From assembly GCF_003473295.1 (NCBI RefSeq), contig NZ_QRMP01000004.1, positions 3,308 through 67,307 of the forward strand: 64,000 bases of DNA, written 5' to 3'. Below the pieces are notes generated by a model. The model was not told the DNA's origin. It saw only the letters and a program-made list of their open reading frames with translations, and did no database searches. This DNA comes from Parabacteroides sp. AM08-6 (GTDB lineage Bacteria > Bacteroidota > Bacteroidia > Bacteroidales > Tannerellaceae). The translations under genes and the position numbers were made by a program. This document shows, piece after piece, positions 1-64,000 of the stretch (position 1 is its first letter; every line of letters starts with the position of its first letter).

Positions 1-374
1 TGGAGAAAGAGGCTTTAACTTGCATACAAGCTGTCCGTGACCGCCACGACGGTGCAAAACGCAATCCTTTCAGTGAACCGGAATGCGGACATCATTATGC
101 CCGTTCGATGGCAAGTTGGAGTGCTATTCTCGCTCTAAGCGGTTTTCAGTATTCGGGAGTAGAACAATCCATGTATATAACAGAACAACCGGGACGTTAT
201 TTCTGGAGTAACGGGTATGCGTGGGGAATTTGTACGGTTTCTCCTTCCGATGTTGTCATTGAAGTTCTGAAAGGTTCCTTAAATCTGAAAAAATTAAAAG
301 CCGGCAATAAAAAAGAGATTTCTTTGAAGAATATAACTATCGGGGAAGGGAATAGGCAAACTATTCAGTTATAA
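1..374 (+). CDS. GH116-like glycosidase (glucosylceramidase family), C-terminal end only
   Basis: The reading frame is open from base 3 and ends at the stop at 372-374, so the gene begins outside the window and only about 123 C-terminal residues are seen. The stretch with NPFSEPECGHHYARSMASW followed by ALSGFQYSG resembles the end of the (alpha/alpha)6 barrel of GH116 / DUF608 enzymes, the family of non-lysosomal glucosylceramidases and related beta-glucosidases. After that comes a short beta-rich tail. The catalytic residues lie upstream and cannot be checked. A long imperfect hairpin follows the stop. The internal ATG at 108 is not the start, because the frame upstream of it is open and conserved. 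The family call is moderately sure and the substrate is unknown. Confidence 0.65.
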   Translation, partial: EKEALTCIQAVRDRHDGAKRNPFSEPECGHHYARSMASWSAILALSGFQYSGVEQSMYITEQPGRYFWSNGYAWGICTVSPSDVVIEVLKGSLNLKKLKAGNKKEISLKNITIGEGNRQTIQL

Positions 375-378
375 AACA

Positions 379-451
379 AAAGAGAGCGTTACAAAAGTAC
401 TTTATTCCTGTACTTGGCAGAGGAATTAGGTACTTTTGCAACATGCTCTTT
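379..451. terminator. Long bidirectional hairpin between convergent genes
   Basis: The arms AAAGAGAGCGTTACAAAAGT and its near-complement ending in GCTCTTT pair over about 20 bases with small bulges. It lies between the end of the GH116-like gene and the end of gadC, which converge here, so it probably terminates both. Confidence 0.6.
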
Positions 452-479
452 AATCAAAAGTATATGTCAGAGTACGAAT

Positions 480-2045
480 TTACACTTTACCGGAAGTCGG
501 GGAAGAAGTACTTGTCGTACTACTTGTAGTCCCGCTTGTTGCAGATGCGGAAGAACCGGCAGTTGTTCCGGTGGTATCTGCCTGGACAGTTTGGGCTTCT
601 TCCCAGTGGAACGGTTCGAACTGCGTATTCGGATCTACCCATGTCGGTTTCTTGGATGCGTAAATGATAAACGGGGCAGCAACTACAATAATAGCACCGA
701 TAATCAATACGGCAAACCATACGGTATTATTTCCTGTCGAAATCTGGCTGGGCGGAATAAAGCTCAGAACAAATGCCAACAATGAACCACAGAAACCCAA
801 ACCGCCGATAAACCACATCAGGCCGTTTCCACTCTTACCGATACGGAACGGACGACCGGCTTTTTTCATGCGATAACGCAAAGCGATAGCACCGGAAAAC
901 ATCAGCATGTACATAATCAGATAAAGAATAACTGTCAGCTGCGACAAAATTTGATAGAAACTCTGAACGGAAGGCATTACCACGAACAATAAGCTCAGCA
1001 AAGTAACGGCCAGACCCTGTATCAAAAGAATGTTCTTCTGAACACCCAGCTTATTTGTTTTCTGGAAGAACGGAGGTAAATAACCGGCTTTACCTACGGC
1101 AAAAATACCTTTGGACGGACCGGCAACCCAAGTCAATACACCGGCCAATACACCGAATGCCAAAGCCACCGCAATAATCGGCGACAACCAGGAAGCATGA
1201 ATAAACTTAAAATAATTGTCGAAACCGACCAATAGGCTCTGTGTCAAGTTGATGTCTTTTTCCGGAATGATAACACCCAATGCGAATGTACCCAAAACAA
1301 AGATAATAACTGTAATAAGCGCACCGATAAATACGGCTTTCGGATAGTTTTTAGTAGGATTTTCCACATCTTTCACGTGAATACCGCCCATTTCCATACC
1401 GGCATAAAAAAGGAAGATGCTGGACGCCAGAACCAAATTATCGAACTTTGTAAAATCCGGGAAGAACTTACCATGGAAATCCATATTCGAATGTCCACCC
1501 ATAGAGAGATAGACAATCCCCAGAATAATCAGCAAAGCTGCTGGAACAATGGTTCCGACAATACCACCGACTTTTGCCACTTTACCGACCCAACTCAAGC
1601 CTTTCAAGGAAATAAAAGTGGCCAACCAGTAAATAATCAACACCACAACCAACGTGTACATCTTGTTTGAAGCCAATACCATATCATGTGCATCGTTCAT
1701 TCCGATAAATGCAATTGATACGGCACCAAAGGTCAATACGGTAGGATACCAGATTGTACTTTCAATCCATTGTACCCAAATGGCCAGAAAGCCCCATTTC
1801 TTACCGTAGGCCTCGCCTACCCACCGGAAGACTCCACCCTGTTTGTCCTGGAACATAGCGGCCAATTCCGCCGCAACCAGTGAAGTAGGAATCAGGAATA
1901 CAACCGCTGCAAACAAGTAATAAAAAGCCGAACTAAGCCCATATACGGCTTCGGCAGGCAGTCCGCGGAGTGAAACGACTGCCGTAACATTCATAATCGC
2001 AAGAGTAAAGACTCCAAGTTTTACTGCTTTTCCAATATTTGCCAT
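480..2045 (-). CDS. gadC: Glutamate:GABA antiporter (APC superfamily)
   Basis: A 521-residue polytopic membrane protein of the amino acid-polyamine-organocation superfamily. Hydrophobic segments run almost continuously from residue 10 to 470. The N-terminal region with SLRGLPAEAVYGLSSAFYYL and QGGVFRWVGEAYG is typical of GadC-like glutamate/GABA exchangers, which import glutamate and export the GABA made by decarboxylation, consuming a cytoplasmic proton. The C-terminal tail is rich in Thr and Ser (TSGTTSSTTSTSSPTSG) and looks disordered; in E. coli GadC a C-terminal plug closes the pore at neutral pH, but this tail shares no visible sequence with it. glsA and gadB lie 1-2 kb further on the same strand, which supports the assignment. 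A divergent channel gene starts 200 bases away. Confidence 0.85.
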   Translation of the reverse strand: MANIGKAVKLGVFTLAIMNVTAVVSLRGLPAEAVYGLSSAFYYLFAAVVFLIPTSLVAAELAAMFQDKQGGVFRWVGEAYGKKWGFLAIWVQWIESTIWYPTVLTFGAVSIAFIGMNDAHDMVLASNKMYTLVVVLIIYWLATFISLKGLSWVGKVAKVGGIVGTIVPAALLIILGIVYLSMGGHSNMDFHGKFFPDFTKFDNLVLASSIFLFYAGMEMGGIHVKDVENPTKNYPKAVFIGALITVIIFVLGTFALGVIIPEKDINLTQSLLVGFDNYFKFIHASWLSPIIAVALAFGVLAGVLTWVAGPSKGIFAVGKAGYLPPFFQKTNKLGVQKNILLIQGLAVTLLSLLFVVMPSVQSFYQILSQLTVILYLIMYMLMFSGAIALRYRMKKAGRPFRIGKSGNGLMWFIGGLGFCGSLLAFVLSFIPPSQISTGNNTVWFAVLIIGAIIVVAAPFIIYASKKPTWVDPNTQFEPFHWEEAQTVQADTTGTTAGSSASATSGTTSSTTSTSSPTSGKV

Positions 2046-2245
2046 GAATTTTACTATTAAAAAGTGAATTTTGTTTAGTTTAGTTTCGCTTCGATATGTC
2101 AGTATAACAACTGCTTATTGTGTTAGTTTGTCAACAAGATGTCAAACTTGGTTAATTAACAGATAGGTGTTAAAAACAAAATGTGTCACTTTGTTGTTTT
2201 TCAGCCTAAATAAAAATATGTCTAAACACCTAAATTTTAGAGATA

Positions 2246-2989
2246 ATGAAAACTGCATTCAGTGATTTCTTCTACGAGAAAAAAGGTATTTACGGAGTCT
2301 TACACATCATGATACTATTGCTTTCCCTTTTTCTCATTGTTGATATTTCTATTGACACTTTCAATAACATTCCATTTATTACGCAACCCTCTTACCTGAA
2401 AACGCAATTTTGGATTTGTATGTTCTTTATTACTGATTTCGTACTGGAGTTTTTCTTATCAAAACATAAAATACATTATTTACAAACACACTTAATCTTC
2501 CTGCTCGTTTCAATACCCTATCTTAATATTATCAATTATTACGGCTTCACTTTTTCACCGGAAGTAACCTATTTCCTCCGCTTTATTCCGTTGGTACGAA
2601 GCGGGTACGCACTGGCTATCGTGGTAGGTTGGCTAACATCCAATAAAGCTTCCGGTCTGTTCGTATCCTATCTGACAATGCTATTGGCTACTGTCTATTT
2701 TTCCAGCTTGATATTTTTCGTACTCGAACATAAAGTAAACCCGGAAGTACAAGGTTACAACGATGCCCTTTGGTGGGCCTTTATGGATGTGACAACCGTT
2801 GGTTCCAACGTATATGCCGTAACACCGACAGGGCGGATATTATCGGTTCTATTGGCAGCTTTGGGTATGATGATGTTCCCTATTTTTACAGTCTATGTCA
2901 CCAGCTTGGTACAAAATGCCAATAAAAAGAAAGAAGCTTTTTACGAACAGCAACAAAACACCATTACAAGAACACCAGAACAACCTTAA
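2246..2989 (+). CDS. Six-TM ion channel with a non-canonical pore filter, in the gad cluster
   Basis: A 247-residue protein with about six hydrophobic segments (roughly 17-38, 53-70, 81-98, 118-131, 137-161 and 198-222) and a re-entrant pore region between the last two. The pore reads WWAFMDVTTVGSNVY (176-190), so the position of the K+ filter TVGYGD holds TVGSNV (184-189). The overall plan is that of the voltage-gated-like potassium channel family, but there is no Arg/Lys-rich S4. The C-terminus is a short charged cytoplasmic tail with no RCK domain. It is transcribed away from gadC and converges with glsA. Its place inside the acid-resistance cluster suggests a role in charge or K+ balance during acid stress; that is inference. 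It is a confident channel by fold, but the selectivity is unknown. Confidence 0.72.
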   Translation: MKTAFSDFFYEKKGIYGVLHIMILLLSLFLIVDISIDTFNNIPFITQPSYLKTQFWICMFFITDFVLEFFLSKHKIHYLQTHLIFLLVSIPYLNIINYYGFTFSPEVTYFLRFIPLVRSGYALAIVVGWLTSNKASGLFVSYLTMLLATVYFSSLIFFVLEHKVNPEVQGYNDALWWAFMDVTTVGSNVYAVTPTGRILSVLLAALGMMMFPIFTVYVTSLVQNANKKKEAFYEQQQNTITRTPEQP

Positions 2990-2995
2990 AGCAAA

Positions 2996-3036
2996 CGTGC
3001 CTCCCTACACTTTGTTGTACAAAGCCGGGAGACACG
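2996..3036. terminator. Bidirectional terminator hairpin
   Basis: The outer arms CGTGCCTCCC and GGGAGACACG pair with one mismatch, and an inner CTTTG/CAAAG pair sits in the loop. It lies between the convergent channel and glutaminase genes. Confidence 0.6.
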
Positions 3037-3058
3037 CCAACTAAAAGAATAAACCGTT

Positions 3059-4024
3059 TTATTCGGTGATCGTAAACCGGTCACTTCCAAAAATGGACAG
3101 ACCCAGTTTATTCATTATATACTTAATTGCCAACTGAGCTTTTACCGAATTACCGGCACTATCGATAGGAGGAGCAAAGGCTGAAATACCGAACAAGCCT
3201 GGCATAATCCCCATGACACCACCGCCGACACCGGTCTTTGCAGGGATACCTGATGTGTACAACCAGTCACCTGTATGTTCATAGAAACCGACAGTAGCTA
3301 CCAAAGAAGTGATTTTCGGAGATAATTCCGCATCAAACACTTGCTTTTTAGTCAACGGATTCATTCCTTTATTAGCAACTGTAGCAGCCGCAACAGACAG
3401 TTGTTGGGCAGTAATGCCTAATGAACATTGACGAGTATACAGGTCGAGCGACATATCCGGGTCATCATAAATACGATTATAATTTTTCAATAACCAAGCA
3501 ATAGAGCGGTTGTTGAAATTTGTAGCCGATTCGGATTTGTACAATTCGTCTATCAGTTGAGGGGCACTGCCACACAACTCAGTAATATTCTGCACGATAG
3601 CATCCCATTTCTTATCCGCATCTCCTATTGGTTGTACCATACTACAAGCAGTAATAGCACCGGCATTTACCAACGGAGTAGACGGATGGTCCTTTTCCAA
3701 CAGGATAGCCATAATCGAGTTGAAAGGCAGACCGGTAGCATCAGCTCCAATCATCTCAAGCAACTTTTGTGCACCATACTGGCGAAGGGCCAAAATAGCA
3801 GTATGCACCTTTGAAACGGATTCGATACCGAAACGGTAATCATAATCACCCAGTGTAATAGTCTTACCATCCAATAAGCAAATACTTATACCGAACAGAT
3901 TTTTATCGATATTAGCCAAATAAGGAATATAATCCGCATTTTTCCCATCTGTATTCGTTTTGAATGTCTCGTAAGCTTCCTGGGCTATTTCTTTTATTTG
4001 TGAAACGGAAATCGTTTTATTCAT
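3059..4024 (-). CDS. glsA: Glutaminase A
   Basis: A 321-residue serine-dependent beta-lactamase-fold glutaminase, which hydrolyses glutamine to glutamate and ammonia. The catalytic SxxK motif is seen as S69-V-S-K72 in GIESVSKVHTAI, followed by the family motifs LVNAGAI, QCSLGITA and SGIPAKTGVGGG. The length is close to the roughly 310 of E. coli YbaS/YneH. It lies downstream of gadB on the same strand, separated by a hairpin. Glutamine-derived glutamate feeds the decarboxylase, and the ammonia released also takes up protons, so it fits a glutamine/glutamate acid-resistance system. The start ATG at 4024 gives the full N-terminal domain and no signal peptide. Confidence 0.93.
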   Translation of the reverse strand: MNKTISVSQIKEIAQEAYETFKTNTDGKNADYIPYLANIDKNLFGISICLLDGKTITLGDYDYRFGIESVSKVHTAILALRQYGAQKLLEMIGADATGLPFNSIMAILLEKDHPSTPLVNAGAITACSMVQPIGDADKKWDAIVQNITELCGSAPQLIDELYKSESATNFNNRSIAWLLKNYNRIYDDPDMSLDLYTRQCSLGITAQQLSVAAATVANKGMNPLTKKQVFDAELSPKITSLVATVGFYEHTGDWLYTSGIPAKTGVGGGVMGIMPGLFGISAFAPPIDSAGNSVKAQLAIKYIMNKLGLSIFGSDRFTITE

Positions 4025-4062
4025 AAATTATATTATTAATGCTTTTTATGACTCTGAATAAA

Positions 4063-4097
4063 AGAGTCCTCAGCCCACCAGGTGCTGAGGATACTCT
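4063..4097 (-). terminator. Hairpin with T-run between gadB and glsA
   Basis: Read on the minus strand, AGAGTATCCTCAGC pairs with GCTGAGGACTCT (a 2-base bulge, 9-base loop) and is followed by TTTTATT. Because gadB lies upstream and glsA downstream on the same strand, this could partly terminate transcription and lower glsA relative to gadB, or glsA may have its own promoter. Confidence 0.6.
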
Positions 4098-4121
4098 TGA
4101 GTATATATATAGCCAACAGAA

Positions 4122-5558
4122 TTACTTTTTGCAAGACACACCTGTATGAGTAAACACAGAACCTTTTACTTCCAGATTCTTGTCTTGTGCAATACGTGTA
4201 GGAGTAGGATATTCCAATTTTTCCAGTTCTGTTATAGCAGCATTGATATCGTTCAGTAGCATATCGGCCATATCACGGCTAAATCCCTGACGGGCAACAA
4301 TACGCATAACTACATAACTTTCAAGATTGTTAGGCAAGGTGTAAGCCGGAACCATCCAACCGCTTTGTTTCAATTTATCTTGCAAATCGTACAAAGTCCA
4401 TTTTGCCTGCTTTGCATAATCCGGTTTCAGATACCAGATAAACAGAGGGTTCACTACTTCATTGCTGTAATTTACAAACGGAGCCATTTTGCCGATTTCA
4501 TCATGCAAATATTGAGTAATCTCCATACTGTTTTGCTGAATAGCCTTGTATCCTTCAAAGCCAAGACGGATAAACTGGTAATACTGTCCGAGAATTTGTG
4601 CGGCAGGACGAGAGAAATTCAAGCCAACCTGCGTAATATTAGCACCCAGATAATTTACACTGAAAGACATAGAGTCGGGCAAATAAGATTTATCTTTCCA
4701 TACTACCCAGCCTAATCCCGGGTAAACCAAACCGAACTTATGTCCGGAAGTACTGATGGAAAGTACCCATTTCAGACGGAAATCCCACTTCAATTCCGGT
4801 TTCAGGAACGGAAGAATAAAACCGCCGGAAGCAGCATCCACGTGAATAGGAATGTCATATCCGGTTTTTGCATTATAAGCATCAAGAGCTTTATCCAATG
4901 CTTCAACATCATCATTCAGCCCTGTCCATGTAACCCCTTGGATAGGAACGATACAAATCGTATTTTCATCACACATTTTCAATGCTTCTTCCGGGTCAAG
5001 AGTAGTCTTGTCCAAGGTCAGAGAAACCTGACGCATCTCAATCTGCCAAAGCTGGGCAAACTTTTCCCATACAACCTGGAAACCGGTAGAGATAATGAAA
5101 TTAGGTTTATCTACAGGCTTACCGGCGGCCAATCTCTTTTTACGCCAACGCAGCCATGCTGCAACACCACCCAGCATACATGCTTCGGACGAACCGATAG
5201 CTAACGCACCGGCTTTCCATTTTGCCTGCTCGGGGGTATTCCACAAATTAGCCACAATGTTAATACATTTAGCATTCATAACGGCAATACGCGGATACTC
5301 TGTTTCATCAATGTAGTTGATACTAATTGCCTCATTCATCAGCTTAGTTGCATAATCATCCATGTAAGTGGTCACAAATGTTGCCAGGTTCAGACGGGGC
5401 TGAGTCTGTGCATACGTTTCATCTTTTACCATCTGATAAGCAATTTCCGGAGTTGTAGGTCCATCAGGAATTTTGTCTACCGGAGAGGCTTGCAACATCT
5501 TTTCCGAGCCAAAAATCGCTGTTTTGGCATCACCTTTTCTAAAATTAGAATCTTCCAT
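4122..5558 (-). CDS. gadB: Glutamate decarboxylase
   Basis: A 478-residue PLP-dependent group II decarboxylase that converts glutamate to GABA and CO2. Visible motifs are HVDAASGG (239-246), which holds the PLP-binding Asp, and SGHKFGLVYPGLGWVVW with the Schiff-base Lys at 274. The length is close to E. coli GadB (466). I chose the ATG at 5558: it begins MEDSNFRKGDAK, like the family N-terminus, and has an A-rich AAAAAAGA ribosome site just before it. The frame is open 150 bases further upstream, but that extension is AT-rich, non-conserved in character and overlaps the inverted repeats of the leader. With gadC, glsA and the channel it forms the acid-resistance cluster. Confidence 0.93.
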   Translation of the reverse strand: MEDSNFRKGDAKTAIFGSEKMLQASPVDKIPDGPTTPEIAYQMVKDETYAQTQPRLNLATFVTTYMDDYATKLMNEAISINYIDETEYPRIAVMNAKCINIVANLWNTPEQAKWKAGALAIGSSEACMLGGVAAWLRWRKKRLAAGKPVDKPNFIISTGFQVVWEKFAQLWQIEMRQVSLTLDKTTLDPEEALKMCDENTICIVPIQGVTWTGLNDDVEALDKALDAYNAKTGYDIPIHVDAASGGFILPFLKPELKWDFRLKWVLSISTSGHKFGLVYPGLGWVVWKDKSYLPDSMSFSVNYLGANITQVGLNFSRPAAQILGQYYQFIRLGFEGYKAIQQNSMEITQYLHDEIGKMAPFVNYSNEVVNPLFIWYLKPDYAKQAKWTLYDLQDKLKQSGWMVPAYTLPNNLESYVVMRIVARQGFSRDMADMLLNDINAAITELEKLEYPTPTRIAQDKNLEVKGSVFTHTGVSCKK

Positions 5559-5589
5559 GTCTTTTTTGTTTTTAATTATTAATGGCGTT

Positions 5590-5650
5590 ATCGACATATT
5601 TCGGTCGATTGTATGGCAAAAACAGCTACTATTCGCAATTGTTCTGCGAA
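5590..5650 (-). promoter_or_regulatory. Two perfect inverted repeats in the gadB upstream region
   Basis: ATCGAC/GTCGAT (5590-5609, 8-base spacer) and TTCGCA/TGCGAA (5632-5650, 7-base spacer) lie 32-92 bases upstream of the chosen gadB start. They could be operators or leader hairpins. I did not find a clear TAnnTTTG promoter element for gadB here. Confidence 0.35.
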
Positions 5651-5847
5651 TTTGGTTAAACATGCAATATTTGGGGTTTATTAAAATAATGTTATAAAAG
5701 AGTGCCAAAAACTACGCGTATTTTAACCTAAAAGCCAAATGTTAATACATTTTAGAAGTATATAAGACGAAAAAGTGAACATTTGTTATTCAGTATTGTT
5801 TCAGTACAATAAATCGCTCATTAGCGCATTCACAAAACTAAACGATT

Positions 5848-7086
5848 ATGCGAATACAGACCGGACAGGGGACAATTCCCCTTATTACATTAATAGGTAT
5901 ATGGTCAATATCAGCTCTGAATGCATTGCCTGGTCTGGCCGTCTCTCCCATTCTGGGAAAATTATCCCTGATTTTCCCAACTTCGACGGAACTGGACATA
6001 CAGATGCTTTCCTCTCTTCCTTCACTGCTGATTATCCCTTTTATCATCTTATCCGGTAAACTGACGGAGAAGATTAATAATATATATCTGTTACAAATCG
6101 GACTGGTCATATTCTCACTCAGTGGTATTTTATATTTACTTTCCACAAAGATGTGGCAACTGATTGTCGTCAGCGCCTTATTGGGTATTGGTTCCGGACT
6201 GATTGTTCCCTTATCGACAGGGCTTATCTCACGATTTTTCACCGGTTCATACCGTACCAAACAATTCGGCTTCAGTTCTGCAATTACAAATGTTACGTTA
6301 GTACTGGCAACCATATTGACCGGTTATCTGGCTGAAATAAACTGGCATCTCCCCTTTCTTGTTTATTTATTCCCATTAATATCAATCGTTCTTTCCTTCT
6401 ATTTGAAAAAGAATATTTCTCCTTACCCGGCCGGAGCCGAACTTAAAAACAATAAAGCCGGAAATGCTCAGACTGCCCACAGTAGCTCTTTTGGAAAATT
6501 CGGTATCCAAATCAAACATTTAATGCAGATAATGGCTTTTTACGGACTTGCTACTTATCTGGTTATTATTGTCAGTTTCAACCTGCCTTTCCTTATGAAG
6601 GAGTATCATTTTACCAGCGGTAATTCCGGTATCATGATTTCTTTGTTCTTCTTGGCAATTATGGCTCCCGGATTTATTCTAAACCAGATTGTAACTTATT
6701 TCGGCAGCAAAACCAAGTTTTACAGCCTCCTTTCCATAGCTGCCGGCATGGCACTGATACTGGTTTCCCGCACCGAATGGTTAATCGGGCTGGGATGTAT
6801 CTTTGCCGGTTTCGGCTACGGCATCATTCAGCCCATTGCTTACGATAAAACAACCCGGACGGCTATTCCGGAAAAAATAACATTGGCATTGGCTTTTGTC
6901 ATGTCCATGAATTATCTGGCAATCTTATTATGTCCTTTCATTATCAATGTATTCAAGGACTTGTTTCATATCGAAACACAACAATTCGCTTTCATATTCA
7001 ATATGATTATTGCTCTGATTGCAGCGGCTTGGGCCTATCTGAAACAAGAATCTTTCCTGTTTAACGACAGCTTTAAATCCACATAA
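5848..7086 (+). CDS. MFS transporter
   Basis: A 412-residue protein with about 12 hydrophobic segments in two groups of six, separated by a hydrophilic loop near residue 190-220 (SPYPAGAELKNNKAG). This is the plan of the major facilitator superfamily. The first segment has no charged leader and begins at MRIQTGQGTIPLITLIGIWS. No substrate-specific motif is evident. It is followed 18 bases later by an EamA-type transporter, so the two may be co-transcribed. It is divergent from gadB. Confidence 0.8.
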   Translation: MRIQTGQGTIPLITLIGIWSISALNALPGLAVSPILGKLSLIFPTSTELDIQMLSSLPSLLIIPFIILSGKLTEKINNIYLLQIGLVIFSLSGILYLLSTKMWQLIVVSALLGIGSGLIVPLSTGLISRFFTGSYRTKQFGFSSAITNVTLVLATILTGYLAEINWHLPFLVYLFPLISIVLSFYLKKNISPYPAGAELKNNKAGNAQTAHSSSFGKFGIQIKHLMQIMAFYGLATYLVIIVSFNLPFLMKEYHFTSGNSGIMISLFFLAIMAPGFILNQIVTYFGSKTKFYSLLSIAAGMALILVSRTEWLIGLGCIFAGFGYGIIQPIAYDKTTRTAIPEKITLALAFVMSMNYLAILLCPFIINVFKDLFHIETQQFAFIFNMIIALIAAAWAYLKQESFLFNDSFKST

Positions 7087-7104
7087 TATAAAAAACAATG
7101 AAGT

Positions 7105-8007
7105 ATGAAGAATAAAATTACAGAAGCCAACATCTGCATGATTATCTCCAAAACCCTGAGCGGTCTGAACATGAATGCACTCAAGTATCTGTTGCCCGTA
7201 TGGATAACTCCACTTTCAGGTGCCACATTACGATGTGTTTTCGCCGCAATCGCATTCTGGATTATCGGGATATTCACCAAACCGGAAACATCCACCGCAA
7301 AAGAAAAAGTATATCTTTTCCTATTGGGGGCACTCGGCATCTATGGTTTTATGTTCTTTTACTTGATTGGATTAAGTAAGACGACGCCTGTATCCAGTTC
7401 CATCTTCAGCAGTCTCGAACCCATTTGGGTATTCATTCTGGCCGTAGTATTCTTCAAAGAAAAAATTACCGGCATGAAAATTACCGGTATCCTGATAGGT
7501 TTGGGAGGCGCTTTGCTTTGTATTCTTACACAAAAAAGCGATGACTTGGCGGCAGATGCCTTTACAGGAAACGTGCTTTGTTTGATGAGTTCGTTTGCCT
7601 ATGCCATTTATCTGGTTATCAGCAACCGCATATTAAGTAAAGTCGGAATAATGACTATGTTGAAATATACATTCACCGGGGCCGCCTTTTCGGCCCTCAT
7701 CGTGTCGGCCTTTACAGGATTTGATGCTCGTGTATTTACGCTACCGTTACATTGGACACCTTTCCTTATCCTGATGTTCGTTTTGATTTTCCCTACGGTC
7801 ATCAGTTATCTGCTGGTACCTATCGGATTGAAATATTTAAGCACTACGCTGGTTGCCATCTATGGATACCTTATTTTGATTGTCGCCACCATCGTATCCT
7901 TATCCATCGGTCAGGATCGCTTTAGCTGGACACAACTATTCGCTATCCTATTGATATGTTCCAGTGTCTACTTTGTTGAAATAGCTGAAAGTAAAGAGAA
8001 AATATAA
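7105..8007 (+). CDS. EamA/DMT-family transporter
   Basis: A 300-residue inner-membrane protein with about ten hydrophobic segments arranged as two repeats of five, as in drug/metabolite transporters of the EamA (RhaT-like) family. Typical patches are TTPVSSSIFSSLEPIWVFIL and GALLCILTQKS in the first half and TVISYLLVPIGLKYLSTTLV in the second. It is tandem with the MFS gene. The substrate cannot be told from the sequence. Confidence 0.85.
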   Translation: MKNKITEANICMIISKTLSGLNMNALKYLLPVWITPLSGATLRCVFAAIAFWIIGIFTKPETSTAKEKVYLFLLGALGIYGFMFFYLIGLSKTTPVSSSIFSSLEPIWVFILAVVFFKEKITGMKITGILIGLGGALLCILTQKSDDLAADAFTGNVLCLMSSFAYAIYLVISNRILSKVGIMTMLKYTFTGAAFSALIVSAFTGFDARVFTLPLHWTPFLILMFVLIFPTVISYLLVPIGLKYLSTTLVAIYGYLILIVATIVSLSIGQDRFSWTQLFAILLICSSVYFVEIAESKEKI

Positions 8008-8126
8008 ATTTTTTCTTTTTCTTTGTAACAACTTTGTTTTCGTTTCCGTCTACTTTATGAACGCCTTTCAAAAGCGCGCAGAAAGGCAGATATAAACGGA
8101 ATCAATAACGATTAATACATTTGGGA

Positions 8127-8576
8127 ATGAAAAAATACATTGCAATTTTGGTTTTAATTTTAACCTGTCAGGCTATATACAGCCAGAACATAGACAAACT
8201 ATTCAACGAGTTTGCCAAAAAAGAAAATGTCACACGCGTCAGCATCGGTCCGATAATCATGAAACTGAGTAGTATATTCACCGAAACAATGGGTGTTAAC
8301 GGCATTGAAGTTTTAGATTTCGATGATTGCAGCAAGGACGTGAAAGAAAACCTTCGGACAGCCATCCGCAAACTTAAAGACGACCGGTTCGAAACCATGA
8401 TTACTTCCAATGAAGACAATAATCATGTAAAAGTTATGGTCCGCATCGACAAAAAAATGATTCGGGAATTGGTTATTTTTTGTACCGGTGAAGATAATGC
8501 GCTTATCCGTATCAAAGGTAAAATCAAACCTTCGGATTTGGAACAAGTGGTAAAGGAACATAAAAATGGACATTAA
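8127..8576 (+). CDS. DUF4252 secreted protein, first of a sigma-factor cassette
   Basis: A 149-residue protein with a signal peptide (MKKYIAILVLILTCQAIYSQ) followed by a DUF4252-type domain, recognisable by DKLFNEFAKKENVTRVSIG. I use the ATG at 8127 rather than the TTG two codons earlier. The stop overlaps the sigma-factor start by 11 bases, so the genes are translationally linked. A related DUF4252 gene closes the cassette. The molecular function of DUF4252 is unknown; the secretion signal and the link to an ECF sigma factor suggest an envelope-stress or sensing role. Inference only. Confidence 0.8.
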   Translation: MKKYIAILVLILTCQAIYSQNIDKLFNEFAKKENVTRVSIGPIIMKLSSIFTETMGVNGIEVLDFDDCSKDVKENLRTAIRKLKDDRFETMITSNEDNNHVKVMVRIDKKMIRELVIFCTGEDNALIRIKGKIKPSDLEQVVKEHKNGH

Positions 8577-9084
8577 TAGCTTCAAACGGCTATTTCTTCC
8601 GCTCCATCCCAAACTCTTCAGGATTGCCTGGGCTTTGGTTGAAAACAAAGCCGATGCCGAAGATATACTTCAGGATGCTTATTATAAATTATGGAGCCGG
8701 AGGGAAGAACTGATAGACGTTCAAAATCCGGAAGCTTTCTGCGTCACATTAGTCAAAAACCTTTGTCTCGACTATCTTCGCTCTGCACATGCCAATAGGC
8801 ACGAAGAAGAAATAACGGAAGTCGTAACACTCGCCGCAGACAGTTCACCGGAAAAGGAGCTGGAGGCAACCGATAAATTACAGCTGATATGCCGCCTCAT
8901 CAACCGACTACCGGATAATCAGCGGCAAGTGATGAAGTTACGAGGCATAAATGACTGTTCAATCGAAGAAATAGAAGAGATAACCGGTCTCAGCGCCGTA
9001 AACATACGGGTGCTTCTCTCCCGGGCACGAAAAATAATACGGGAACAAGTTAATAAACTTTATATATACGAACATGAACGATAA
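8566..9084 (+). CDS. ECF RNA polymerase sigma factor
   Basis: A 172-residue sigma-70 family protein with only regions 2 and 4. Region 2 is seen in LHPKLFRIAWALVENKADAE and DILQDAYYKLW near residues 10-45, and region 4 in RLPDNQRQVMKLRGINDCSI with the helix-turn-helix ending GLSAVNIRVLLSRARKIIRE. It overlaps both neighbours (11 bases each side), which ties its expression to the upstream DUF4252 gene and the downstream putative anti-sigma. No SusC/SusD pair is adjacent, so this is not the usual glycan-sensing ECF arrangement. Confidence 0.92.
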   Translation: MDINSFKRLFLPLHPKLFRIAWALVENKADAEDILQDAYYKLWSRREELIDVQNPEAFCVTLVKNLCLDYLRSAHANRHEEEITEVVTLAADSSPEKELEATDKLQLICRLINRLPDNQRQVMKLRGINDCSIEEIEEITGLSAVNIRVLLSRARKIIREQVNKLYIYEHER

Positions 9085-9475
9085 AGAAATTGATGATTTA
9101 ATAAACAAAGCCCTCCGAGAAGAGCAGGCTTTGCCAAAAGGACTCTCCGAACGGCTGGAACGGCAAATAGACAGTTGGGCGGCAGAAGAAGAAAAGAAGA
9201 CTCGTTCATTCAACCTGAAACGCTCCCTGTACTGGGTAAGCGGAATAGCCGCAGCTATCCTTTTATGTGTCGGCATATTCCAATACAGTACTCCCCTACA
9301 ACCTCATGAACAAATGGCAGACACCTATACAAACCCGAAAGAGGCTGCGGCCACTGCTCAGAAAGCATTGCTTTTGATGTCGCAAAACCTAAATAAAGGT
9401 TTCAACCAGATGGACAATGCCCAACAAGAGATAAATAAAGTAAACAACATATTGAACAAACATTTAAATGATTAA
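9074..9475 (+). CDS. Putative membrane-bound anti-sigma factor
   Basis: A 133-residue protein with a soluble N-terminus of about 50 residues, a single membrane helix near 54-73 (LYWVSGIAAAILLCVGIFQY) and a C-terminal extracytoplasmic part of about 60 residues. This topology, plus the position immediately after and overlapping an ECF sigma gene, fits an anti-sigma factor. There is no clear ZAS zinc motif and no FecR-like domain. The function is inferred from context. Confidence 0.65.
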   Translation: MNDKEIDDLINKALREEQALPKGLSERLERQIDSWAAEEEKKTRSFNLKRSLYWVSGIAAAILLCVGIFQYSTPLQPHEQMADTYTNPKEAAATAQKALLLMSQNLNKGFNQMDNAQQEINKVNNILNKHLND

Positions 9476-9950
9476 AAAGATGAAAGCTAAAAATATATTC
9501 CTCCTCCTTTTCCTTTGCTGCACAACTCTTTGTATGGCCCAAGACAAACTGTTCGAAAAATATGCGGACATGGATAATGTCACCTCCGTATTCATCTCCA
9601 AAGCCATGTTCCAGATGATGCCGAGCATCGAAAGCGGCGGACTCAACCTGATGAACCTGAAAGGAAAAATAGATAACCTGCAAATCCTCACTTCCGAGAA
9701 CCAGGAAACAAAGGAAATGATGCGTAAAGACTTTACTTCCCACATCGGAAAATCTCATGAACTCTTAATGCGCGTCAAGGATAAAGATACCAAGGCAACC
9801 TTCTATATCGAACAAGAAGGCAATCGCGTCAGCGAAATGATTATGCTTGCCGATGCCGACTCCAGCTATGTCGTTATCCGGATTACCGGCAACTTTACGT
9901 TGCAAGATATACGCGATGTGGCAAACAGCATTTCGATACAAAAAGAATAA
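9468..9950 (+). CDS. DUF4252 secreted protein, last of the sigma-factor cassette
   Basis: A 160-residue protein with a signal peptide (KNIFLLLFLCCTTLCMAQ) and a DUF4252-type domain starting DKLFEKYADMDNVTSVFIS, clearly related to the first gene of the cassette. The start at 9468 overlaps the preceding stop by 8 bases; the ATG at 9480 is an alternative that gives a more standard signal peptide. A terminator hairpin follows, so the four-gene unit ends here. Function unknown. Confidence 0.8.
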   Translation: MIKKMKAKNIFLLLFLCCTTLCMAQDKLFEKYADMDNVTSVFISKAMFQMMPSIESGGLNLMNLKGKIDNLQILTSENQETKEMMRKDFTSHIGKSHELLMRVKDKDTKATFYIEQEGNRVSEMIMLADADSSYVVIRITGNFTLQDIRDVANSISIQKE

Positions 9951-9996
9951 AATGACTTTTACAGTTCCGAATTCCGGAGATTTATAGCCAGATTAT

Positions 9997-10033
9997 AAAA
10001 AAGACTTTTACTTTTGCAGTAAAGGTCTTTTTT
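9997..10033 (+). terminator. Terminator of the sigma-factor cassette, with a promoter-like loop
   Basis: AAAAAAGACTTTTAC pairs with GTAAAGGTCTTTTTT (one G-T pair) around a 7-base loop. The left arm and loop also contain TACTTTTG (10009-10016), which matches the Bacteroidales -7 element and could serve the glycosidase gene starting at 10046. Confidence 0.75.
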
Positions 10034-10045
10034 ATTAATATCACC

Positions 10046-13000
10046 ATGACAACACAACAGATTATCAAAAACATGACGTATGCCGTAGCAGGAATATTCC
10101 TGTCCTTTGCAATGACCGGGTGTTATGGCAAAAAAGCGGAGACAACCGACAGCTTTGTTACCTTGGAAGCACAATTTTCCAATCCTCCATCCGAGTTCCG
10201 TACTGCCCCTTTCATGGTATGGAACGGGAAAGTTACGGAAACTGAAATAGACCGAATGCTGAAAGAATTCAAAGATGCCGGATGTGGAGGGACTTTTATT
10301 CATCCCCGACCCGGTATGATAACGGAATACATGTCCGACGAGTGGTACTCCCTCTACCGCCATGCTGTGAATAAAGGAAAGGAGATGGGAATGAATATAT
10401 GGATTTACGATGAGAACTCTTATCCCAGCGGATTTGCAGGAGGACACGTTCCGGAAGAAATGCCCGAATCGTATAATCAGGGACAAGGACTGGCTCTCAC
10501 CAAAACAGAACTCTTACCCGACAAAACGGACGAGTACTTCATCATCCTCAAAAAAGAAGGCGATAAATGGACGGATATTTCCCAAAATCCGGACAAATAC
10601 AAAAGCAACAAAGGAGAATATTACCTGTATAAAAAGACTTATTTAGGCAAGTCGGACTGGTATGGCGGATACTCGTATGTCGACTTGTTGGTACCCGGTG
10701 TTACGGATAAGTTTCTTGAAACAACCATGAAAGGGTATGAAAAGACTATCAAGAACGAATTCGGAACAGCCGTTCTCGGTATTTTTACCGACGAACCCAA
10801 CATTAGTTCTCCCGGCGGTCTGCGCTGGACTCCGGACTTGTTTGAAGTATTTCAAAAACGATGGGGCTACGACCTCAAACCGCTTATTCCACTCCTAAAC
10901 GAAGAAACAGGCAACTATAAACAAGTCCGCCATAATTATATGGAAACTTTACTGCAACTGTTTATAGACCGCTGGTCCAAGCCCTATCATAACTATTGCG
11001 AAGCAAACAACCTGGAATGGACCGGCCACTACTGGGAACACGGCTGGCCTCAAATGAACGACGGACCGGATAATATGGCAATGTACGCCTGGCATCAAGT
11101 TCCGGCTATCGACATGCTGTTCAACCAATTTGACGAAACCAACCCGCAAGCTCAGTTCGGCAACATTCGTTCCGTCAAAGAACTCCGAAGCGCAGCCAAC
11201 CAAACCGGCTGTAGCCGTACTCTCAGTGAAACTTACGGAGGAGGAGGCTGGGACGAAACATTTAAGGACTTCAAACGACTCGGTGATTGGGAATACGTAT
11301 TGGGAGTCAACTTCATGAACCAACATCTGGCACACATGACTCTGACCGGAGCTCGCAAATATGATTATCCTCCCGTCTTTACCTACCATTCACCCTGGTG
11401 GCCGAACTACCGCGAACTAAACGATTATTTCGGACGTCTTTCTTTAGTATTGAGCAAAGGTATCCAGAAAAATGATATTCTGATACTCGAACCCAACTCG
11501 ACGCTCTGGAGTTATTATGCCCATACCGGCAGTTCTCCGAAATTAATGGAAATAGGAACCGCTTTCCAGACTTTCATAACAAAACTGGAAAAGAACCAGG
11601 TAGAATATGACCTCGGCTCAGAAAACATTATCAAAGACCTCGGAAAAGCAGAAAAAGGCCGTTTCATCGTGGGTAAAACCTCCTACTCCACAGTTGTACT
11701 ACCCCCGATGATGGAAACACTCAACAAGCCAACTTTCGATTTGCTACGGCAATTTGTACGACAAGGAGGCCGAATCATTACTTTTTCCGCACCGACATTA
11801 ATAGATGGGGCAGAAAGTTCAGAACTGTCGGAATTCTTGTTGAACACCTCCATTATACCCGTTCCGGAATTGAACAAAGAGGTAATCGACAAATACTTTA
11901 CCAATAGTGATTTCCGGATAAATACCAACGGTGGAAGCCTGTATCACCAGCGTCGCCGGTTTGCAGACGGCGAATTACTGTTTTTAGTAAACGCATCAAT
12001 GGATGAAACCGCCAACGGAACTCTTTCCATCCCGGCAAAAACTATCCTCGAAATGAATGCGATGAATGGAGAAATCTATACTTATCCTTCTCAAAAAGAG
12101 GGAAACAAACAAAATCTTTCTTTCCGAATCGAACCGGCAGGAAGTCTATTGCTCTATTGCACAAGGGGAAGCCAGAAGGATTATCCGGTACCTCCTGCAA
12201 AAATAGGTGACACTCCTGTTGCATCAACCAACCAGACTACCGTCAGCCGACTGAAGGACAATGCTTTGACAATCGACTTCTGCGACGTGACAGTCAAAGG
12301 TGAAACTCATAAGAAAGTTCATTTCTCCCAAGCAGCCGACATCGCTTTTAAAGCACATGGATTTGCAAACGGTAATCCCTGGAACACCTCTGTTCAATAC
12401 AAACGGAACATCCTGGACCGCGATAACTTCAAAGATGGTGGCTTCAAAGCTTCCTATCATTTTACGATTAACGATGCTTTCGATTATTCCGGTATGAAAT
12501 TAGTATCCGAACGCCCCGAACTGTTCACAGTCAAAATAAACGGTACAGAAGTAAAAGCATTGCCGGACGAATGGTGGCTGGACCGCTCTTTCGGCGTTTA
12601 CCAGATAGGAAAAGAGATAAAAAAAGGGAATAATACAATCGAATTGAGCATCAACCCGATGAGTATTTTTGCTGAAATCGAACCGGTTTACATCATAGGA
12701 AACTTCTCTGTCGTCCCCGAAAAGGAAGGGTGGAGTATCAGCGCACCGGTGGAAACTCTTACATTGGGCAGTTGGAAAAAGCAGAAACAACCGTTCTATT
12801 CCTGGGATATGCGCTACAGCAAAGAGTATAAAGTGGACAAAATAACCGGCCGATATGCTGTAAAACTGAATAAATGGAACGGTACAGTATCAGAGGTTTA
12901 CGTCAACGGAAAGAAGGCTGGCATTATCGCTTTCAACCCTTGGAAACTGGACATAACGCCATTGCTGAAAGAAGGTAGCAACCAAATAGACGTTCATGTC

Positions 13001-13159
13001 ATCGGTAGCCTTAAAAATCTGTTAGGCCCACATTATAGAAATCCGGCTCCCGGACTTGCTTCTCCGTGGCACTGGAAAAATGTGGACAAACCCATTCCCG
13101 GAAACGATTACCAGATGATTGACTACGGATTGATGGAAGACTTTGAATTAGTTCATTAA
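10046..13159 (+). CDS. Large lipoprotein glycoside hydrolase, GH106-like
   Basis: A 1037-residue protein with a lipoprotein signal peptide (lipobox near AMTGC, about residue 26). The N-terminal half has TIM-barrel features: GCGGTFIHPRPGM, MGMNIWIYDENSYPSGF and GIFTDEPN, with acidic residues at strand ends. The C-terminal third is beta-rich, with galactose-binding-like segments (SWDMRYSKEYKVD, VYVNGKKAGI) as in GH2/GH106-type enzymes. The overall plan resembles the large rhamnosidase-like enzymes of Bacteroidales. The next gene is a GH78 alpha-L-rhamnosidase on the same strand, so a shared rhamnose-containing substrate is plausible. The precise GH family is uncertain. Confidence 0.6.
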   Translation: MTTQQIIKNMTYAVAGIFLSFAMTGCYGKKAETTDSFVTLEAQFSNPPSEFRTAPFMVWNGKVTETEIDRMLKEFKDAGCGGTFIHPRPGMITEYMSDEWYSLYRHAVNKGKEMGMNIWIYDENSYPSGFAGGHVPEEMPESYNQGQGLALTKTELLPDKTDEYFIILKKEGDKWTDISQNPDKYKSNKGEYYLYKKTYLGKSDWYGGYSYVDLLVPGVTDKFLETTMKGYEKTIKNEFGTAVLGIFTDEPNISSPGGLRWTPDLFEVFQKRWGYDLKPLIPLLNEETGNYKQVRHNYMETLLQLFIDRWSKPYHNYCEANNLEWTGHYWEHGWPQMNDGPDNMAMYAWHQVPAIDMLFNQFDETNPQAQFGNIRSVKELRSAANQTGCSRTLSETYGGGGWDETFKDFKRLGDWEYVLGVNFMNQHLAHMTLTGARKYDYPPVFTYHSPWWPNYRELNDYFGRLSLVLSKGIQKNDILILEPNSTLWSYYAHTGSSPKLMEIGTAFQTFITKLEKNQVEYDLGSENIIKDLGKAEKGRFIVGKTSYSTVVLPPMMETLNKPTFDLLRQFVRQGGRIITFSAPTLIDGAESSELSEFLLNTSIIPVPELNKEVIDKYFTNSDFRINTNGGSLYHQRRRFADGELLFLVNASMDETANGTLSIPAKTILEMNAMNGEIYTYPSQKEGNKQNLSFRIEPAGSLLLYCTRGSQKDYPVPPAKIGDTPVASTNQTTVSRLKDNALTIDFCDVTVKGETHKKVHFSQAADIAFKAHGFANGNPWNTSVQYKRNILDRDNFKDGGFKASYHFTINDAFDYSGMKLVSERPELFTVKINGTEVKALPDEWWLDRSFGVYQIGKEIKKGNNTIELSINPMSIFAEIEPVYIIGNFSVVPEKEGWSISAPVETLTLGSWKKQKQPFYSWDMRYSKEYKVDKITGRYAVKLNKWNGTVSEVYVNGKKAGIIAFNPWKLDITPLLKEGSNQIDVHVIGSLKNLLGPHYRNPAPGLASPWHWKNVDKPIPGNDYQMIDYGLMEDFELVH

Positions 13160-13168
13160 CATACATAA

Positions 13169-13186
13169 AAAAGCCTAACGGCTTTT
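13169..13186 (+). terminator. Short hairpin after the large glycosidase
   Basis: AAAAGCC-TAAC-GGCTTTT, a perfect 7-bp stem. It is followed up to 13260 by further imperfect units with CTTACGG / GTACGG cores and T-runs, so the 112-base gap is built of several hairpin-like pieces. Confidence 0.5.
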
Positions 13187-13271
13187 CCGGAAAAGTCTTA
13201 CGGTTTTTAAATAAAAGACGTACGGTTTTTCTCGGAAAGCCCGGCTATTTTTCAAATAAAAAAGTATTCTT

Positions 13272-16064
13272 ATGAATAACAGATTAATCAGTATTTGCTT
13301 CTTATTGGTGCTTCTTCCCTTCCTATTACAAGCGGAAAGCAAGCATACCGTGTACAATCTCTTATGCGAACAGGAAGAAAACCCATTGGGTATTGAAACA
13401 AAAGAACCCCGTTTCAGCTGGCAAATCCAAGCGCAAACGCGAAACTTCGAACAATCAGCTTGGCAAATTCTGGTGGCCGACTCACCGGAAAAACTGCAGG
13501 CAGAGAACGGAAATATATGGGATAGTGGAAAAAATCTTTCTTCCACTTCCATCCTTGTCCCTTTCAAAGGTAAAGAATTGAAAGCTGGACAAGTCTATTA
13601 CTGGAAAGTTAAAACTTGGGATAAAGAGGGAAATCCTTCTCCCTGGAGCATGATTAACCGGTTCGGTATGGGGCTTCTCTCGGAAAAAGATTGGAATAAT
13701 GCTAAGTGGATTGCACTGGAAAAGGATAAGAAAGACGAAATTATAACGACCGGATTACACGGCCTGGCAAACGTAGACCGGGAATTAAAAGGCAAAAAAA
13801 TTGGTCTGTATCATATGCCTCAATTCCGGAAAGAATTTACGGTTCAAAAACCGATAAAGCGGGCTATAGCTTATGTTTCCGGCCTTGGACATTTCGATAT
13901 GTTCCTGAACGGAGATAAAATTGGCAATCATTTTCTTGATCCTGGATGGACGAAATACGATAAATGCGCCCTGTATATATCCTTCGATATTTCCGACCAA
14001 TTGAAACAGGGACAGAACGTCATAGGGGTTATGCTGGGAAACGGTTTTTTCAATATCCCGCGCGAACGATATTTCAAACTCCTCGCCTCTTACGGTGCTC
14101 CCCGTCTGCTTATGAAACTACAAATTGACTATACGGACGGCAGTACGCAAAATATAGTAACCGATACGGACTGGAAAGCAACCGAAAGTCCGGTTACTTA
14201 CAGCAGTATCTACGGAGGTGAAGACTACGATGCCAACAAAGAACAGGATGGTTGGATGGAACCCGGATTCGATACTCGTTCCTGGAATAAAGCCCTAAAT
14301 ACCGGTTGGAAGACACGACTCATCTCCCAACGTTCCGCACCATTGATTGTACGCGACCCTATTCCGACTGTCCGTCTTTTTAAGACTCGTCAAGGACAAT
14401 GGGTGTATGATTTGGGACAAAACTTCTCAGGTATCGTACGCCTCTCCCTGAACGCTAAGGATAAACAGCCTGTCAAACTTTATCCGGCCGAATTATTGAA
14501 CCCGGACAGTACAGTGAACCAGAGCGCATCCGGTGCTCCTTATTGGTTCAGTTACACTCCGAAAGGTAAAGGAACAGAAAGCTGGCAACCACAATTTACT
14601 TATTACGGTTTCCGTTACGTACAAGTGGAAGGAGCTGTTCCTGCCGGACAACCCAATCCGGACGGATTACCAGAAATTACAGAAATCACAGGCCTCCACA
14701 CCTGCAATTCAGCAGAAAACGTAGGACGTTTTCATTGCTCAAAACCACTATTCAATCAAACGTATGAATTAATAGATTGGGCTATTCGCAGCAATATGGC
14801 AAGCGTCCTGACCGATTGTCCGCACCGCGAAAAGTTAGGCTGGTTGGAGCAGACGCATCTCATGCAATATTCCGTGCAATACCGCTACAATCTGGCCCGT
14901 ATGTATGAAAAGATATTCAATGATATTCGTTCTACACAAGCTGCAAATGGCATGGTTCCGGCCATTGCCCCGGAACTGGTCGAATTTGAAGGTGGTTTCA
15001 AAGATACACCGGAATGGGGAAGCACCTTTATCATCAGTCCTTGGTATATTTACCAATGGTATGGCGATACCCGTCTGATTGAAACTTATTATCCTGATAT
15101 GCAGCGTTATATCGACTACTTATCTTCAAAAGCCAACAACCATATTATAGCTTACGGATTGGGAGACTGGTTCGATATCGGTCCGAATAGTCCGGGAGAG
15201 GCGCAATTGACTTCAAATGGTGTGACAGCCACTGCCATTTATTACTATGATGTTACGCTAATGGAAAAAATGGCGAATCTTTTAGGCAAACAGGAGGATG
15301 CCCGTAAATACGGCGAACTGGCCACAAAGATAAAAGAGGCTTTCAATCAAACTTTCTGGGAGCCGTCTACCCAAAAATATGAACGAAACAGCCAGGCGGC
15401 AAATGCTGTAGCCCTTTATATGGGACTGACAACTCCGGAAAATAAACAAAAAGTATTCGACAACTTGGTTGCCGACATTCGCGGACGAAACAATGCACTT
15501 ACAGCAGGCGACGTTGGCTATCGTTACGTATTGCGTGCACTCGAAGCAGGGGGCGCCTCAGATGTTATTTATGATATGAACTGCAAATATGATACTCCGG
15601 GATACGGTTGGCAGTTGGCACATGGAGCAACCGCTCTTACCGAATCCTGGCAAGCATACGGCTTTATATCCAACAATCATTTTATGTTGGGTCATCTGAT
15701 GGAATGGTTGTTCAGCGGACTGGGGGGTATCCGCCAACAGGATGATTCGTTCGGATTTAAACACATTGTCATCAAACCTGAACCGGTAGGTGATGTCCGT
15801 GAAGCAGAAGCCTCTTATCAATCGCCGTACGGATTAATTGTCTCCGACTGGAAAGACAACGAAAAAGAGTTCATCGTCCGGGTGGAAGTACCGGCAAACA
15901 GCCGAGCATCCGTATATTTACCAGCTAAAAATACAGAACAGATAACAGAAAGCGGCATACCATTGAAAGATGTTTCCGGAATAAGCTATAAGAAAGAAAC
16001 TGACAAATACACCGTTGCCACTATCGGTTCCGGCACTTATCTTTTCAAAGTCTCAAAAGAATAA
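13272..16064 (+). CDS. Alpha-L-rhamnosidase, GH78
   Basis: A 930-residue secreted enzyme with a signal peptide ending near LLQAES. The order of parts is an N-terminal fibronectin-like domain (KEPRFSWQIQAQTRNFEQSA), the rhamnosidase N domain with a beta-sandwich (KEFTVQKPIKRAIAYVSGLG), the (alpha/alpha)6 catalytic domain and a C-terminal beta domain. The catalytic region shows SVLTDCPHREKLGWLEQ near residue 515, the hallmark of GH78, and GLGDWFDIGP near 633. It removes terminal alpha-L-rhamnose from glycans or plant glycosides. It sits downstream of a possibly related glycosidase and ends at a strong terminator shared with convergent mutS. Confidence 0.92.
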   Translation: MNNRLISICFLLVLLPFLLQAESKHTVYNLLCEQEENPLGIETKEPRFSWQIQAQTRNFEQSAWQILVADSPEKLQAENGNIWDSGKNLSSTSILVPFKGKELKAGQVYYWKVKTWDKEGNPSPWSMINRFGMGLLSEKDWNNAKWIALEKDKKDEIITTGLHGLANVDRELKGKKIGLYHMPQFRKEFTVQKPIKRAIAYVSGLGHFDMFLNGDKIGNHFLDPGWTKYDKCALYISFDISDQLKQGQNVIGVMLGNGFFNIPRERYFKLLASYGAPRLLMKLQIDYTDGSTQNIVTDTDWKATESPVTYSSIYGGEDYDANKEQDGWMEPGFDTRSWNKALNTGWKTRLISQRSAPLIVRDPIPTVRLFKTRQGQWVYDLGQNFSGIVRLSLNAKDKQPVKLYPAELLNPDSTVNQSASGAPYWFSYTPKGKGTESWQPQFTYYGFRYVQVEGAVPAGQPNPDGLPEITEITGLHTCNSAENVGRFHCSKPLFNQTYELIDWAIRSNMASVLTDCPHREKLGWLEQTHLMQYSVQYRYNLARMYEKIFNDIRSTQAANGMVPAIAPELVEFEGGFKDTPEWGSTFIISPWYIYQWYGDTRLIETYYPDMQRYIDYLSSKANNHIIAYGLGDWFDIGPNSPGEAQLTSNGVTATAIYYYDVTLMEKMANLLGKQEDARKYGELATKIKEAFNQTFWEPSTQKYERNSQAANAVALYMGLTTPENKQKVFDNLVADIRGRNNALTAGDVGYRYVLRALEAGGASDVIYDMNCKYDTPGYGWQLAHGATALTESWQAYGFISNNHFMLGHLMEWLFSGLGGIRQQDDSFGFKHIVIKPEPVGDVREAEASYQSPYGLIVSDWKDNEKEFIVRVEVPANSRASVYLPAKNTEQITESGIPLKDVSGISYKKETDKYTVATIGSGTYLFKVSKE

Positions 16065-16082
16065 TAATTATATCTTTCCACG

Positions 16083-16122
16083 AAAAAGGACTGCGTTATA
16101 GAGTAAAAGCACAGTCCTTTTT
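16083..16122. terminator. Bidirectional terminator
   Basis: A perfect 11-bp stem AAAAAGGACTG / CAGTCCTTTTT with an 18-base loop lies between the convergent GH78 and mutS genes. A- and T-runs on both sides let it work in both directions. Confidence 0.85.
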
Positions 16123-16181
16123 ATATTTCATCCCAAGCAAATTTATATTCAAGTCAGCCGAAAAGTATAAAAGACAAGACT

Positions 16182-18818
16182 TTATTTTCCTGTAATGATA
16201 CGCCTTATTTCACTTAACTTGTTCAATGCTTCCAAAGGGGTCAAATTATTCACATCCAAATTCTTTATTTCATCGCGAACTTGGCTGAGGATAGGGTCGT
16301 CCAACTGGAAGAAGCTCAACTGATATCCATCCGCCGATGAAGCAATGTCTTTGACAGGTTTACTTTTGATACCTTTCGTTTCTTTAGTGCTGATACCCTC
16401 TTGGCGATTTTCCGTTTCCAGTTGTTTCAATATTTCGTTGGAACGTTTCACAATACTTTTCGGCATACCCGCCATCTTGGCTACATGGATACCAAAACTA
16501 TGTTCGCTGCCGCCCGGAACCAACTTACGCAAGAATATGACTTTATTGTTTACCTCTTTGACAGACACATTATAGTTTTTAATACGCTTGAAAGAAGCTT
16601 CCATTTCATTCAATTCGTGGTAATGCGTGGCAAAAAGCGTTTTAGCACGAGCATTAGGATGTTCGTGAATATATTCCACAATTGCCCAGGCTATAGAGAT
16701 ACCGTCGTATGTGCTGGTTCCGCGGCCCAACTCGTCGAAAAGGACAAGGCTGCGGGAAGACATGTTATTAAGGATATCCGAAGCCTCATTCATTTCCACC
16801 ATAAAGGTAGACTCGCCCAACGATATATTATCCGAAGCTCCCACACGCGTGAATATTTTATCTACAATTCCGATATGGGCACATTCGGCCGGGACAAAAC
16901 AACCTATCTGCGACATCAAGGTAATCAGCGCCGTCTGACGGAGCAGAGCAGACTTTCCTGCCATATTCGGCCCGGTAATGATAATAATCTGCTGCTTTTC
17001 ATCATCCAGATAGACATCGTTGGCGATGTAAGGTTCGCCAGGAGGCAACTGCTTTTCGATTACCGGATGGCGGCCGGCTTTAATATCGATTACCTGCGAG
17101 TCATTTACATCCGGACGTATATAGCGGTTGCTTTCAGCTACTTTGGCAAACGAAAGCAGGCAATCTAGACGTCCAATCAGGTTGGCATTTATCTGGATAG
17201 GCGGTATGTACTCGGAAAGACAAAGCACCAGTTCATTGAAAAGACGGGATTCCAACGAAAGTATTTTCTCCTCCGCACCCAATATCTTTTCTTCGTATTC
17301 TTTCAATTCTTCAGTGATATAACGTTCGGCATTGACCAAAGTCTGCTTGCGTATCCATTCGGCAGGAACTTTGTCTTTATAAGCGTTACGCACTTCAATA
17401 TAATATCCGAAAACATTATTGAAACCTATTTTAAGGCTTGATATTCCTGTCAATTCTATTTCGCGTTGCTGTACTTTCAGCAGATAATCTTTGCCGGAAT
17501 AAGCGACTGCACGCAAATCATCCAATTCTGCATTTACTCCTTGCGCAATAACACCGCCACGGTTCAATAGCGAAGGAGGGTCGTTATTGATTTCTTTTTC
17601 TATCCGGTCGCGTATCAGGCTGCAAGCATTCAGTTGTTCGCCTATACGGCAGAGGCTCGGCTCGTCGCTTGCCGTACAAGCCTCTTTGATGGGTTCAATG
17701 GCTCGAAGAGCTACTTTCAGCTGTACTACTTCCCGTGGTGACACACGGCCAACGGCTACTTTGGAGATAATACGTTCCAAGTCGCCAATCTGTTCCAGCT
17801 TCTCTTCCAATAATTCTTTTATTTCTGGATGGCGAAAGAAATATTCCACTACATCCTGCCGTTCGTGAATAGGCTTGACATCCTTAAGAGGAAAAAGTAT
17901 CCAACGACGCAGCATACGTGAACCCATCGGCGAAACAGTCTTATCGAGTACGTCCAGCAAACTGCTCCCTTCTTCATTCATCGTACTGACCAGTTCCAAG
18001 CTGCGTACCGTAAATTTATCCAAACGGACATAACGGTCTTCCTCAATCCGGGAAAGAGCGGTGATATGAGATATATGCGTATGTTGTGTCTGATCCAGAT
18101 AATAGAGGATGGCACCGGAAGCAACGATACCCAATTTCAGGTGTTGCACACCGAAACCTTTCAGGTTTTTTGTTTCAAAATGTTTCAGTAGGCGGTCGTT
18201 GGCCGCTTCCGATGTAAATATCCAGTCATCCAGTTCAAAGACAAAAAAACGGGGTCCGAAAACCTCTTCAAAACGTTTACGACTTCCCCGCTCAACCAAC
18301 ACCTCTTTCGGAGAGAAATTATTCAGCAGTTTATCCACATAATCCGTTGTTCCTTCAGCCGTCAGAAATTCACCGGTGGAGATGTCCAAAAAAGCAATAC
18401 CGCAAACATCTTTACCGAAATGAATAGCTGCAAGAAAATTGTTCTCTTTATGATTCAGGATATTATCGTTGATAGAAACACCGGGAGTTACCAATTCGGT
18501 AATACCTCGCTTCACCAATTTTTTCGTTAATTTCGGGTCTTCCAACTGGTCACAGATAGCCACACGCTTACCGGCACGTACCAATTTGGGCAGATAACTG
18601 TCGAGGGCATGATGCGGGAAACCGGCCATTTCGACTGTCTGTCCCGGTCCATTGGCTTTTTTTGTTTGTACAATTCCGAGTATTTCAGCTCCGATTACAG
18701 CATCTTCACCATACATTTCGTAAAAGTCGCCCACACGGAATAGCAGGATTGCGTCGGGATGTTTCGCCTTTATATCGAAATATTGCTTCATTAAGGGAGT
18801 TTCCACTATCTTCGCCAC
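16182..18818 (-). CDS. mutS: DNA mismatch repair protein MutS
   Basis: An 878-residue mismatch-recognition ATPase. The N-terminal mismatch-binding Phe-X-Glu motif is in [12 protein letters not shown] (about residues 30-35). The C-terminal ATPase has Walker A GPNMAGKS near residue 615, [12 protein letters not shown] as Walker B/D-loop, and the switch FATHYHEL. The length is near the usual 850-880. It is in the opposite orientation to the flanking carbohydrate genes. A promoter element is seen 30 bases upstream of the start. Confidence 0.97.
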
Positions 18819-18848
18819 GGTAATAATATTTTTATCTGTTGAACTCTA

Positions 18849-18856
18849 CAAAGGTA
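18849..18856 (-). promoter_or_regulatory. -7 element of the mutS promoter
   Basis: TACCTTTG on the minus strand matches the Bacteroidales TAnnTTTG consensus 30 bases upstream of the mutS ATG. No clear TTTG -33 box at the expected distance. Confidence 0.5.
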
Positions 18857-18878
18857 CAAAAAGAGTTCGTATCTGATT

Positions 18879-20390
18879 TCATCTTTTATCCATATCAAAA
18901 AACAACCAGTCTATATTAAAAAGTTTATGGATAGCCTTTCTATTGACAAATGTACCTTGGGTGCCGCCTATTTCAACCGTTTCCAATAATTTCGACAGAC
19001 GTTCGTACTCTCTGTCCAGCATCTCTTTCCCTTTTGGCTCGACCGGTATATTGGTAAACTCTCCTTGATAATAATTTCCTTCAAAAAAGTTGTTTGTAGA
19101 CTTAGTGAAGTTAAATGTACTAACCTCTGGTGCATTAAAAATATTCCTGGTAACGAACGTACTGTCGGGATACCCGCCCCACGAATCAAAAGTCATCATA
19201 CTGCGGTCCGCCTCTTTTGTTGATTTCCAACCGGCCATAATAATATTATTACGGATAGTCGTACGTTTCACCGGACCAGCCAAATGAATAATCGGAGAGA
19301 ACATGCCGACACGCGTAGGCCGTTTACGGAGTCCGTCGTTGACACTGATGTTATAATGAACAACCGTTCCTATATTACCTACATTAAAAGAAGCGGGAGA
19401 ATCTCCCGAATTACAAATCAAAACCATTCCTCCGTCATTATCATGGCTATAGTTATACTGGATAAGAGTATTACAACAATTCCAATCCGAATCAAAACCT
19501 TGCGCATCCCAAGGAGCCTTATGGCCGCTTACCTCGTTAAACTGAATAACCGTATTGTCGCAGCTCCACGGCCAAATGCCGGCAGCAGCTTCCGAGTCGG
19601 GAAGAATATCCGGACAATTACGCATGATATTATATTCAATCAGTGTACTATCACACCCTATCGGAACGATGCCGTCTCCCGGTACTTCTTCTATCAGATT
19701 TCTGCGAACCACCGTATGTTTGCTGGGATGCCAGTTTTCCCGGCTACTATAAGCAGCCCAAATTATGCCATTACGCGAACAGCGCCGGATACAGCAATTC
19801 TGAATAGTCAAACTATCAAATACGGAAATAACATCTTTTCCTCCATTCACAATCAAGATACCACTGCCACCTCCTTTTTCTTTTACCAGCGAACCGTTTA
19901 CATCACGCACGTCTACACTGTCCACTACTATATTCCTAGAAACGCCGTAATCCTTACATTCTATTTTTAAACCGGTACGGAAAGGTTTACGCTCTTTTCC
20001 GGTATTCACGATTTCTATGTTTTGAAGCGTTAAATAGTCCGAATTGAAAATATGCACGGCATAAAGAGAGGTGTCATTCCCTACAATACAAGGTTTGCTA
20101 CCTTCTCCGTAAGCCTCAACGTAAATCCGGTTATCTGATGTTCCTTGTCCTGATATTTCCAGTTCACCGGTGAAAACAGTTCCTCTTTTCAGCAATATTT
20201 TATCTCCCGGTTCCAACTGAAGTCCCCGGACTTTTTCCAAACTTTTCCAAGCTTTAGCTTTCGAAAGTCCACTCCGGTTATCGTTCCCGTTTACTGCATC
20301 CAAATAATAACTCTTGTTTTTACTGTTTGAGCAGCCTGTACATATGACCAATGCAAGGCAAAAAGAAAACAAGTAAAGAATATTTTTCAT
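18879..20390 (-). CDS. Lipoprotein with right-handed parallel beta-helix
   Basis: A protein of about 503 residues with a lipoprotein signal (lipobox near ICTGC). It opens with SYYLDAVNGNDNRSGLSKAK, a motif common at the start of secreted beta-helix glycan-active proteins, then shows repeated beta-helix rungs rich in N, V and I with short turns (LTLQNIEIVNTG, IQNCCIRRCSRNGII, TVIQFNEVSGHKA). Such proteins include polysaccharide lyases, some glycoside hydrolases and epimerases; I see no residues that decide. The ATG at 20390 is preferred because the signal peptide starts directly with MKNILYLFSF; an ATG three codons upstream is possible. It is divergent from a sulfatase, suggesting a shared sulfated-glycan substrate. 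Confidence 0.75.
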   Translation of the reverse strand: MKNILYLFSFCLALVICTGCSNSKNKSYYLDAVNGNDNRSGLSKAKAWKSLEKVRGLQLEPGDKILLKRGTVFTGELEISGQGTSDNRIYVEAYGEGSKPCIVGNDTSLYAVHIFNSDYLTLQNIEIVNTGKERKPFRTGLKIECKDYGVSRNIVVDSVDVRDVNGSLVKEKGGGSGILIVNGGKDVISVFDSLTIQNCCIRRCSRNGIIWAAYSSRENWHPSKHTVVRRNLIEEVPGDGIVPIGCDSTLIEYNIMRNCPDILPDSEAAAGIWPWSCDNTVIQFNEVSGHKAPWDAQGFDSDWNCCNTLIQYNYSHDNDGGMVLICNSGDSPASFNVGNIGTVVHYNISVNDGLRKRPTRVGMFSPIIHLAGPVKRTTIRNNIIMAGWKSTKEADRSMMTFDSWGGYPDSTFVTRNIFNAPEVSTFNFTKSTNNFFEGNYYQGEFTNIPVEPKGKEMLDREYERLSKLLETVEIGGTQGTFVNRKAIHKLFNIDWLFFDMDKR

Positions 20391-20413
20391 GGTACACATT
20401 TATATTTTGTGTT

Positions 20414-20449
20414 CAAAGATAACTATTCTTTATAAAAAACATAACTTTG
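20414..20449. promoter_or_regulatory. Divergent promoter elements between beta-helix and sulfatase genes
   Basis: TATCTTTG on the minus strand (20414-20421) faces the beta-helix gene, and TAACTTTG on the plus strand (20442-20449) faces the sulfatase. Both match the TAnnTTTG -7 consensus and sit about 25 bases from the respective starts. Confidence 0.5.
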
Positions 20450-20476
20450 TAAACGTTTAAACAAAAGCATCATACC

Positions 20477-21919
20477 ATGAAACAATCTATTTTAGTCACA
20501 ACAAGTATCTTATTTGCAGTTCCATTCGTTCACGCAGAAAAAATTAAAGAGAAAAAACCGAATATAGTCTTTATTCTTGCCGATGATTTGGGATATGGCG
20601 ACCTCAGCTGTTATGGCCAGGAAAAGTTTGAGACACCCAACATAGACAAGCTGGCACAGAATGGAATGCGTTTTACACAATGCTATTCGGGGACTACCGT
20701 CAGTGCCCCTTCCCGCTCCTGCTTGTTGACAGGTACTCACAGCGGACATACACCTGTCCGCGGAAACCGGGAACTGAAACCGGAAGGACAATTCCCATTG
20801 CCGGCTGATGCCCGCTCTATCTTTCAGGTAATGAAAGACGCAGGCTATAAAACTTCTGCTTTCGGTAAATGGGGATTAGGTTATATCGGAAGTACAGGCG
20901 ACCCGAAAAACCAAGGTTGCGACACTTTCTACGGATATAATTGCCAATTACTGGCACATAGTTATTATCCCGACCATCTCTGGGATAACGACAAACGTGT
21001 GGAACTGACCGATAACAACCTGAACGTACAATATGGAAAAGGAACCTATTCGCAAGACCTTATTCATGGAAAAGCTTTGGAATACCTGGATAATATAAAT
21101 CCGGACGAACCATTCTTCATGTGGTATCCTACTATCATCCCACATGCCGAACTGATTGTACCGGAAGACAGTATCATTAAAAAGTTTCGCGGCTTATATC
21201 CTGAAAAACCTTATAAAGGAACCGAACCGGGCAATCCGGCTTTCCGTAAAGGAGGCTATTGTTCGCAATTTTACCCACATGCTACTTTTGCCGCAATGAT
21301 TTACCGGCTGGATGTATATGTCGGACAAATTGTTCAGAAACTGAAAGACAAAGGTTTGTATGACAATACCATCATAATTTTTTCCAGTGATAATGGTCCG
21401 CACAAGGAAGGAGGAGCTGACCCTGACTTCTTTAACAGTAATGGCATTTACCGTGGTTATAAACGCGATTTGTACGAAGGTGGCATTCGCGTACCAATGA
21501 TTATCTCTTGGCCGGGACATGTTCAGCCGGGCACGGAAACCGATTTCATGTGTTCTTTCTGGGATGTATTGCCTACATTCGAAGAAATCATTCATCCGAA
21601 AGCCAAACAAAAAGAGATGGACGGTGTCAGCATGCTTTCGCTGCTGGAAAATCGTAAAGGACAGAAAGAACATGAGTTCCTTTATTTCGAATTTCAGGAA
21701 ATGAACGGTCGTCAGGCTGTACGAAAAGGCCCATGGAAATTGGTTCACATGAACATTCGCGGTGACAAGCCTTACTACGAACTATACAATCTGGCATCCG
21801 ACCCGTCGGAAAATCATAATATTCTGGACCAATATCCGGACAAAGTAGCTGAACTGAAAGATATTATGGTTCGCGAACATAGACCGGACCCCAATTGGCC
21901 GCTATTAAGAAATGAATAA
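20477..21919 (+). CDS. Secreted sulfatase, serine-type (family S1)
   Basis: A 480-residue sulfatase with a signal peptide ending near PFVHA. The metal site is NIVFILADDLGYGDLSCYG (29-47). The formylglycine site is S76-A-P-S-R80, so the precursor residue is serine and must be matured by an anaerobic sulfatase-maturating enzyme, none of which is in the window. Further family motifs are AFGKWGLG and FSSDNGPH. It removes sulfate esters from host or dietary glycans; the exact S1 subfamily and substrate are not decided here. Confidence 0.93.
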   Translation: MKQSILVTTSILFAVPFVHAEKIKEKKPNIVFILADDLGYGDLSCYGQEKFETPNIDKLAQNGMRFTQCYSGTTVSAPSRSCLLTGTHSGHTPVRGNRELKPEGQFPLPADARSIFQVMKDAGYKTSAFGKWGLGYIGSTGDPKNQGCDTFYGYNCQLLAHSYYPDHLWDNDKRVELTDNNLNVQYGKGTYSQDLIHGKALEYLDNINPDEPFFMWYPTIIPHAELIVPEDSIIKKFRGLYPEKPYKGTEPGNPAFRKGGYCSQFYPHATFAAMIYRLDVYVGQIVQKLKDKGLYDNTIIIFSSDNGPHKEGGADPDFFNSNGIYRGYKRDLYEGGIRVPMIISWPGHVQPGTETDFMCSFWDVLPTFEEIIHPKAKQKEMDGVSMLSLLENRKGQKEHEFLYFEFQEMNGRQAVRKGPWKLVHMNIRGDKPYYELYNLASDPSENHNILDQYPDKVAELKDIMVREHRPDPNWPLLRNE

Positions 21920-21955
21920 GAGGTAAATGTTTCCGGTAATCCATTGGATTTCGAT

Positions 21956-21972
21956 TTGGCGGAACTCGCCAA
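21956..21972. terminator. Small hairpin after the sulfatase
   Basis: TTGGCG-GAACT-CGCCAA, a perfect 6-bp stem without a T-run. A weak terminator at best. Confidence 0.35.
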
Positions 21973-22050
21973 TAAGAATAAAGAAAGGGAAAATAGGCAC
22001 AGAAACAGAATTGGATATATAAAAGACTAAATCGTTATGACAAAATTCAC

Positions 22051-22058
22051 TAACTTTG
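22051..22058 (+). promoter_or_regulatory. -7 element of the leuS promoter
   Basis: TAACTTTG matches TAnnTTTG, 42 bases before the leuS ATG. No exact TTTG -33 box at the expected distance. Confidence 0.5.
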
Positions 22059-22100
22059 TGGCTTTAAATAGAAAACGATAAAAATAAACGATAAACAATC

Positions 22101-24938
22101 ATGGAGTACAATTTCAGAGAAATTGAGAAGAAGTGGCACGAATACTGGATTGCCAACAAGGTTTATAAAGTTGAAAAGAATGAAGACAAACCCAAATATT
22201 ATGTCTTGGACATGTTTCCCTATCCTTCGGGAGCAGGACTACATGTAGGCCACCCGCTCGGTTATATTGCTTCTGATATTTATTCCCGTTACAAACGTTT
22301 ACAGGGCTTCAACGTATTGCATCCCATGGGATACGATGCGTATGGTTTGCCTGCCGAACAATATGCCATCCAAACCGGTCAACACCCTGAAGTAACGACA
22401 AAGAAAAACATTGCCCGTTATCGGGAACAGATGGATAAAATAGGTTTCAGTTATGATTGGAGCCGTGAAATCCGTACTTGCGACCCCGAATATTATAAAT
22501 GGACACAATGGGCTTTCATCCAAATGTTCAACAGTTACTACTGCAACGATGAAAAGCAGGCACGTCCCATCAGCGAACTGGTTGCCGCCTTCGAACAGGT
22601 AGGAACAGAAGGACTGAACGTTGCCTGTGGCGAAGAATTGAGCTTTACTGCTGATGAATGGAAAGCCAAAAGTGAAAAAGAAAAACAAGAAATCCTGCTA
22701 AACTATCGTATTGCTTACCGGGGTGAAACAATGGTAAACTGGTGTGCCGCATTGGGTACAGTATTAGCCAACGATGAAGTAGTAAACGGTGTTTCCGAAC
22801 GAGGCGGTTATCCGGTAGAACAAAAAATCATGCGCCAATGGTGTTTACGCGTATCCGCTTACGCACAACGTTTGTTGGACGGACTGGATACGATTGATTG
22901 GACCGATTCTCTGAAAGAAACGCAACGCAACTGGATTGGCCGCAGTGAAGGTGCTGAAATCCAGTTTAAAGTAAAAGACAGTGATTTGGAATTTACTATC
23001 TTCACCACTCGCGCCGATACAATGTTCGGAGTCACATTCATGGTGTTGGCTCCTGAAAGCGAATTGGTTGCACAAGTCACGACTCCCGGGCAAAAGCAGG
23101 AAGTAGACGCTTATCTGGACCGAACTAAAAAACGTACGGAACGTGAACGTATCGCCGACCGTTCCGTAACCGGTGTATTCAGTGGTTCTTATGCCATCAA
23201 TCCATTTACAGGTGACGCGGTGCCCATCTGGATTAGCGATTATGTATTAGCCGGTTATGGAACAGGTGCTATCATGGCAGTTCCGGCACACGATAGTCGC
23301 GACTATGCTTTCGCCAAACACTTCAACTTGCCGATTGTCCCGCTGATTGAAGGATGCGACGTAAGTGAAGAAAGTTTTGATGCCAAAGAAGGTATCGTCT
23401 GCAATTCACCCAGACCGGATGTAACTCCCTATTGTGAATTGTCATTGAACGGCCTGACTGTAAAAGAAGCGATTGCCGCCACCAAGAAGTTCGTGGAAGA
23501 GCATAAACTGGGACGTGTAAAAGTAAACTTCCGTCTGCGCGACGCTATTTTCAGCCGTCAGCGTTATTGGGGCGAACCATTCCCGGTCTATTACGATGCA
23601 GACGGCATGCCTCAAATGTTGCCCGTGGATAAATTACCGTTAAAACTTCCGGAAGTAGATAAATTCCTGCCTACCGAAACAGGCGAACCTCCTCTGGGAC
23701 ACGCTGTGAAATGGGCTTGGGACAGTATAAAGCAAGAAGTAACGGAAGTATCCAAAATAGACAATAAAACAATCTTTCCGTTGGAACTTTGTACAATGCC
23801 TGGATTCGCCGGTTCATCCGCTTATTATCTGCGTTACATGGACCCGCATAACGAACAAGCTTTGGTTGCTAAAGATGTAGATGAATACTGGCGTAACGTA
23901 GACCTGTATATCGGTGGGACCGAACATGCTACCGGTCATTTAATATACAGCCGCTTCTGGAACAAGTTCTTATTCGACTTGGGCGTTGTCTGTGAAGAAG
24001 AACCGTTTAAAAAGTTGATTAACCAGGGAATGATACAGGGACGTTCCAACTTTGTTTACCGTATCAACGGAACAAACAAATTTGTTTCCTTGAACCTGAA
24101 AGATAAGTATGAAGTCACTCCTATTCACGTAGATGTAAACATCGTATCAAACGATATTCTGGACATCGAAGCCTTCAAAAACTGGCGCCCGGAATATAAG
24201 GATGCCGAATTCATATTGGAAGACGGCAAATACATCTGCGGATGGGCAGTCGAAAAGATGTCCAAATCCATGTTTAATGTGGTAAATCCGGATATGATTG
24301 TCGAAAAATACGGAGCCGACACACTTCGACTGTACGAAATGTTCTTAGGTCCGTTGGAACAATCCAAACCTTGGGATACAAACGGTATCGACGGTGTACA
24401 CCGCTTCTTGAAAAAGCTTTGGGGACTTTTCTTCGGCAATACGGAAACCCTACAAACGACAGATGCTGAACCGACTGCCGACGAACTGAAATCATTACAC
24501 AAACTGATAAAGAAAGTAACGTATGATATCGAACATTTCTCATACAATACTTCCATCAGTGCCTTCATGATTTGTGTAAACGAGCTGAGCAGCCTGAAAT
24601 GTAATAAACGGGCTATTTTGGAACCATTAACAGTTTTGCTTGCTCCGTTCGCTCCGCATATTGCCGAAGAGTTATGGCACATTTGTGGTCACGACACAAC
24701 TGTATGTGATGCTAAATGGCCTGAATGCATAGAAGAATACCTGAAAGAAAACCTGCTTACTTATGCTATTTCCTTCAACGGTAAAGCTCGTTTCAGTATA
24801 CAATTACCGGCAGACATGCCCCGTGAGGAAATTGAAAAAGCAGCTCTTACTCATGAGTATTCCGCCAAGTGGATGGAAGGTAAAACACCTAAAAAGATTA
24901 TCGTTGTTCCCGGAAAGATAGTAAACATCGTAATCTGA
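22101..24938 (+). CDS. leuS: Leucyl-tRNA synthetase
   Basis: A 945-residue class I aminoacyl-tRNA synthetase. The HIGH-type motif is HVGH within [18 protein letters not shown] (about 44-60). The CP1 editing domain has [18 protein letters not shown], and the KMSKS loop is at about residue 718. The C-terminal anticodon-binding domain and tail are complete. It charges tRNA-Leu. yitT starts 7 bases after the stop, so they are probably co-transcribed. Confidence 0.97.
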
Positions 24939-24945
24939 TAATTAT

Positions 24946-25824
24946 ATGAAGCTTATAAACAACAAAGTCTACTTTGCCGTACAAGATTACCTGATGATTA
25001 TATTAGGTACGCTCTTATACGGCTTTGGCTTCAACGCTTTCATTCTTTCGAATGAAATCATTACCGGTGGAGTCAGCGGTATTTGTGCTTTAATCTTCTT
25101 TGCCAGTAACGGAATAATACCTGTATCCGTATCCTATTTCGTGATAAATGTCGTTTTGCTCCTTGCCGCATTGAAAATTTTAGGGTTCAAATTTCTGATA
25201 AAGACTATATTCGGAGTATTTTCCCTTTCAGCTTCTTTGTCATTATTCGAATGGTTATTGAAAGGACATTCTATCCTGCACGACCAACCTTTTATGTCCA
25301 TTATTATCGGAGCCTTCCTTTGTGGAGCCGGTTTGGGACTTGTATTTTCGGCAAATGGCAGCACGGGAGGAACAGATATTATCGGAGCTGTTGTAAATAA
25401 GTATAAAAATATATCCATCGGCCGGGCATTATTATTTTGCGATTTTTTCATCATCGGTTCTTCATTTTTCCTGTTCCATGACATTGAAAAGATTGTGTTC
25501 GGCTTTGTAGAAATGTTTATAAGCAATTATGTGCTCGATATGGTATTGAATGGTAACCGCCAATCGGTTCAGTTCTTTATCTTCTCCCAAAAGTATGACG
25601 AAATAGCTGAACGAATCATTCATGACCTGGACCGTGGATGTACCATTCTCGACGGTGTAGGCGGATATTCCCGGAAACCTGTCAAAGTAGTGGTATTATT
25701 AGCCAAGAAGTCTGAGTCCGTTTCCATCTTTCGTCTGGTAAAACAGATAGACCATCAGGCATTTATTTCACAAAGTATTGTCAGAGGTGTGTATGGAGAA
25801 GGATTTGACCAGATAAAGACATAA
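24946..25824 (+). CDS. YitT family membrane protein (DUF2179)
   Basis: A 292-residue protein with about five membrane segments in residues 10-200 and a soluble C-terminal DUF2179 domain (RQSVQFFIFSQKYDEIAERI, GCTILDGVGGYSRKPVKVV). The glycine-rich GANGSTGGTD-like patch (SANGSTGGTDIIGAVV) is typical. The function of this widespread family is not established. It is linked to leuS and ends at a terminator. Confidence 0.88.
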   Translation: MKLINNKVYFAVQDYLMIILGTLLYGFGFNAFILSNEIITGGVSGICALIFFASNGIIPVSVSYFVINVVLLLAALKILGFKFLIKTIFGVFSLSASLSLFEWLLKGHSILHDQPFMSIIIGAFLCGAGLGLVFSANGSTGGTDIIGAVVNKYKNISIGRALLFCDFFIIGSSFFLFHDIEKIVFGFVEMFISNYVLDMVLNGNRQSVQFFIFSQKYDEIAERIIHDLDRGCTILDGVGGYSRKPVKVVVLLAKKSESVSIFRLVKQIDHQAFISQSIVRGVYGEGFDQIKT

Positions 25825-25844
25825 AACAATCATTTAAACAATTT

Positions 25845-25890
25845 AAAGCATTTCCATACGTTATATACATCGTATAGAAGTGCTTTTTTT
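25845..25890 (+). terminator. Terminator after yitT-family gene
   Basis: AAAGCATTTCCATACG pairs imperfectly with CGTATAGAAGTGCTTT, followed by a T-run. It ends the leuS-yitT unit just before rdgB. Confidence 0.65.
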
Positions 25891-25907
25891 ATTTATACAA
25901 AACGAAA

Positions 25908-26489
25908 ATGAAACTTGTATTTGCAACAAATAACCAGCATAAACTGGACGAAGTCCGGAAAATAACAACCGGATGTACCGAAATTGTGAGTCTTTCAGAC
26001 ATCAACTGCCATGACGATATTCCGGAAACAGCGGATACATTGGAAGGTAACGCCTTGCAAAAAGCCCGTTATATCAAAGAAAACTTTGGTTACGACTGTT
26101 TTTCAGACGATACGGGATTGGAAGTAGAAGCACTCGACAATGCCCCCGGTGTCTATTCGGCCCGTTATGCCGGTCCGGAACATGACTCCGAAGCTAACAT
26201 GAACAAACTTCTCTACGAGATGGAAAGAAAAGAGAACAGGAAAGCCCGTTTTCGGACTGTTATCGCCCTCATTTTGGATGGAAAAGAATATCTTTTCGAA
26301 GGAATCATCAATGGAACCATCATCAAAGATAAACGGGGAGGAACCGGTTTCGGCTACGACCCCATTTTTGTTCCTGATACCCATACACAAACTTTCGCAG
26401 AAATGGGAAATGATATCAAGAACAATATCAGCCATCGTGCCTTAGCCGTCAATAAATTAGTTTCTTTCTTATCTAAAATAGCTGAATAA
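25908..26489 (+). CDS. rdgB: Non-canonical purine NTP pyrophosphatase (RdgB/HAM1)
   Basis: A 193-residue enzyme that hydrolyses dITP, XTP and similar nucleotides to monophosphates, keeping them out of DNA. Motifs are [14 protein letters not shown] at the N-terminus, [20 protein letters not shown] near 66-85, and [12 protein letters not shown] near 145. The length is typical. The porZ-like gene starts 3 bases downstream, so the two are co-transcribed. Confidence 0.95.
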
Positions 26490-26492
26490 ATA

Positions 26493-28850
26493 ATGAAACG
26501 TATCGTTTACATCTTACTTTTTCTTTCTGTCGTATCCCAGTTGGTTTATTCACAGGCTATTGGAGAATGGGAAGCTCTTCTCTCCTATTATAATACCATA
26601 CAAGTGGCCGAAACAAACAATTATGTTTTTGCCGTAGCCAGAGGAGCCAATCCAAAATCGAACACACTGGAGGAAGGAGGTTCGTTATTTAGCTACGGGA
26701 AAGAGGACAACAGTATCAAATTTTACTCCCGTCAAGATGGAATAAGCGACCAGAAAATAACACTGATAAGTTATAATCCGAACGTAAATACACTTCTTAT
26801 CATATACGAAAACGGCAATATAGATTTATTTAATGAAAAAGGATTTTACAATATCCCTTATTTATTAAATTCATCTTCCATCAATATTAAAACAATTCAT
26901 GATATTTTTTTCTATAACGAATATGCTTATTTGCCGGCCGAATTCGGCATCATGGTAATCAACATGAAGAAAAGAGAGATTACAGATACTTACAAATTGA
27001 ACCAATCCGTCTCTTCCGTATGTATAAAAGACAACTATTTGTATGCTGTAACCAATAACAACACCATCTTGAAAGGTTCCCTGAACAGTAATCTGTTAGA
27101 TATAAACAATTGGCAAAACCATCCTGTATCCTTTGTTAGTCCTGTTCAGCAAATAGCCTTGTTTCAAAATGTCCTTTGTTTCAAAATCAAGGACAGGGGA
27201 GTTTATTACCAGCGGAACGACGGAAATATTTATCCTGTCATAGAAGATAATACCATCCAAAAAATGAAACTTCAAAACGATAAACTTATTGCTTTTACTA
27301 CCAATAAGGCTTATATATTCTCTTCATTAACGACAAAAGATGTAGTGAATACCGGAACAATCCAGGATATTTCGTCTTTGAAAGACAAAAATACTTTCTG
27401 GCTGGCTGCCGGTAACGAAAGTTTGAAAGGTATTAAAAAAAACGTATCTTCCAATCAGTATGAAACATTCTTCACCGATACTCTTACAGCAAACAGCGGA
27501 CCTAAACGTAATTTATGTGCATTCATGACAACACATGCCGGGAAGTTGTACGTTGTCGGAGGCGACCGATGGGCGGACCGTTCCAATATTTACGGTACTT
27601 TTATGATTTATGATAACTCGAAATGGTTCAATTATGATGAAAATCTGGTAGCTAAACAAGCAGCAGCCAGTAAGTATATGGACGTAACTTCTGTTGCCGT
27701 CGACCCGAAAGATGCAAATCATTATTATACTTCGACATGGGGAGAAGGAATATTTGAGTTTAAAGACGGAGAATGTATTAAACTTTATAACAACAGAAAC
27801 TCGGCATTGGAATCGACTACCGGTGACAATGTAAACTATGTCCGTGTAGAAGGTCTCTGTTTCGACAAATATAATAATTTATGGATGACCAATTCGGAAG
27901 TTTCAAACGGAGGTATTAAGGTACTAAAAGCTGATGGAACCTGGAAGTCTTTACAATATGCCCCCTTGAATAAAGTCAATCTTATCGACAAAATTCTTAT
28001 TACTTCCAAAGGATACAAATGGATAAATGTTCTCCGCATATCACAAGGTAGAGAAATAGGAATCTTCGTTTTAAATGATAATAATACGATAGACGACACT
28101 TCCGATGATACGTATAATTATTATACCACCTTCGTTAATATAGCAGACAAAAAAAGCATTCCGAGCAACGGTTTCTACTGCATGGCGGAAGATAAATCAA
28201 ACTCTATTTTTATCGGAACCGGCAACGGTCTGATTATTTGTCCCCCTTCCAGCAACAATCCACAGAATGAAGTAATCTATGCCAGCCGTGTCGTACGGAT
28301 TGACGAGGACGGTATTCCTACTTACTTCCTCGATGGTGAGAAAATAACAGCCATTGCCGTCGATGGAGGAAACCGGAAATGGATAGGTACGGAAAGCTCC
28401 GGAGTTTTCCTGGTAAATGAAGATGCATCGGAAACAATCTATAACTTTACGACAGATAATTCCCCTCTTCTTTCCAACAATATCAAAAGTATAGCAATCG
28501 ATAATATGAGTGGTAAAGTCTATTTCGGAACCGATAAGGGGATTATCTCCTACACGGGAGACGCTACGAAGGGAAGCGAAAGTTATTCGGACGTATATGC
28601 TTATCCTAATCCCGTACGACCAGAATACAGCGACCGGGTGACTATTGCCGGATTAATGGAAAACTCTAATGTAAAAATAACGGATTTAAACGGTAATATC
28701 ATTTACCAAGGTAAATCAGCCGGTGGACAGTTGACATGGAACTGTCGTAACCGTTCCGGAAATCGTGTGGCGACAGGCGTTTATCTGGTATTTGCCGCTA
28801 CACCCGACTCAAAGGAAAGTGTTGTTACAAAGATTATGGTGGTTAAATAA
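26493..28850 (+). CDS. porZ: PorZ-like beta-propeller protein with T9SS-type C-terminal domain
   Basis: A 785-residue secreted protein (signal peptide ending near QLVYSQ). Two beta-propeller domains follow, with repeats of the two-component-regulator propeller kind (DKYNNLWMTNSEVSNGGIKV, TAIAVDGGNRKWIGTESSGV, IAIDNMSGKVYFGTDKGII). It ends in a type IX secretion C-terminal domain with VYAYPNPVRPEYSDRVTI and a TGVYLVF motif. This is the architecture of PorZ, which in Porphyromonas helps attach secreted proteins to surface lipopolysaccharide. No other type IX secretion genes are in the window, so here it may have a related but separate role. Confidence 0.8.
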   Translation: MKRIVYILLFLSVVSQLVYSQAIGEWEALLSYYNTIQVAETNNYVFAVARGANPKSNTLEEGGSLFSYGKEDNSIKFYSRQDGISDQKITLISYNPNVNTLLIIYENGNIDLFNEKGFYNIPYLLNSSSINIKTIHDIFFYNEYAYLPAEFGIMVINMKKREITDTYKLNQSVSSVCIKDNYLYAVTNNNTILKGSLNSNLLDINNWQNHPVSFVSPVQQIALFQNVLCFKIKDRGVYYQRNDGNIYPVIEDNTIQKMKLQNDKLIAFTTNKAYIFSSLTTKDVVNTGTIQDISSLKDKNTFWLAAGNESLKGIKKNVSSNQYETFFTDTLTANSGPKRNLCAFMTTHAGKLYVVGGDRWADRSNIYGTFMIYDNSKWFNYDENLVAKQAAASKYMDVTSVAVDPKDANHYYTSTWGEGIFEFKDGECIKLYNNRNSALESTTGDNVNYVRVEGLCFDKYNNLWMTNSEVSNGGIKVLKADGTWKSLQYAPLNKVNLIDKILITSKGYKWINVLRISQGREIGIFVLNDNNTIDDTSDDTYNYYTTFVNIADKKSIPSNGFYCMAEDKSNSIFIGTGNGLIICPPSSNNPQNEVIYASRVVRIDEDGIPTYFLDGEKITAIAVDGGNRKWIGTESSGVFLVNEDASETIYNFTTDNSPLLSNNIKSIAIDNMSGKVYFGTDKGIISYTGDATKGSESYSDVYAYPNPVRPEYSDRVTIAGLMENSNVKITDLNGNIIYQGKSAGGQLTWNCRNRSGNRVATGVYLVFAATPDSKESVVTKIMVVK

Positions 28851-28869
28851 AAATACTTACATATTTTCG

Positions 28870-28914
28870 AAAAAAGCCGTACGTTTTTCCGGAAAGAAAC
28901 GTACGGCTTTTTTT
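28870..28914 (+). terminator. Strong terminator after porZ
   Basis: A perfect 17-bp stem AAAAAAGCCGTACGTTT / AAACGTACGGCTTTTTT with a 10-base loop. It lies between convergent porZ and nadA and has A/T runs for both directions. Confidence 0.88.
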
Positions 28915-28935
28915 ATAACCTTATCAACAGATAAA

Positions 28936-29922
28936 CTACAACCCTAACTTTTCAGATATTTCCAACATCTTCTTTATAGGTTTGATAGCTTTCTTCTGTA
29001 CTTCCTCGTCCACGAAAATCTCCGGAAGTTCAAACTTCAGACAATTGTATAACTTTTCTATTGTATTCAAACGCATGAAATTACATTCGTTACAAGCGCA
29101 TGTGCTATCGTTGGGAGGAGCCGGGATAAATTCCTTATCCGGACTCTTTTTACGCATCTCGTGAATGACGCCACTCTCGGTCGCTACAATGAATTGTTTT
29201 TTATCGGACGTAATAGTGTGCTTCAAAAGGGCAGCAGTCGAACCTACGAAACCGGACACCTGTATAATAGGTTGTTTACATTCGGGATGGGTTATCACTT
29301 CGGCATCCGGATATTGCTTTTTCAAATTTAATATCTTTTCCAATGAAAATTGTTCATGTACATGGCAAGCACCATCCCAAAGAAGCATGTTACGTCCGGT
29401 AATGCTATTGATATAATTACCTAAATTGCGGTCGGGACCGAAAATTATCTTTGTATCTTCCGGAAAACTTTCCACAATCTGACGGGCATTGGTGGAAGTA
29501 ACTACTACATCCGTCATCGCCTTTACTGCAGCAGTTGTATTCACATACGAAATAACTACATGGTCCGGGTGCTGTTTCACAAACTTGGCAAAGTCGCGGG
29601 CCGGACAACTATCGGCCAGAGAACAACCGGCATTCAAATCCGGAACCAGCACTTTTTTATCCGGACATAATATTTTGGCTGTTTCTCCCATGAAATGAAC
29701 TCCACAAAGAATAATGATATCCGCTTTCGTCTTGGCAGCCCATTGAGCCAAAGCCAAGCTATCTCCTACATAATCAGCTATATCCTGTATATCTCCAGTC
29801 TGATAATAATGGGCAAGGATGACTGCGTTCTTTGCTTTGCGTAACATATCGACAGCTACTTTCAAATCTAGATCTTTTGGCACCGGAGCATCTATATATC
29901 CGATTGATTGGTTTCTTTGCAT
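28936..29922 (-). CDS. nadA: Quinolinate synthase A
   Basis: A 328-residue Fe-S enzyme that condenses iminoaspartate with dihydroxyacetone phosphate to quinolinate in NAD synthesis. The three conserved cysteines for the 4Fe-4S cluster lie in NAGCSLADSCP, THPECKQP and CACNECNFM regions. The start has a good AGGAG ribosome site about 10 bases upstream. nadB and nadC are not adjacent. Confidence 0.95.
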   Translation of the reverse strand: MQRNQSIGYIDAPVPKDLDLKVAVDMLRKAKNAVILAHYYQTGDIQDIADYVGDSLALAQWAAKTKADIIILCGVHFMGETAKILCPDKKVLVPDLNAGCSLADSCPARDFAKFVKQHPDHVVISYVNTTAAVKAMTDVVVTSTNARQIVESFPEDTKIIFGPDRNLGNYINSITGRNMLLWDGACHVHEQFSLEKILNLKKQYPDAEVITHPECKQPIIQVSGFVGSTAALLKHTITSDKKQFIVATESGVIHEMRKKSPDKEFIPAPPNDSTCACNECNFMRLNTIEKLYNCLKFELPEIFVDEEVQKKAIKPIKKMLEISEKLGL

Positions 29923-29934
29923 CGCTTTTCTCTC

Positions 29935-30657
29935 CTATTCAAATCTTTGTATTTACAGTATATCAACAAAGTTATCATCTGTTTTTATCATTGATACTCT
30001 TTGTTTTAGTCTATTTATCAACAAATGGTTGATAATTTGCAAAGGTAAAAACTTTATTCAATCATACATACGAAAAGAGCTTAAAACAATTACATTTGAA
30101 TATGTGTACTCTATCTCCCCTAAAGGATACACTCTATTTTGAAGATATGTATCTCCTTTCGAAAAAATACTGCTTCCTCTTTCCTCTTCTTAGTTATCCA
30201 CAGTTATATATTATATTCTTATTTATCTTTAATTTTAAATTTAAAATATGATGAATATGATATACTGTTGAAATAGTTAATACATTTCTGTTTCAATATT
30301 TGTCAGGTTAGTTATTAAGGTATGCCGACCTGTTATGAAAAGGATACTAACAACTATATTTACTCTTTATATGCTGTTTTTCTTTTACTTACGGACTTTC
30401 TTAGTATTTTGTTGATAACAGGGTGTGTGTAAAAGTTTATAGCAGTGGATAGCTGTTTATACGTGTATAACCCATGTTGATACGTCGTAGTAAATAAAAT
30501 GTTACTTTTATTGCATAATAAAAAGAGGGGGGTGTATAGACGATAAATTGAATAAAGCAAGAACTTTTTTTCATTTTGTGTTCACTACTTATCAATAGTT
30601 TTTCAACTGTGTATTCACTTAATTCACTACTTTTGCATCCGAAGTAAAAAAAGCGAT
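29935..30657. other. Candidate chromosomal replication origin (AT-rich non-coding region with DnaA boxes)
   Basis: This 0.72 kb gap between nadA and trmH has no convincing gene. It is very AT-rich and contains a perfect DnaA box TTATCCACA at 30194-30202, followed directly by an AT-only-like stretch (30203-30265) that could unwind. One-mismatch boxes TTATCAACA occur at 30015-30023 (plus) and 30410-30418 (minus), with weaker ones at 30027-30035 and 30444-30452. Genes to the right, up to about 49 kb, look richer in G and T on the plus strand than plus-strand genes to the left, as expected at an origin. Not proven; bacterial origins in this phylum need not be near dnaA. Confidence 0.5.
30628..30635 (+). 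promoter_or_regulatory. -7 element upstream of trmH
   Basis: TACTTTTG matches TAnnTTTG, 23 bases before the ATG at 30659. Confidence 0.5.
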
Positions 30658-30658
30658 T

Positions 30659-31189
30659 ATGCGTAAACTGAAGATAACAGAATTAAACCGCCTTACACCG
30701 GAGGCATTCAAAGATAGTAAAAAAATACCTCTTATTGTTGTACTCGACCACGTAAGGAGCTTAAACAATGTTGGTTCTGTGTTTCGTACCTCGGATGCTT
30801 TTCGGGTGAAAGCTATTTATTTGTGCGGAATAACTGCTTGTCCGCCTCATGCGGAAATACATAAGACTGCTTTGGGAGCTGAGGAAACAGTGGAATGGCA
30901 TTACTTTCAGGATACATTGGAGGCTGTTGACAAACTAAAGAAAGATGGGTATGTTGTTTGTGCGGTGGAACAGGCGGAAGGTAGTACAATGCTGGATAAA
31001 CTCTTGTTGGACAAGACGAAAAAGTATGCTGTCATTATGGGAAACGAAGTGAAAGGTGTTCAGCAGTGTGTTGTTGATAACTGTGATATGTGTATAGAAA
31101 TACCACAGTATGGGACGAAGCATTCTTTGAATGTATCAGTTACGACCGGTATTATTATCTGGGATTTCTTTAAACAGTTGTCAGATTAG
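30659..31189 (+). CDS. TrmH-family (SpoU) RNA methyltransferase
   Basis: A 176-residue SPOUT-fold methylase. Motif 1 is LDHVRSLNNVGSVFRTSDAF (about 30-49), motif 2 is YAVIMGNEVKGVQ and motif 3 is IPQYGTKHSLNVSVTTGI, the knotted AdoMet site. It probably 2'-O-methylates a tRNA or rRNA ribose; the target is not decidable. Its 3' end overlaps the end of the convergent DUF4294 gene by 9 bases. Confidence 0.9.
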   Translation: MRKLKITELNRLTPEAFKDSKKIPLIVVLDHVRSLNNVGSVFRTSDAFRVKAIYLCGITACPPHAEIHKTALGAEETVEWHYFQDTLEAVDKLKKDGYVVCAVEQAEGSTMLDKLLLDKTKKYAVIMGNEVKGVQQCVVDNCDMCIEIPQYGTKHSLNVSVTTGIIIWDFFKQLSD

Positions 31190-31786
31190 TCCGTGTTCTA
31201 CCATTATGACGACACGTTCCGTTATGGCATCTTTTCCTTTCGGATCATACTCTGATTTCAGGCTGGCGCCGAACATACCGGCAAAGATATTCCAAAACCC
31301 GGCACGGAAAGTTCCCAGATAAGCTTTCAACAAGTTATAACTGGACTGGTTACATTCCCGGTCGATAAGCTTGATAAGCAATTTACCTTGCGAGAAGGTA
31401 AGTTTCTTTAGTTCAGGTTTGTATTCCTTGAATAAATCTTTTTCCATCTTTTTAAGATGTTGTTGCTTTGCTTTTTCGTTGGGAAGTGTTTCCATGTATT
31501 CGTAGGTTTCTATCAATGTTTGATAAACCATTTTGGCATAAGGCAATGTACGTTTGACATCACGAACAAGTTTATTGTAGTTGTTTTGTTCTTTTTTATC
31601 TTTAAAACGCATTTTCGGAAAAACGTACACTTCCGGGAGATGAACAATAGCTATTGTATCCTTTCCGTCTATATAAGCTCTGTGTAGACCTTCCGGAAGG
31701 GTATTGATTTTTAGTTTTTGTGCATTTATATTTGCCGCACAAAACATGAACAGGATCAATATTTTAAACCATTTGCTTCTATACAT
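31181..31786 (-). CDS. DUF4294 secreted protein
   Basis: A 201-residue protein with a signal peptide (ending near AANINAQ) and a DUF4294-type domain: IDGKDTIAIVHLPEVYVFPK, then a charged helical middle (KKEQNNYNKLVRDVKRTLPY) and a C-terminal part with GKLLIKLIDRECNQSSYNLL. Found in Bacteroidota; function unknown, presumably periplasmic. A -7 element ends only 5 bases before the start codon, so the mRNA may be nearly leaderless. It converges with and overlaps trmH. Confidence 0.82.
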   Translation of the reverse strand: MYRSKWFKILILFMFCAANINAQKLKINTLPEGLHRAYIDGKDTIAIVHLPEVYVFPKMRFKDKKEQNNYNKLVRDVKRTLPYAKMVYQTLIETYEYMETLPNEKAKQQHLKKMEKDLFKEYKPELKKLTFSQGKLLIKLIDRECNQSSYNLLKAYLGTFRAGFWNIFAGMFGASLKSEYDPKGKDAITERVVIMVEHGLI

Positions 31787-31791
31787 CGATA

Positions 31792-31799
31792 CAAATGTA
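31792..31799 (-). promoter_or_regulatory. -7 element directly before the DUF4294 gene
   Basis: TACATTTG on the minus strand, five bases upstream of the ATG at 31786. Transcription from it would start at about the A of the ATG. Confidence 0.45.
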
Positions 31800-31931
31800 G
31801 TTGATTTAAGAATAGTGTATACAGCTTTTACAGAATTTGACTAATTGACTTTCCAACTTTACTTTTTTTTGTTGACAGAAGAATATCTTGCAAATAACTT
31901 GTTAATAAGTTGTCAACTCCATATAAATCAT

Positions 31932-31939
31932 TACATTTG
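31932..31939 (+). promoter_or_regulatory. -7 element before the beta-barrel gene
   Basis: TACATTTG matches TAnnTTTG, 31 bases before the ATG at 31971. Confidence 0.45.
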
Positions 31940-31970
31940 CAATTGTACAAATAACTAAAGCCGATAGACT

Positions 31971-32789
31971 ATGAAATCTATACGTTATTCAGTAAATATA
32001 CTGATTATATCGTTATTATCCATTCATATTCATGCTGTTGACAATTTGCGGATAGCTAATATCCGTAGTATTGGAATGGGAGGAAACGGGGTTACGCAAT
32101 CCGGATTGGTAAATCCAGCACTACTCACTTCGAATAAACAGAAAACTATTCATTTAGATTACTTTAATCGTTACTCGATGAAAGAATTGGGGACGGTTCA
32201 TGTAGGTTTTTATTATCCTAACAATTTATTATCTGCCGGTGTCGATATCTTTTCATTCGGATATGACGGATATAGGGAAAGTATGTTTCGTTTGTCTGTA
32301 GGGAAACAATTGAATGAAAAGTGGAGGATAGGAGTAAGTGTTCAATATGCTTGCTTGCAGACTCAATTGTTTGAAGAAGTGCCCGGACAATTATCGACTG
32401 ATATCGGCGCTCTTTTTTCTCCCGTTGATAAATTGTTGATTGGATTGTTGATAATGAATTTTCCTTCTGTTTCTTTCGGATATGAAGATACAAAAATACA
32501 GGAACTTACAGGCTATTCCATACAAATAGGTTTTCAATGGGAAATAATAAACAACCTGTTGATAGCAGGAACAGCCGAAAGTAATAAAGAAACGACACTT
32601 ACCGGAAATATAGGATTTGAATATACTCCTTTCGATAACTTTCATATTCGTGCAGGAATGCAACTTTCTCCCCTTTTGCCCTCTTTGGGTGTCGGATATG
32701 CTTTTTCCGGATTTACCATCGATGCGGCAACTGTCTACCATCCTGTATTAGGTGTTAGTACAGGACTTGGAATGAAATATACCTTTTAA
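31971..32789 (+). CDS. Outer-membrane beta-barrel-like protein, function unknown
   Basis: A 272-residue protein with a signal peptide (ending near HIHAVD). The N-terminal ANIRSIGMGGNGVTQSGLVN resembles the start of PorV/FadL-like barrels, where a Gly-rich plug segment comes first. The rest alternates in polarity with aromatic strand ends (IGVSVQYACLQTQLF, FHIRAGMQLSPLLPSLGVGY) and ends in an aromatic residue, MKYTF, the usual outer-membrane insertion signal. It is followed 12 bases later by a helix-hairpin-helix protein on the same strand. Confidence 0.65.
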   Translation: MKSIRYSVNILIISLLSIHIHAVDNLRIANIRSIGMGGNGVTQSGLVNPALLTSNKQKTIHLDYFNRYSMKELGTVHVGFYYPNNLLSAGVDIFSFGYDGYRESMFRLSVGKQLNEKWRIGVSVQYACLQTQLFEEVPGQLSTDIGALFSPVDKLLIGLLIMNFPSVSFGYEDTKIQELTGYSIQIGFQWEIINNLLIAGTAESNKETTLTGNIGFEYTPFDNFHIRAGMQLSPLLPSLGVGYAFSGFTIDAATVYHPVLGVSTGLGMKYTF

Positions 32790-32801
32790 TTGTACCGGAC
32801 T

Positions 32802-34862
32802 ATGAAACGAATGTTTATAACCCTGTTGGTATTCCTGTTAATAAACAGTTATCAACTTAAAAGCCAGATAATCTCTTCTGTTGATAAATGGATGAACTAT
32901 CTGGAAGAAATGGCTACCGAGACAGAAAATGAGGAACAGATAGAAACACTTTACGCTGACCTTTCCTACCTTTCCGAACATCCGTTCGATTTGAATACAG
33001 TGACAGAAGAACAGTTGAAAAAACTTCCTTTCCTTTCCGATTTGCAAATAGAGAAGTTGTTGGAATACCGGTTGCGTTATGGTAAAATGATTACTCTCTA
33101 TGAACTTAAGAATGTTGAGGCCTTCGATTTCCAAACGATATCTTTGTTGATTTCTTTTGTTTATATTGACAATAAAATTGTTGATAAGCATCCGGTTAAA
33201 GTTAAGAATTTGTTGAAATATGGTTCTAATGAACTGCAAATCAGATATGATAGATGTTTTCAACAGAAGAAAGGATATTGTTCATATCCGGATAGTATTA
33301 TGGAACAATATCCGAACAGAAAATATACAGGCGAACCGTTTTATCACTCTTTGCGGTATGGATATACTTTCGACGATAAGATACAGTTTGGAGTAGTAGC
33401 GGAAAAAGATGCGGGAGAACCTTTTTGGAACGAATATCATAAGGGCTATGATTATTACTCTGCCCATGTTTTTCTAAAGGGTATGAATAAGGTGTTGAAA
33501 AGTCTGGCAATAGGGGATTATAAAGTCTCTTTCGGACAGGGATTGGTGATAAGCCATGATTTTACTCCCGGCCGTAGCGCTTTGGTCGTGCAGGCTGAAA
33601 GACGAAGTAATGGTTTTCGGCGTCACTTTTCAACCAATGAGCATGATTTTCTTCGGGGAACTGCATTGACGATTTCGATAAAGAAATTCGATATAAATAT
33701 GTTTTATTCCTATAGAAAATTGGATGCGGGTGTAGATAGCAACCGGATAAGTTCATTCAAAACGGATGGTTTGCATCGATTGATAAGGGACAGGGAAAAG
33801 ATGCGTACGCTTGCCATGCAAGCGTATGGAGGAAATATCCGGTATGCGACTCCGGATATTTGCGTAGGAGTAACAGCTCTTTCCTATTCTTTCGGGAATA
33901 AAGAGGTACAGCCGGATTTGGAGCCTTACAATCTTTATTATTTCCGGGGTAAACGAAATGTGAATATAAGTATGGATTATCTGTTGAAAAACCGGTGGAT
34001 TAAGTTTTACGGTGAAACGGCTTTATCGGCTAATGGAGCGGTTGCCACATTGAATGCTTTGCAACTTACGCCGGCTTCTTACTTTTCTTTTCTGTTGCTG
34101 CACCGGTATTACGACCGGAAGTATCAGGCTTTTTTCGGTAATGCTTTTGCACAGGGGTCTGCTGTTCAAAATGAACAAGGGCTATATATGGGACTGCAAT
34201 GGGTGCCTGTGGCTCACTGGAAATTGTCAGCTTACGCGGATATGTTTCGTTTTCCTTGGTTGAAATATGGAATAGATGCGGCTTCAACAGGAAAAGAATA
34301 TATGTTGCAGGCAGATTATAATTTGAGTAAGGATATTTCTTTATACCTGCGTTATAAGTATAAACAGAAAGATAAAAACCAAACAATTGAGAACGAAACT
34401 TCACTTTTTATACTCCCTTATGTACAGCAAAGGTTCAGGCTACAACTTTTGTATGCTGTTTCTCCTGTCATCTTATTGCGGACTTCAATGGATGGTATTT
34501 TATACAAGGAAACGCAAAAACAAAGTACCGGGTGGATGATAGCACAGAGTATGGGCTGGAAACCAGGCAGACTTCCTTTCCAGGCGGATTTGTATGCGGC
34601 TTTCTTTTTTACGGATGATTATCAAAGTCGGATAAGTTCGTATGAAAAGAATATCCTGTACGCCTTCAATATGCCTTCCTTCTACGGAAAAGGGTTTCGT
34701 TGTTCGTTTTCTTTCAAATGGGAGATATTGGAATATCTTTCTCTTTCTGCTAAATGGGCCTGTACTTATTATCCGGACAAGGAAGTGATAGGTACAAACC
34801 AGGAAGAGATAAACGGGCCTGTAAAAATGGATTTGTATGCTTTGTTGCGTTGGAAATTTTAA
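32802..34862 (+). CDS. Secreted helix-hairpin-helix (ComEA-like) protein with barrel-like C-terminus
   Basis: A 686-residue protein with a signal peptide (MKRMFITLLVFLLINSYQ). Residues about 60-115 contain ComEA-type helix-hairpin-helix repeats (LNTVTEEQLKKLPFLSDLQI, KMITLYELKNVEAFDF). The remaining roughly 550 residues are rich in aromatic and alternating strands (RFRLQLLYAVSPVILLRTSM) and end LYALLRWKF, an outer-membrane barrel-like ending. I chose the ATG at 32802 rather than the upstream TTG because the signal peptide starts there. HhH motifs bind DNA in ComEA, so DNA handling at the surface is possible but unproven. Confidence 0.65.
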   Translation: MKRMFITLLVFLLINSYQLKSQIISSVDKWMNYLEEMATETENEEQIETLYADLSYLSEHPFDLNTVTEEQLKKLPFLSDLQIEKLLEYRLRYGKMITLYELKNVEAFDFQTISLLISFVYIDNKIVDKHPVKVKNLLKYGSNELQIRYDRCFQQKKGYCSYPDSIMEQYPNRKYTGEPFYHSLRYGYTFDDKIQFGVVAEKDAGEPFWNEYHKGYDYYSAHVFLKGMNKVLKSLAIGDYKVSFGQGLVISHDFTPGRSALVVQAERRSNGFRRHFSTNEHDFLRGTALTISIKKFDINMFYSYRKLDAGVDSNRISSFKTDGLHRLIRDREKMRTLAMQAYGGNIRYATPDICVGVTALSYSFGNKEVQPDLEPYNLYYFRGKRNVNISMDYLLKNRWIKFYGETALSANGAVATLNALQLTPASYFSFLLLHRYYDRKYQAFFGNAFAQGSAVQNEQGLYMGLQWVPVAHWKLSAYADMFRFPWLKYGIDAASTGKEYMLQADYNLSKDISLYLRYKYKQKDKNQTIENETSLFILPYVQQRFRLQLLYAVSPVILLRTSMDGILYKETQKQSTGWMIAQSMGWKPGRLPFQADLYAAFFFTDDYQSRISSYEKNILYAFNMPSFYGKGFRCSFSFKWEILEYLSLSAKWACTYYPDKEVIGTNQEEINGPVKMDLYALLRWKF

Positions 34863-34935
34863 TAGCTTTGCGATAATATTCGTTAGAATTGCATAATCCT
34901 GCCGGATTTGTCGAACTTGAAAAATAATTAAGATT

Positions 34936-35715
34936 ATGTCTACAATCCTTTTTGATAAAATAGTTTTCGGACCCATACGCAGTCGTCGGTTAGGTGTTTC
35001 TTTAGGAATGAATTTGTTGCCTACGGATGGGAAGCTTTGCTCGTTCAATTGTATTTATTGCGAATGCGGGCTGAATGAAGAACGCCGTACTCACAGTAAA
35101 CTGCCGACCCGGCAGGAAGTGAAAGAAGCGTTGATACAAAAACTTACCGCTATGCAAGCCGAAGGTGTCGCCCCTGATGTCATTACTTTTGCAGGTAACG
35201 GAGAACCGACCATGCATCCTGAATTCGGAGGTATTATTGACGATACGCTTGCTACCCGCGACCGGTTTTTCCCGAAAGCGAAAATAGCCGTTCTCTCCAA
35301 TTCCACCATGCTTCACAAAGAAGATGTGTTCCAAGCATTGAATAAGATTGAAGATAATATCATGAAATTAGATTCTGTATCGGATGACCGTATCCGGCAG
35401 TTGAACGTTCCGAATGCTCCTTCTTTTACATTTGATAAGTTGTTGAAACAACTTTGCCGCTTTGACGGAAATGTAATCATACAAACCATGTTCCTGAAAG
35501 GCGAATTGAATGGTGAAAGTGTGGATAATACCACCGAACCGGAAATAGCCGGATGGTTGGAAGCCCTGAAAAAAATAAAACCGAAAAAAGTAATGATTTA
35601 TACTGTCGACCGGGAAACACCTGTAAAAGCTCTTCGAAAGGTAACAAAGGAAGAATTGGAAATTATAGCCTGTCGCGCCCGGAAAGAAGGTTTTGAAGTT
35701 TCGGTTTCTGCTTGA
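34936..35715 (+). CDS. Radical SAM protein
   Basis: A 259-residue protein with the SAM cluster motif C-x3-C-x2-C in LCSFNCIYCECG (about residue 35-45), followed by the GNGEPT motif (TFAGNGEPTMHPEF) for AdoMet binding. The N-terminal FGPIRSRRLGVSLG is shared with a family of small radical SAM proteins seen in Bacteroidota and other anaerobes. There is no SPASM domain or extra cluster. The substrate is unknown and the neighbours give no clear hint. Confidence 0.88.
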   Translation: MSTILFDKIVFGPIRSRRLGVSLGMNLLPTDGKLCSFNCIYCECGLNEERRTHSKLPTRQEVKEALIQKLTAMQAEGVAPDVITFAGNGEPTMHPEFGGIIDDTLATRDRFFPKAKIAVLSNSTMLHKEDVFQALNKIEDNIMKLDSVSDDRIRQLNVPNAPSFTFDKLLKQLCRFDGNVIIQTMFLKGELNGESVDNTTEPEIAGWLEALKKIKPKKVMIYTVDRETPVKALRKVTKEELEIIACRARKEGFEVSVSA

Positions 35716-35774
35716 TAGTATCCTGAAATTGAACCTTTTATAGCATATTGGTAGGCTGAAATGAAATAATAAGG

Positions 35775-35782
35775 TATCTTTG
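35775..35782 (+). promoter_or_regulatory. -7 element of the GH20 gene
   Basis: TATCTTTG matches TAnnTTTG, 33 bases before the ATG at 35816. Confidence 0.5.
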
Positions 35783-35815
35783 TTGCAACTTAATCTATTT
35801 AATCTAAAATATATA

Positions 35816-37870
35816 ATGAAAAAGATGATTTTTAGCCTCTGCTTGTTGCTTGCGAGCGGATTGTTGTATGCACGAAAAGCCAATGATGCTTTTCAGTTAT
35901 TGCCTAAGCCCCAGTCGGTCGTGCTTCTTTCGGATAAAGGACTTGATTATCGTGAACTTTCTTATGTAATTGCGGATGGGGATACGGAATTTCCCGTCAT
36001 GCCTTCTTTGATAGATGGACTTCCCCGTTATAAAAGGGCAGGGAAGGGGATTGTATTGAAATTGTCCGACCGGAATGTTCCGGATTCTCCTGAAGGATAT
36101 GTTATGGAAATAACAGCTAAAGGGGTGCAGATAACGTCGCGCGACAAAGCCGGCCTGTTTTACGGTTGTCAGACTTTGGAGCAGTTGATGGAAGATAGCC
36201 GCGATTTTGCTCTGATGATACCTGGCATGCGAATTACTGATTTTCCTACTCTTTCTTATCGGGCGGTTCATCTGGATACCAAGCATCACCTTGACAGGAT
36301 GGAATATTATTACCGGATGATAGACAAATTGGCCCGGTATAAAGTAAATGCCGTTATCTGGGAACTGGAAGATAAACTCCGTTTTACCCGCCGGCCGGAA
36401 ATAGCTTCGCCGAATGCTATCAGCAAACAGGAAATGAAAGCCCTTTGCCGTTATGCCAAAGAACGGAATATCGATGTCAGTCCCCTTATCCAAGGTCTGG
36501 GACATGCCGGCTTCATATTGAAAAGGCATTGGGAACTACGGGAAAATCCGGCCAGCGACTGGGAATTTTGCCCTTCCGACCCACGTACATACGAATTACA
36601 ATTTGATTTGTATCTGGATGCGCTCGAAGCCATGCCATACGGTAAATACTTGCATGTGGGCGGAGATGAAATCACAGCAATCGGTATAGACGACCGTTGT
36701 AAAGCGACCGGAAAAACTCCTTTCGAATTGCAAATGTATTGGTTGGAAAAAGTTTGCCGGTTTGCAGTGGAACATGACCGCCAGCCTATCTTCTGGGACG
36801 ATATGCCGTTGAAGTATGCAGGAATTTGGACTCCTATGCTGAGTAATATCACTGAAGAGGAAGTAAATAAAACCATGAATATGGATAAACTCGATGCTGC
36901 CGTCGAACTTTTTCCGAAAGAGTGTATATATATGCGCTGGAATTATGGAGATTCAAATACGCCGGCTCACAGGCGTGTGTTGAAATGGTATAGTGATAAA
37001 GGATTGAAGGTGATGGGAGCAACAGCTGCATCTGCCGGTGATTCGCCTTTTATTCCCCGTGAAGATACAAAGGCCAAATATATTAAAGACTTCAGCCAAT
37101 TGGTTGCCGACAATCATCTGGAAGGTATTCTGGCTACAGCTTGGGATGATGGTTCCCCGCATCTTGAAACAGTCTGGCGCGGTTATATCGCTCAGGGCGA
37201 ATATGGATGGAACCCTTCGGGACGTGATGTGCCTGCCTTCAAAGCTGCCCATGCACAACGGGAGTTCGGTTTCCGTCCGGAAGAAAACCGGATGGTATTC
37301 TTGGATGAACTGGAAAAGGCTGTCTTCTTTTTTGATGGGGCACTCGTTACTTCCGGTCATCGGAATCCTGCATACGGGGTAACTGGTTTTAATTTAATCG
37401 ATTTGCCGGACAAGGCTAATCCCGGCGTATGGAGTGATACCTATAAGGAAAAGATAGAAAAAGCCCGTCAGGAAGCCGAACGATACAAGAAGATAGCCGG
37501 AGGAATAGAAGAAGCCGAACAACATGCTTTACGCAATCGCTATACCTTGGAAGTTTATGAACAGACTAACAACTTACAGAATTTTCCTACCCGGATTATC
37601 TTGGCCCTGGCTGCTTATGACGCGGCAAAGGATGATGCCGCCCGTGATGAGGCAATAAAAGAAATAACTGCCGTATGCGATTATTTCCCGGTTATGCGTT
37701 CTAAGTTCGAAGCGGTTTATTCACAAACCCGTTTTATGGAAAATCCCGATGGCTACATTGCGGATTTGAACCACCATAACCATCTGTCTGCCCGTACGCA
37801 AAGCAGCGATTGGTGGTTTCTATACGAACAGCCAATGGTTGAAAAAGTGAAAGAGTGGCTGAATAAGTAA
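35816..37870 (+). CDS. Beta-N-acetylhexosaminidase, GH20
   Basis: A 684-residue secreted enzyme (signal peptide ending near GLLYARK). It has the GH20 N-terminal domain (LPKPQSVVLLSDKGL), then the TIM barrel with the catalytic pair D284-E285 in HVGGDE (280-285). DTKHHLDRMEYYYRMIDKLA is strand/helix 1 of the barrel. The C-terminal 200 residues are helical (KIEKARQEAERYKKIAGG), which is longer than in minimal GH20s. It cleaves terminal GlcNAc or GalNAc from glycans. I took the ATG at 35816, which starts the signal peptide; the frame is open a little upstream only through a TTG. Confidence 0.88.
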   Translation: MKKMIFSLCLLLASGLLYARKANDAFQLLPKPQSVVLLSDKGLDYRELSYVIADGDTEFPVMPSLIDGLPRYKRAGKGIVLKLSDRNVPDSPEGYVMEITAKGVQITSRDKAGLFYGCQTLEQLMEDSRDFALMIPGMRITDFPTLSYRAVHLDTKHHLDRMEYYYRMIDKLARYKVNAVIWELEDKLRFTRRPEIASPNAISKQEMKALCRYAKERNIDVSPLIQGLGHAGFILKRHWELRENPASDWEFCPSDPRTYELQFDLYLDALEAMPYGKYLHVGGDEITAIGIDDRCKATGKTPFELQMYWLEKVCRFAVEHDRQPIFWDDMPLKYAGIWTPMLSNITEEEVNKTMNMDKLDAAVELFPKECIYMRWNYGDSNTPAHRRVLKWYSDKGLKVMGATAASAGDSPFIPREDTKAKYIKDFSQLVADNHLEGILATAWDDGSPHLETVWRGYIAQGEYGWNPSGRDVPAFKAAHAQREFGFRPEENRMVFLDELEKAVFFFDGALVTSGHRNPAYGVTGFNLIDLPDKANPGVWSDTYKEKIEKARQEAERYKKIAGGIEEAEQHALRNRYTLEVYEQTNNLQNFPTRIILALAAYDAAKDDAARDEAIKEITAVCDYFPVMRSKFEAVYSQTRFMENPDGYIADLNHHNHLSARTQSSDWWFLYEQPMVEKVKEWLNK

Positions 37871-37942
37871 GCTGTAGGAAATCTTTGAACAGGTAGTAAT
37901 GAATATTTCTTTTCTTTACTCCCTTTCTTCTGTTTGCTCCGT

Positions 37943-37982
37943 ATAAAATTTACTTTCCACAATTATGGAAAGTAAATTTTAT
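37943..37982. terminator. Strong hairpin after GH20
   Basis: A perfect 17-bp stem ATAAAATTTACTTTCCA / TGGAAAGTAAATTTTAT around CAATTA. It probably ends GH20, and perhaps SulP transcription from the other side. The rest of the 272-base gap (to 38142) shows nothing else. Confidence 0.75.
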
Positions 37983-38142
37983 AATTGTCTTTCTTTGTTT
38001 CAACAATTATTGAATTGAATTTATATGTAACTGGAAAGTATAATTATTCAAGGCATTTCCGGTAATGGAGATGTCCGGAGAGTATAGGCAAAAGTAATTC
38101 ATCCTATGTTTTTATCCTAATAAAAGGACTAGGAAATTGAAT

Positions 38143-39819
38143 TTATTTCACGCTACTCCAAGCCTTTGATACAGCTTCGTTTATATTACTGCAAATATTG
38201 TCGGCACCAATCTTTTTGTCGAAATCGGATTTGATAAGGACACGACGTACTTGTTCGTTTACACCCGACAAAATCAGTTGAATATTCTCAGCAGCAGATA
38301 AGCGATACAAGTTTTCCAAGTTATGCAATCCTGTGGAGTCCATGAACGGAACTTTACGCATGCGGATGATACGGATTTTAGGTTTGTCACCTATATTGTG
38401 CATGATATCATCGAATTTGCTTGCCACTCCGAAGAAGAACGGCCCATCTATTTCATACACTTCTACCCCTTTGGGCAAGGAGAGTACTTCTTCATCATGG
38501 TGAATTTCGCTTTCATCCGAAAGGTCGATTTCATCTTTGACAACCGATACGTGAGTCGTTTCGGCTACACGTTTCATAAACAGGAACATGGCTATTAGCA
38601 AACCGACTTCGATAGCAATCGTCAAGTCGAAAATAACGGTCAAAAAGAATGTTACCAGCAAAACGGATACATCGCTTTTCGGATTTTTCATCAGCGAACG
38701 GAAGGTGCGCCATTCGCTCATATTGTAGGAGACGATAATCAATACACCCGCCAGGCAAGCCATCGGAATATGCTTGGTCAACGGGCCGAGAAACAACAAG
38801 ATAAGCAGTAAAACTACGGCATGAATAATACCGGCTACCGGGGTACGTCCGCCATTGTTAATGTTGGTCATTGTACGTGCAATGGCGCCGGTTACAGGGA
38901 TACCCCCGAAAATAGGAACGATAATATTGGCAGCTCCCTGGGCAATCAGTTCCGTATTCGAATTATGCTTATCACCCGTCACCCCGTCGGCTACCGTCGC
39001 TGAAAGGAGGGATTCGATAGCTCCCAGCATGGCGATTGTAAAAGCGGAAGGAAGCAATAGATTGATTGTCTCCATATTAAAGTCAATAGGAGAGGGAGCA
39101 GGCAGGGAAGCATTGATACTGAAGCGGTCTCCAATCGTCTCAATCCCTGTAATTCCCAAATGATAACGCATGACATAAACTAGGATTGTCATCATTATAA
39201 TTGCAATCAGTGAACCGGGTATCTTTTTTGAAAATTTAGGGGTGATGGCAATAATCAGGATACTGGCGATGCCGATTACCAGCGACCAGATATTAATGGT
39301 ATGGCAATGTTGGAAATAAGCCATCCATTTGGAAATGAAATCAGCCGGAACTTTATCCATTGTCAGGCCGAAAAGGTCCTTCATTTGCGTAGTGAAGATA
39401 GTAAGTGCAATACCGCTGGTAAATCCTACTACAATAGGGTAGGGAATGAATTTGATAACCGTTCCCAACTTCAAGGCCCCCATAATAACCAGAATAATAC
39501 CGGCTATAATAGTCGCGATAGCCAATCCTTCAATACCGAAAGTCTGTATAATTCCGTAAACGATTACAATAAAAGCTCCTGTCGGTCCTCCGATTTGTAC
39601 GTTGCTTCCCCCCAGCAGGGATACGATAAAGCCTCCGATAATAGCTGTAATCAATCCTTTTTCAGGACTCACTCCTGAAGCGATGCCAAAAGCAATGGCA
39701 AGCGGGAGAGCTACGATACCAACAATGATGCCGGCCATCAAATCGGCCGTGAATTTCTCTTTTGAATAGTTTTTCAGCGCTGTTAATAATTTGGGCTGAA
39801 AATCAAACTTGTTTTTCAT
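38143..39819 (-). CDS. SulP-family anion transporter with STAS domain
   Basis: A 558-residue membrane protein. Residues about 1-420 carry 10-14 membrane segments, with the SulP signature in ALPLAIAFGIASGVSPEKGL and GPTGAFIVIVYGI. A C-terminal cytoplasmic STAS domain (about 440-555) has KIRIIRMRKVPFMDSTGLHN. SulP proteins carry sulfate, bicarbonate or other anions, often with H+ or Na+; the sequence does not decide which. It stands alone on the minus strand and has a TAnnTTTG element 30 bases upstream. Confidence 0.9.
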   Translation of the reverse strand: MKNKFDFQPKLLTALKNYSKEKFTADLMAGIIVGIVALPLAIAFGIASGVSPEKGLITAIIGGFIVSLLGGSNVQIGGPTGAFIVIVYGIIQTFGIEGLAIATIIAGIILVIMGALKLGTVIKFIPYPIVVGFTSGIALTIFTTQMKDLFGLTMDKVPADFISKWMAYFQHCHTINIWSLVIGIASILIIAITPKFSKKIPGSLIAIIMMTILVYVMRYHLGITGIETIGDRFSINASLPAPSPIDFNMETINLLLPSAFTIAMLGAIESLLSATVADGVTGDKHNSNTELIAQGAANIIVPIFGGIPVTGAIARTMTNINNGGRTPVAGIIHAVVLLLILLFLGPLTKHIPMACLAGVLIIVSYNMSEWRTFRSLMKNPKSDVSVLLVTFFLTVIFDLTIAIEVGLLIAMFLFMKRVAETTHVSVVKDEIDLSDESEIHHDEEVLSLPKGVEVYEIDGPFFFGVASKFDDIMHNIGDKPKIRIIRMRKVPFMDSTGLHNLENLYRLSAAENIQLILSGVNEQVRRVLIKSDFDKKIGADNICSNINEAVSKAWSSVK

Positions 39820-39848
39820 CTATCTGCCTATTTATTAAAAAAACGCTG

Positions 39849-39856
39849 CAAAGGTA
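39849..39856 (-). promoter_or_regulatory. -7 element of the SulP gene
   Basis: TACCTTTG on the minus strand, 30 bases before the ATG. It is the same octamer and spacing as at mutS. Confidence 0.5.
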
Positions 39857-39956
39857 CAAAAAAACACTCTATTAGATAATAGTCCTTCTATTTGTTATCC
39901 GGCTGAGTAGGATTAGCGGCCTCCTTGCAATTTCGGCTCTACCGTCTCTTTACCGG

Positions 39957-40094
39957 TTGACAGAATGTTCTTCATTTTACTGTTTTGCAATCGGATTGAT
40001 ATGTGAAAAAGGGTTACATGTGCGGGTAATTCATTTTACTCGCCATATAAATCCCATTTACCCGCTATAGTAGTGACATTTTGATACTCGTGAA
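39957..40094. repeat. Dispersed 138-base repeat, copy A
   Basis: This non-coding segment aligns without gaps to 63188-63325. By hand count about 112 of 138 bases agree, including the shared blocks CGGATTGATATGT, TACATGTGCGGGTAATTC and TGACATTTTGATA. Similarity continues weakly about 40 bases further upstream. It lies in the 435-base gap between SulP and the AT-rich propeller gene; the remaining gap sequence shows no gene. Confidence 0.75.
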
Positions 40095-40254
40095 TCTACA
40101 TGAATCCTGTGTTGCTAAAAAAATATTATTTATTTGTATTCGAATATTTGTTTTAGTGAAAAACTTTTTGTTGTTTTGCTTTTATCTTTTGAAAATCAAT
40201 CAGAATGTGAAATATGGAAGTATTTGTCATGCTGATAATATTAATTTGTATAAT

Positions 40255-41397
40255 ATGAAATCCTTATTTTTAATATTGAGTATTTTTCTTTTGTTTTCAT
40301 GTGGTAGTAATCAATTATCAAAAAGTAATGAAGGAGAACGATTGGATTTTAAAAATACAATTAGTGAATCTATGAAATTATCTTTAATAGTAGATAGTGT
40401 AGAGTTGGTTCCACTTGAGACAAAAGATGATTTTTTAATATCCGGAATTACCAAGATGAGATATGCGGATGGGAAATTTTTTATATTAGATAAAAATCAA
40501 AAATCTATATTTGTGTTTGATAAAAAAGGAAAACCTGTTTTTAAAATAAATAATTATGGAAAAGGGCCTAATGAATATTTGAATATAAGAGGATTTGATG
40601 TAAATGAAAAAACAAAACAATTGGTTTTTAAAACATTTCCAAATAGATTATATTATTATGACTTTGATGGAAAATTGGTAAAAGAAGAGAATATAGATAT
40701 TGATGCTTTTGACATAGCAATAAGTGATGATGCTTTAATTTTTGATACAGGATATATGACAAATGTATTTGAAAATGAAAGGTTAAAATATTGGTTTCTT
40801 GTAAAATCAATTTCAGATAACCAATATAAAGGTTATAAACCTTTTATTTTTGAAGAGATGGGAGATGTTAGACATACGTACCAGCAATGTAGATATTTAA
40901 TACATAATGGGGATGAGGTTTTGTTTTTTGAACCGTTTTCAAATATAGTATATTCAATAGTAGGAGATAAAGTAAGCGTAAAATATTTTTTTGATTTTGG
41001 TGATAAAAATATACCAGATGATTTTTTTAGTCAGTATAATGATTTTGAAAAATCTCTTGCTAGATTAGATGATGGTTGTTATAATTATGCTTTTAATAGT
41101 TTATGGGAAAATAATGACTATTTAAGTTTTAATTATGAGTATGCTTCTAATTATTATGCTGTGTGTTATGATAAGAATAAGAAAATATGCTATAATAAAG
41201 GATGGATGGATGATATTACCTATTGTTGGCCATATATATCAGAGGCTACAGATAATTATTTAATAGGTTATAGGCCTGCAAATGAATTAATGAATGAAAT
41301 TTCTTCTAAAAAATATGTATCAGCACAGAAAGAATATTTATCTTCTATAATTGATGCAGAAAGCAATCCTGTTTTATTTTTATATTATTTCAAATAG
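40255..41397 (+). CDS. 6-bladed beta-propeller lipoprotein, AT-rich copy
   Basis: A 380-residue lipoprotein with the lipobox in ILSIFLLFSCGSN. The body resembles the 6-bladed beta-propeller family common in Bacteroidales (FDKKGKPVFKINNYGKGPNE, IRGFDVNEKTKQLVF). The start is the ATG at 40255; the open frame reaches 40081 but the extra residues do not look like a leader. The DNA is far more AT-rich than its neighbours (about 25% G+C in a sampled line) with A/T-ending codons. The next gene encodes a paralogue of exactly the same length at ordinary composition. The function of the pair is unknown; they are probably surface or periplasmic. Confidence 0.78.
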   Translation: MKSLFLILSIFLLFSCGSNQLSKSNEGERLDFKNTISESMKLSLIVDSVELVPLETKDDFLISGITKMRYADGKFFILDKNQKSIFVFDKKGKPVFKINNYGKGPNEYLNIRGFDVNEKTKQLVFKTFPNRLYYYDFDGKLVKEENIDIDAFDIAISDDALIFDTGYMTNVFENERLKYWFLVKSISDNQYKGYKPFIFEEMGDVRHTYQQCRYLIHNGDEVLFFEPFSNIVYSIVGDKVSVKYFFDFGDKNIPDDFFSQYNDFEKSLARLDDGCYNYAFNSLWENNDYLSFNYEYASNYYAVCYDKNKKICYNKGWMDDITYCWPYISEATDNYLIGYRPANELMNEISSKKYVSAQKEYLSSIIDAESNPVLFLYYFK

Positions 41398-41464
41398 TAG
41401 TTGAATACAAATCTATCTATTAGTGATTTAAAACGAGTATATTAAACCATAAATAATCATCAAC

Positions 41465-42607
41465 ATGAAATTTATTGCCTGTATTACATGTTTATTCTTT
41501 TTCCTCACATGCAATGGCCAAGAATCGAAAAAGAGCGGGGAAGGGATACGATTGGATTTTACGAAAGCAGCGGATGAGGCAATCAAAATGTCCTCGGTTA
41601 TCGATAATGTAAGAGCGATACCGCTTGAAACGAAAGATGATTTTTTAGTTTCTTCTATTTCTAAAATGCGATATGTAGATGAGAAGTTTTTTATATTTGA
41701 TAGTCGGCAAAAAGCCATATTAGTGTTTGATAAGGACGGGAAAGCTCTTTTTAAGATAAATAATAGTGGAGGAGGACCGGATGAGTACGTGGAAATAAGA
41801 GGTTTTGATGTGAATGAGAAGTTGAAACAGATTGTTTTGAATGTTTCTCTTCAAAAACTATTTTTTTATGACTTCGAAGGACATTTGATTAAGAAGGAAA
41901 ATTTAAAAATAACTTCAACGGATATCGCTTGGGGGAATGATGCCATGATTTTTGATACGGGACATATGAAAAATGACTATGAAGATACTGAAGGAGGATA
42001 TTGCTTTGTTGTGAAACCTGCTTCCGAAGATAAATATAAGGGATACATGCCGTTTAGTTTTGAAGAGATGGGACATCATGTGTATCGTTTCCAGCAACCC
42101 CGGTCTTTTGTTCATGTAGCTGATGAGATTCTGTTTTTCGAACCGTTTTCGAATATGATTTATTCGGTTGTCGGAGATAAAGCCAATGTAAAGTATTTGC
42201 TGGATTTCGGAAATAAGAATATACCTTCCGGTTTCTTTTCCAGGTATAACGATATGGATAAGGCGGTGGATGAATTGGAAGATGGAAGCTATGCCTATGC
42301 TTTTAACAGTGTGTGGGAAAATGATAAATATTTGGGAATAGATTGTACTTATGATGCCGATCATCATACTCTTGTCTATGATAAGCGGCAAAAGAAACTT
42401 TTTACTAAAGGATTGAAGGACGATATTCTTATCTGTTGGCCCGAAGTTGCGGAAGCTACGAATCAATATTTGGTAGGCTATCGTTTTGCAGATGACTTGC
42501 TTTATCAATTTGATGAGAAAGCTGAGATGCCTGACCTGAAAAGGCAATTATTGACATCAATCAACGAAGAAAGCAACCCGGTCGTGTTTTTATACTATTT
42601 CAAGTAA
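41465..42607 (+). CDS. 6-bladed beta-propeller lipoprotein, normal-composition copy
   Basis: A 380-residue lipoprotein (lipobox in LFFFLTCNGQ) closely similar to the gene just upstream over its whole length: both have RLDF near residue 30, IPLETKDDFL / VPLETKDDFL, IRGFDVNEK, FFEPFSNM and end in SNPVVFLYYFK / SNPVLFLYYFK. Base composition is like the rest of the window, in contrast with its AT-rich neighbour. There is no SusCD pair nearby. The function is unknown. Confidence 0.8.
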   Translation: MKFIACITCLFFFLTCNGQESKKSGEGIRLDFTKAADEAIKMSSVIDNVRAIPLETKDDFLVSSISKMRYVDEKFFIFDSRQKAILVFDKDGKALFKINNSGGGPDEYVEIRGFDVNEKLKQIVLNVSLQKLFFYDFEGHLIKKENLKITSTDIAWGNDAMIFDTGHMKNDYEDTEGGYCFVVKPASEDKYKGYMPFSFEEMGHHVYRFQQPRSFVHVADEILFFEPFSNMIYSVVGDKANVKYLLDFGNKNIPSGFFSRYNDMDKAVDELEDGSYAYAFNSVWENDKYLGIDCTYDADHHTLVYDKRQKKLFTKGLKDDILICWPEVAEATNQYLVGYRFADDLLYQFDEKAEMPDLKRQLLTSINEESNPVVFLYYFK

Positions 42608-42675
42608 TTCCTTGAGAGAAGGAGTGAAACATCGATTTCTTCTATGGAGAGATTGATATATTTTATGTGGATTGA

Positions 42676-42708
42676 TTTGTTTTTCAGTAAAACAATTTCA
42701 TACCTTTG
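42676..42708 (+). promoter_or_regulatory. Complete Bacteroidales promoter for rubrerythrin
   Basis: TTTG (42676-42679), a 21-base spacer and TACCTTTG (42701-42708), an exact match to the consensus TTTG-N19-21-TAnnTTTG. The start codon is 58 bases downstream. Confidence 0.8.
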
Positions 42709-42766
42709 GATGTTATTTTCTTAGGGCGATAGACAAACTCATTTTATATATACATATATTAGCATT

Positions 42767-43345
42767 ATGGAAAAAAGTATTAAAGGTACACGTACAGAGC
42801 AGAATCTGCTGAAATCATTTGCCGGAGAATCTCAGGCAAGAAGTCGTTATACATTCTTCGCAAGCAAAGCTAAGAAAGAAGGGTATGAACAAATTGCAGG
42901 TGTTTTTGCTGAAACAGCCGAACAGGAAAAAGAACATGCAGAACGTTTCTTTAAGTTTTTGGAAGGCGGCATGGTAGAAATCACAGCTGCTTATCCGGCC
43001 GGCGTTATCGGTACAACGATGGAAAACCTGGCTGCCGCTGCTGCCGGTGAAAATGAAGAGTGGGCTGAACTATATCCGGCTTTTGCTGATATAGCAGAAG
43101 AAGAAGGCTTCAAAATGATTGCCGTTGCTTTCAGAATGATTGCGAAAGTGGAAGCTGAACACGAAAAACGTTACCGTAAGCTGTTGGCTAACATGGAAGC
43201 CGGCCAGGTATTCGAAAAGCCTGAGGCTATTTGGTGGCAGTGTCGTAACTGCGGTTTTGTTATCGAAGGAAAGAAAGCTCCGCAGAAATGCCCGGCATGT
43301 GAACATCCGCAAGCTTATTTTGAACCGATGAAACAGAACTATTAA
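42767..43345 (+). CDS. rbr: Rubrerythrin
   Basis: A 192-residue peroxide-reducing di-iron protein of anaerobes. The N-terminal four-helix domain has the iron ligands in SFAGESQARSRYTFFA, ETAEQEKEHAERFF and KVEAEHEKRYRK. A C-terminal rubredoxin-like domain has two CxxC pairs (CRNCGF, CPACEH). It uses NADH-derived electrons to reduce H2O2. It has its own strong promoter and a strong terminator. Confidence 0.96.
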   Translation: MEKSIKGTRTEQNLLKSFAGESQARSRYTFFASKAKKEGYEQIAGVFAETAEQEKEHAERFFKFLEGGMVEITAAYPAGVIGTTMENLAAAAAGENEEWAELYPAFADIAEEEGFKMIAVAFRMIAKVEAEHEKRYRKLLANMEAGQVFEKPEAIWWQCRNCGFVIEGKKAPQKCPACEHPQAYFEPMKQNY

Positions 43346-43368
43346 TCGGTCGATTTAAAAAAAATTAC

Positions 43369-43403
43369 ACGTTCCCTATCATTTTTTTGCTGATAGGGAA
43401 CGT
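43369..43403 (+). terminator. Rubrerythrin terminator
   Basis: A perfect 13-bp stem ACGTTCCCTATCA / TGATAGGGAACGT with a 9-base loop, then T/A-rich sequence. It separates rbr from the export operon that starts at 43466. Confidence 0.88.
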
Positions 43404-43465
43404 TTATATTTAATATAACCTTATCTTTAGGCCCAAATTCACATGAAAAACGAATTTATCGGCGA

Positions 43466-44359
43466 ATGGGCATATCTATAAAAAACCTCAATAAAGTGTA
43501 TCCGAATGGAAACCACGCGTTGAAAGACATCAATCTGGAAATACCGACAGGTATGTTCGGGCTGCTAGGTCCGAATGGTGCTGGAAAGTCAACTTTAATG
43601 CGTATTCTTGTTGCTTTGATGGAACCTTCTTCCGGAAAGGTGGATATCTGTGGGTACGATTTGATGAAACAGCGGAAAGAGATACGGGCTATACTGGGAT
43701 ATCTTCCGCAAGACTTCCGTTTCTTTGCTAAATATAAAACGTACGAGTTTTTGGACTACGCTGCGCGGCTTTCCGGAATAACCCGTAAGTCTGTTCGCAA
43801 ACAAGCGGTAGACGAAATGTTGGAGAATGTGGGACTGTTTGATGTACGCGACCGCTATGCCAATAAGTTATCCGGTGGTATGAAACGCCGTTTAGGTATT
43901 GCACAGGCACTTATTCATCATCCGAAAGTAATTATTGTGGACGAACCGACTACGGGATTGGACCCGGAAGAACGTATCCGTTTCCGTAACCTGCTCTCCG
44001 AAGCCAGCGAGAATGATGTGACGATTATCCTCTCCACCCATATCGTAGGCGATATTTCCAGTACTTGTAATTGTATGGCGTTGATGAATAAAGGAGAAGT
44101 CTCTTTTTACGGTGCTCCCCAGGATATGTTGAAACAGGCGGAAGGAAAAGTCTGGCGTATCCGGGTAAGTGGTGATGAACTGCATAAGGTTGATAAGCTC
44201 TACCCCGTTATTTCCACCATTCCTTTGGGTACCGGCTGGGAAGTACAGGTAGTAGCCGATGAGGTAAAAGGATATGATGCCGAAAGCTATCCTCCCAATC
44301 TGGAGCATGCTTACGTGTATTATATGGAGAATAAGTTGAACCGATGGACCAATGATTAA
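43466..44359 (+). CDS. ABC transporter ATP-binding protein, first gene of the RND/ABC operon
   Basis: A 297-residue ABC ATPase of the ABC-2 exporter type. It has GLLGPNGAGKST (Walker A), KLSGGMKRRLGIAQA (signature), VIIVDEPTTGLDPEERIRF (Walker B/D-loop) and the switch His in STHIVGDISS. The C-terminal 80 residues form an extra small domain. The closest relative in the window is the ATPase domain at the C-terminus of the giant RND fusion of the same operon (shared MFGLLGPNGAGKSTLMR, ERIRFRNLL). The next gene, 15 bases on, is its likely permease. A weak TATCTTTA -7-like box lies at 43422-43429. Confidence 0.92.
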   Translation: MGISIKNLNKVYPNGNHALKDINLEIPTGMFGLLGPNGAGKSTLMRILVALMEPSSGKVDICGYDLMKQRKEIRAILGYLPQDFRFFAKYKTYEFLDYAARLSGITRKSVRKQAVDEMLENVGLFDVRDRYANKLSGGMKRRLGIAQALIHHPKVIIVDEPTTGLDPEERIRFRNLLSEASENDVTIILSTHIVGDISSTCNCMALMNKGEVSFYGAPQDMLKQAEGKVWRIRVSGDELHKVDKLYPVISTIPLGTGWEVQVVADEVKGYDAESYPPNLEHAYVYYMENKLNRWTND

Positions 44360-44374
44360 TAAGTTGTGTGATTT

Positions 44375-47300
44375 ATGTCTTTTATAAACAATATACAATC
44401 TGTAGCAAAATACGAAAGTAAGATACTGGTTCGAAGCTGGTTCTTTAAGATATTTACGATACTGGCTCTCGGAGTATTGGGTTTTCTTAATTTCATCTTG
44501 CTGCTTGTCGATAATGGAGGTTCGTTCTGGATGGCGAAGGCTATCACCTCGAATATACCTTATATAAACCTGTTGGTGCTGAATACGGGACAGGCGGTGA
44601 TTGCGGTCTTTCTCTCCTCCGAGTTCCTGAAACGGGATAAGAAGTTGGATACATCCGAAGTATTCTACGTCCGTCCTCTCAGCAATGCCGAATATGTGAT
44701 AGGAAAGATATGGGGAAACCTGCGGGTATTCCTTATTCTGAACCTGATTGTGATGGCGCTGGCGCTGGTATTTAATTTTATAGGGGCGGGAGCTTCGGTG
44801 GATTGGTTGGCTTATCTACTCTATTTCCTGTTGATAAGTATCCCTACTCTGGTGTTCATCATCGGACTTTCCATCTTCCTGATGCTGGTATTTAAAAATC
44901 AGGCGCTGACTTTTATTATTTTGCTGGGGTATATCGGACTGACACTTTTCTATATACAGGACAAGTTTTACTACCTGTTCGATTATATGGCATACAGCTT
45001 GCCGTTGTTTAAATCGTCGATTGTAGGGTTTAGCAATTGGGAGGCACTTCTCAACCACAGAGGTATTTATTTCTTCCTCGGACTGGGATTTATCTTTTTC
45101 ACGATTTTCCTTTTCAGAAGGTTGCCTAACTCTTCCCGCAGCCATTATCCTTGGTTGTTTTTGTCTTTTTGTATGCTGTTGATTGGGGGAGCGGGTGGTT
45201 ACAATCATATACGTTCCATCCTCCGGGAAGCAGAAATGCGCGAACTTTATACAACAGTCAATAATAAATATGTCCATACCCCGAAGATGATTATCGACCA
45301 GTACGATATTCAGGTGGAGCAACATCCGCAAACATTCAGTTCGGAGGTAAAAATGAAAGGGGTGGCGTTGGAAACTTCGGCTGTTTTTACTTTCTCTCTG
45401 AACCCCGGTTTGCAAGTACAGGAAGTGAAGGAAGGAGAGAAATCTTTGCAGTTTAAGCGGGACAACCAGATTGTATTGGTGGATTTCGGTAGACAGATAA
45501 CAAAAGGGGATACAATTGCTTTATCCCTTTCTTATAGCGGACGGCTGAATGAAAATTTCTGCTATCTGGATATTCCGGCGGAAATCTTGCAACAGCAGTA
45601 CAAGAAAGATATGGTCAACATAGACAAGAAATATGTATTCCAGACAAAAGACTTTCTTCTCTTTACACCGGAAACATTCTGGTATCCGCGTCCCGGTACA
45701 AGCTACAGCGACGAGAGTCCGGACTGGCAGCAAACTTATTTCAGCCGGTTCAATCTGCAGGTAAAGCCTTTGCCGGGTCTTATACCTTTATCGCAGGGAG
45801 AAGGGAAAGAGGAGGAGGAAGGAACTTTTGTGTTCCGTCCGGACTATCCTTTCCAGTCTATTTCGTTGACTATCGGCAAATATAAGCAAAAGAGCCTGGA
45901 GGTAGACAGTACCTTATATAATATATGGTATATAGACGGGCACGATTATTTTACGGCACCATTCGATTCCATTCAGGACACTATTCCGTCGATGCTACGG
46001 GAGGTACGGGGTAATCTGGAACGAAATTATAAACTCAGCTATCCGTTCAACCGCTTCTCGGTAGTAGAAGTGCCGGCCCAGTTCTTCAGCTATGTCCGGG
46101 CGTGGTCGAATGCTCAGGAGATGGTACAGCCGGAGATGGTATTTTTCCCGGAGAAGGGATGTACGTTCTATCAGATGGATTTGGCAAAACAGAAAAAGAA
46201 CCAGTTCCAATGGGCGAAATGGAGCGGACGTGAAATATCGGAGCAAGAGGCGCAGATGCGTACTTTGTATAGTTTCCTGTATATTTTCCTTCAAACGGAA
46301 GGCAACTATAACTTCTCGTCCGGCGGACGAGGACAGTACAATATTTCTTCGCAGGCGAACCCTTATTTCCTGTTCCCGCAATTGTATAATTTCCGTTATA
46401 ACATCTTTTCACCTGAGTGGCCGATAACCAACCGAGTGATAGAACTTTATCTCCAGAGGAAATCGGACAACAACGGATGGGAAAGGGAGATAAACGGTAT
46501 CAGTAACAACGAAAAGTCGAATTTGCTGATGGAAAAACAATCTTTCAAGGATTTGCTGGCAGATGTCGAACATCGTGACTTGCTGGATAATATTATCAGC
46601 TTGAAAGCTTTTACTCTTTTTGCTCCGGCAGAAGTGAATGTTGGGGTCAATCTTTTCCGTGATTCCCTTTATTCGATATTGGAACAGAATACTTTCGGCA
46701 ATATCCAGTTCGAAAGCCTGTTGGATCGGTTGGGAGAGATTAGCGATACGGATATTAAATTGCAGATAAAGGATTGGGACAAACCTGTGCCGCTGCCGTT
46801 CTATACTATCGGTAAACCGGAAGTGACGAAGATAACAAATAAGGGACAGGAATCATATATCATGAAACTTTTAGTGGCGAATAATTCCGATTATGACGGA
46901 ATGCTTCAGGTAGATATCAATGTGAACAGAAGAGGCCCTGTTGCTGATCCGCGTACGAGCCGGAAAGTACCGTTGGATGCTCATCAAAGTAAGATGCTGG
47001 TGTCGGTTTGGGATGATCCCCCCTGGCAGGTATATATAAATACGTTGATATCCGGTAATCTGCCCAGTGCGCTGCGTCAATCTGTCAATGTCCGGGAAGA
47101 ACGCGAATGGACGTTGGTGTCGGATAGTGATTTTGTCGTTCCGATAACTTCCGGGATTGCAGAAGGTGAAGTGATTGTGGATAATGAAGACTCATTGTTG
47201 TTCTCTCTTTCCGAGCCGGCTATTGTAGGACTTTTACCTAAATGGCTCGATAAAGTGGAAGATACCTCCTTCAAATATGCAGGCGTTTCCCCGTGGCGTG

Positions 47301-47683
47301 CTCCTTTGCAATGGACGGCTACGACGAATGCAAATTATTATGGACAGTACATCCGGTCCGCTTATGTCATCAAGAGTGGTGACGGAAGTCAAACGGCAAC
47401 TTGGAAAGTTCCGGTTCCCTCTCCCGGACAGTACGAAGTGTATTATTATGTATCGAAGGATAATGAATTAAGATATAACAACCGGGCAGAAGGTGAATAT
47501 CATTTCAAGGTGAAGTATGATGAGGAGAATGAAGATGCCTATATCAATATGAAAAGGGCTAACGAAGGCTGGGAACAGTTGGGTGTTTATTACTTCAGTT
47601 CCGATACCATACATGTTACGTTGACTAACGAGTGCAAACTCCGCAGTGTGGCAGCCGATGCCGTAAGAATAGTAAAACGATAA
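44375..47683 (+). CDS. ABC-2 permease fused to large extracytoplasmic M1-like and golvesin-like domains
   Basis: A 1102-residue protein. Residues about 15-285 hold six or seven membrane segments of an ABC-2 type permease. The rest is probably extracytoplasmic. Residues about 300-760 resemble an M1-aminopeptidase scaffold (FTFSLNPGLQVQEV, DFLLFTPETFWYPR, PFNRFSVVEVPAQFFSYVRA), but I find no HExxH zinc motif, so it is probably inactive. Residues about 970-1102 look like a golvesin/xanthan-lyase C-terminal domain (ATWKVPVPSPGQYEVYYYVS, ending AADAVRIVKR). It lies between its ATPase and the TolC-like gene. Its large outer domain could contact the other envelope parts of the system; inference. Confidence 0.75.
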   Translation: MSFINNIQSVAKYESKILVRSWFFKIFTILALGVLGFLNFILLLVDNGGSFWMAKAITSNIPYINLLVLNTGQAVIAVFLSSEFLKRDKKLDTSEVFYVRPLSNAEYVIGKIWGNLRVFLILNLIVMALALVFNFIGAGASVDWLAYLLYFLLISIPTLVFIIGLSIFLMLVFKNQALTFIILLGYIGLTLFYIQDKFYYLFDYMAYSLPLFKSSIVGFSNWEALLNHRGIYFFLGLGFIFFTIFLFRRLPNSSRSHYPWLFLSFCMLLIGGAGGYNHIRSILREAEMRELYTTVNNKYVHTPKMIIDQYDIQVEQHPQTFSSEVKMKGVALETSAVFTFSLNPGLQVQEVKEGEKSLQFKRDNQIVLVDFGRQITKGDTIALSLSYSGRLNENFCYLDIPAEILQQQYKKDMVNIDKKYVFQTKDFLLFTPETFWYPRPGTSYSDESPDWQQTYFSRFNLQVKPLPGLIPLSQGEGKEEEEGTFVFRPDYPFQSISLTIGKYKQKSLEVDSTLYNIWYIDGHDYFTAPFDSIQDTIPSMLREVRGNLERNYKLSYPFNRFSVVEVPAQFFSYVRAWSNAQEMVQPEMVFFPEKGCTFYQMDLAKQKKNQFQWAKWSGREISEQEAQMRTLYSFLYIFLQTEGNYNFSSGGRGQYNISSQANPYFLFPQLYNFRYNIFSPEWPITNRVIELYLQRKSDNNGWEREINGISNNEKSNLLMEKQSFKDLLADVEHRDLLDNIISLKAFTLFAPAEVNVGVNLFRDSLYSILEQNTFGNIQFESLLDRLGEISDTDIKLQIKDWDKPVPLPFYTIGKPEVTKITNKGQESYIMKLLVANNSDYDGMLQVDINVNRRGPVADPRTSRKVPLDAHQSKMLVSVWDDPPWQVYINTLISGNLPSALRQSVNVREEREWTLVSDSDFVVPITSGIAEGEVIVDNEDSLLFSLSEPAIVGLLPKWLDKVEDTSFKYAGVSPWRAPLQWTATTNANYYGQYIRSAYVIKSGDGSQTATWKVPVPSPGQYEVYYYVSKDNELRYNNRAEGEYHFKVKYDEENEDAYINMKRANEGWEQLGVYYFSSDTIHVTLTNECKLRSVAADAVRIVKR

Positions 47684-47702
47684 TCATTTAATTAAAATAA
47701 CC

Positions 47703-49202
47703 ATGCAAAGAGAGTTATTATCCATAAAGAAAACTGTCCTGGCCGCTGTGGCTTGTCTGGGGCTTTCGGTCGTCCCTGCGTACGGACAGCTCTCGCTGAC
47801 TATAGAGAAGGCGATGGATATAGCGGAGGAGAATAGTCCGACTCTACGCCGCTCACACATGAATCTGGACCGTTATCAGGAGAATTTGATCGCGCAGCGG
47901 GCTTCGCTCAAATCGAAGTTCTCGCTCAACCTCAATCCGGTGGATTATAATAAGAACCGTAGGTTCGATAACCGTTTGTCGCAATGGTATACCAATGAGA
48001 CATTCAGTTCCAGCGGAACTTTCCAGGTAGACCAACCAATCTTGTGGACAGACGGTGTCCTTTCTTTGATAAACCGCTTTGGGTGGCAGGATAATAAATC
48101 GGATATCGACGGGGTTAAAAACAACAATAAAGCTTTTAGCAACGACTTGTATCTTCAATTGAGCCAGCCGGTTTTCACGTACAACAAACGGAAAATGGAA
48201 CTGAAGCAAATTGAATATGATTACGAAAATGCCAATATCAGTTATGCTTTGCAACGGCTGAACACGGAGAAGAATATCACCCAACAGTTCTATGCCGTTT
48301 ATATGGCTCAAAGCCAGCTGGCAATCCGCAAGGACGAATTGACCAATGCCCAGCAAAGTTATGATATCATCAAGAATAAGGTGGAGGCCGACTTGGCTGC
48401 CAGAGACGAATTGTTTCAGGCTGAAGTGAACTTGGCAACCGCCCGTTCGTCGGTGGAAGAACAATTGGTTTCCCTCGAAAATGCGAAAGACCAGCTCAAA
48501 CAAACTCTGGGAATGCCCTTGAGCGATGACATTATGGTCTTTGCCGAAATACATATCGAAGCAGTTGATGTGAATTTGGAAAAAGCGATACAACATGGTT
48601 TGGAGTCGCGACTCGAGCTTCGTCAACGGGAGATTGAGAGTAAGGAACTGGCGTTCGAGATGATTAGGACCAAGGCCCTGAATGAATTTAAGGGGGATGT
48701 TGCCCTCTCGTTCGGTTTGATAGGGGATAACCATCGTTTGGGAGATATCTATCAGACTCCGACACAGAACCCCCGTGTTGCTATCAGCTTTACCGTACCT
48801 ATCTTCGACTGGGGAGAAAAGAAAGCCCGTATTAAGGCACAGAAAGTAGCCCAGAAGATTAACGAACTGGATTTCCAGGAGGATAAAGTCAGTATCGAAT
48901 TGAATATCCGCCAGACTTGGCGTAACCTGGAGAATCTGCTTACACAAATCAAGATAGCTGAACAGAATGTGGAGAACGCCCAGCGTACCTACGACCTGAA
49001 CCTGACGCGCTATCGTGAGGGAGATATTACCGGTATGGATATGAACCAGTTCCAGACACAGCTCTCAAGCAAGAAGATTTCCTATACACAGACATTAATT
49101 AACTATAAGATAGAATTGTTGAACCTCAAAATACTTTCCCTCTACGACTTTGAGCGTGATGTAGCCATTGTTCCGATGGAAGATTTAGTAAATAAAAAAT
49201 AA
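47703..49202 (+). CDS. TolC-family outer-membrane efflux protein
   Basis: A 499-residue protein with a signal peptide ending near VVPAYGQ. Two OEP repeats of long alpha-helical hairpins are seen (ENSPTLRRSHMNLDRYQENL, KARIKAQKVAQKINELDFQE, NARRTYDLNLTRYREG-type segment NAQRTYDLNLTRYREGDITG). It supplies the outer-membrane duct. It lies 19 bases after the permease gene and 6 before the fusion-protein gene. The large minus-strand open frame over it has no coding character. Confidence 0.9.
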   Translation: MQRELLSIKKTVLAAVACLGLSVVPAYGQLSLTIEKAMDIAEENSPTLRRSHMNLDRYQENLIAQRASLKSKFSLNLNPVDYNKNRRFDNRLSQWYTNETFSSSGTFQVDQPILWTDGVLSLINRFGWQDNKSDIDGVKNNNKAFSNDLYLQLSQPVFTYNKRKMELKQIEYDYENANISYALQRLNTEKNITQQFYAVYMAQSQLAIRKDELTNAQQSYDIIKNKVEADLAARDELFQAEVNLATARSSVEEQLVSLENAKDQLKQTLGMPLSDDIMVFAEIHIEAVDVNLEKAIQHGLESRLELRQREIESKELAFEMIRTKALNEFKGDVALSFGLIGDNHRLGDIYQTPTQNPRVAISFTVPIFDWGEKKARIKAQKVAQKINELDFQEDKVSIELNIRQTWRNLENLLTQIKIAEQNVENAQRTYDLNLTRYREGDITGMDMNQFQTQLSSKKISYTQTLINYKIELLNLKILSLYDFERDVAIVPMEDLVNKK

Positions 49203-49208
49203 GCAGAC

Positions 49209-50270
49209 ATGAAATACTACAGTACAACTTTCGTATCCCTTTTCCTGCTTGCTCTGGTGGCTACTTCTTGTAACAATCAGCCGCAGAATACGCAGAATGA
49301 TATCGCTACTCCGGTATCTGTCGTGGAACTGAAGAAAGGTTCCATCAGTAAGTTAATTAACACTACCGGTACAGCCATGCCTACTTATGGCGTGGACCTG
49401 ACTTCCGGTATGGCTGGTCTTTACAAGCTCCAAACCAACCCGCGTACGGGAAAACCGTTTAAGCTGGGTGATAAAGTCAGTAAAGGACAGCTTATCGTCC
49501 GTCTGGAGGATAAAGAATATGAAAATGGTATCGCTCTCGATGCCAAGGAGCTAAGTTTCGAAATTGCCGAACAGGAGCAAAGCAAGCAGAAAGCTCTTTA
49601 TGAAAAAGGAGGAGTGACGCTCAGCGAAATGCGTAATACGGAGGTGAAGGTAACGAATGCCCGTTACGATGTAGAGAATGGAAAGCTCAATCTGGAGAAG
49701 ATGAACGTAACCGCTCCCTTCGACGGAGTAATCGTCGACCTGCCTCACTATACACCCGATGTACGGGTGGAACAGGGAAAGGCTATCGTCAGCCTGATGG
49801 ATTATTCCCGGATGTATATGGATATCAACCTGCCCGAAAGTGCTATCAGCTATGTGGATGCGGGACAGCCTGTTTACATTACTCACTATACACTGCCGGA
49901 AGATACGGTAAGTGGAAATATCAGCGAACTTTCTCCGGCCATCAGTACCGAGACTCGTACGTTTAAAGGTAAGATACAAATACAGAACGATGCCCTCAAG
50001 CTTCGTCCGGGTATGTTTGTCAAAGCCGATATCGTAGTGGATAAGGCCGAAAGCGCCATTATCATCCCGAAAGAGGTTATCCAAACCAACCGTCGCCGTA
50101 AGTATGTCTATATCGTAGAAAAGAATACGGCTATCCTGCGTGAAATCGTAACCGGTCTGGAAGACGAACGGAACGTCCAGGTAGTACAGGGGCTTAACGA
50201 AAACGATAATCTGGTAGTGAGAGGTTTCGAAACCCTGAAGGAAAACAGTAAGGTGAAAGTACAGAAGTAA
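49209..50270 (+). CDS. Efflux RND periplasmic adaptor (membrane-fusion protein)
   Basis: A 353-residue lipoprotein (lipobox in LVATSCNN). It has the biotinyl-lipoyl half-motifs around GDKVSKGQLIVRLEDKEY and MNVTAPFDGVIVDLPHYTPD, a short alpha hairpin between them, and the beta-barrel and membrane-proximal domains (RPGMFVKADIVVDKAESAII). It links the inner-membrane pump(s) to the TolC-like duct. It is 6 bases from the genes on both sides. Confidence 0.92.
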   Translation: MKYYSTTFVSLFLLALVATSCNNQPQNTQNDIATPVSVVELKKGSISKLINTTGTAMPTYGVDLTSGMAGLYKLQTNPRTGKPFKLGDKVSKGQLIVRLEDKEYENGIALDAKELSFEIAEQEQSKQKALYEKGGVTLSEMRNTEVKVTNARYDVENGKLNLEKMNVTAPFDGVIVDLPHYTPDVRVEQGKAIVSLMDYSRMYMDINLPESAISYVDAGQPVYITHYTLPEDTVSGNISELSPAISTETRTFKGKIQIQNDALKLRPGMFVKADIVVDKAESAIIIPKEVIQTNRRRKYVYIVEKNTAILREIVTGLEDERNVQVVQGLNENDNLVVRGFETLKENSKVKVQK

Positions 50271-50276
50271 GAGAAT

Positions 50277-53200
50277 ATGAAGAACATTATTAAATTCGCG
50301 GTAAGCAATCCCGTCACCATCTGCATGGTGGTACTGGCTATCCTGCTTCTGGGCAAGATATCCTACGACCAGCTGAGCGTAGACTTGCTTCCCGACCTCA
50401 ATAATCCTCGTCTCTTTATCGAGCTGAAGGCCGGCGAACGTCCGCCGGAGGAGATAGAGAAACAGTTCGTCAAGAACATAGAGTCTCTGGCTATCCGCCA
50501 AAGCGATGTTACGCAGGTTTCTTCCGTTATCAAGGCTGGTTCTGCCCGTATCACGGTAGAATATAGCTGGACGAAAGATATGGACGAAGCTTTCCTTGAC
50601 TTGCAAAAGGCTATGAGTCCGCTCTCTCAGAATAATGATATTACCGAGTTGAAGATTACGCAGCACGACCCCAACCAATCGCCGGTTGTACTGGTAGGTC
50701 TTTCACACATGAACATAACCGATATGGCCGAACTGCGGAAGGTGGCCGAAAGCTATATCCGCAACGAACTGATACGCCTTGAAGGGGTGGCGGACGTGAC
50801 CCTTTCGGGTGATGAAGTCAGTACCCTGACCATTCGTACCGACCCTTATAAGCTGGAAGCTTTCAAACTGACGATAAATGATATATCATCGAGAGTGGAA
50901 GCAAACAACCAAAGTATTTCCGGCGGTCGTGTCAGTGAACTGGGTCTACAATATCTGGTAAAAAGTTCCAGCCTGTTTTCTTCGGAACGCGACTTTGAGA
51001 ATTTGATAGTCGGCTATAAAGCCATTGAAGCTCAAAATACTTCAGCCTCGTCCGGTTCTACGGCTACAGGCACTGTTTCCGATGGAAATAAAGCACCCAT
51101 CTTCCTGAAAGAAGTTGCAAGTGTGCAGTTTGAGAACGCCCGTCCCGAGAACATTGTCCGTATCAACGGCGAACGCAGCATCGGGCTGTCCGTTTATAAA
51201 GAAATGCGTTTCAACACGGTGAAGGTAGTCGATGCCGTCACCCGCCAGTTGGGAATTATAGAACAAGCGCTTCCGGGTTATCGCTTCCAAGTGATTACCA
51301 ACCAGGGAACATTCATTAAGAACGCGATAGGAGAGGTGAAGGACAGTGCCGTACTCGGTATCATCCTGGCCGTTATCATCCTTTTCGTTTTCCTGCGGCG
51401 CTTCGGAACAACGTTGATTGTGAGTATGGCGATACCTATTTCTATCGTGGCTACTTTCAACTTGATGTTCTTCAATCATCTGACATTGAATATTATGACA
51501 CTGGGAGGGCTGGCCTTGGGAGCCGGTATGCTGGTGGATAATGCCATTGTGGTAATCGAGAGTATTTTCCGTAATCAGGAAAAAGGAATGTCCGTCAAGG
51601 AGGCGGCTATCACGGGAACTTCCGAAGTTGCCGGGGCTGTTATCGCCTCTACATTGACTACCGTTGTGGTATTCCTGCCTATCGTTTACCTGCATGGAGC
51701 TTCGGGCGAATTATTTAAGGACCAGGCATGGACGGTTACCTTCTCATTGGTTTCCTCTTTGTTTGTTGCCATATTGGTTATCCCGATGTTGTACGACCGG
51801 ATTGCCGGACGTAAGAAAGAAGCTCTCCAGGAGGTGAAATCTATCCAGATGAAAGGTTATAGCAAGCTGCTTCGCAAACTTCTGGAATACCGTTGGGGAG
51901 TCATTAGCGCAGCTGTCTTATTGATAGTGGTGGCCGGTCTGCTCACTCCTTTCATCGGAACTGAATTTATGCCGAAGGCGGAGAGTAAAACATTCTCGGC
52001 CGTTGTTCGCTTGCCGGAAGGTACACGTTTGGAACGTACCGCCTCGGCTATCGATGGGTTGGAAAGTCTGTTACGGACGATATCCGGCGATTCGCTTTGT
52101 ACGGTCTACAGCCATGTAGGTCCCGGAAGCGGTTCGGAAAACGATATATTCGAAGGTGAAAATACGGCTGTTATGAAAGTCATCCTTTCTCCTTCCTGTC
52201 CGATTTCTCCGGACGAAGTGATGGCCCGTTTCGTACAGGCTACCGAAGAAACCGAAGGGCTGGATATTACCCTGAAACAAGACGAAAATTCCCTGAGCAG
52301 CTTGTTGGGTAGCGAAGGTGCTCCCATCGTTGTCGAGGTGAAGGGAGAGGAACTGGATGAGATTGCCGTGCTGACCGAAGAGGTGAAAGGACGTATGATG
52401 ACTGTCAACGGACTTTACAACGTTCGTTCCTCCATTGAAGATGGTGCTCCCGAAGTCACGATTTCCCTCAACCGTACTGTAGCCGGTATTAATAATCTGA
52501 GTGTACAGACCGTTATCGACCAGCTCAAGCAACAATTGAGCGGACTCGAAACCGGTAAGATGGATTACCGCGGGGAGATGCGCGATATTCTGATAAAAGT
52601 ACCCGATATCACCCTGAAAGACCTTGGTATGCTGGTTATCAAGAACGGCGACCAGGAATTCCGTCTGCAGGAAGTGGCCGATATTATCCCCTCACAAGCG
52701 CCGAAAGAAATCTTCCGCCGCGGGCAAAACCGTATCAGTAAAGTTATGGCGGATATGGACGATAACCAGTCGCTGGACAAAATGGCGGCACAGATACGTT
52801 CCGCCGTCTCGGATATAGACCTGCCGAACAACTATTCCATTACCGTCACCGGTGAAGAAGAGAAGCGTCAGGAGTCGATGAACAGCCTGCTGTTCGCACT
52901 GGCTCTTTCGGTTATCCTGGTTTATATGGTGCTGGCTTCGCAGTTTGAATCACTGCTGCATCCTTTCACTATCCTGCTGACGATACCGCTGGCGGTGGTA
53001 GGGGCTGTCCTCCTGTTCTTCCTTACCGGGACAACCATCAATATGATGGGAGTAATCGGTATTGTGATGTTGGTCGGTATTGCGGTGAACAACTCGATTA
53101 TCCTGGTAGACCGTATTAACCAGTTGAAAACCGGTATGCCGTTGACCGATGCCATTGTGGAAGCCGGCCAGCAACGTATCCGTCCTATCTTGATGACAAC

Positions 53201-53384
53201 GCTGACAACTATCCTTGCCCTTCTCCCCATGACTATTAGTTTCGGTGAAGGCGCGTCGCTTCGTTCGCCGATGGCAATTGCCGTGATAGGCGGGCTGTTG
53301 ACCTCCACGTTAATGTCGCTTATGGTTATTCCATGCGTCTATTATGTATTGGAAAGGATAAAAACGAGGAAGAAAAGAATATGA
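50277..53384 (+). CDS. Efflux RND transporter permease
   Basis: A 1035-residue proton-driven pump with the standard plan of 12 membrane segments and two large periplasmic loops. The TM4 signature is GAGMLVDNAIVVIESIF, and TM10 has VGIAVNNSIILVDRI, i.e. the D-N / N-N variant rather than the DD/K triad of AcrB; this variant is common outside Enterobacteria. Its last four bases overlap the start of the RND-ABC fusion gene (ATGA), so the two pump subunits are translationally coupled and may form mixed trimers, as in MdtBC; inference. Confidence 0.93.
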   Translation: MKNIIKFAVSNPVTICMVVLAILLLGKISYDQLSVDLLPDLNNPRLFIELKAGERPPEEIEKQFVKNIESLAIRQSDVTQVSSVIKAGSARITVEYSWTKDMDEAFLDLQKAMSPLSQNNDITELKITQHDPNQSPVVLVGLSHMNITDMAELRKVAESYIRNELIRLEGVADVTLSGDEVSTLTIRTDPYKLEAFKLTINDISSRVEANNQSISGGRVSELGLQYLVKSSSLFSSERDFENLIVGYKAIEAQNTSASSGSTATGTVSDGNKAPIFLKEVASVQFENARPENIVRINGERSIGLSVYKEMRFNTVKVVDAVTRQLGIIEQALPGYRFQVITNQGTFIKNAIGEVKDSAVLGIILAVIILFVFLRRFGTTLIVSMAIPISIVATFNLMFFNHLTLNIMTLGGLALGAGMLVDNAIVVIESIFRNQEKGMSVKEAAITGTSEVAGAVIASTLTTVVVFLPIVYLHGASGELFKDQAWTVTFSLVSSLFVAILVIPMLYDRIAGRKKEALQEVKSIQMKGYSKLLRKLLEYRWGVISAAVLLIVVAGLLTPFIGTEFMPKAESKTFSAVVRLPEGTRLERTASAIDGLESLLRTISGDSLCTVYSHVGPGSGSENDIFEGENTAVMKVILSPSCPISPDEVMARFVQATEETEGLDITLKQDENSLSSLLGSEGAPIVVEVKGEELDEIAVLTEEVKGRMMTVNGLYNVRSSIEDGAPEVTISLNRTVAGINNLSVQTVIDQLKQQLSGLETGKMDYRGEMRDILIKVPDITLKDLGMLVIKNGDQEFRLQEVADIIPSQAPKEIFRRGQNRISKVMADMDDNQSLDKMAAQIRSAVSDIDLPNNYSITVTGEEEKRQESMNSLLFALALSVILVYMVLASQFESLLHPFTILLTIPLAVVGAVLLFFLTGTTINMMGVIGIVMLVGIAVNNSIILVDRINQLKTGMPLTDAIVEAGQQRIRPILMTTLTTILALLPMTISFGEGASLRSPMAIAVIGGLLTSTLMSLMVIPCVYYVLERIKTRKKRI

Positions 53385-56300
53385 ACTTTTTGCTACATAG
53401 AAAGATTGCGATTTGCATGCTGTTTGCAGCCCTTACCGGGTTGGGATACGTCTCCTACAAACAGTTACCGGTGGAACTGTTACCTAACGCAGAGCTACCG
53501 ATGCTCTTCGTACAGGTAAGTTCCACGCAGGACATGGACCCGGCTTATGTGGAGACGGAAGTCGTTATCCCGCTCGAAGGTGCTATCAGTACCATCGGTG
53601 GGGTAGAGAAGATACAATCCACTATCGACAGCCGTCAGTCCAATATACAGATTAACTTCAAGAGTACTGTCAACTTCAAGATAACCGCCCTGAAACTACA
53701 GGAGAAGATTAACGAGACGGCCCAGAGCCTGCCCGATAATTTTAGGGTGTCGGTACAGAAAGTCGATGTCTCCGCACTGGGTGGCGGTTTCATGTCGCTG
53801 CAAGTACGCGGCTCCGGAGGAACCGACCGTGTACGTCAGTTGGTGGAGAAGGAGATACGTGCCGACTTGGAGAATATCGATGGAATAGCTTCCGTCAACG
53901 TGTACGGCGGACGGGAAAAAGCCATCGAGGTACGTCTCAATACGGATGCTTGCGCTGCGCTGAACCTGACTCCTTCGAAGATAAGCAGCCTGCTTAACCA
54001 GAATACACAGGAGAAAGCCTTTGTGGGATATGCCGTCGAACCTGACGGACAACATTTCGTGCATGTCAATTCCTCCTATACCCAAGTCTCCGACCTGGAA
54101 AATATAGTAGTTGCTCCCGGTCCCATCCTGCTGAAAGATGTGGCCACTGTGTTCTTCGACCGTAAGGAAGAAACAAGCTATAGTCGTGTGAATGGCAAAG
54201 ACGCCGTTTCGGTTGCCTTGCAAGCTGATTCACAATCCAACCTGATAGACTTGTCGCATCGTACGCTTGCCGCTGTCGACCGTTTGAACGAACGTCTCGA
54301 ACCGCTCGACCTGGCCATTGTAGTGGAGAATAACCAAGCGGAAACGATGGAAGATAATATCGACCAGATAATCAATCTCGCCTTGGTAGGCGGTCTGTTG
54401 GCTATCCTGATTCTCTGGCTTTTCCTGAAGAACTTCCGGTTGGTATTTTTCATCGCCCTGTCTATTCCGATTTCGGTCTATACAGCCTTCAATTTCTTCT
54501 ACGCTTCCGGTATCTCTATCAATAGTCTGACACTGGTAGGAATGGCATTGGCGGTGGGGATGTTGCTGGACAACAGTGTCGTGGTACTCGAAAATATCTA
54601 CCGCCTCTCTGCCTCCGGCTGTACTCCCGAACGCTCCGTTACGCAAGGGACGAAAGAAGTCTGGCGTTCTATCCTGGCTGCTACGCTGACCACGATAACC
54701 GTCTTCCTTCCTTTTGTCTTTTCCGACAACTTCCTAGTTAAGTTGATGGGACATCATATCGGCGTTTCTATCATTTCCACCCTTTCCGTTTCTTTGCTGG
54801 TCGCTTTGCTGTTTATTCCGATGGCAACCTATACTATCCTGCGGAAACGGACACCCGACGAGATGGATGTTCCCCTTCCGCTTCAGTCAAAAGAACCGGA
54901 ACAGAAGGAAACAGGCCGTTGGGGAAAATGGAAAGCCTATTTGCGCGCCCATCTTGGAAAAGGAAAGGGAGACAGTGTATTCTACCAGAAAATAGGCGTT
55001 ACACAGCGCCCCGTGCAGGTATATCTTGTCTTCCTTAAGACTTGTATGCGTAACCCGGGTGTGACTATCTTCGGTGCTATCATTACGCTCTTCCTGACCC
55101 TGATACTTGCTCTGACGCTGAATATCCAGGAGATGAAAGATGTGGAGTCCGACCGTTTCAGTATCTACGTCACCATGCAAACCGGTAGTACGTTAGAGAA
55201 TACCGACCAGACGGTGAAAGTGATAGAAGAACGCCTCGCCGATTTCCCGGAGAAAGAAGAACTGATAAGCCGTATCCGGGAGGCAGATGCCGAACTGACA
55301 CTTGTCCTGAAAGAAGGTTATAATAAGATAGGCCATCGCAGTATTTCCGATATCAAGGCGGATGTGCAAGGCAAGCTCCGCGATATTAACGGAGCTGAGA
55401 TTTCTCTTTCCGATGCTTCCGGTGGAGGCCAGGGAGGGGCTATGGGGAATATGATGGCCGGCATGGGCTCTTTTATGCGTATGCTGGGTATCGGCGATAG
55501 CCGGGAACGAATTGTGATAAAAGGTTCCGATGTCGACCTGATGCAGCGTGTGGCGGAAGATTTCCGTTATTACCTGGACGAACAGGAGTTTATCCGGAAT
55601 ACATGGGTTTCCTACAATCGCCGTCAACCTGAGATATATCTGGGCTTCGACCCGATATTACTTACCTCCTTCGACATCTCACGTGGGAATATATCTGCCG
55701 GTCTTGCTTCGCTTAATCCGGAACTCTCGTCCGGTACTACTTTTAAGGTAGGGGAGGATACTTACGATATTGTAATCCGGAACGAGGAGCTGGAAGACGA
55801 AATGGAAGAGGATTTCACGTTGACTCCCGATACAGCATCTCTTCCTGCCGATAGTACTCAGGTCGGTCAACAACCTCCTCATGCCGAAGGTCATGTGGGA
55901 GATAAAGGAACTCCTCCCGCCGAAGGCCAGAAAGCAGAAGCGAAAACTCCTGCCGCAGAACATAAAGCCGGAGGAAGTACTGCTTCTGCCGAAAGACGTA
56001 GGCCCGCTGGTGGGGCTGCTCCCGCAGGAGGTCGCAGACCGGAAGGGGGTGCTGTTCCTGCAGGAAATCTTATGCCCGGAGCAACCGCTACTCCCGCTGT
56101 CCGTGCAGGTGGTGCAGGCAGAGGTAGAGCCGGCGGTGGAGGTGGTGAAGGCCGCAGGGGAAACAGAAGCGAGAATAGACGCAGACCTGACAGAAATCCT
56201 GCCGATAGCAGCAAGGTAAACAAAGATATGCCGGTTGCCGATAGCAGCAAAATGGCTGCGAACTTCTCCGGTACAGATAGTATGCAGGTGGATAGCGTCC

Positions 56301-58792
56301 AAATGGATAGTATTCGGATAGCCAGAGAACAGGCTGTTCTCGATAGTATCCAAGAGATAAAGGACAAGAGGATTAAAGACAGTTTGCTCCTTGCCCAGCT
56401 GGCAAAGGAAAACAAAGATAAGAGTGTCGACGACCTTCGTGCCGTCCAGATACCTAACGCAGCCGGCGGATTGCACCGGTTGGACGATATCGCTTCCATC
56501 AATTATGGTCGCGGTCGTGCCCGTATCACCCGTGTGAACCAAGATAAACAGGTGGAAGTATTCTATTCTTTCTCCAGGGATGTAGAGTCCTCGAAAGAGC
56601 TGTTGGAAGGCTACCGGGCCGATATAGATGCGTTGGTGGCTTCCTACAACCTGCCGGCAGGTGTCGCTGTGGAAGTGTTCCATGAGGAAGACCAGTTTGC
56701 AGACTTCAAGTTCCTGATACTAGCTGCATTCATCCTCATCTTCATGATATTGGCATCGGTGTTCGAGTCGCTTACTACACCGTTTGTCCTGCTCTTTTCC
56801 ATTCCGTTGGCCGCTATCGGTTCGCTGCTTGCTCTGTTGTTGACGGGCAACAGCCTGATGAATGCGAACACCTTGATGGGCTTCCTGATATTGTTGGGAG
56901 TCGTGGTGAACAACGGGATTATCCTGATAGACTATGCCAATATTCTCCGGAAACGAGGATACCGGCGCAACCGTGCGTTGATAACGGCCGGTCTGTCCCG
57001 TATCCGTCCTATCCTGATTACTTCCATAACCACCATCGTGGCCATGCTCCCGATGGCAATGGGTAATTCGGAATATGCGGGAGCTATCGGAGCTCCGTTC
57101 GCCATCACGGTTATCGGAGGTTTGTCATTCTCGGCTTTGCTGACGTTGATATTGATACCGACAGTCTGCATGGGTCTGGAAAATACGTTGAAATGGTATC
57201 GGGGTCTCTCTCCCAAAATATGGTTGTTCCATCTGGTACTCTTCCTCTTCGGAGCGTTGTGTATCTGGCTTTATGCCGATGGTTTGCTGTGGCAGTCCAT
57301 CTATTTGGTTGCGTTGACGGCTGCTATTCCGGGCATGACCTATTTTGCCCAAAACAGCTTGCGTCGTGCCAGCTCTAAAGTCATCGACCCGGATGCCGAA
57401 ATTCATATCTCCGTCAGCAACCTGGTGAAGATATACGACTGGCCGGGACGGATATCCCGTCAGTGGAACAGCGGCCTGCTGATACGTCGCCGGTTGGGAT
57501 TGGGAGGCGAATATCATTCATTGAAAGATTTTGTCGGTATCAGTTGGCAGTTTGCCCTGTGGGGCTTTGGTGTCTATTTTACCTGGTTCTTTGTCAGTAA
57601 CCGGATGTGGATATTCCTGCTCTCTTTTGCCATGTATGCCGCTACGCTTGCTCTTTGGAGGAAAATACGCGAATACCTGTATTACCGCTTTGAGAAGAGC
57701 CGTATGGTGCGCAATGTCAACCGGGTTATCTTCTGGAGTATTCCGCCGCTTATCCTCTTCGGATTGTTCCGGAAGATGGATAATCCGAACCTGGTAGGGG
57801 TAGTAGCCTTGTTATGGGCTTTCTGCATCGCGGTTTATATATCGTCGGGTTATCTGTATGAGAAAGAAATCAATATAGAACGTATCAAAGGACGTTTCGC
57901 CGGATTGCGCCGCTCTTGGTTCCGGATGGTGAAGAGTATCCCGCTGATTGGCAAACGTCGTCGTCCGTTCAAGGCTTTGCGTGGCGTATCGTTCGAAATA
58001 CGTACTGGAATGTTCGGACTGTTGGGACCGAACGGAGCCGGTAAGTCTACCTTGATGCGTGTCATCTGCGGTATTCTCGAACAGAGTTACGGTAGTATCT
58101 GGATTAACGGTTTGGATACGCGCATCTACCGCGAGGAACTGCAAAGCCTGATAGGTTTCCTTCCGCAGGAATTCGGTACGTACGAGAATATGTCGTCGTG
58201 GGAATTTCTCGATTACCAAGCTATCCTGAAAGGCATTACCGACGCTACTCTGCGTAAGGAACGCCTCGAATATGTCCTGAAAGCCGTCCACATGTACGAA
58301 CGCAAGGACGATAAGATAGGTTCTTTCTCCGGTGGTATGAAACAACGTATCGGTATTGCCCTGATATTGCTTCACCTGCCGCGTATCCTCGTGGTAGACG
58401 AACCTACGGCAGGTCTGGACCCGCGCGAACGTATCCGCTTCCGTAACTTGCTGGTCGAACTGAGTAAAGACCGTATCGTGATATTCTCCACGCATATCAT
58501 CGAAGATATATCCAGCTCCTGTAACCAGGTGGTGGTTATCAACAAGGGTAGCCTGAAATACTTCGGCGACCCGGTAGATATGGTAGATATGGCTACCGGT
58601 AAGGTCTGGACATTCAGCATCGACCGTGCCGACTTTGAAGAGAAGCTCGACAAATCGTTGATTGTAAATCACATGCAAAACGGCGACCAGATACAAATAC
58701 GTTATCTGTCTACCGATTGTCCGTATGAAGGAGCTGTGCTGGTAGAACCGAATTTGGAGGATGCATATTTATGTTTATTGAAAGGATTGTAA
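53381..58792 (+). CDS. Giant fusion: RND permease, membrane segment and ABC ATPase
   Basis: A 1803-residue protein starting at the ATG at 53381; the frame is open 48 bases upstream inside the previous gene but MNFLLHRKIAI is the natural RND start. Residues 1-800 and 1015-1270 form a complete RND pump (TM4 GMLLDNSVVVLENIYR near 393-408, TM10 VVNNGIILIDYAN near 1175-1187). Between them, residues about 800-1015 are a low-complexity insert rich in P, A, G, R then D/S/K. Residues 1281-1500 contain about five or six extra membrane segments. Residues 1530-1803 are an ABC ATPase: Walker A GPNGAGKST 1549-1557, FSGGMKQR 1649-1656, VVDEPTAGLD 1671-1680, switch His 1705. IHISVSNLVKIYDW (1341-1354) looks like the ATPase's own first strand and A-loop, displaced before the membrane segments. 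Confidence 0.88.
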   Translation: MNFLLHRKIAICMLFAALTGLGYVSYKQLPVELLPNAELPMLFVQVSSTQDMDPAYVETEVVIPLEGAISTIGGVEKIQSTIDSRQSNIQINFKSTVNFKITALKLQEKINETAQSLPDNFRVSVQKVDVSALGGGFMSLQVRGSGGTDRVRQLVEKEIRADLENIDGIASVNVYGGREKAIEVRLNTDACAALNLTPSKISSLLNQNTQEKAFVGYAVEPDGQHFVHVNSSYTQVSDLENIVVAPGPILLKDVATVFFDRKEETSYSRVNGKDAVSVALQADSQSNLIDLSHRTLAAVDRLNERLEPLDLAIVVENNQAETMEDNIDQIINLALVGGLLAILILWLFLKNFRLVFFIALSIPISVYTAFNFFYASGISINSLTLVGMALAVGMLLDNSVVVLENIYRLSASGCTPERSVTQGTKEVWRSILAATLTTITVFLPFVFSDNFLVKLMGHHIGVSIISTLSVSLLVALLFIPMATYTILRKRTPDEMDVPLPLQSKEPEQKETGRWGKWKAYLRAHLGKGKGDSVFYQKIGVTQRPVQVYLVFLKTCMRNPGVTIFGAIITLFLTLILALTLNIQEMKDVESDRFSIYVTMQTGSTLENTDQTVKVIEERLADFPEKEELISRIREADAELTLVLKEGYNKIGHRSISDIKADVQGKLRDINGAEISLSDASGGGQGGAMGNMMAGMGSFMRMLGIGDSRERIVIKGSDVDLMQRVAEDFRYYLDEQEFIRNTWVSYNRRQPEIYLGFDPILLTSFDISRGNISAGLASLNPELSSGTTFKVGEDTYDIVIRNEELEDEMEEDFTLTPDTASLPADSTQVGQQPPHAEGHVGDKGTPPAEGQKAEAKTPAAEHKAGGSTASAERRRPAGGAAPAGGRRPEGGAVPAGNLMPGATATPAVRAGGAGRGRAGGGGGEGRRGNRSENRRRPDRNPADSSKVNKDMPVADSSKMAANFSGTDSMQVDSVQMDSIRIAREQAVLDSIQEIKDKRIKDSLLLAQLAKENKDKSVDDLRAVQIPNAAGGLHRLDDIASINYGRGRARITRVNQDKQVEVFYSFSRDVESSKELLEGYRADIDALVASYNLPAGVAVEVFHEEDQFADFKFLILAAFILIFMILASVFESLTTPFVLLFSIPLAAIGSLLALLLTGNSLMNANTLMGFLILLGVVVNNGIILIDYANILRKRGYRRNRALITAGLSRIRPILITSITTIVAMLPMAMGNSEYAGAIGAPFAITVIGGLSFSALLTLILIPTVCMGLENTLKWYRGLSPKIWLFHLVLFLFGALCIWLYADGLLWQSIYLVALTAAIPGMTYFAQNSLRRASSKVIDPDAEIHISVSNLVKIYDWPGRISRQWNSGLLIRRRLGLGGEYHSLKDFVGISWQFALWGFGVYFTWFFVSNRMWIFLLSFAMYAATLALWRKIREYLYYRFEKSRMVRNVNRVIFWSIPPLILFGLFRKMDNPNLVGVVALLWAFCIAVYISSGYLYEKEINIERIKGRFAGLRRSWFRMVKSIPLIGKRRRPFKALRGVSFEIRTGMFGLLGPNGAGKSTLMRVICGILEQSYGSIWINGLDTRIYREELQSLIGFLPQEFGTYENMSSWEFLDYQAILKGITDATLRKERLEYVLKAVHMYERKDDKIGSFSGGMKQRIGIALILLHLPRILVVDEPTAGLDPRERIRFRNLLVELSKDRIVIFSTHIIEDISSSCNQVVVINKGSLKYFGDPVDMVDMATGKVWTFSIDRADFEEKLDKSLIVNHMQNGDQIQIRYLSTDCPYEGAVLVEPNLEDAYLCLLKGL

Positions 58793-58813
58793 TCCGGTAA
58801 AACGAGAACGATT

Positions 58814-59527
58814 ATGACACTGAAACAATTCGTAGGGCTTTTGCCCCGACTGGTTAAATATAACCTGAAAATAATTTTTGCCGGGAAGTTCATTTGGTTC
58901 TTCCTGGCTGCTTTCGGCTTTTTTGCCTACTTTATGTTCCAGAACGCCTGGAACCGGGCGGAGATAAACGAAGGGCTTATTTATAATATTTTGCTCTTCC
59001 CTTGTATATTGTTGGTGTTTTATCCTGCCGTGTTCGGTATCCAGAACGATGAGGATAGCCGGATACTCGAAATCCTTTTCGGTATTCCCGACTATAAATA
59101 TAAGGTATGGGGTGTCCGTTTGTTGATGATTTATGTGGCGATATTCTTCATTCTCATTCTCTTTTCGTATATCGCTACGCTTTTGCTTTATCCTGTCAAC
59201 CCTCTGGAGATGGCATCGCAGCTAATGTTTCCGATATTCTTTTTCGGCAATTTGGCCTTTATGCTTTCCACCATTACCCGGAGTGGCAACGGGACGGCCG
59301 TGCTGGTAATCATTATCGGCATTGCCCTGCTTTTCTTCAGCAACACGGGTTCTGTCGAACGTTCTTTCTGGAACATCGTCCTGAACCCTTTCCGTATCCC
59401 CAACAACCTCTTGCCTGTCATCTGGGAAAGTACCATCCTGAAAAGCCGTATTTTTCTCCTCAGCGCCAGCATCATCTGGATGATGATAGGATTGCTCAAT
59501 TTGCAAAAGAGGGAGAAGTTTGTCTGA
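58814..59527 (+). CDS. ABC-2 type permease, last gene of the RND/ABC operon
   Basis: A 237-residue protein with six membrane segments, beginning with an amphipathic leader (LVKYNLKIIFAGKFIWFFLA), then LLFPCILLVFYPAVFGIQND and RLLMIYVAIFFILILFSYIA. This resembles small ABC-2 permeases. Its ATPase is presumably the C-terminal domain of the preceding fusion protein, 21 bases upstream. A strong terminator follows, ending the seven-gene operon. Confidence 0.82.
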   Translation: MTLKQFVGLLPRLVKYNLKIIFAGKFIWFFLAAFGFFAYFMFQNAWNRAEINEGLIYNILLFPCILLVFYPAVFGIQNDEDSRILEILFGIPDYKYKVWGVRLLMIYVAIFFILILFSYIATLLLYPVNPLEMASQLMFPIFFFGNLAFMLSTITRSGNGTAVLVIIIGIALLFFSNTGSVERSFWNIVLNPFRIPNNLLPVIWESTILKSRIFLLSASIIWMMIGLLNLQKREKFV

Positions 59528-59543
59528 TAAAAGGAATTATAAT

Positions 59544-59587
59544 AGCCCTTCCTGTCGTTCATGCTAAGTGCAACGACAGGGAGGGCT
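59544..59587 (+). terminator. Operon terminator
   Basis: AGCCCTTCCTGTCGTT pairs with AACGACAGGGAGGGCT (one G-T pair), loop of 12 bases, then TT-rich sequence. It closes the RND/ABC operon. The rest of the gap to 59790 holds only the left 37-bp repeat. Confidence 0.85.
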
Positions 59588-59707
59588 TTACGTTTTACTA
59601 ATTTGTACTTGACTGACATAAAGATTAAAGTTTAAGGGTTAGTACTTGTTTTTGATTACCCTACAAAGATAACACACCCTCTTTTCATCAATCAGCCGAA
59701 CTACGCC

Positions 59708-59744
59708 CTCCTCCGCCTTTCGCAGTCATTCTATGCCATTTTGT
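59708..59744. repeat. 37-bp direct repeat, left copy (flanks the AlbA_2 gene)
   Basis: It starts CTCCTCCGCCTTTCGCAG and ends ATGCCATTTTGT. It is identical in all 37 bases and in orientation to 61544-61580. The two copies bracket the AlbA_2 gene and little else. Confidence 0.9.
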
Positions 59745-59790
59745 ACTATACTGTAGAAATCCACCGGTATTTTACACTCTCCTGTGGTAA

Positions 59791-61473
59791 TTATTCTTTA
59801 TTTAAATTCTCGAAAAATGTGTCACTCAATGAATATACTTTCCCCAGATTAGAGTATATGAGTATTTTATATTGTAAAAGAGTTCTCAAATCTCCTTTCA
59901 TTTGCGTTGGCGAATGTTTTAATTCTTGTGATAGTGTAGCTTTGTCAACTTTCCCCTCCTGGTAGATAAGCATTATTTCCTTCACCATACGTTTCTTGAT
60001 TTTTTGAGTAAGTGAAGCATCATAGGTATTCAACAACTTGAGTATTTTTTCTTCTGTTACAGTCGTATCATGAATGACAGGTTTAGCATTATCGATAGTA
60101 TTAGTCGTATCGTTACTCTCTTCTTTTTTAACACTATCTCTATTGGATTTAATACTATCGGCATCTAAATTAACACTACTTCTATCAGGTTTAACACTAT
60201 CTCCCTCTAATTTAACGCCAGCTTCATCTAATTTAGCACCATTATCATCAACAGCATTATATGTAATACTAAAAATAAAATCTTCTCCATTGACAATTTC
60301 TATTATACTCTTTTCAAAATATAAAGGAGCAAACTTTTTGATATTGCGACTACCGGACCCTAATTCTTCTACCCAACCCAGTTCACGAAAAACTTTCACC
60401 AATAAGGGGTTTTTGGTATAGTTATCCAGCTCTTCAATACTTATAACACCTGTTTTGAACATAGGCGTAAACTTTGTTACATTTCGGGTTATTACGCAGT
60501 CGGAATATATTTCAAAGAAACCTGCAGCATTATTGCTATATTCACGATGCACACATAGGTTTGCCACAATCTCACGGAAAATGTTCGATCTTAAGTCTCC
60601 TCTTTGCGTAGTTCCATCTTCCAGATAAAATTTCTCCGGAAGGTGCTTATAGACAAAACTCATCAAAGTCTCATAAGCATTTATCAGATTAGATCTTATT
60701 GTAATTCGGTCATCATACCTTGTTGTATCTTCAACCTTATTCTGCTTGAAACGTTTGAAGCTCATATTCCTGTAAATAGCTTCAATTCTATAAGCCGGCA
60801 TAAAAGTTGCCAAGCTGACATCAGTGCCGAATAATAACAAAGCTGCCGATTTGATACCGGTTTGGCCTGTTGTCGGATCTTTGGCTATTAATCCGCAACT
60901 CTTCAGGATTTCTTCATCTGACAGCTTTATCCAAGGATGGGTTTCATTTATAAGCTTTACCAATTTTCGGCAGTAATCAAATGTTTTCTTGTCCAAATCT
61001 TCCAACCCGAGGTACGGTATAATTTTATTTTCATATGATAACGTATCTTTTCGGGCAAATAAGCCGGCCATTAAGGCAGGATGGTCTGTTACATCCACAT
61101 CTGCATCTCCATTACGATCATAAAAACGATTTTTATAACGATGTACATATAAGCTTTTTTCTACTCTTGCATAAATAATCTTCTTTTGGTCTATTTCAAT
61201 ATCTTCCGGTGTTACATAAGCTTTAGGAGAGAATAAATCCGGATTGTTAATTATGTGAATGAAGTTTTTCTTCATTTGTTCCACATTCATCTTATTTACT
61301 CCTAAAATTTCACCTTGGTCGTTTATACCTATGAAGATATATCCACCGGAATGATTTAAAAACGAACAGACTGTCTCATAAACAGAATGAGTTATCTCGT
61401 TCTGGCATGTTTTAAATTCTATATTCGCGCCTTCACCTTTTGCGATTAAATCTTTTATTTCTCCTATCGTCAT
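59791..61473 (-). CDS. AlbA_2 / Schlafen-like ATP-binding regulator
   Basis: A protein of about 560 residues. The N-terminal AlbA_2 (Schlafen) domain spans about 5-130, with GEGANIEFKTCQNEITHSVY and FLNHSGGYIFIGINDQGEIL. A central part with a HATPase_c_4-like domain has REIVANLCVHREYSNNAAGF, followed by a winged-helix region (TKNPLLVKVFRELGWVEELG). A 42-residue heptad linker and a second winged helix follow at the C-terminus. I use the ATG at 61473; upstream in frame is only a TTG. Members are annotated as transcriptional regulators or RecG-like helicases and are often in defence or mobile regions. It is flanked by a 37-bp direct repeat and next to hipBA. Confidence 0.8.
   Translation of the reverse strand: MTIGEIKDLIAKGEGANIEFKTCQNEITHSVYETVCSFLNHSGGYIFIGINDQGEILGVNKMNVEQMKKNFIHIINNPDLFSPKAYVTPEDIEIDQKKIIYARVEKSLYVHRYKNRFYDRNGDADVDVTDHPALMAGLFARKDTLSYENKIIPYLGLEDLDKKTFDYCRKLVKLINETHPWIKLSDEEILKSCGLIAKDPTTGQTGIKSAALLLFGTDVSLATFMPAYRIEAIYRNMSFKRFKQNKVEDTTRYDDRITIRSNLINAYETLMSFVYKHLPEKFYLEDGTTQRGDLRSNIFREIVANLCVHREYSNNAAGFFEIYSDCVITRNVTKFTPMFKTGVISIEELDNYTKNPLLVKVFRELGWVEELGSGSRNIKKFAPLYFEKSIIEIVNGEDFIFSITYNAVDDNGAKLDEAGVKLEGDSVKPDRSSVNLDADSIKSNRDSVKKEESNDTTNTIDNAKPVIHDTTVTEEKILKLLNTYDASLTQKIKKRMVKEIMLIYQEGKVDKATLSQELKHSPTQMKGDLRTLLQYKILIYSNLGKVYSLSDTFFENLNKE
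60127..60252. repeat. Six tandem 21-bp repeats inside the AlbA_2 gene
   Basis: Six imperfect in-frame units of 21 bases (plus strand: TTTAACACTATCTCTATTGG, one base short of a unit). On the protein they encode heptads GAKLDEA, GVKLEGD, SVKPDRS, SVNLDAD, SIKSNRD and SVKKEES, a hydrophilic linker between the winged helices. Unit number could vary without breaking the frame. Confidence 0.9.
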
Positions 61474-61491
61474 AAACTTATAATGTGGAAA

Positions 61492-61499
61492 CAAAGATA
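61492..61499 (-). promoter_or_regulatory. -7 element of the AlbA_2 gene
   Basis: TATCTTTG on the minus strand, 18 bases before the ATG at 61473; implies a very short leader. Confidence 0.5.
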
Positions 61500-61543
61500 A
61501 TGGATAAAAGTAGAAATAACGATATAAAGTATTCTTTTCATAG

Positions 61544-61580
61544 CTCCTCCGCCTTTCGCAGTCATTCTATGCCATTTTGT
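61544..61580. repeat. 37-bp direct repeat, right copy
   Basis: Identical to 59708-59744. It lies just upstream of the hipBA promoter and downstream (in map order) of the AlbA_2 promoter, so the repeat copies sit exactly at the two edges of the AlbA_2 unit. Confidence 0.9.
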
Positions 61581-61600
61581 GGAAATTTGTGGGGGAGGGC

Positions 61601-61632
61601 TTTGGTTTTTTGGTAGAAAGTTGCTACCTTTG
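61601..61632 (+). promoter_or_regulatory. hipBA promoter with nearby direct repeats
   Basis: TTTG (61601-61604), a 20-base spacer and TACCTTTG (61625-61632), a full consensus match. Downstream the 9-mer GATACAATA occurs twice, at 61638-61646 and 61679-61687 just before the ATG; these could be HipB operator half-sites. Confidence 0.75.
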
Positions 61633-61689
61633 TTTCGGATACAATAATATTTAATATCGTCTGTTTTTTCACTTTTAAGATACAATAGT

Positions 61690-62016
61690 ATGCCATTGCT
61701 TTATAACTTCGACATCGATACGCCTCATGAGTTATTGGCGGTTCTTGCCGGTAATTTACAAAAGCGCAGGCTTGAAAAAGGGCTTTCGCGCGAAGCACTC
61801 ACGGAACTTAGCGGAGTACCTACCCCTACCATTGCCAAATTCGAGCAAAAACATACCATCTCCTTGGCATCCTATGTGGCACTGGCAAAAGCATTGGGCT
61901 ATTCCAAAGCCATAAAAGGATTGCTTTCCGAGCCAATCTACCATACGATGGAAGAATTGGAGATGATTAACAAAAACAGAAACAGAAAGAAGGGACGTAA
62001 TGAAATCAGTAGATAA
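61690..62016 (+). CDS. hipB: HipB-like XRE-family antitoxin / repressor
   Basis: A 108-residue DNA-binding protein with an XRE helix-turn-helix: LAGNLQKRRLEKGLSREALT, then LSGVPTPTIAKFEQKHTISL (about residues 20-60). The N-terminal 15 residues and the basic C-terminal tail (NKNRNRKKGRNEISR) flank it. It overlaps hipA by 17 bases. In the known system HipB binds operators in its own promoter and neutralises HipA. Confidence 0.85.
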   Translation: MPLLYNFDIDTPHELLAVLAGNLQKRRLEKGLSREALTELSGVPTPTIAKFEQKHTISLASYVALAKALGYSKAIKGLLSEPIYHTMEELEMINKNRNRKKGRNEISR

Positions 62017-63118
62017 GATAATCGTCACATACCACAATCGGACCGTCGGTACGCTTAGTACAACTCCCGACAATCGATTATGTGCCTTTCAGTATGAGAA
62101 GGAATGGTTGGCAAACGGATTCTCTATATCCCCCTTGGAGCTGCCTCTAAAACCAGACTTGTTCATTGCCAAGCCGGAACCCTTCTGGGGTAACTTTGGC
62201 ATTTTTGAGGACAGCCTGCCCGATGGATACGGGCGTTATTTGCTGAATCGTATGCTGAAAAAGCAGGGAATAGACGATAGCGAATTGACCCCCTTGCAGC
62301 GATTAAGTATTGTCGGCACATCGGGGATGGGGGCCTTGTGCTACATTCCCGGAACTTACATAGGTGAAGAGAAATCACTTCCTGACTTGGATGACCTCCA
62401 GAAAATGGCATTAGACATATTATCCGAAAAGTCCGACAAGGACGAGGATGTGTTATATTTTAATAGCGGCAATTCGGGAGGATGTCGGCCTAAATGCCTG
62501 TTTCACGACGCGGAGGGGGCATGGTTGGTGAAATTCAGGCATACATACGACCCAAAAGATATGGGGACTATGGAATACCGGTACAATGAGGTTGCACGTA
62601 GGTGCGGCATTACCGTGCCGGATTTCAAACTGATGGAAGGAAAATATTTTGCAACTAAACGTTTTGATATTGAGAATGGGAACAGGCTTCATATCGCTAC
62701 GGCAGGAGCGCTCTTAAACGAATCGATTATGCACTCAAAATTGGATTACAAAACTTTGCTTCATCTGACAGGCTACCTCACACAAGACCCCATGCAAGTT
62801 GACGAGATGTTCTGTCGTATGGTATTCAACGTGTTGACCGCAAATAAAGACGACCATGCCAAAAACTTCAGTTTCATTTGCCGGGAAGGTGTTTGGTCGT
62901 TGGCTCCGGCTTACGATTTGACCCGATGTAGCAATGGCTATAATGGAGAACACATTACCTCTGTCAATAACAACGGAAACCCGACTGTCGAAGATATGCT
63001 TATTGTCGGTGATAGCATCCGTATCCCCCGAAAAAAAGGCATGTCTCTAATCCGTAGCATTGCTGAAAGATGTTCCGAAATCTTATCAAAGGATTATATA
63101 TCTTCCGTTCCATCCTGA
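62000..63118 (+). CDS. hipA: HipA-like toxin kinase
   Basis: A 372-residue Ser/Thr kinase-fold protein. The N-terminal part has GNFGIFEDSLPDGYGRYLLN (HipA_N). The Gly-rich/activation segment reads SGNSGGCRPK near 155-162, and the catalytic loop is NKDDHAKNFSF near 281-291, then LAPAYDLTRC with the Mg-binding Asp. It has both HipA_N and HipA_C parts, though it is shorter than the 440 residues of E. coli HipA. E. coli HipA phosphorylates glutamyl-tRNA synthetase; the target here is unknown. The ATG at 62000 has an AGAAGGGA ribosome site and overlaps hipB. Confidence 0.88.
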   Translation: MKSVDKIIVTYHNRTVGTLSTTPDNRLCAFQYEKEWLANGFSISPLELPLKPDLFIAKPEPFWGNFGIFEDSLPDGYGRYLLNRMLKKQGIDDSELTPLQRLSIVGTSGMGALCYIPGTYIGEEKSLPDLDDLQKMALDILSEKSDKDEDVLYFNSGNSGGCRPKCLFHDAEGAWLVKFRHTYDPKDMGTMEYRYNEVARRCGITVPDFKLMEGKYFATKRFDIENGNRLHIATAGALLNESIMHSKLDYKTLLHLTGYLTQDPMQVDEMFCRMVFNVLTANKDDHAKNFSFICREGVWSLAPAYDLTRCSNGYNGEHITSVNNNGNPTVEDMLIVGDSIRIPRKKGMSLIRSIAERCSEILSKDYISSVPS

Positions 63119-63187
63119 ACCGGGTCCAGATGTTTACCGAAAAGGAATTGTCAGGCCTAGTCTACCGTTTCGGCCTGTCTCGGCAAA

Positions 63188-63325
63188 TTGACAAGATGTT
63201 CTCCATTTCGGTGTTTCACTATCGGATTGATATGTTAAAAAGGTTTACATGTGCGGGTAATTCTTTTTCCCCGCCATACTAATCCCATTTAGTTGCCTTA
63301 CTAATGACATTTTGATAGTCAGGAA
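63188..63325. repeat. Dispersed 138-base repeat, copy B
   Basis: The ungapped partner of 39957-40094 (about 112 of 138 bases the same by hand count). It follows the hipA stop by 70 bases and leads directly into a broken gene fragment. No gene is seen in 63119-63331. Confidence 0.75.
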
Positions 63326-63331
63326 AACTGA

Positions 63332-63568
63332 CTTCCGGGACTTTCCGTCTACGTCCTTACAGAAAATTTTGTCAGGTACTGTGACCCGACTCGTCGTGAA
63401 ACATTCTTTAACACACTGCCCTCTCTTATTCTTACTTCCGAGGCAATTGTCCTCGGAACAAAGTTTTTCCTCGCTGAAAGAACAGTGAAGCGCTTGCTCA
63501 AAAAGTGGGAAGAAGGGAGACTTATTTTCAAGTTCTCGCATGGTAAGTATAAGAAGCTCAGCAAGTAA
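63332..63568 (+). pseudogene. Remnant of a gene end with a winged-helix-like C-terminus (possibly DUF3987/VirE-associated)
   Basis: A 79-codon open stretch after an in-frame TGA at 63329, with no start codon, ending in TAA at 63566-63568. It translates to a sensible protein end: YCDPTRRETFFNTLPSLILT, then SEAIVLGTKFFLAERTVKRL and a basic tail LIFKFSHGKYKKLSK, a helix-turn-helix-like pattern. It reminds me of the C-terminus of large DUF3987/VirE-type proteins found next to capsule loci in Bacteroidales, but the match is from memory. Most of that gene is missing. Confidence 0.45.
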
Positions 63569-63597
63569 TCAAAGAAATGTACAATTTAAAATACTCA

Positions 63598-63633
63598 TTG
63601 GCATTATTGGCACTTTTGGCACTTTTGACACTT
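63598..63633. repeat. Four tandem 9-bp units
   Basis: TTGGCATTA, TTGGCACTT, TTGGCACTT, TTGACACTT in a row, in the non-coding region between the gene remnant and the inverted repeats. From 63634 to 63778 I see only AT-rich sequence with AAACGTAAG / AAGCGTAAG pieces. Confidence 0.7.
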
Positions 63634-63778
63634 TCGGATGAATGTAAATAACTATTTTGTAAAAATACATTTAGAAAGAAGTTTAAGGCTTTTACGGGAA
63701 AAACGTAAGTGTTTTGCTTGAAAAGCGTAAGTCTTTATAATAATCAATGATTATTTGTACTACATCTGCTCATAAAAA

Positions 63779-63814
63779 AATGACTAAAATAAACGAACGT
63801 TTTTTTTAGTCATT
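63779..63814 (+). repeat. Left inverted repeat of the invertible segment
   Basis: 36 bases; core ACGAACGTTT. Exact reverse complement of 63942-63977. Confidence 0.92.
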
Positions 63815-63823
63815 ATTTCGATA

Positions 63824-63854
63824 CAAACATCAACATTAATTTTCACATGGCAAA
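63824..63854 (-). promoter_or_regulatory. Leftward promoter inside the invertible segment
   Basis: On the minus strand: TTTG (63851-63854), a 19-base spacer and GATGTTTG (63824-63831), one base off TAnnTTTG. There is no TTTG on the plus strand of the segment. As read here the promoter points away from the right edge, i.e. the OFF orientation for a rightward locus. Confidence 0.6.
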
Positions 63855-63941
63855 ATTTTTTCCAACAAAAAAAACAATTAATTATCAAGGGCTAAGCGAT
63901 ATTTTATAAATCAATCTTTCAAAAGGCGCATCCATAAAGAA

Positions 63942-63977
63942 AATGACTAAAAAAAACGTTCGTTTATTTTAGTCATT
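63942..63977 (-). repeat. Right inverted repeat of the invertible segment
   Basis: 36 bases; core AAACGTTCGT. Exact reverse complement of 63779-63814. Only 23 bases of the window remain after it. Confidence 0.92.
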
Positions 63978-64000
63978 ATACAAAACAACACACCTGTTAA

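Follow-up and report, generated by a model that had tools for sequence, protein, structure and literature searches.

A seven-gene cluster of RND and ABC components

The window analysed here is a 64,000-nucleotide stretch of a Parabacteroides genome. Seven genes, designated A to G, lie on its + strand from 43466 to 59527, and we confirmed their reading frames where the first-pass annotation had placed them. The genes and the two flanking hairpins are:

43369..43403, + strand, hairpin of 13 pairs (-19.7 kcal/mol, z -7.3), with a rubrerythrin gene on one side and gene A on the other
43466..44359, + strand, gene A, ABC ATPase of 297 aa with intact catalytic motifs (ABC_tran, Pfam/NCBIfam)
44375..47683, + strand, gene B, ABC-2-like permease of 1102 aa with a giant periplasmic region (Golvesin_C; ABC-2 matches below the curated cut-off)
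47703..49202, + strand, gene C, TolC-like outer-membrane duct of 499 aa (OEP 5e-45)
49209..50270, + strand, gene D, periplasmic adaptor (membrane-fusion protein) of 353 aa (RND_mfp 185.5 bits, cut-off 94.9)
50277..53384, + strand, gene E, RND pump of 1035 aa (full ACR_tran 5e-208)
53381..58792, + strand, gene F, RND-ABC fusion of 1803 aa (ACR_tran and ABC_tran in one frame)
58814..59527, + strand, gene G, membrane protein of 237 aa, ABC-2-like through its relatives
59544..59587, + strand, hairpin of 19 pairs (-31.9 kcal/mol, z -7.3)

Intergenic gaps are 15 (A-B), 19 (B-C), 6 (C-D), 6 (D-E), -4 (E-F) and 21 (F-G) bases, so the frames and coordinates bear out the earlier description of seven same-strand genes spaced by -4 to 21 bases. 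The negative value reflects the ATG of F at 53381, which overlaps the stop of E by 4 bases; the first ATG, at 53333, would give a protein of 1819 aa. The 19-pair hairpin is probably the operon terminator, and corresponds to the single strong terminator noted previously; a second strong hairpin, upstream of the operon, is probably also a terminator. A simple scan of the sequence listed neither hairpin. Genes A to G are predicted to share one transcript. As in a tripartite pump, an adaptor and an outer-membrane duct are encoded within the same operon (D, above the RND_mfp cut-off; C, by its OEP match), and there is indeed only one of each per operon.

Gene order and co-occurrence are conserved

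A search with the C-terminal part of F gave 4408 protein matches among 7995 scored candidates, and RND and ABC domains are both present in the best 120 of these 4408 matches. The fusion is carried by Parabacteroides, Bacteroides faecalis, and metagenome-assembled genomes (MAGs) of Flammeovirgaceae and Cytophagales. Carriers include gut Parabacteroides as well as Maribellus and Mariniphaga, names that suggest a sea or sediment habitat. The proteins carry automatic names only, among them 'efflux RND transporter permease subunit', 'xanthan lyase' and 'multidrug efflux pump subunit AcrB/ABC-type multidrug transport system ATPase subunit'.

After removal of L019 and L020 (ABC part only) and L077 (a 644-aa frame, E 1e-4), we counted 77 F-bearing loci. 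The order A to G is complete in 59; 14 stop at contig ends, 3 are frame-broken and 1 is split. In the split case (genome G800), A and B are on one contig, still adjacent, and C-D-E-F-G are on another, which shows that a single transcript is not essential. Median gaps in F-bearing loci are 9-30 bases, and the widest are up to 947 (C-D), 927 (E-F) and 878 bases (F-G). The first-pass annotation had proposed a neighbourhood check of whether the ABC and RND genes usually occur apart; with the order kept in 59 of 77 loci and G800 as the sole exception, they do not. The order is not due to chance, since it holds even where identity falls to ~60% in A, 30-35% in B and ~50% in E. Rubrerythrin genes lie upstream in 11 loci (among them two pairs that each represent a single place; those with a name are from Parabacteroides), and small groups of loci adjoin an ECF sigma factor or a GntR regulator. 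We found no neighbouring gene, as a possible hint at the cargo, that recurs across locus groups.

Within the phylum Bacteroidota, G and full-length B are each found in 6 of 390 genomes, and a search of 395 Bacteroidota genomes for a long F frame identified the same six. Neither full-length B nor G was found without F among the 390. Our analysis supports the conclusion that A to G form one genetic module.

These distributions bear on the simplest reading of the locus: that a tripartite RND pump and an ABC exporter, two ordinary systems behind one promoter, have been co-inherited, with the fusion merely balancing their amounts. In its favour, all the parts are members of known families or resemble them, and A-B are apart from C-D-E-F-G in one genome. 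However, that split does not follow the ABC/RND boundary, since F and G remain with the RND set, and full-length B and G were not seen without the fusion in 390 genomes. We therefore regard two co-inherited systems as improbable.

F joins an RND pump to an interrupted ATPase domain

ACR_tran and ABC_tran lie in the single frame of F, confirming that RND and ABC parts are covalently joined, as originally noted. The segments of F are:

53381..57199, + strand, residues 1-1273, RND pump part
55838..56434, + strand, residues ~820-1018, Pro/Ala/Gly- and Asp/Ser-rich insertion
57212..57373, + strand, residues 1278-1331, two further membrane helices following the RND part, in the structure model
57407..57436, + strand, residues 1343-1352, first ATPase-domain strand with the motif NLVKIY
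57437..57964, + strand, residues 1353-1528, membrane insertion inside the ATPase domain, four helices in the model
57968..58789, + strand, residues 1530-1803, remaining ATPase domain, Walker A at 1549

Other F proteins among the matches listed are 1556-1605 aa long, against 1803 aa in the window. Judging from the sequence and the structure model, ~175 residues with predicted membrane helices interrupt F's ATPase domain after the first strand and before Walker A, so that it is not the continuous domain of an ABC-2 exporter. The distance from the motif to Walker A is 130-246 residues (median 196) in 68 of 72 F proteins, all but L074, L086, L107 and L127, which the motif count missed; it is 22 in the A proteins that could be parsed, 60 of 65. 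Structural alignments of F's ATPase domain begin before the insertion. The model of the C-terminal part has a mean pLDDT of 79.7 and a pTM of 0.57, with means of 62-81 for the blocks near the first strand. To our knowledge, an ABC ATPase domain with membrane helices between the first strand and Walker A would be a new topology.

Among the matches listed from the open PMC literature, a set without subscription papers and preprints that makes for a weak negative, no title or abstract opening describes an RND-ABC fusion. One paper in this literature contains the phrase 'fused RND' once (PMC4754349).

Two ATPases that group together, and candidate ABC-2 membrane halves

Walker A, SGGM and DEPT are intact in 65/65 A proteins (window included) and 72/72 F proteins, and the switch histidine of F lies in STH (68 proteins) or SSH (4); thus, both ATPases have the Walker A, signature, Walker B and switch histidine of an ABC-2 exporter. 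In a tree of ATPase domains, A (24 sequences) and F (25 sequences) each form one clade, and together they occupy one side of a branch (support 100/99) that separates them from 19 other ABC ATPases. A duplicated, paired set would give this grouping, provided that the tree is rooted among the other ATPases.

Gene B encodes three regions:

44375..45205, + strand, residues 1-277, ABC-2-like membrane domain, ~7 helices by inspection of the model
45254..47092, + strand, residues 294-906, M1-aminopeptidase fold without HExxH
47309..47674, + strand, residues 979-1100, golvesin C-terminal domain (PF25275 2.5e-15; xanthan lyase 6f2p 1.6e-9)

The fold of residues 294-906 matches that of M1 aminopeptidases (ERAP1, IRAP); B differs from these enzymes in being attached to an ABC-2-like membrane domain and in having no HExxH. 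The HExxH motif is found in 0/119 database homologues and 1/66 locus homologues, the sole instance (L081, residue 885) being off the catalytic place in the alignment.

The front of B and the whole of G are candidate ABC-2 membrane halves, both by matches at E <= 1. ABC2_membrane_2 is matched by 29/33 N-terminal pieces of B (best 3e-8), the window's own match being 0.0037, below the cut-off. ABC2_membrane_3 is matched by 8/35 aligned G proteins (best 8e-8), and by none of the other 27. The window G is among those without a match, and has no Pfam match at 0.01. The earlier call of G as a second ABC permease thus depends on relatives of the window protein. We also considered, and rejected, homology of G with the membrane domain of B; the two are collinear, but the match is not significant (hhalign probability 0.4%, E 0.16).

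We compared the ABC components with known systems. The Gld system has a small permease and a membrane protein with a large periplasmic part, a layout like that of G and B, and we know of no RND partner for it. Both A and F's ATPase domain have GldA among their best NCBIfam matches. Both fall short of its cut-off of 402.6 bits (A 190.8, F 176.9), and none of 35 G proteins matches GldF at E <= 1, so that neither a GldA equivalog score nor a GldF partner identifies the locus as GldAFG. The nearest solved ATPases to A and F are those of ABCA-type lipid exporters, with best scores of 219 bits for A (ABCA3) and 164 for F (ABCA1). This likeness is generic: two control ABC ATPases from these genomes also have ABCA first, at 228 bits each, making the resemblance uninformative as a pointer to lipid cargo, and the earlier suggestion of lipid transfer has no specific support. 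In MacAB-TolC and other tripartite ABC exporters, as described in PMC8277102, an ABC motor, adaptor and duct similarly span the envelope. The seven-gene system differs in having RND subunits, and a MacB/FtsX-type permease gave no Pfam match in any of the seven proteins, which is an absence of match only.

Two RND subunits with a reduced proton relay

ACR_tran is matched in full by both E and F (5e-208 and, in two stretches, 3e-150). MdtB is the best solved relative of both by sequence. E and F group together against 14 other RND pumps (SH-aLRT 91, not starred), and at that level of support the operon encodes two paralogous RND subunits, as in MdtBC. Two different RND subunits, one adaptor and a TolC-type duct are likewise the components of MdtABC-TolC. 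Unlike F, however, MdtB ends after its RND part and has no ABC domain, and MdtC is not known to have one.

The proton relay also differs: D-D-K in MdtB versus D-N-N in E and F. We placed the relay positions through alignments to MdtB; in E they are Asp421, Asn422, Asn938 and Arg969. Equivalents of Asp407 and Arg971 (AcrB numbering throughout) are retained in 75/75 E and 72/72 F proteins. Position 408 is Asn in 75/75 E and 64/72 F proteins (otherwise Thr, Cys or Ser), and position 940 is Asn in 73/75 E (otherwise Ser) and 72/72 F proteins. Thus, neither subunit has the D407-D408-K940 triad with R971, since Asp408 and Lys940 are missing from both. A codon form of the Asn-Asn motif occurs 12 times in six genomes: 11 of these sites belong to F or E genes and the twelfth to a different RND gene (G004:C20). 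This pattern is blind to other residues at that place, and did not pick up E in G003 or either E gene in G004.

Because Asp407 and Arg971 are retained in all E and F proteins, proton use remains possible, although loss of Asp408 and Lys940 could mean that proton drive is weak or absent. These losses first suggested that ATP has replaced protons altogether, an idea on which the literature pulls both ways. PMC5719797 describes D408 as less conserved, considers that lysine loss is likely to accompany acid loss and that the site may stay protonatable, and reports lost transport in MexB charge mutants; likewise, single substitutions abolish AcrB transport (PMC8277102).

Could the locus instead encode a standard multidrug efflux pump of the HAE-1/MdtABC type, plus accessory genes? 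Among solved structures MdtB is closest to E and F by sequence, and adaptor D passes the RND_mfp cut-off; both fit such a pump. The relay is unlike that of MdtB, however, neither E nor F reaches an RND permease cut-off among the 25 NCBIfam families listed for each, and the ABC parts are conserved alongside. We consider this explanation very improbable.

A proposed two-motor exporter

Our preferred reading, which we hold to be somewhat better supported than not, is that the products of A to G form one trans-envelope exporter with two motors, an MdtBC-like RND heterotrimer and a heterodimeric ABC-2 transporter. E and the RND part of F would assemble into a mixed RND trimer like that of MdtB and MdtC, and with adaptor D and duct C would make up a tripartite conduit. 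A and F's ATPase domain would be the ATPase pair of an ABC-2 type transporter, with the front of B and the whole of G as its membrane halves. This ABC unit would be tethered to the RND trimer, because one of its ATPase domains belongs to F. ATP hydrolysis would move an amphipathic cargo, perhaps peptide-like or lipid-linked, across the inner membrane or out of it; the peptidase-like domain of B, with no zinc motif, might receive or bind it; and the RND trimer, proton-driven through its reduced relay, would hand it through D and C to the outside. We infer the heteromer pairings, co-assembly, direction, cargo and action of both motors on one cargo.

For one machine we count the conserved order, the co-occurrence of B, G and F, the ATPase and E-F groupings, the likeness to MdtB, the intact ATPase motifs, the retained Asp407 and Arg971, and the presence and adjacency of A and B even in G800. 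Against it we count the lack of detectable homology between G and the front of B, the absence of ABC2_membrane_3 from most G proteins, the missing Asp408 and Lys940, the unstarred support of 91 for E-F, the G800 split, the wide gaps and the confidence of the F C-terminal model.

Alternatively, the ABC half may carry no cargo. FtsEX is an ABC unit with a mechanical or regulatory role, and A, B, G and F's ATPase domain might similarly sense through B's peptidase-like domain and open or energise the RND trimer by ATP hydrolysis. The reduced relay of both RND subunits, the mechanical link offered by the helices inserted in F's ATPase domain, and a periplasmic domain of B with a binding fold but no catalytic motif are all in its favour. 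Yet the system retains two distinct membrane partners, in keeping with a translocation path. In the sequences examined, moreover, Asp407 and Arg971 never vary, and PMC5719797 argues that losing both the lysine and the second acid can leave the site protonatable. On balance, we think a purely mechanical or regulatory unit unlikely.

Returning to the two-motor exporter, we tentatively propose, at somewhat less than even confidence, a stronger form of it: that the heterodimeric ABC unit, one of whose ATPase domains is built covalently into an RND subunit and passes through the membrane in mid-domain, directly powers or gates the proton-driven RND trimer, such that two superfamilies act as one enzyme on one cargo.

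Tripartite exporters are classed by their motor as RND, ABC or MFS. If our reading is correct, a conserved machine that fuses two motor types would break this motor-based sorting. If the topology of F's ATPase domain is new, it would be notable given that the ABC ATPase is a very widely studied motor domain. The locus would also be a natural experiment on combining proton and ATP energy in one envelope-spanning pump, and would represent a new way of export across two membranes, shared by a gut bacterium with many of its relatives.

Seven genes on one strand

Seven open reading frames, A to G, were found in the window on the forward strand at 43466-59527, where the first-pass annotation had placed them:

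A, forward strand, ABC ATPase
B, forward strand, 1102 aa, ABC-2-like at the front and with a golvesin domain at the C terminus
C, forward strand, TolC-like duct
D, forward strand, adaptor scoring above the RND_mfp cut-off
E, forward strand, full RND pump
F, forward strand, RND pump and ABC ATPase in a single 1803-aa frame
G, forward strand, 237-aa membrane protein

The intergenic gaps from A to G are 15, 19, 6, 6, -4 and 21 bases. Strong hairpins flank the operon, one 5′ of A and one 3′ of G; since the internal gaps are at most 21 bases, there is no room for a further hairpin inside it. F carries an insertion of about 200 residues in its second periplasmic half (55838-56434), rich in Pro/Ala/Gly and then in Asp/Ser. 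Among the matches listed, other F proteins are about 200-250 residues shorter than that of the window, and the closest named ones, from Parabacteroides, are 83-85% identical over the C-terminal part.

Conservation of the module

We compared 77 loci of relatives picked for carrying F, comprising 18 of 20 from one set (L019 and L020 were left out) and 59 of 60 stretches (L077 was left out); L003 and L076 are one place, as are L006 and L120, which brings the number of independent loci slightly below 77. The ABC and RND genes had been proposed to form one genetic module, and they do not usually occur apart: A to G are complete, in order and on one strand in 59 of the 77, which upholds the proposal. 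Median gaps, measured from the first possible start codon, are 9 to 30 bases, with a few wide ones of up to 947. The 18 incomplete loci include 14 that reach a contig end and three on frame-broken MAG contigs (L002, L007 and L009). One locus, L127, has C-D-E-F-G without A or B despite room upstream; A and B are adjacent on another contig of its genome, G800. Relative to the window proteins, identity goes down to about 60% in A, 50% in E and 30-35% in B, so the A-G order is old. The complete module at L101 is preceded, just 5′ of A, by a 735-aa frame that resembles B at 27% identity, and genome G004 apparently has two copies of the module, on contigs C25 and C196.

Since these loci had been picked by F, we performed the converse test on phylum samples. 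The fusion-specific linker of F occurs in 7 of 395 genomes, six of the seven having a frame longer than 1500 aa, and G in 6 of 390. B is matched in 21 of 390 genomes, at full length in 6 and partially in 15 (8 match the golvesin domain, 6 fall inside the ABC-2 front and 1 is at residues 283-390). The long F frame, G and full-length B share the same six genomes (G001, G070, G122, G164, G351 and G353); in these samples, full-length B and G were confined to genomes with long F. The linker is present in 52 of 393 genomes of an order sample and 39 of 123 of a family sample. These counts indicate that the module is patchy, yet moves as a set. That two systems are merely inherited together is, in our estimation, improbable.

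Two RND subunits with an altered proton relay

MdtB is the best solved relative by sequence of both E and F. MdtBC is a known heterotrimer, according to PMC8277102, and its two components are treated in PMC7015380. A quick tree set 15 E rows and 15 F rows against 14 other RND pumps; in it, the E rows and the F rows each form one clade, and the two group together (SH-aLRT 91). Relay positions (AcrB numbering) were placed through MdtB alignments. Asp407 and Arg971 are invariant in the E and F rows. Asn occupies position 408 in all 75 E rows and 64 of the 72 F rows, and position 940 in 73 of the 75 E rows and all 72 F rows. At the sequence level, the proton relay is altered in both subunits. Across six genomes, the Asn-Asn motif in codon form has 12 occurrences, of which 11 belong to the A-G system and one lies elsewhere. 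The review PMC5719797 states that lysine loss likely goes with acid loss and that the site may remain protonatable; on that basis, proton drive is likely. We regard a plain drug pump as very improbable.

Two ATPases and their candidate membrane partners

All 65 A rows and all 72 F rows retain intact Walker A, SGGM and DEPT motifs. Besides 24 A and 25 F sequences, our ATPase tree included 19 other ABC ATPases, 17 of them drawn from six of these genomes and 2 from other loci. A and F each form a single clade in it, and the two together are split from the others at 100/99. If the root lies among those others, A and F would be sisters, and their pairing would resemble a duplicated pair retained together, as in heterodimeric ABC transporters. 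The B front matches ABC2_membrane_2 in 29 of 33 pieces at E ≤ 1 (best 3e-8), and G matches ABC2_membrane_3 in 8 of 35 proteins (best 8e-8), making both candidate membrane partners of the ATPases; comparison of the two established no kinship of G with the B front. An ATP gate, without transport by the ABC half, is possible but rather unlikely.

The ATPase domain of F is interrupted by a membrane insertion, which is shorter in L114 and L115 (130 residues from first-strand motif to Walker A, versus about 196); these F proteins are a natural intermediate for study of the split domain.

Genes around the operon

Genes near the operon in the window are:

40081-42607, two similar tandem genes, the second a 6-bladed beta-propeller (DUF5128) by Pfam and the first alike by eye
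42767-43345, rubrerythrin gene, directly upstream of the operon with a strong hairpin between
59791-61494, Schlafen/AlbA_2 protein gene, opposite strand, downstream
61690-63118, helix-turn-helix gene and an overlapping HipA-like gene, together looking like a HipBA-type toxin-antitoxin pair

Comparing the neighbours of A-G among loci, we found none common across groups. Rubrerythrin is upstream in 11 loci (two pairs are the same place), the named ones being Parabacteroides. Six loci (L013, L015, L016, L111, L112 and L116) encode related small secreted proteins 5′ of A, in L013 and L111 on the opposite strand to A; by eye they resemble Spy/CpxP stress chaperones, and the one tested had no Pfam match. 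Related sigma-70 (ECF-like) genes lie close to the operon, upstream in L088 and L091 and downstream in L098, and a GntR-type regulator gene is upstream in L085, with relatives in L089 and L099.

Discussion

We lean towards A-G being a single exporter. A mixed RND trimer would join the adaptor and duct and be tethered via F to an ABC-2 heterodimer of A, the F ATPase domain, B and G; the peptidase-like domain of B would handle cargo in the periplasm, and ATP and proton energy would be used in series. The peptidase-like fold hints at peptide-like cargo; lipid is possible. We discounted the ABCA resemblance of the ATPases as a pointer to lipid, this being generic.

F is catalogued under automatic names such as 'multidrug efflux pump subunit AcrB/ABC-type multidrug transport system ATPase subunit', and no account of the protein turned up among the open-literature papers listed, judged from titles and abstract openings. 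Taken singly, the parts all resemble known families; their combination, together with the interrupted ATPase domain, would amount to greater novelty if the complex is shown.
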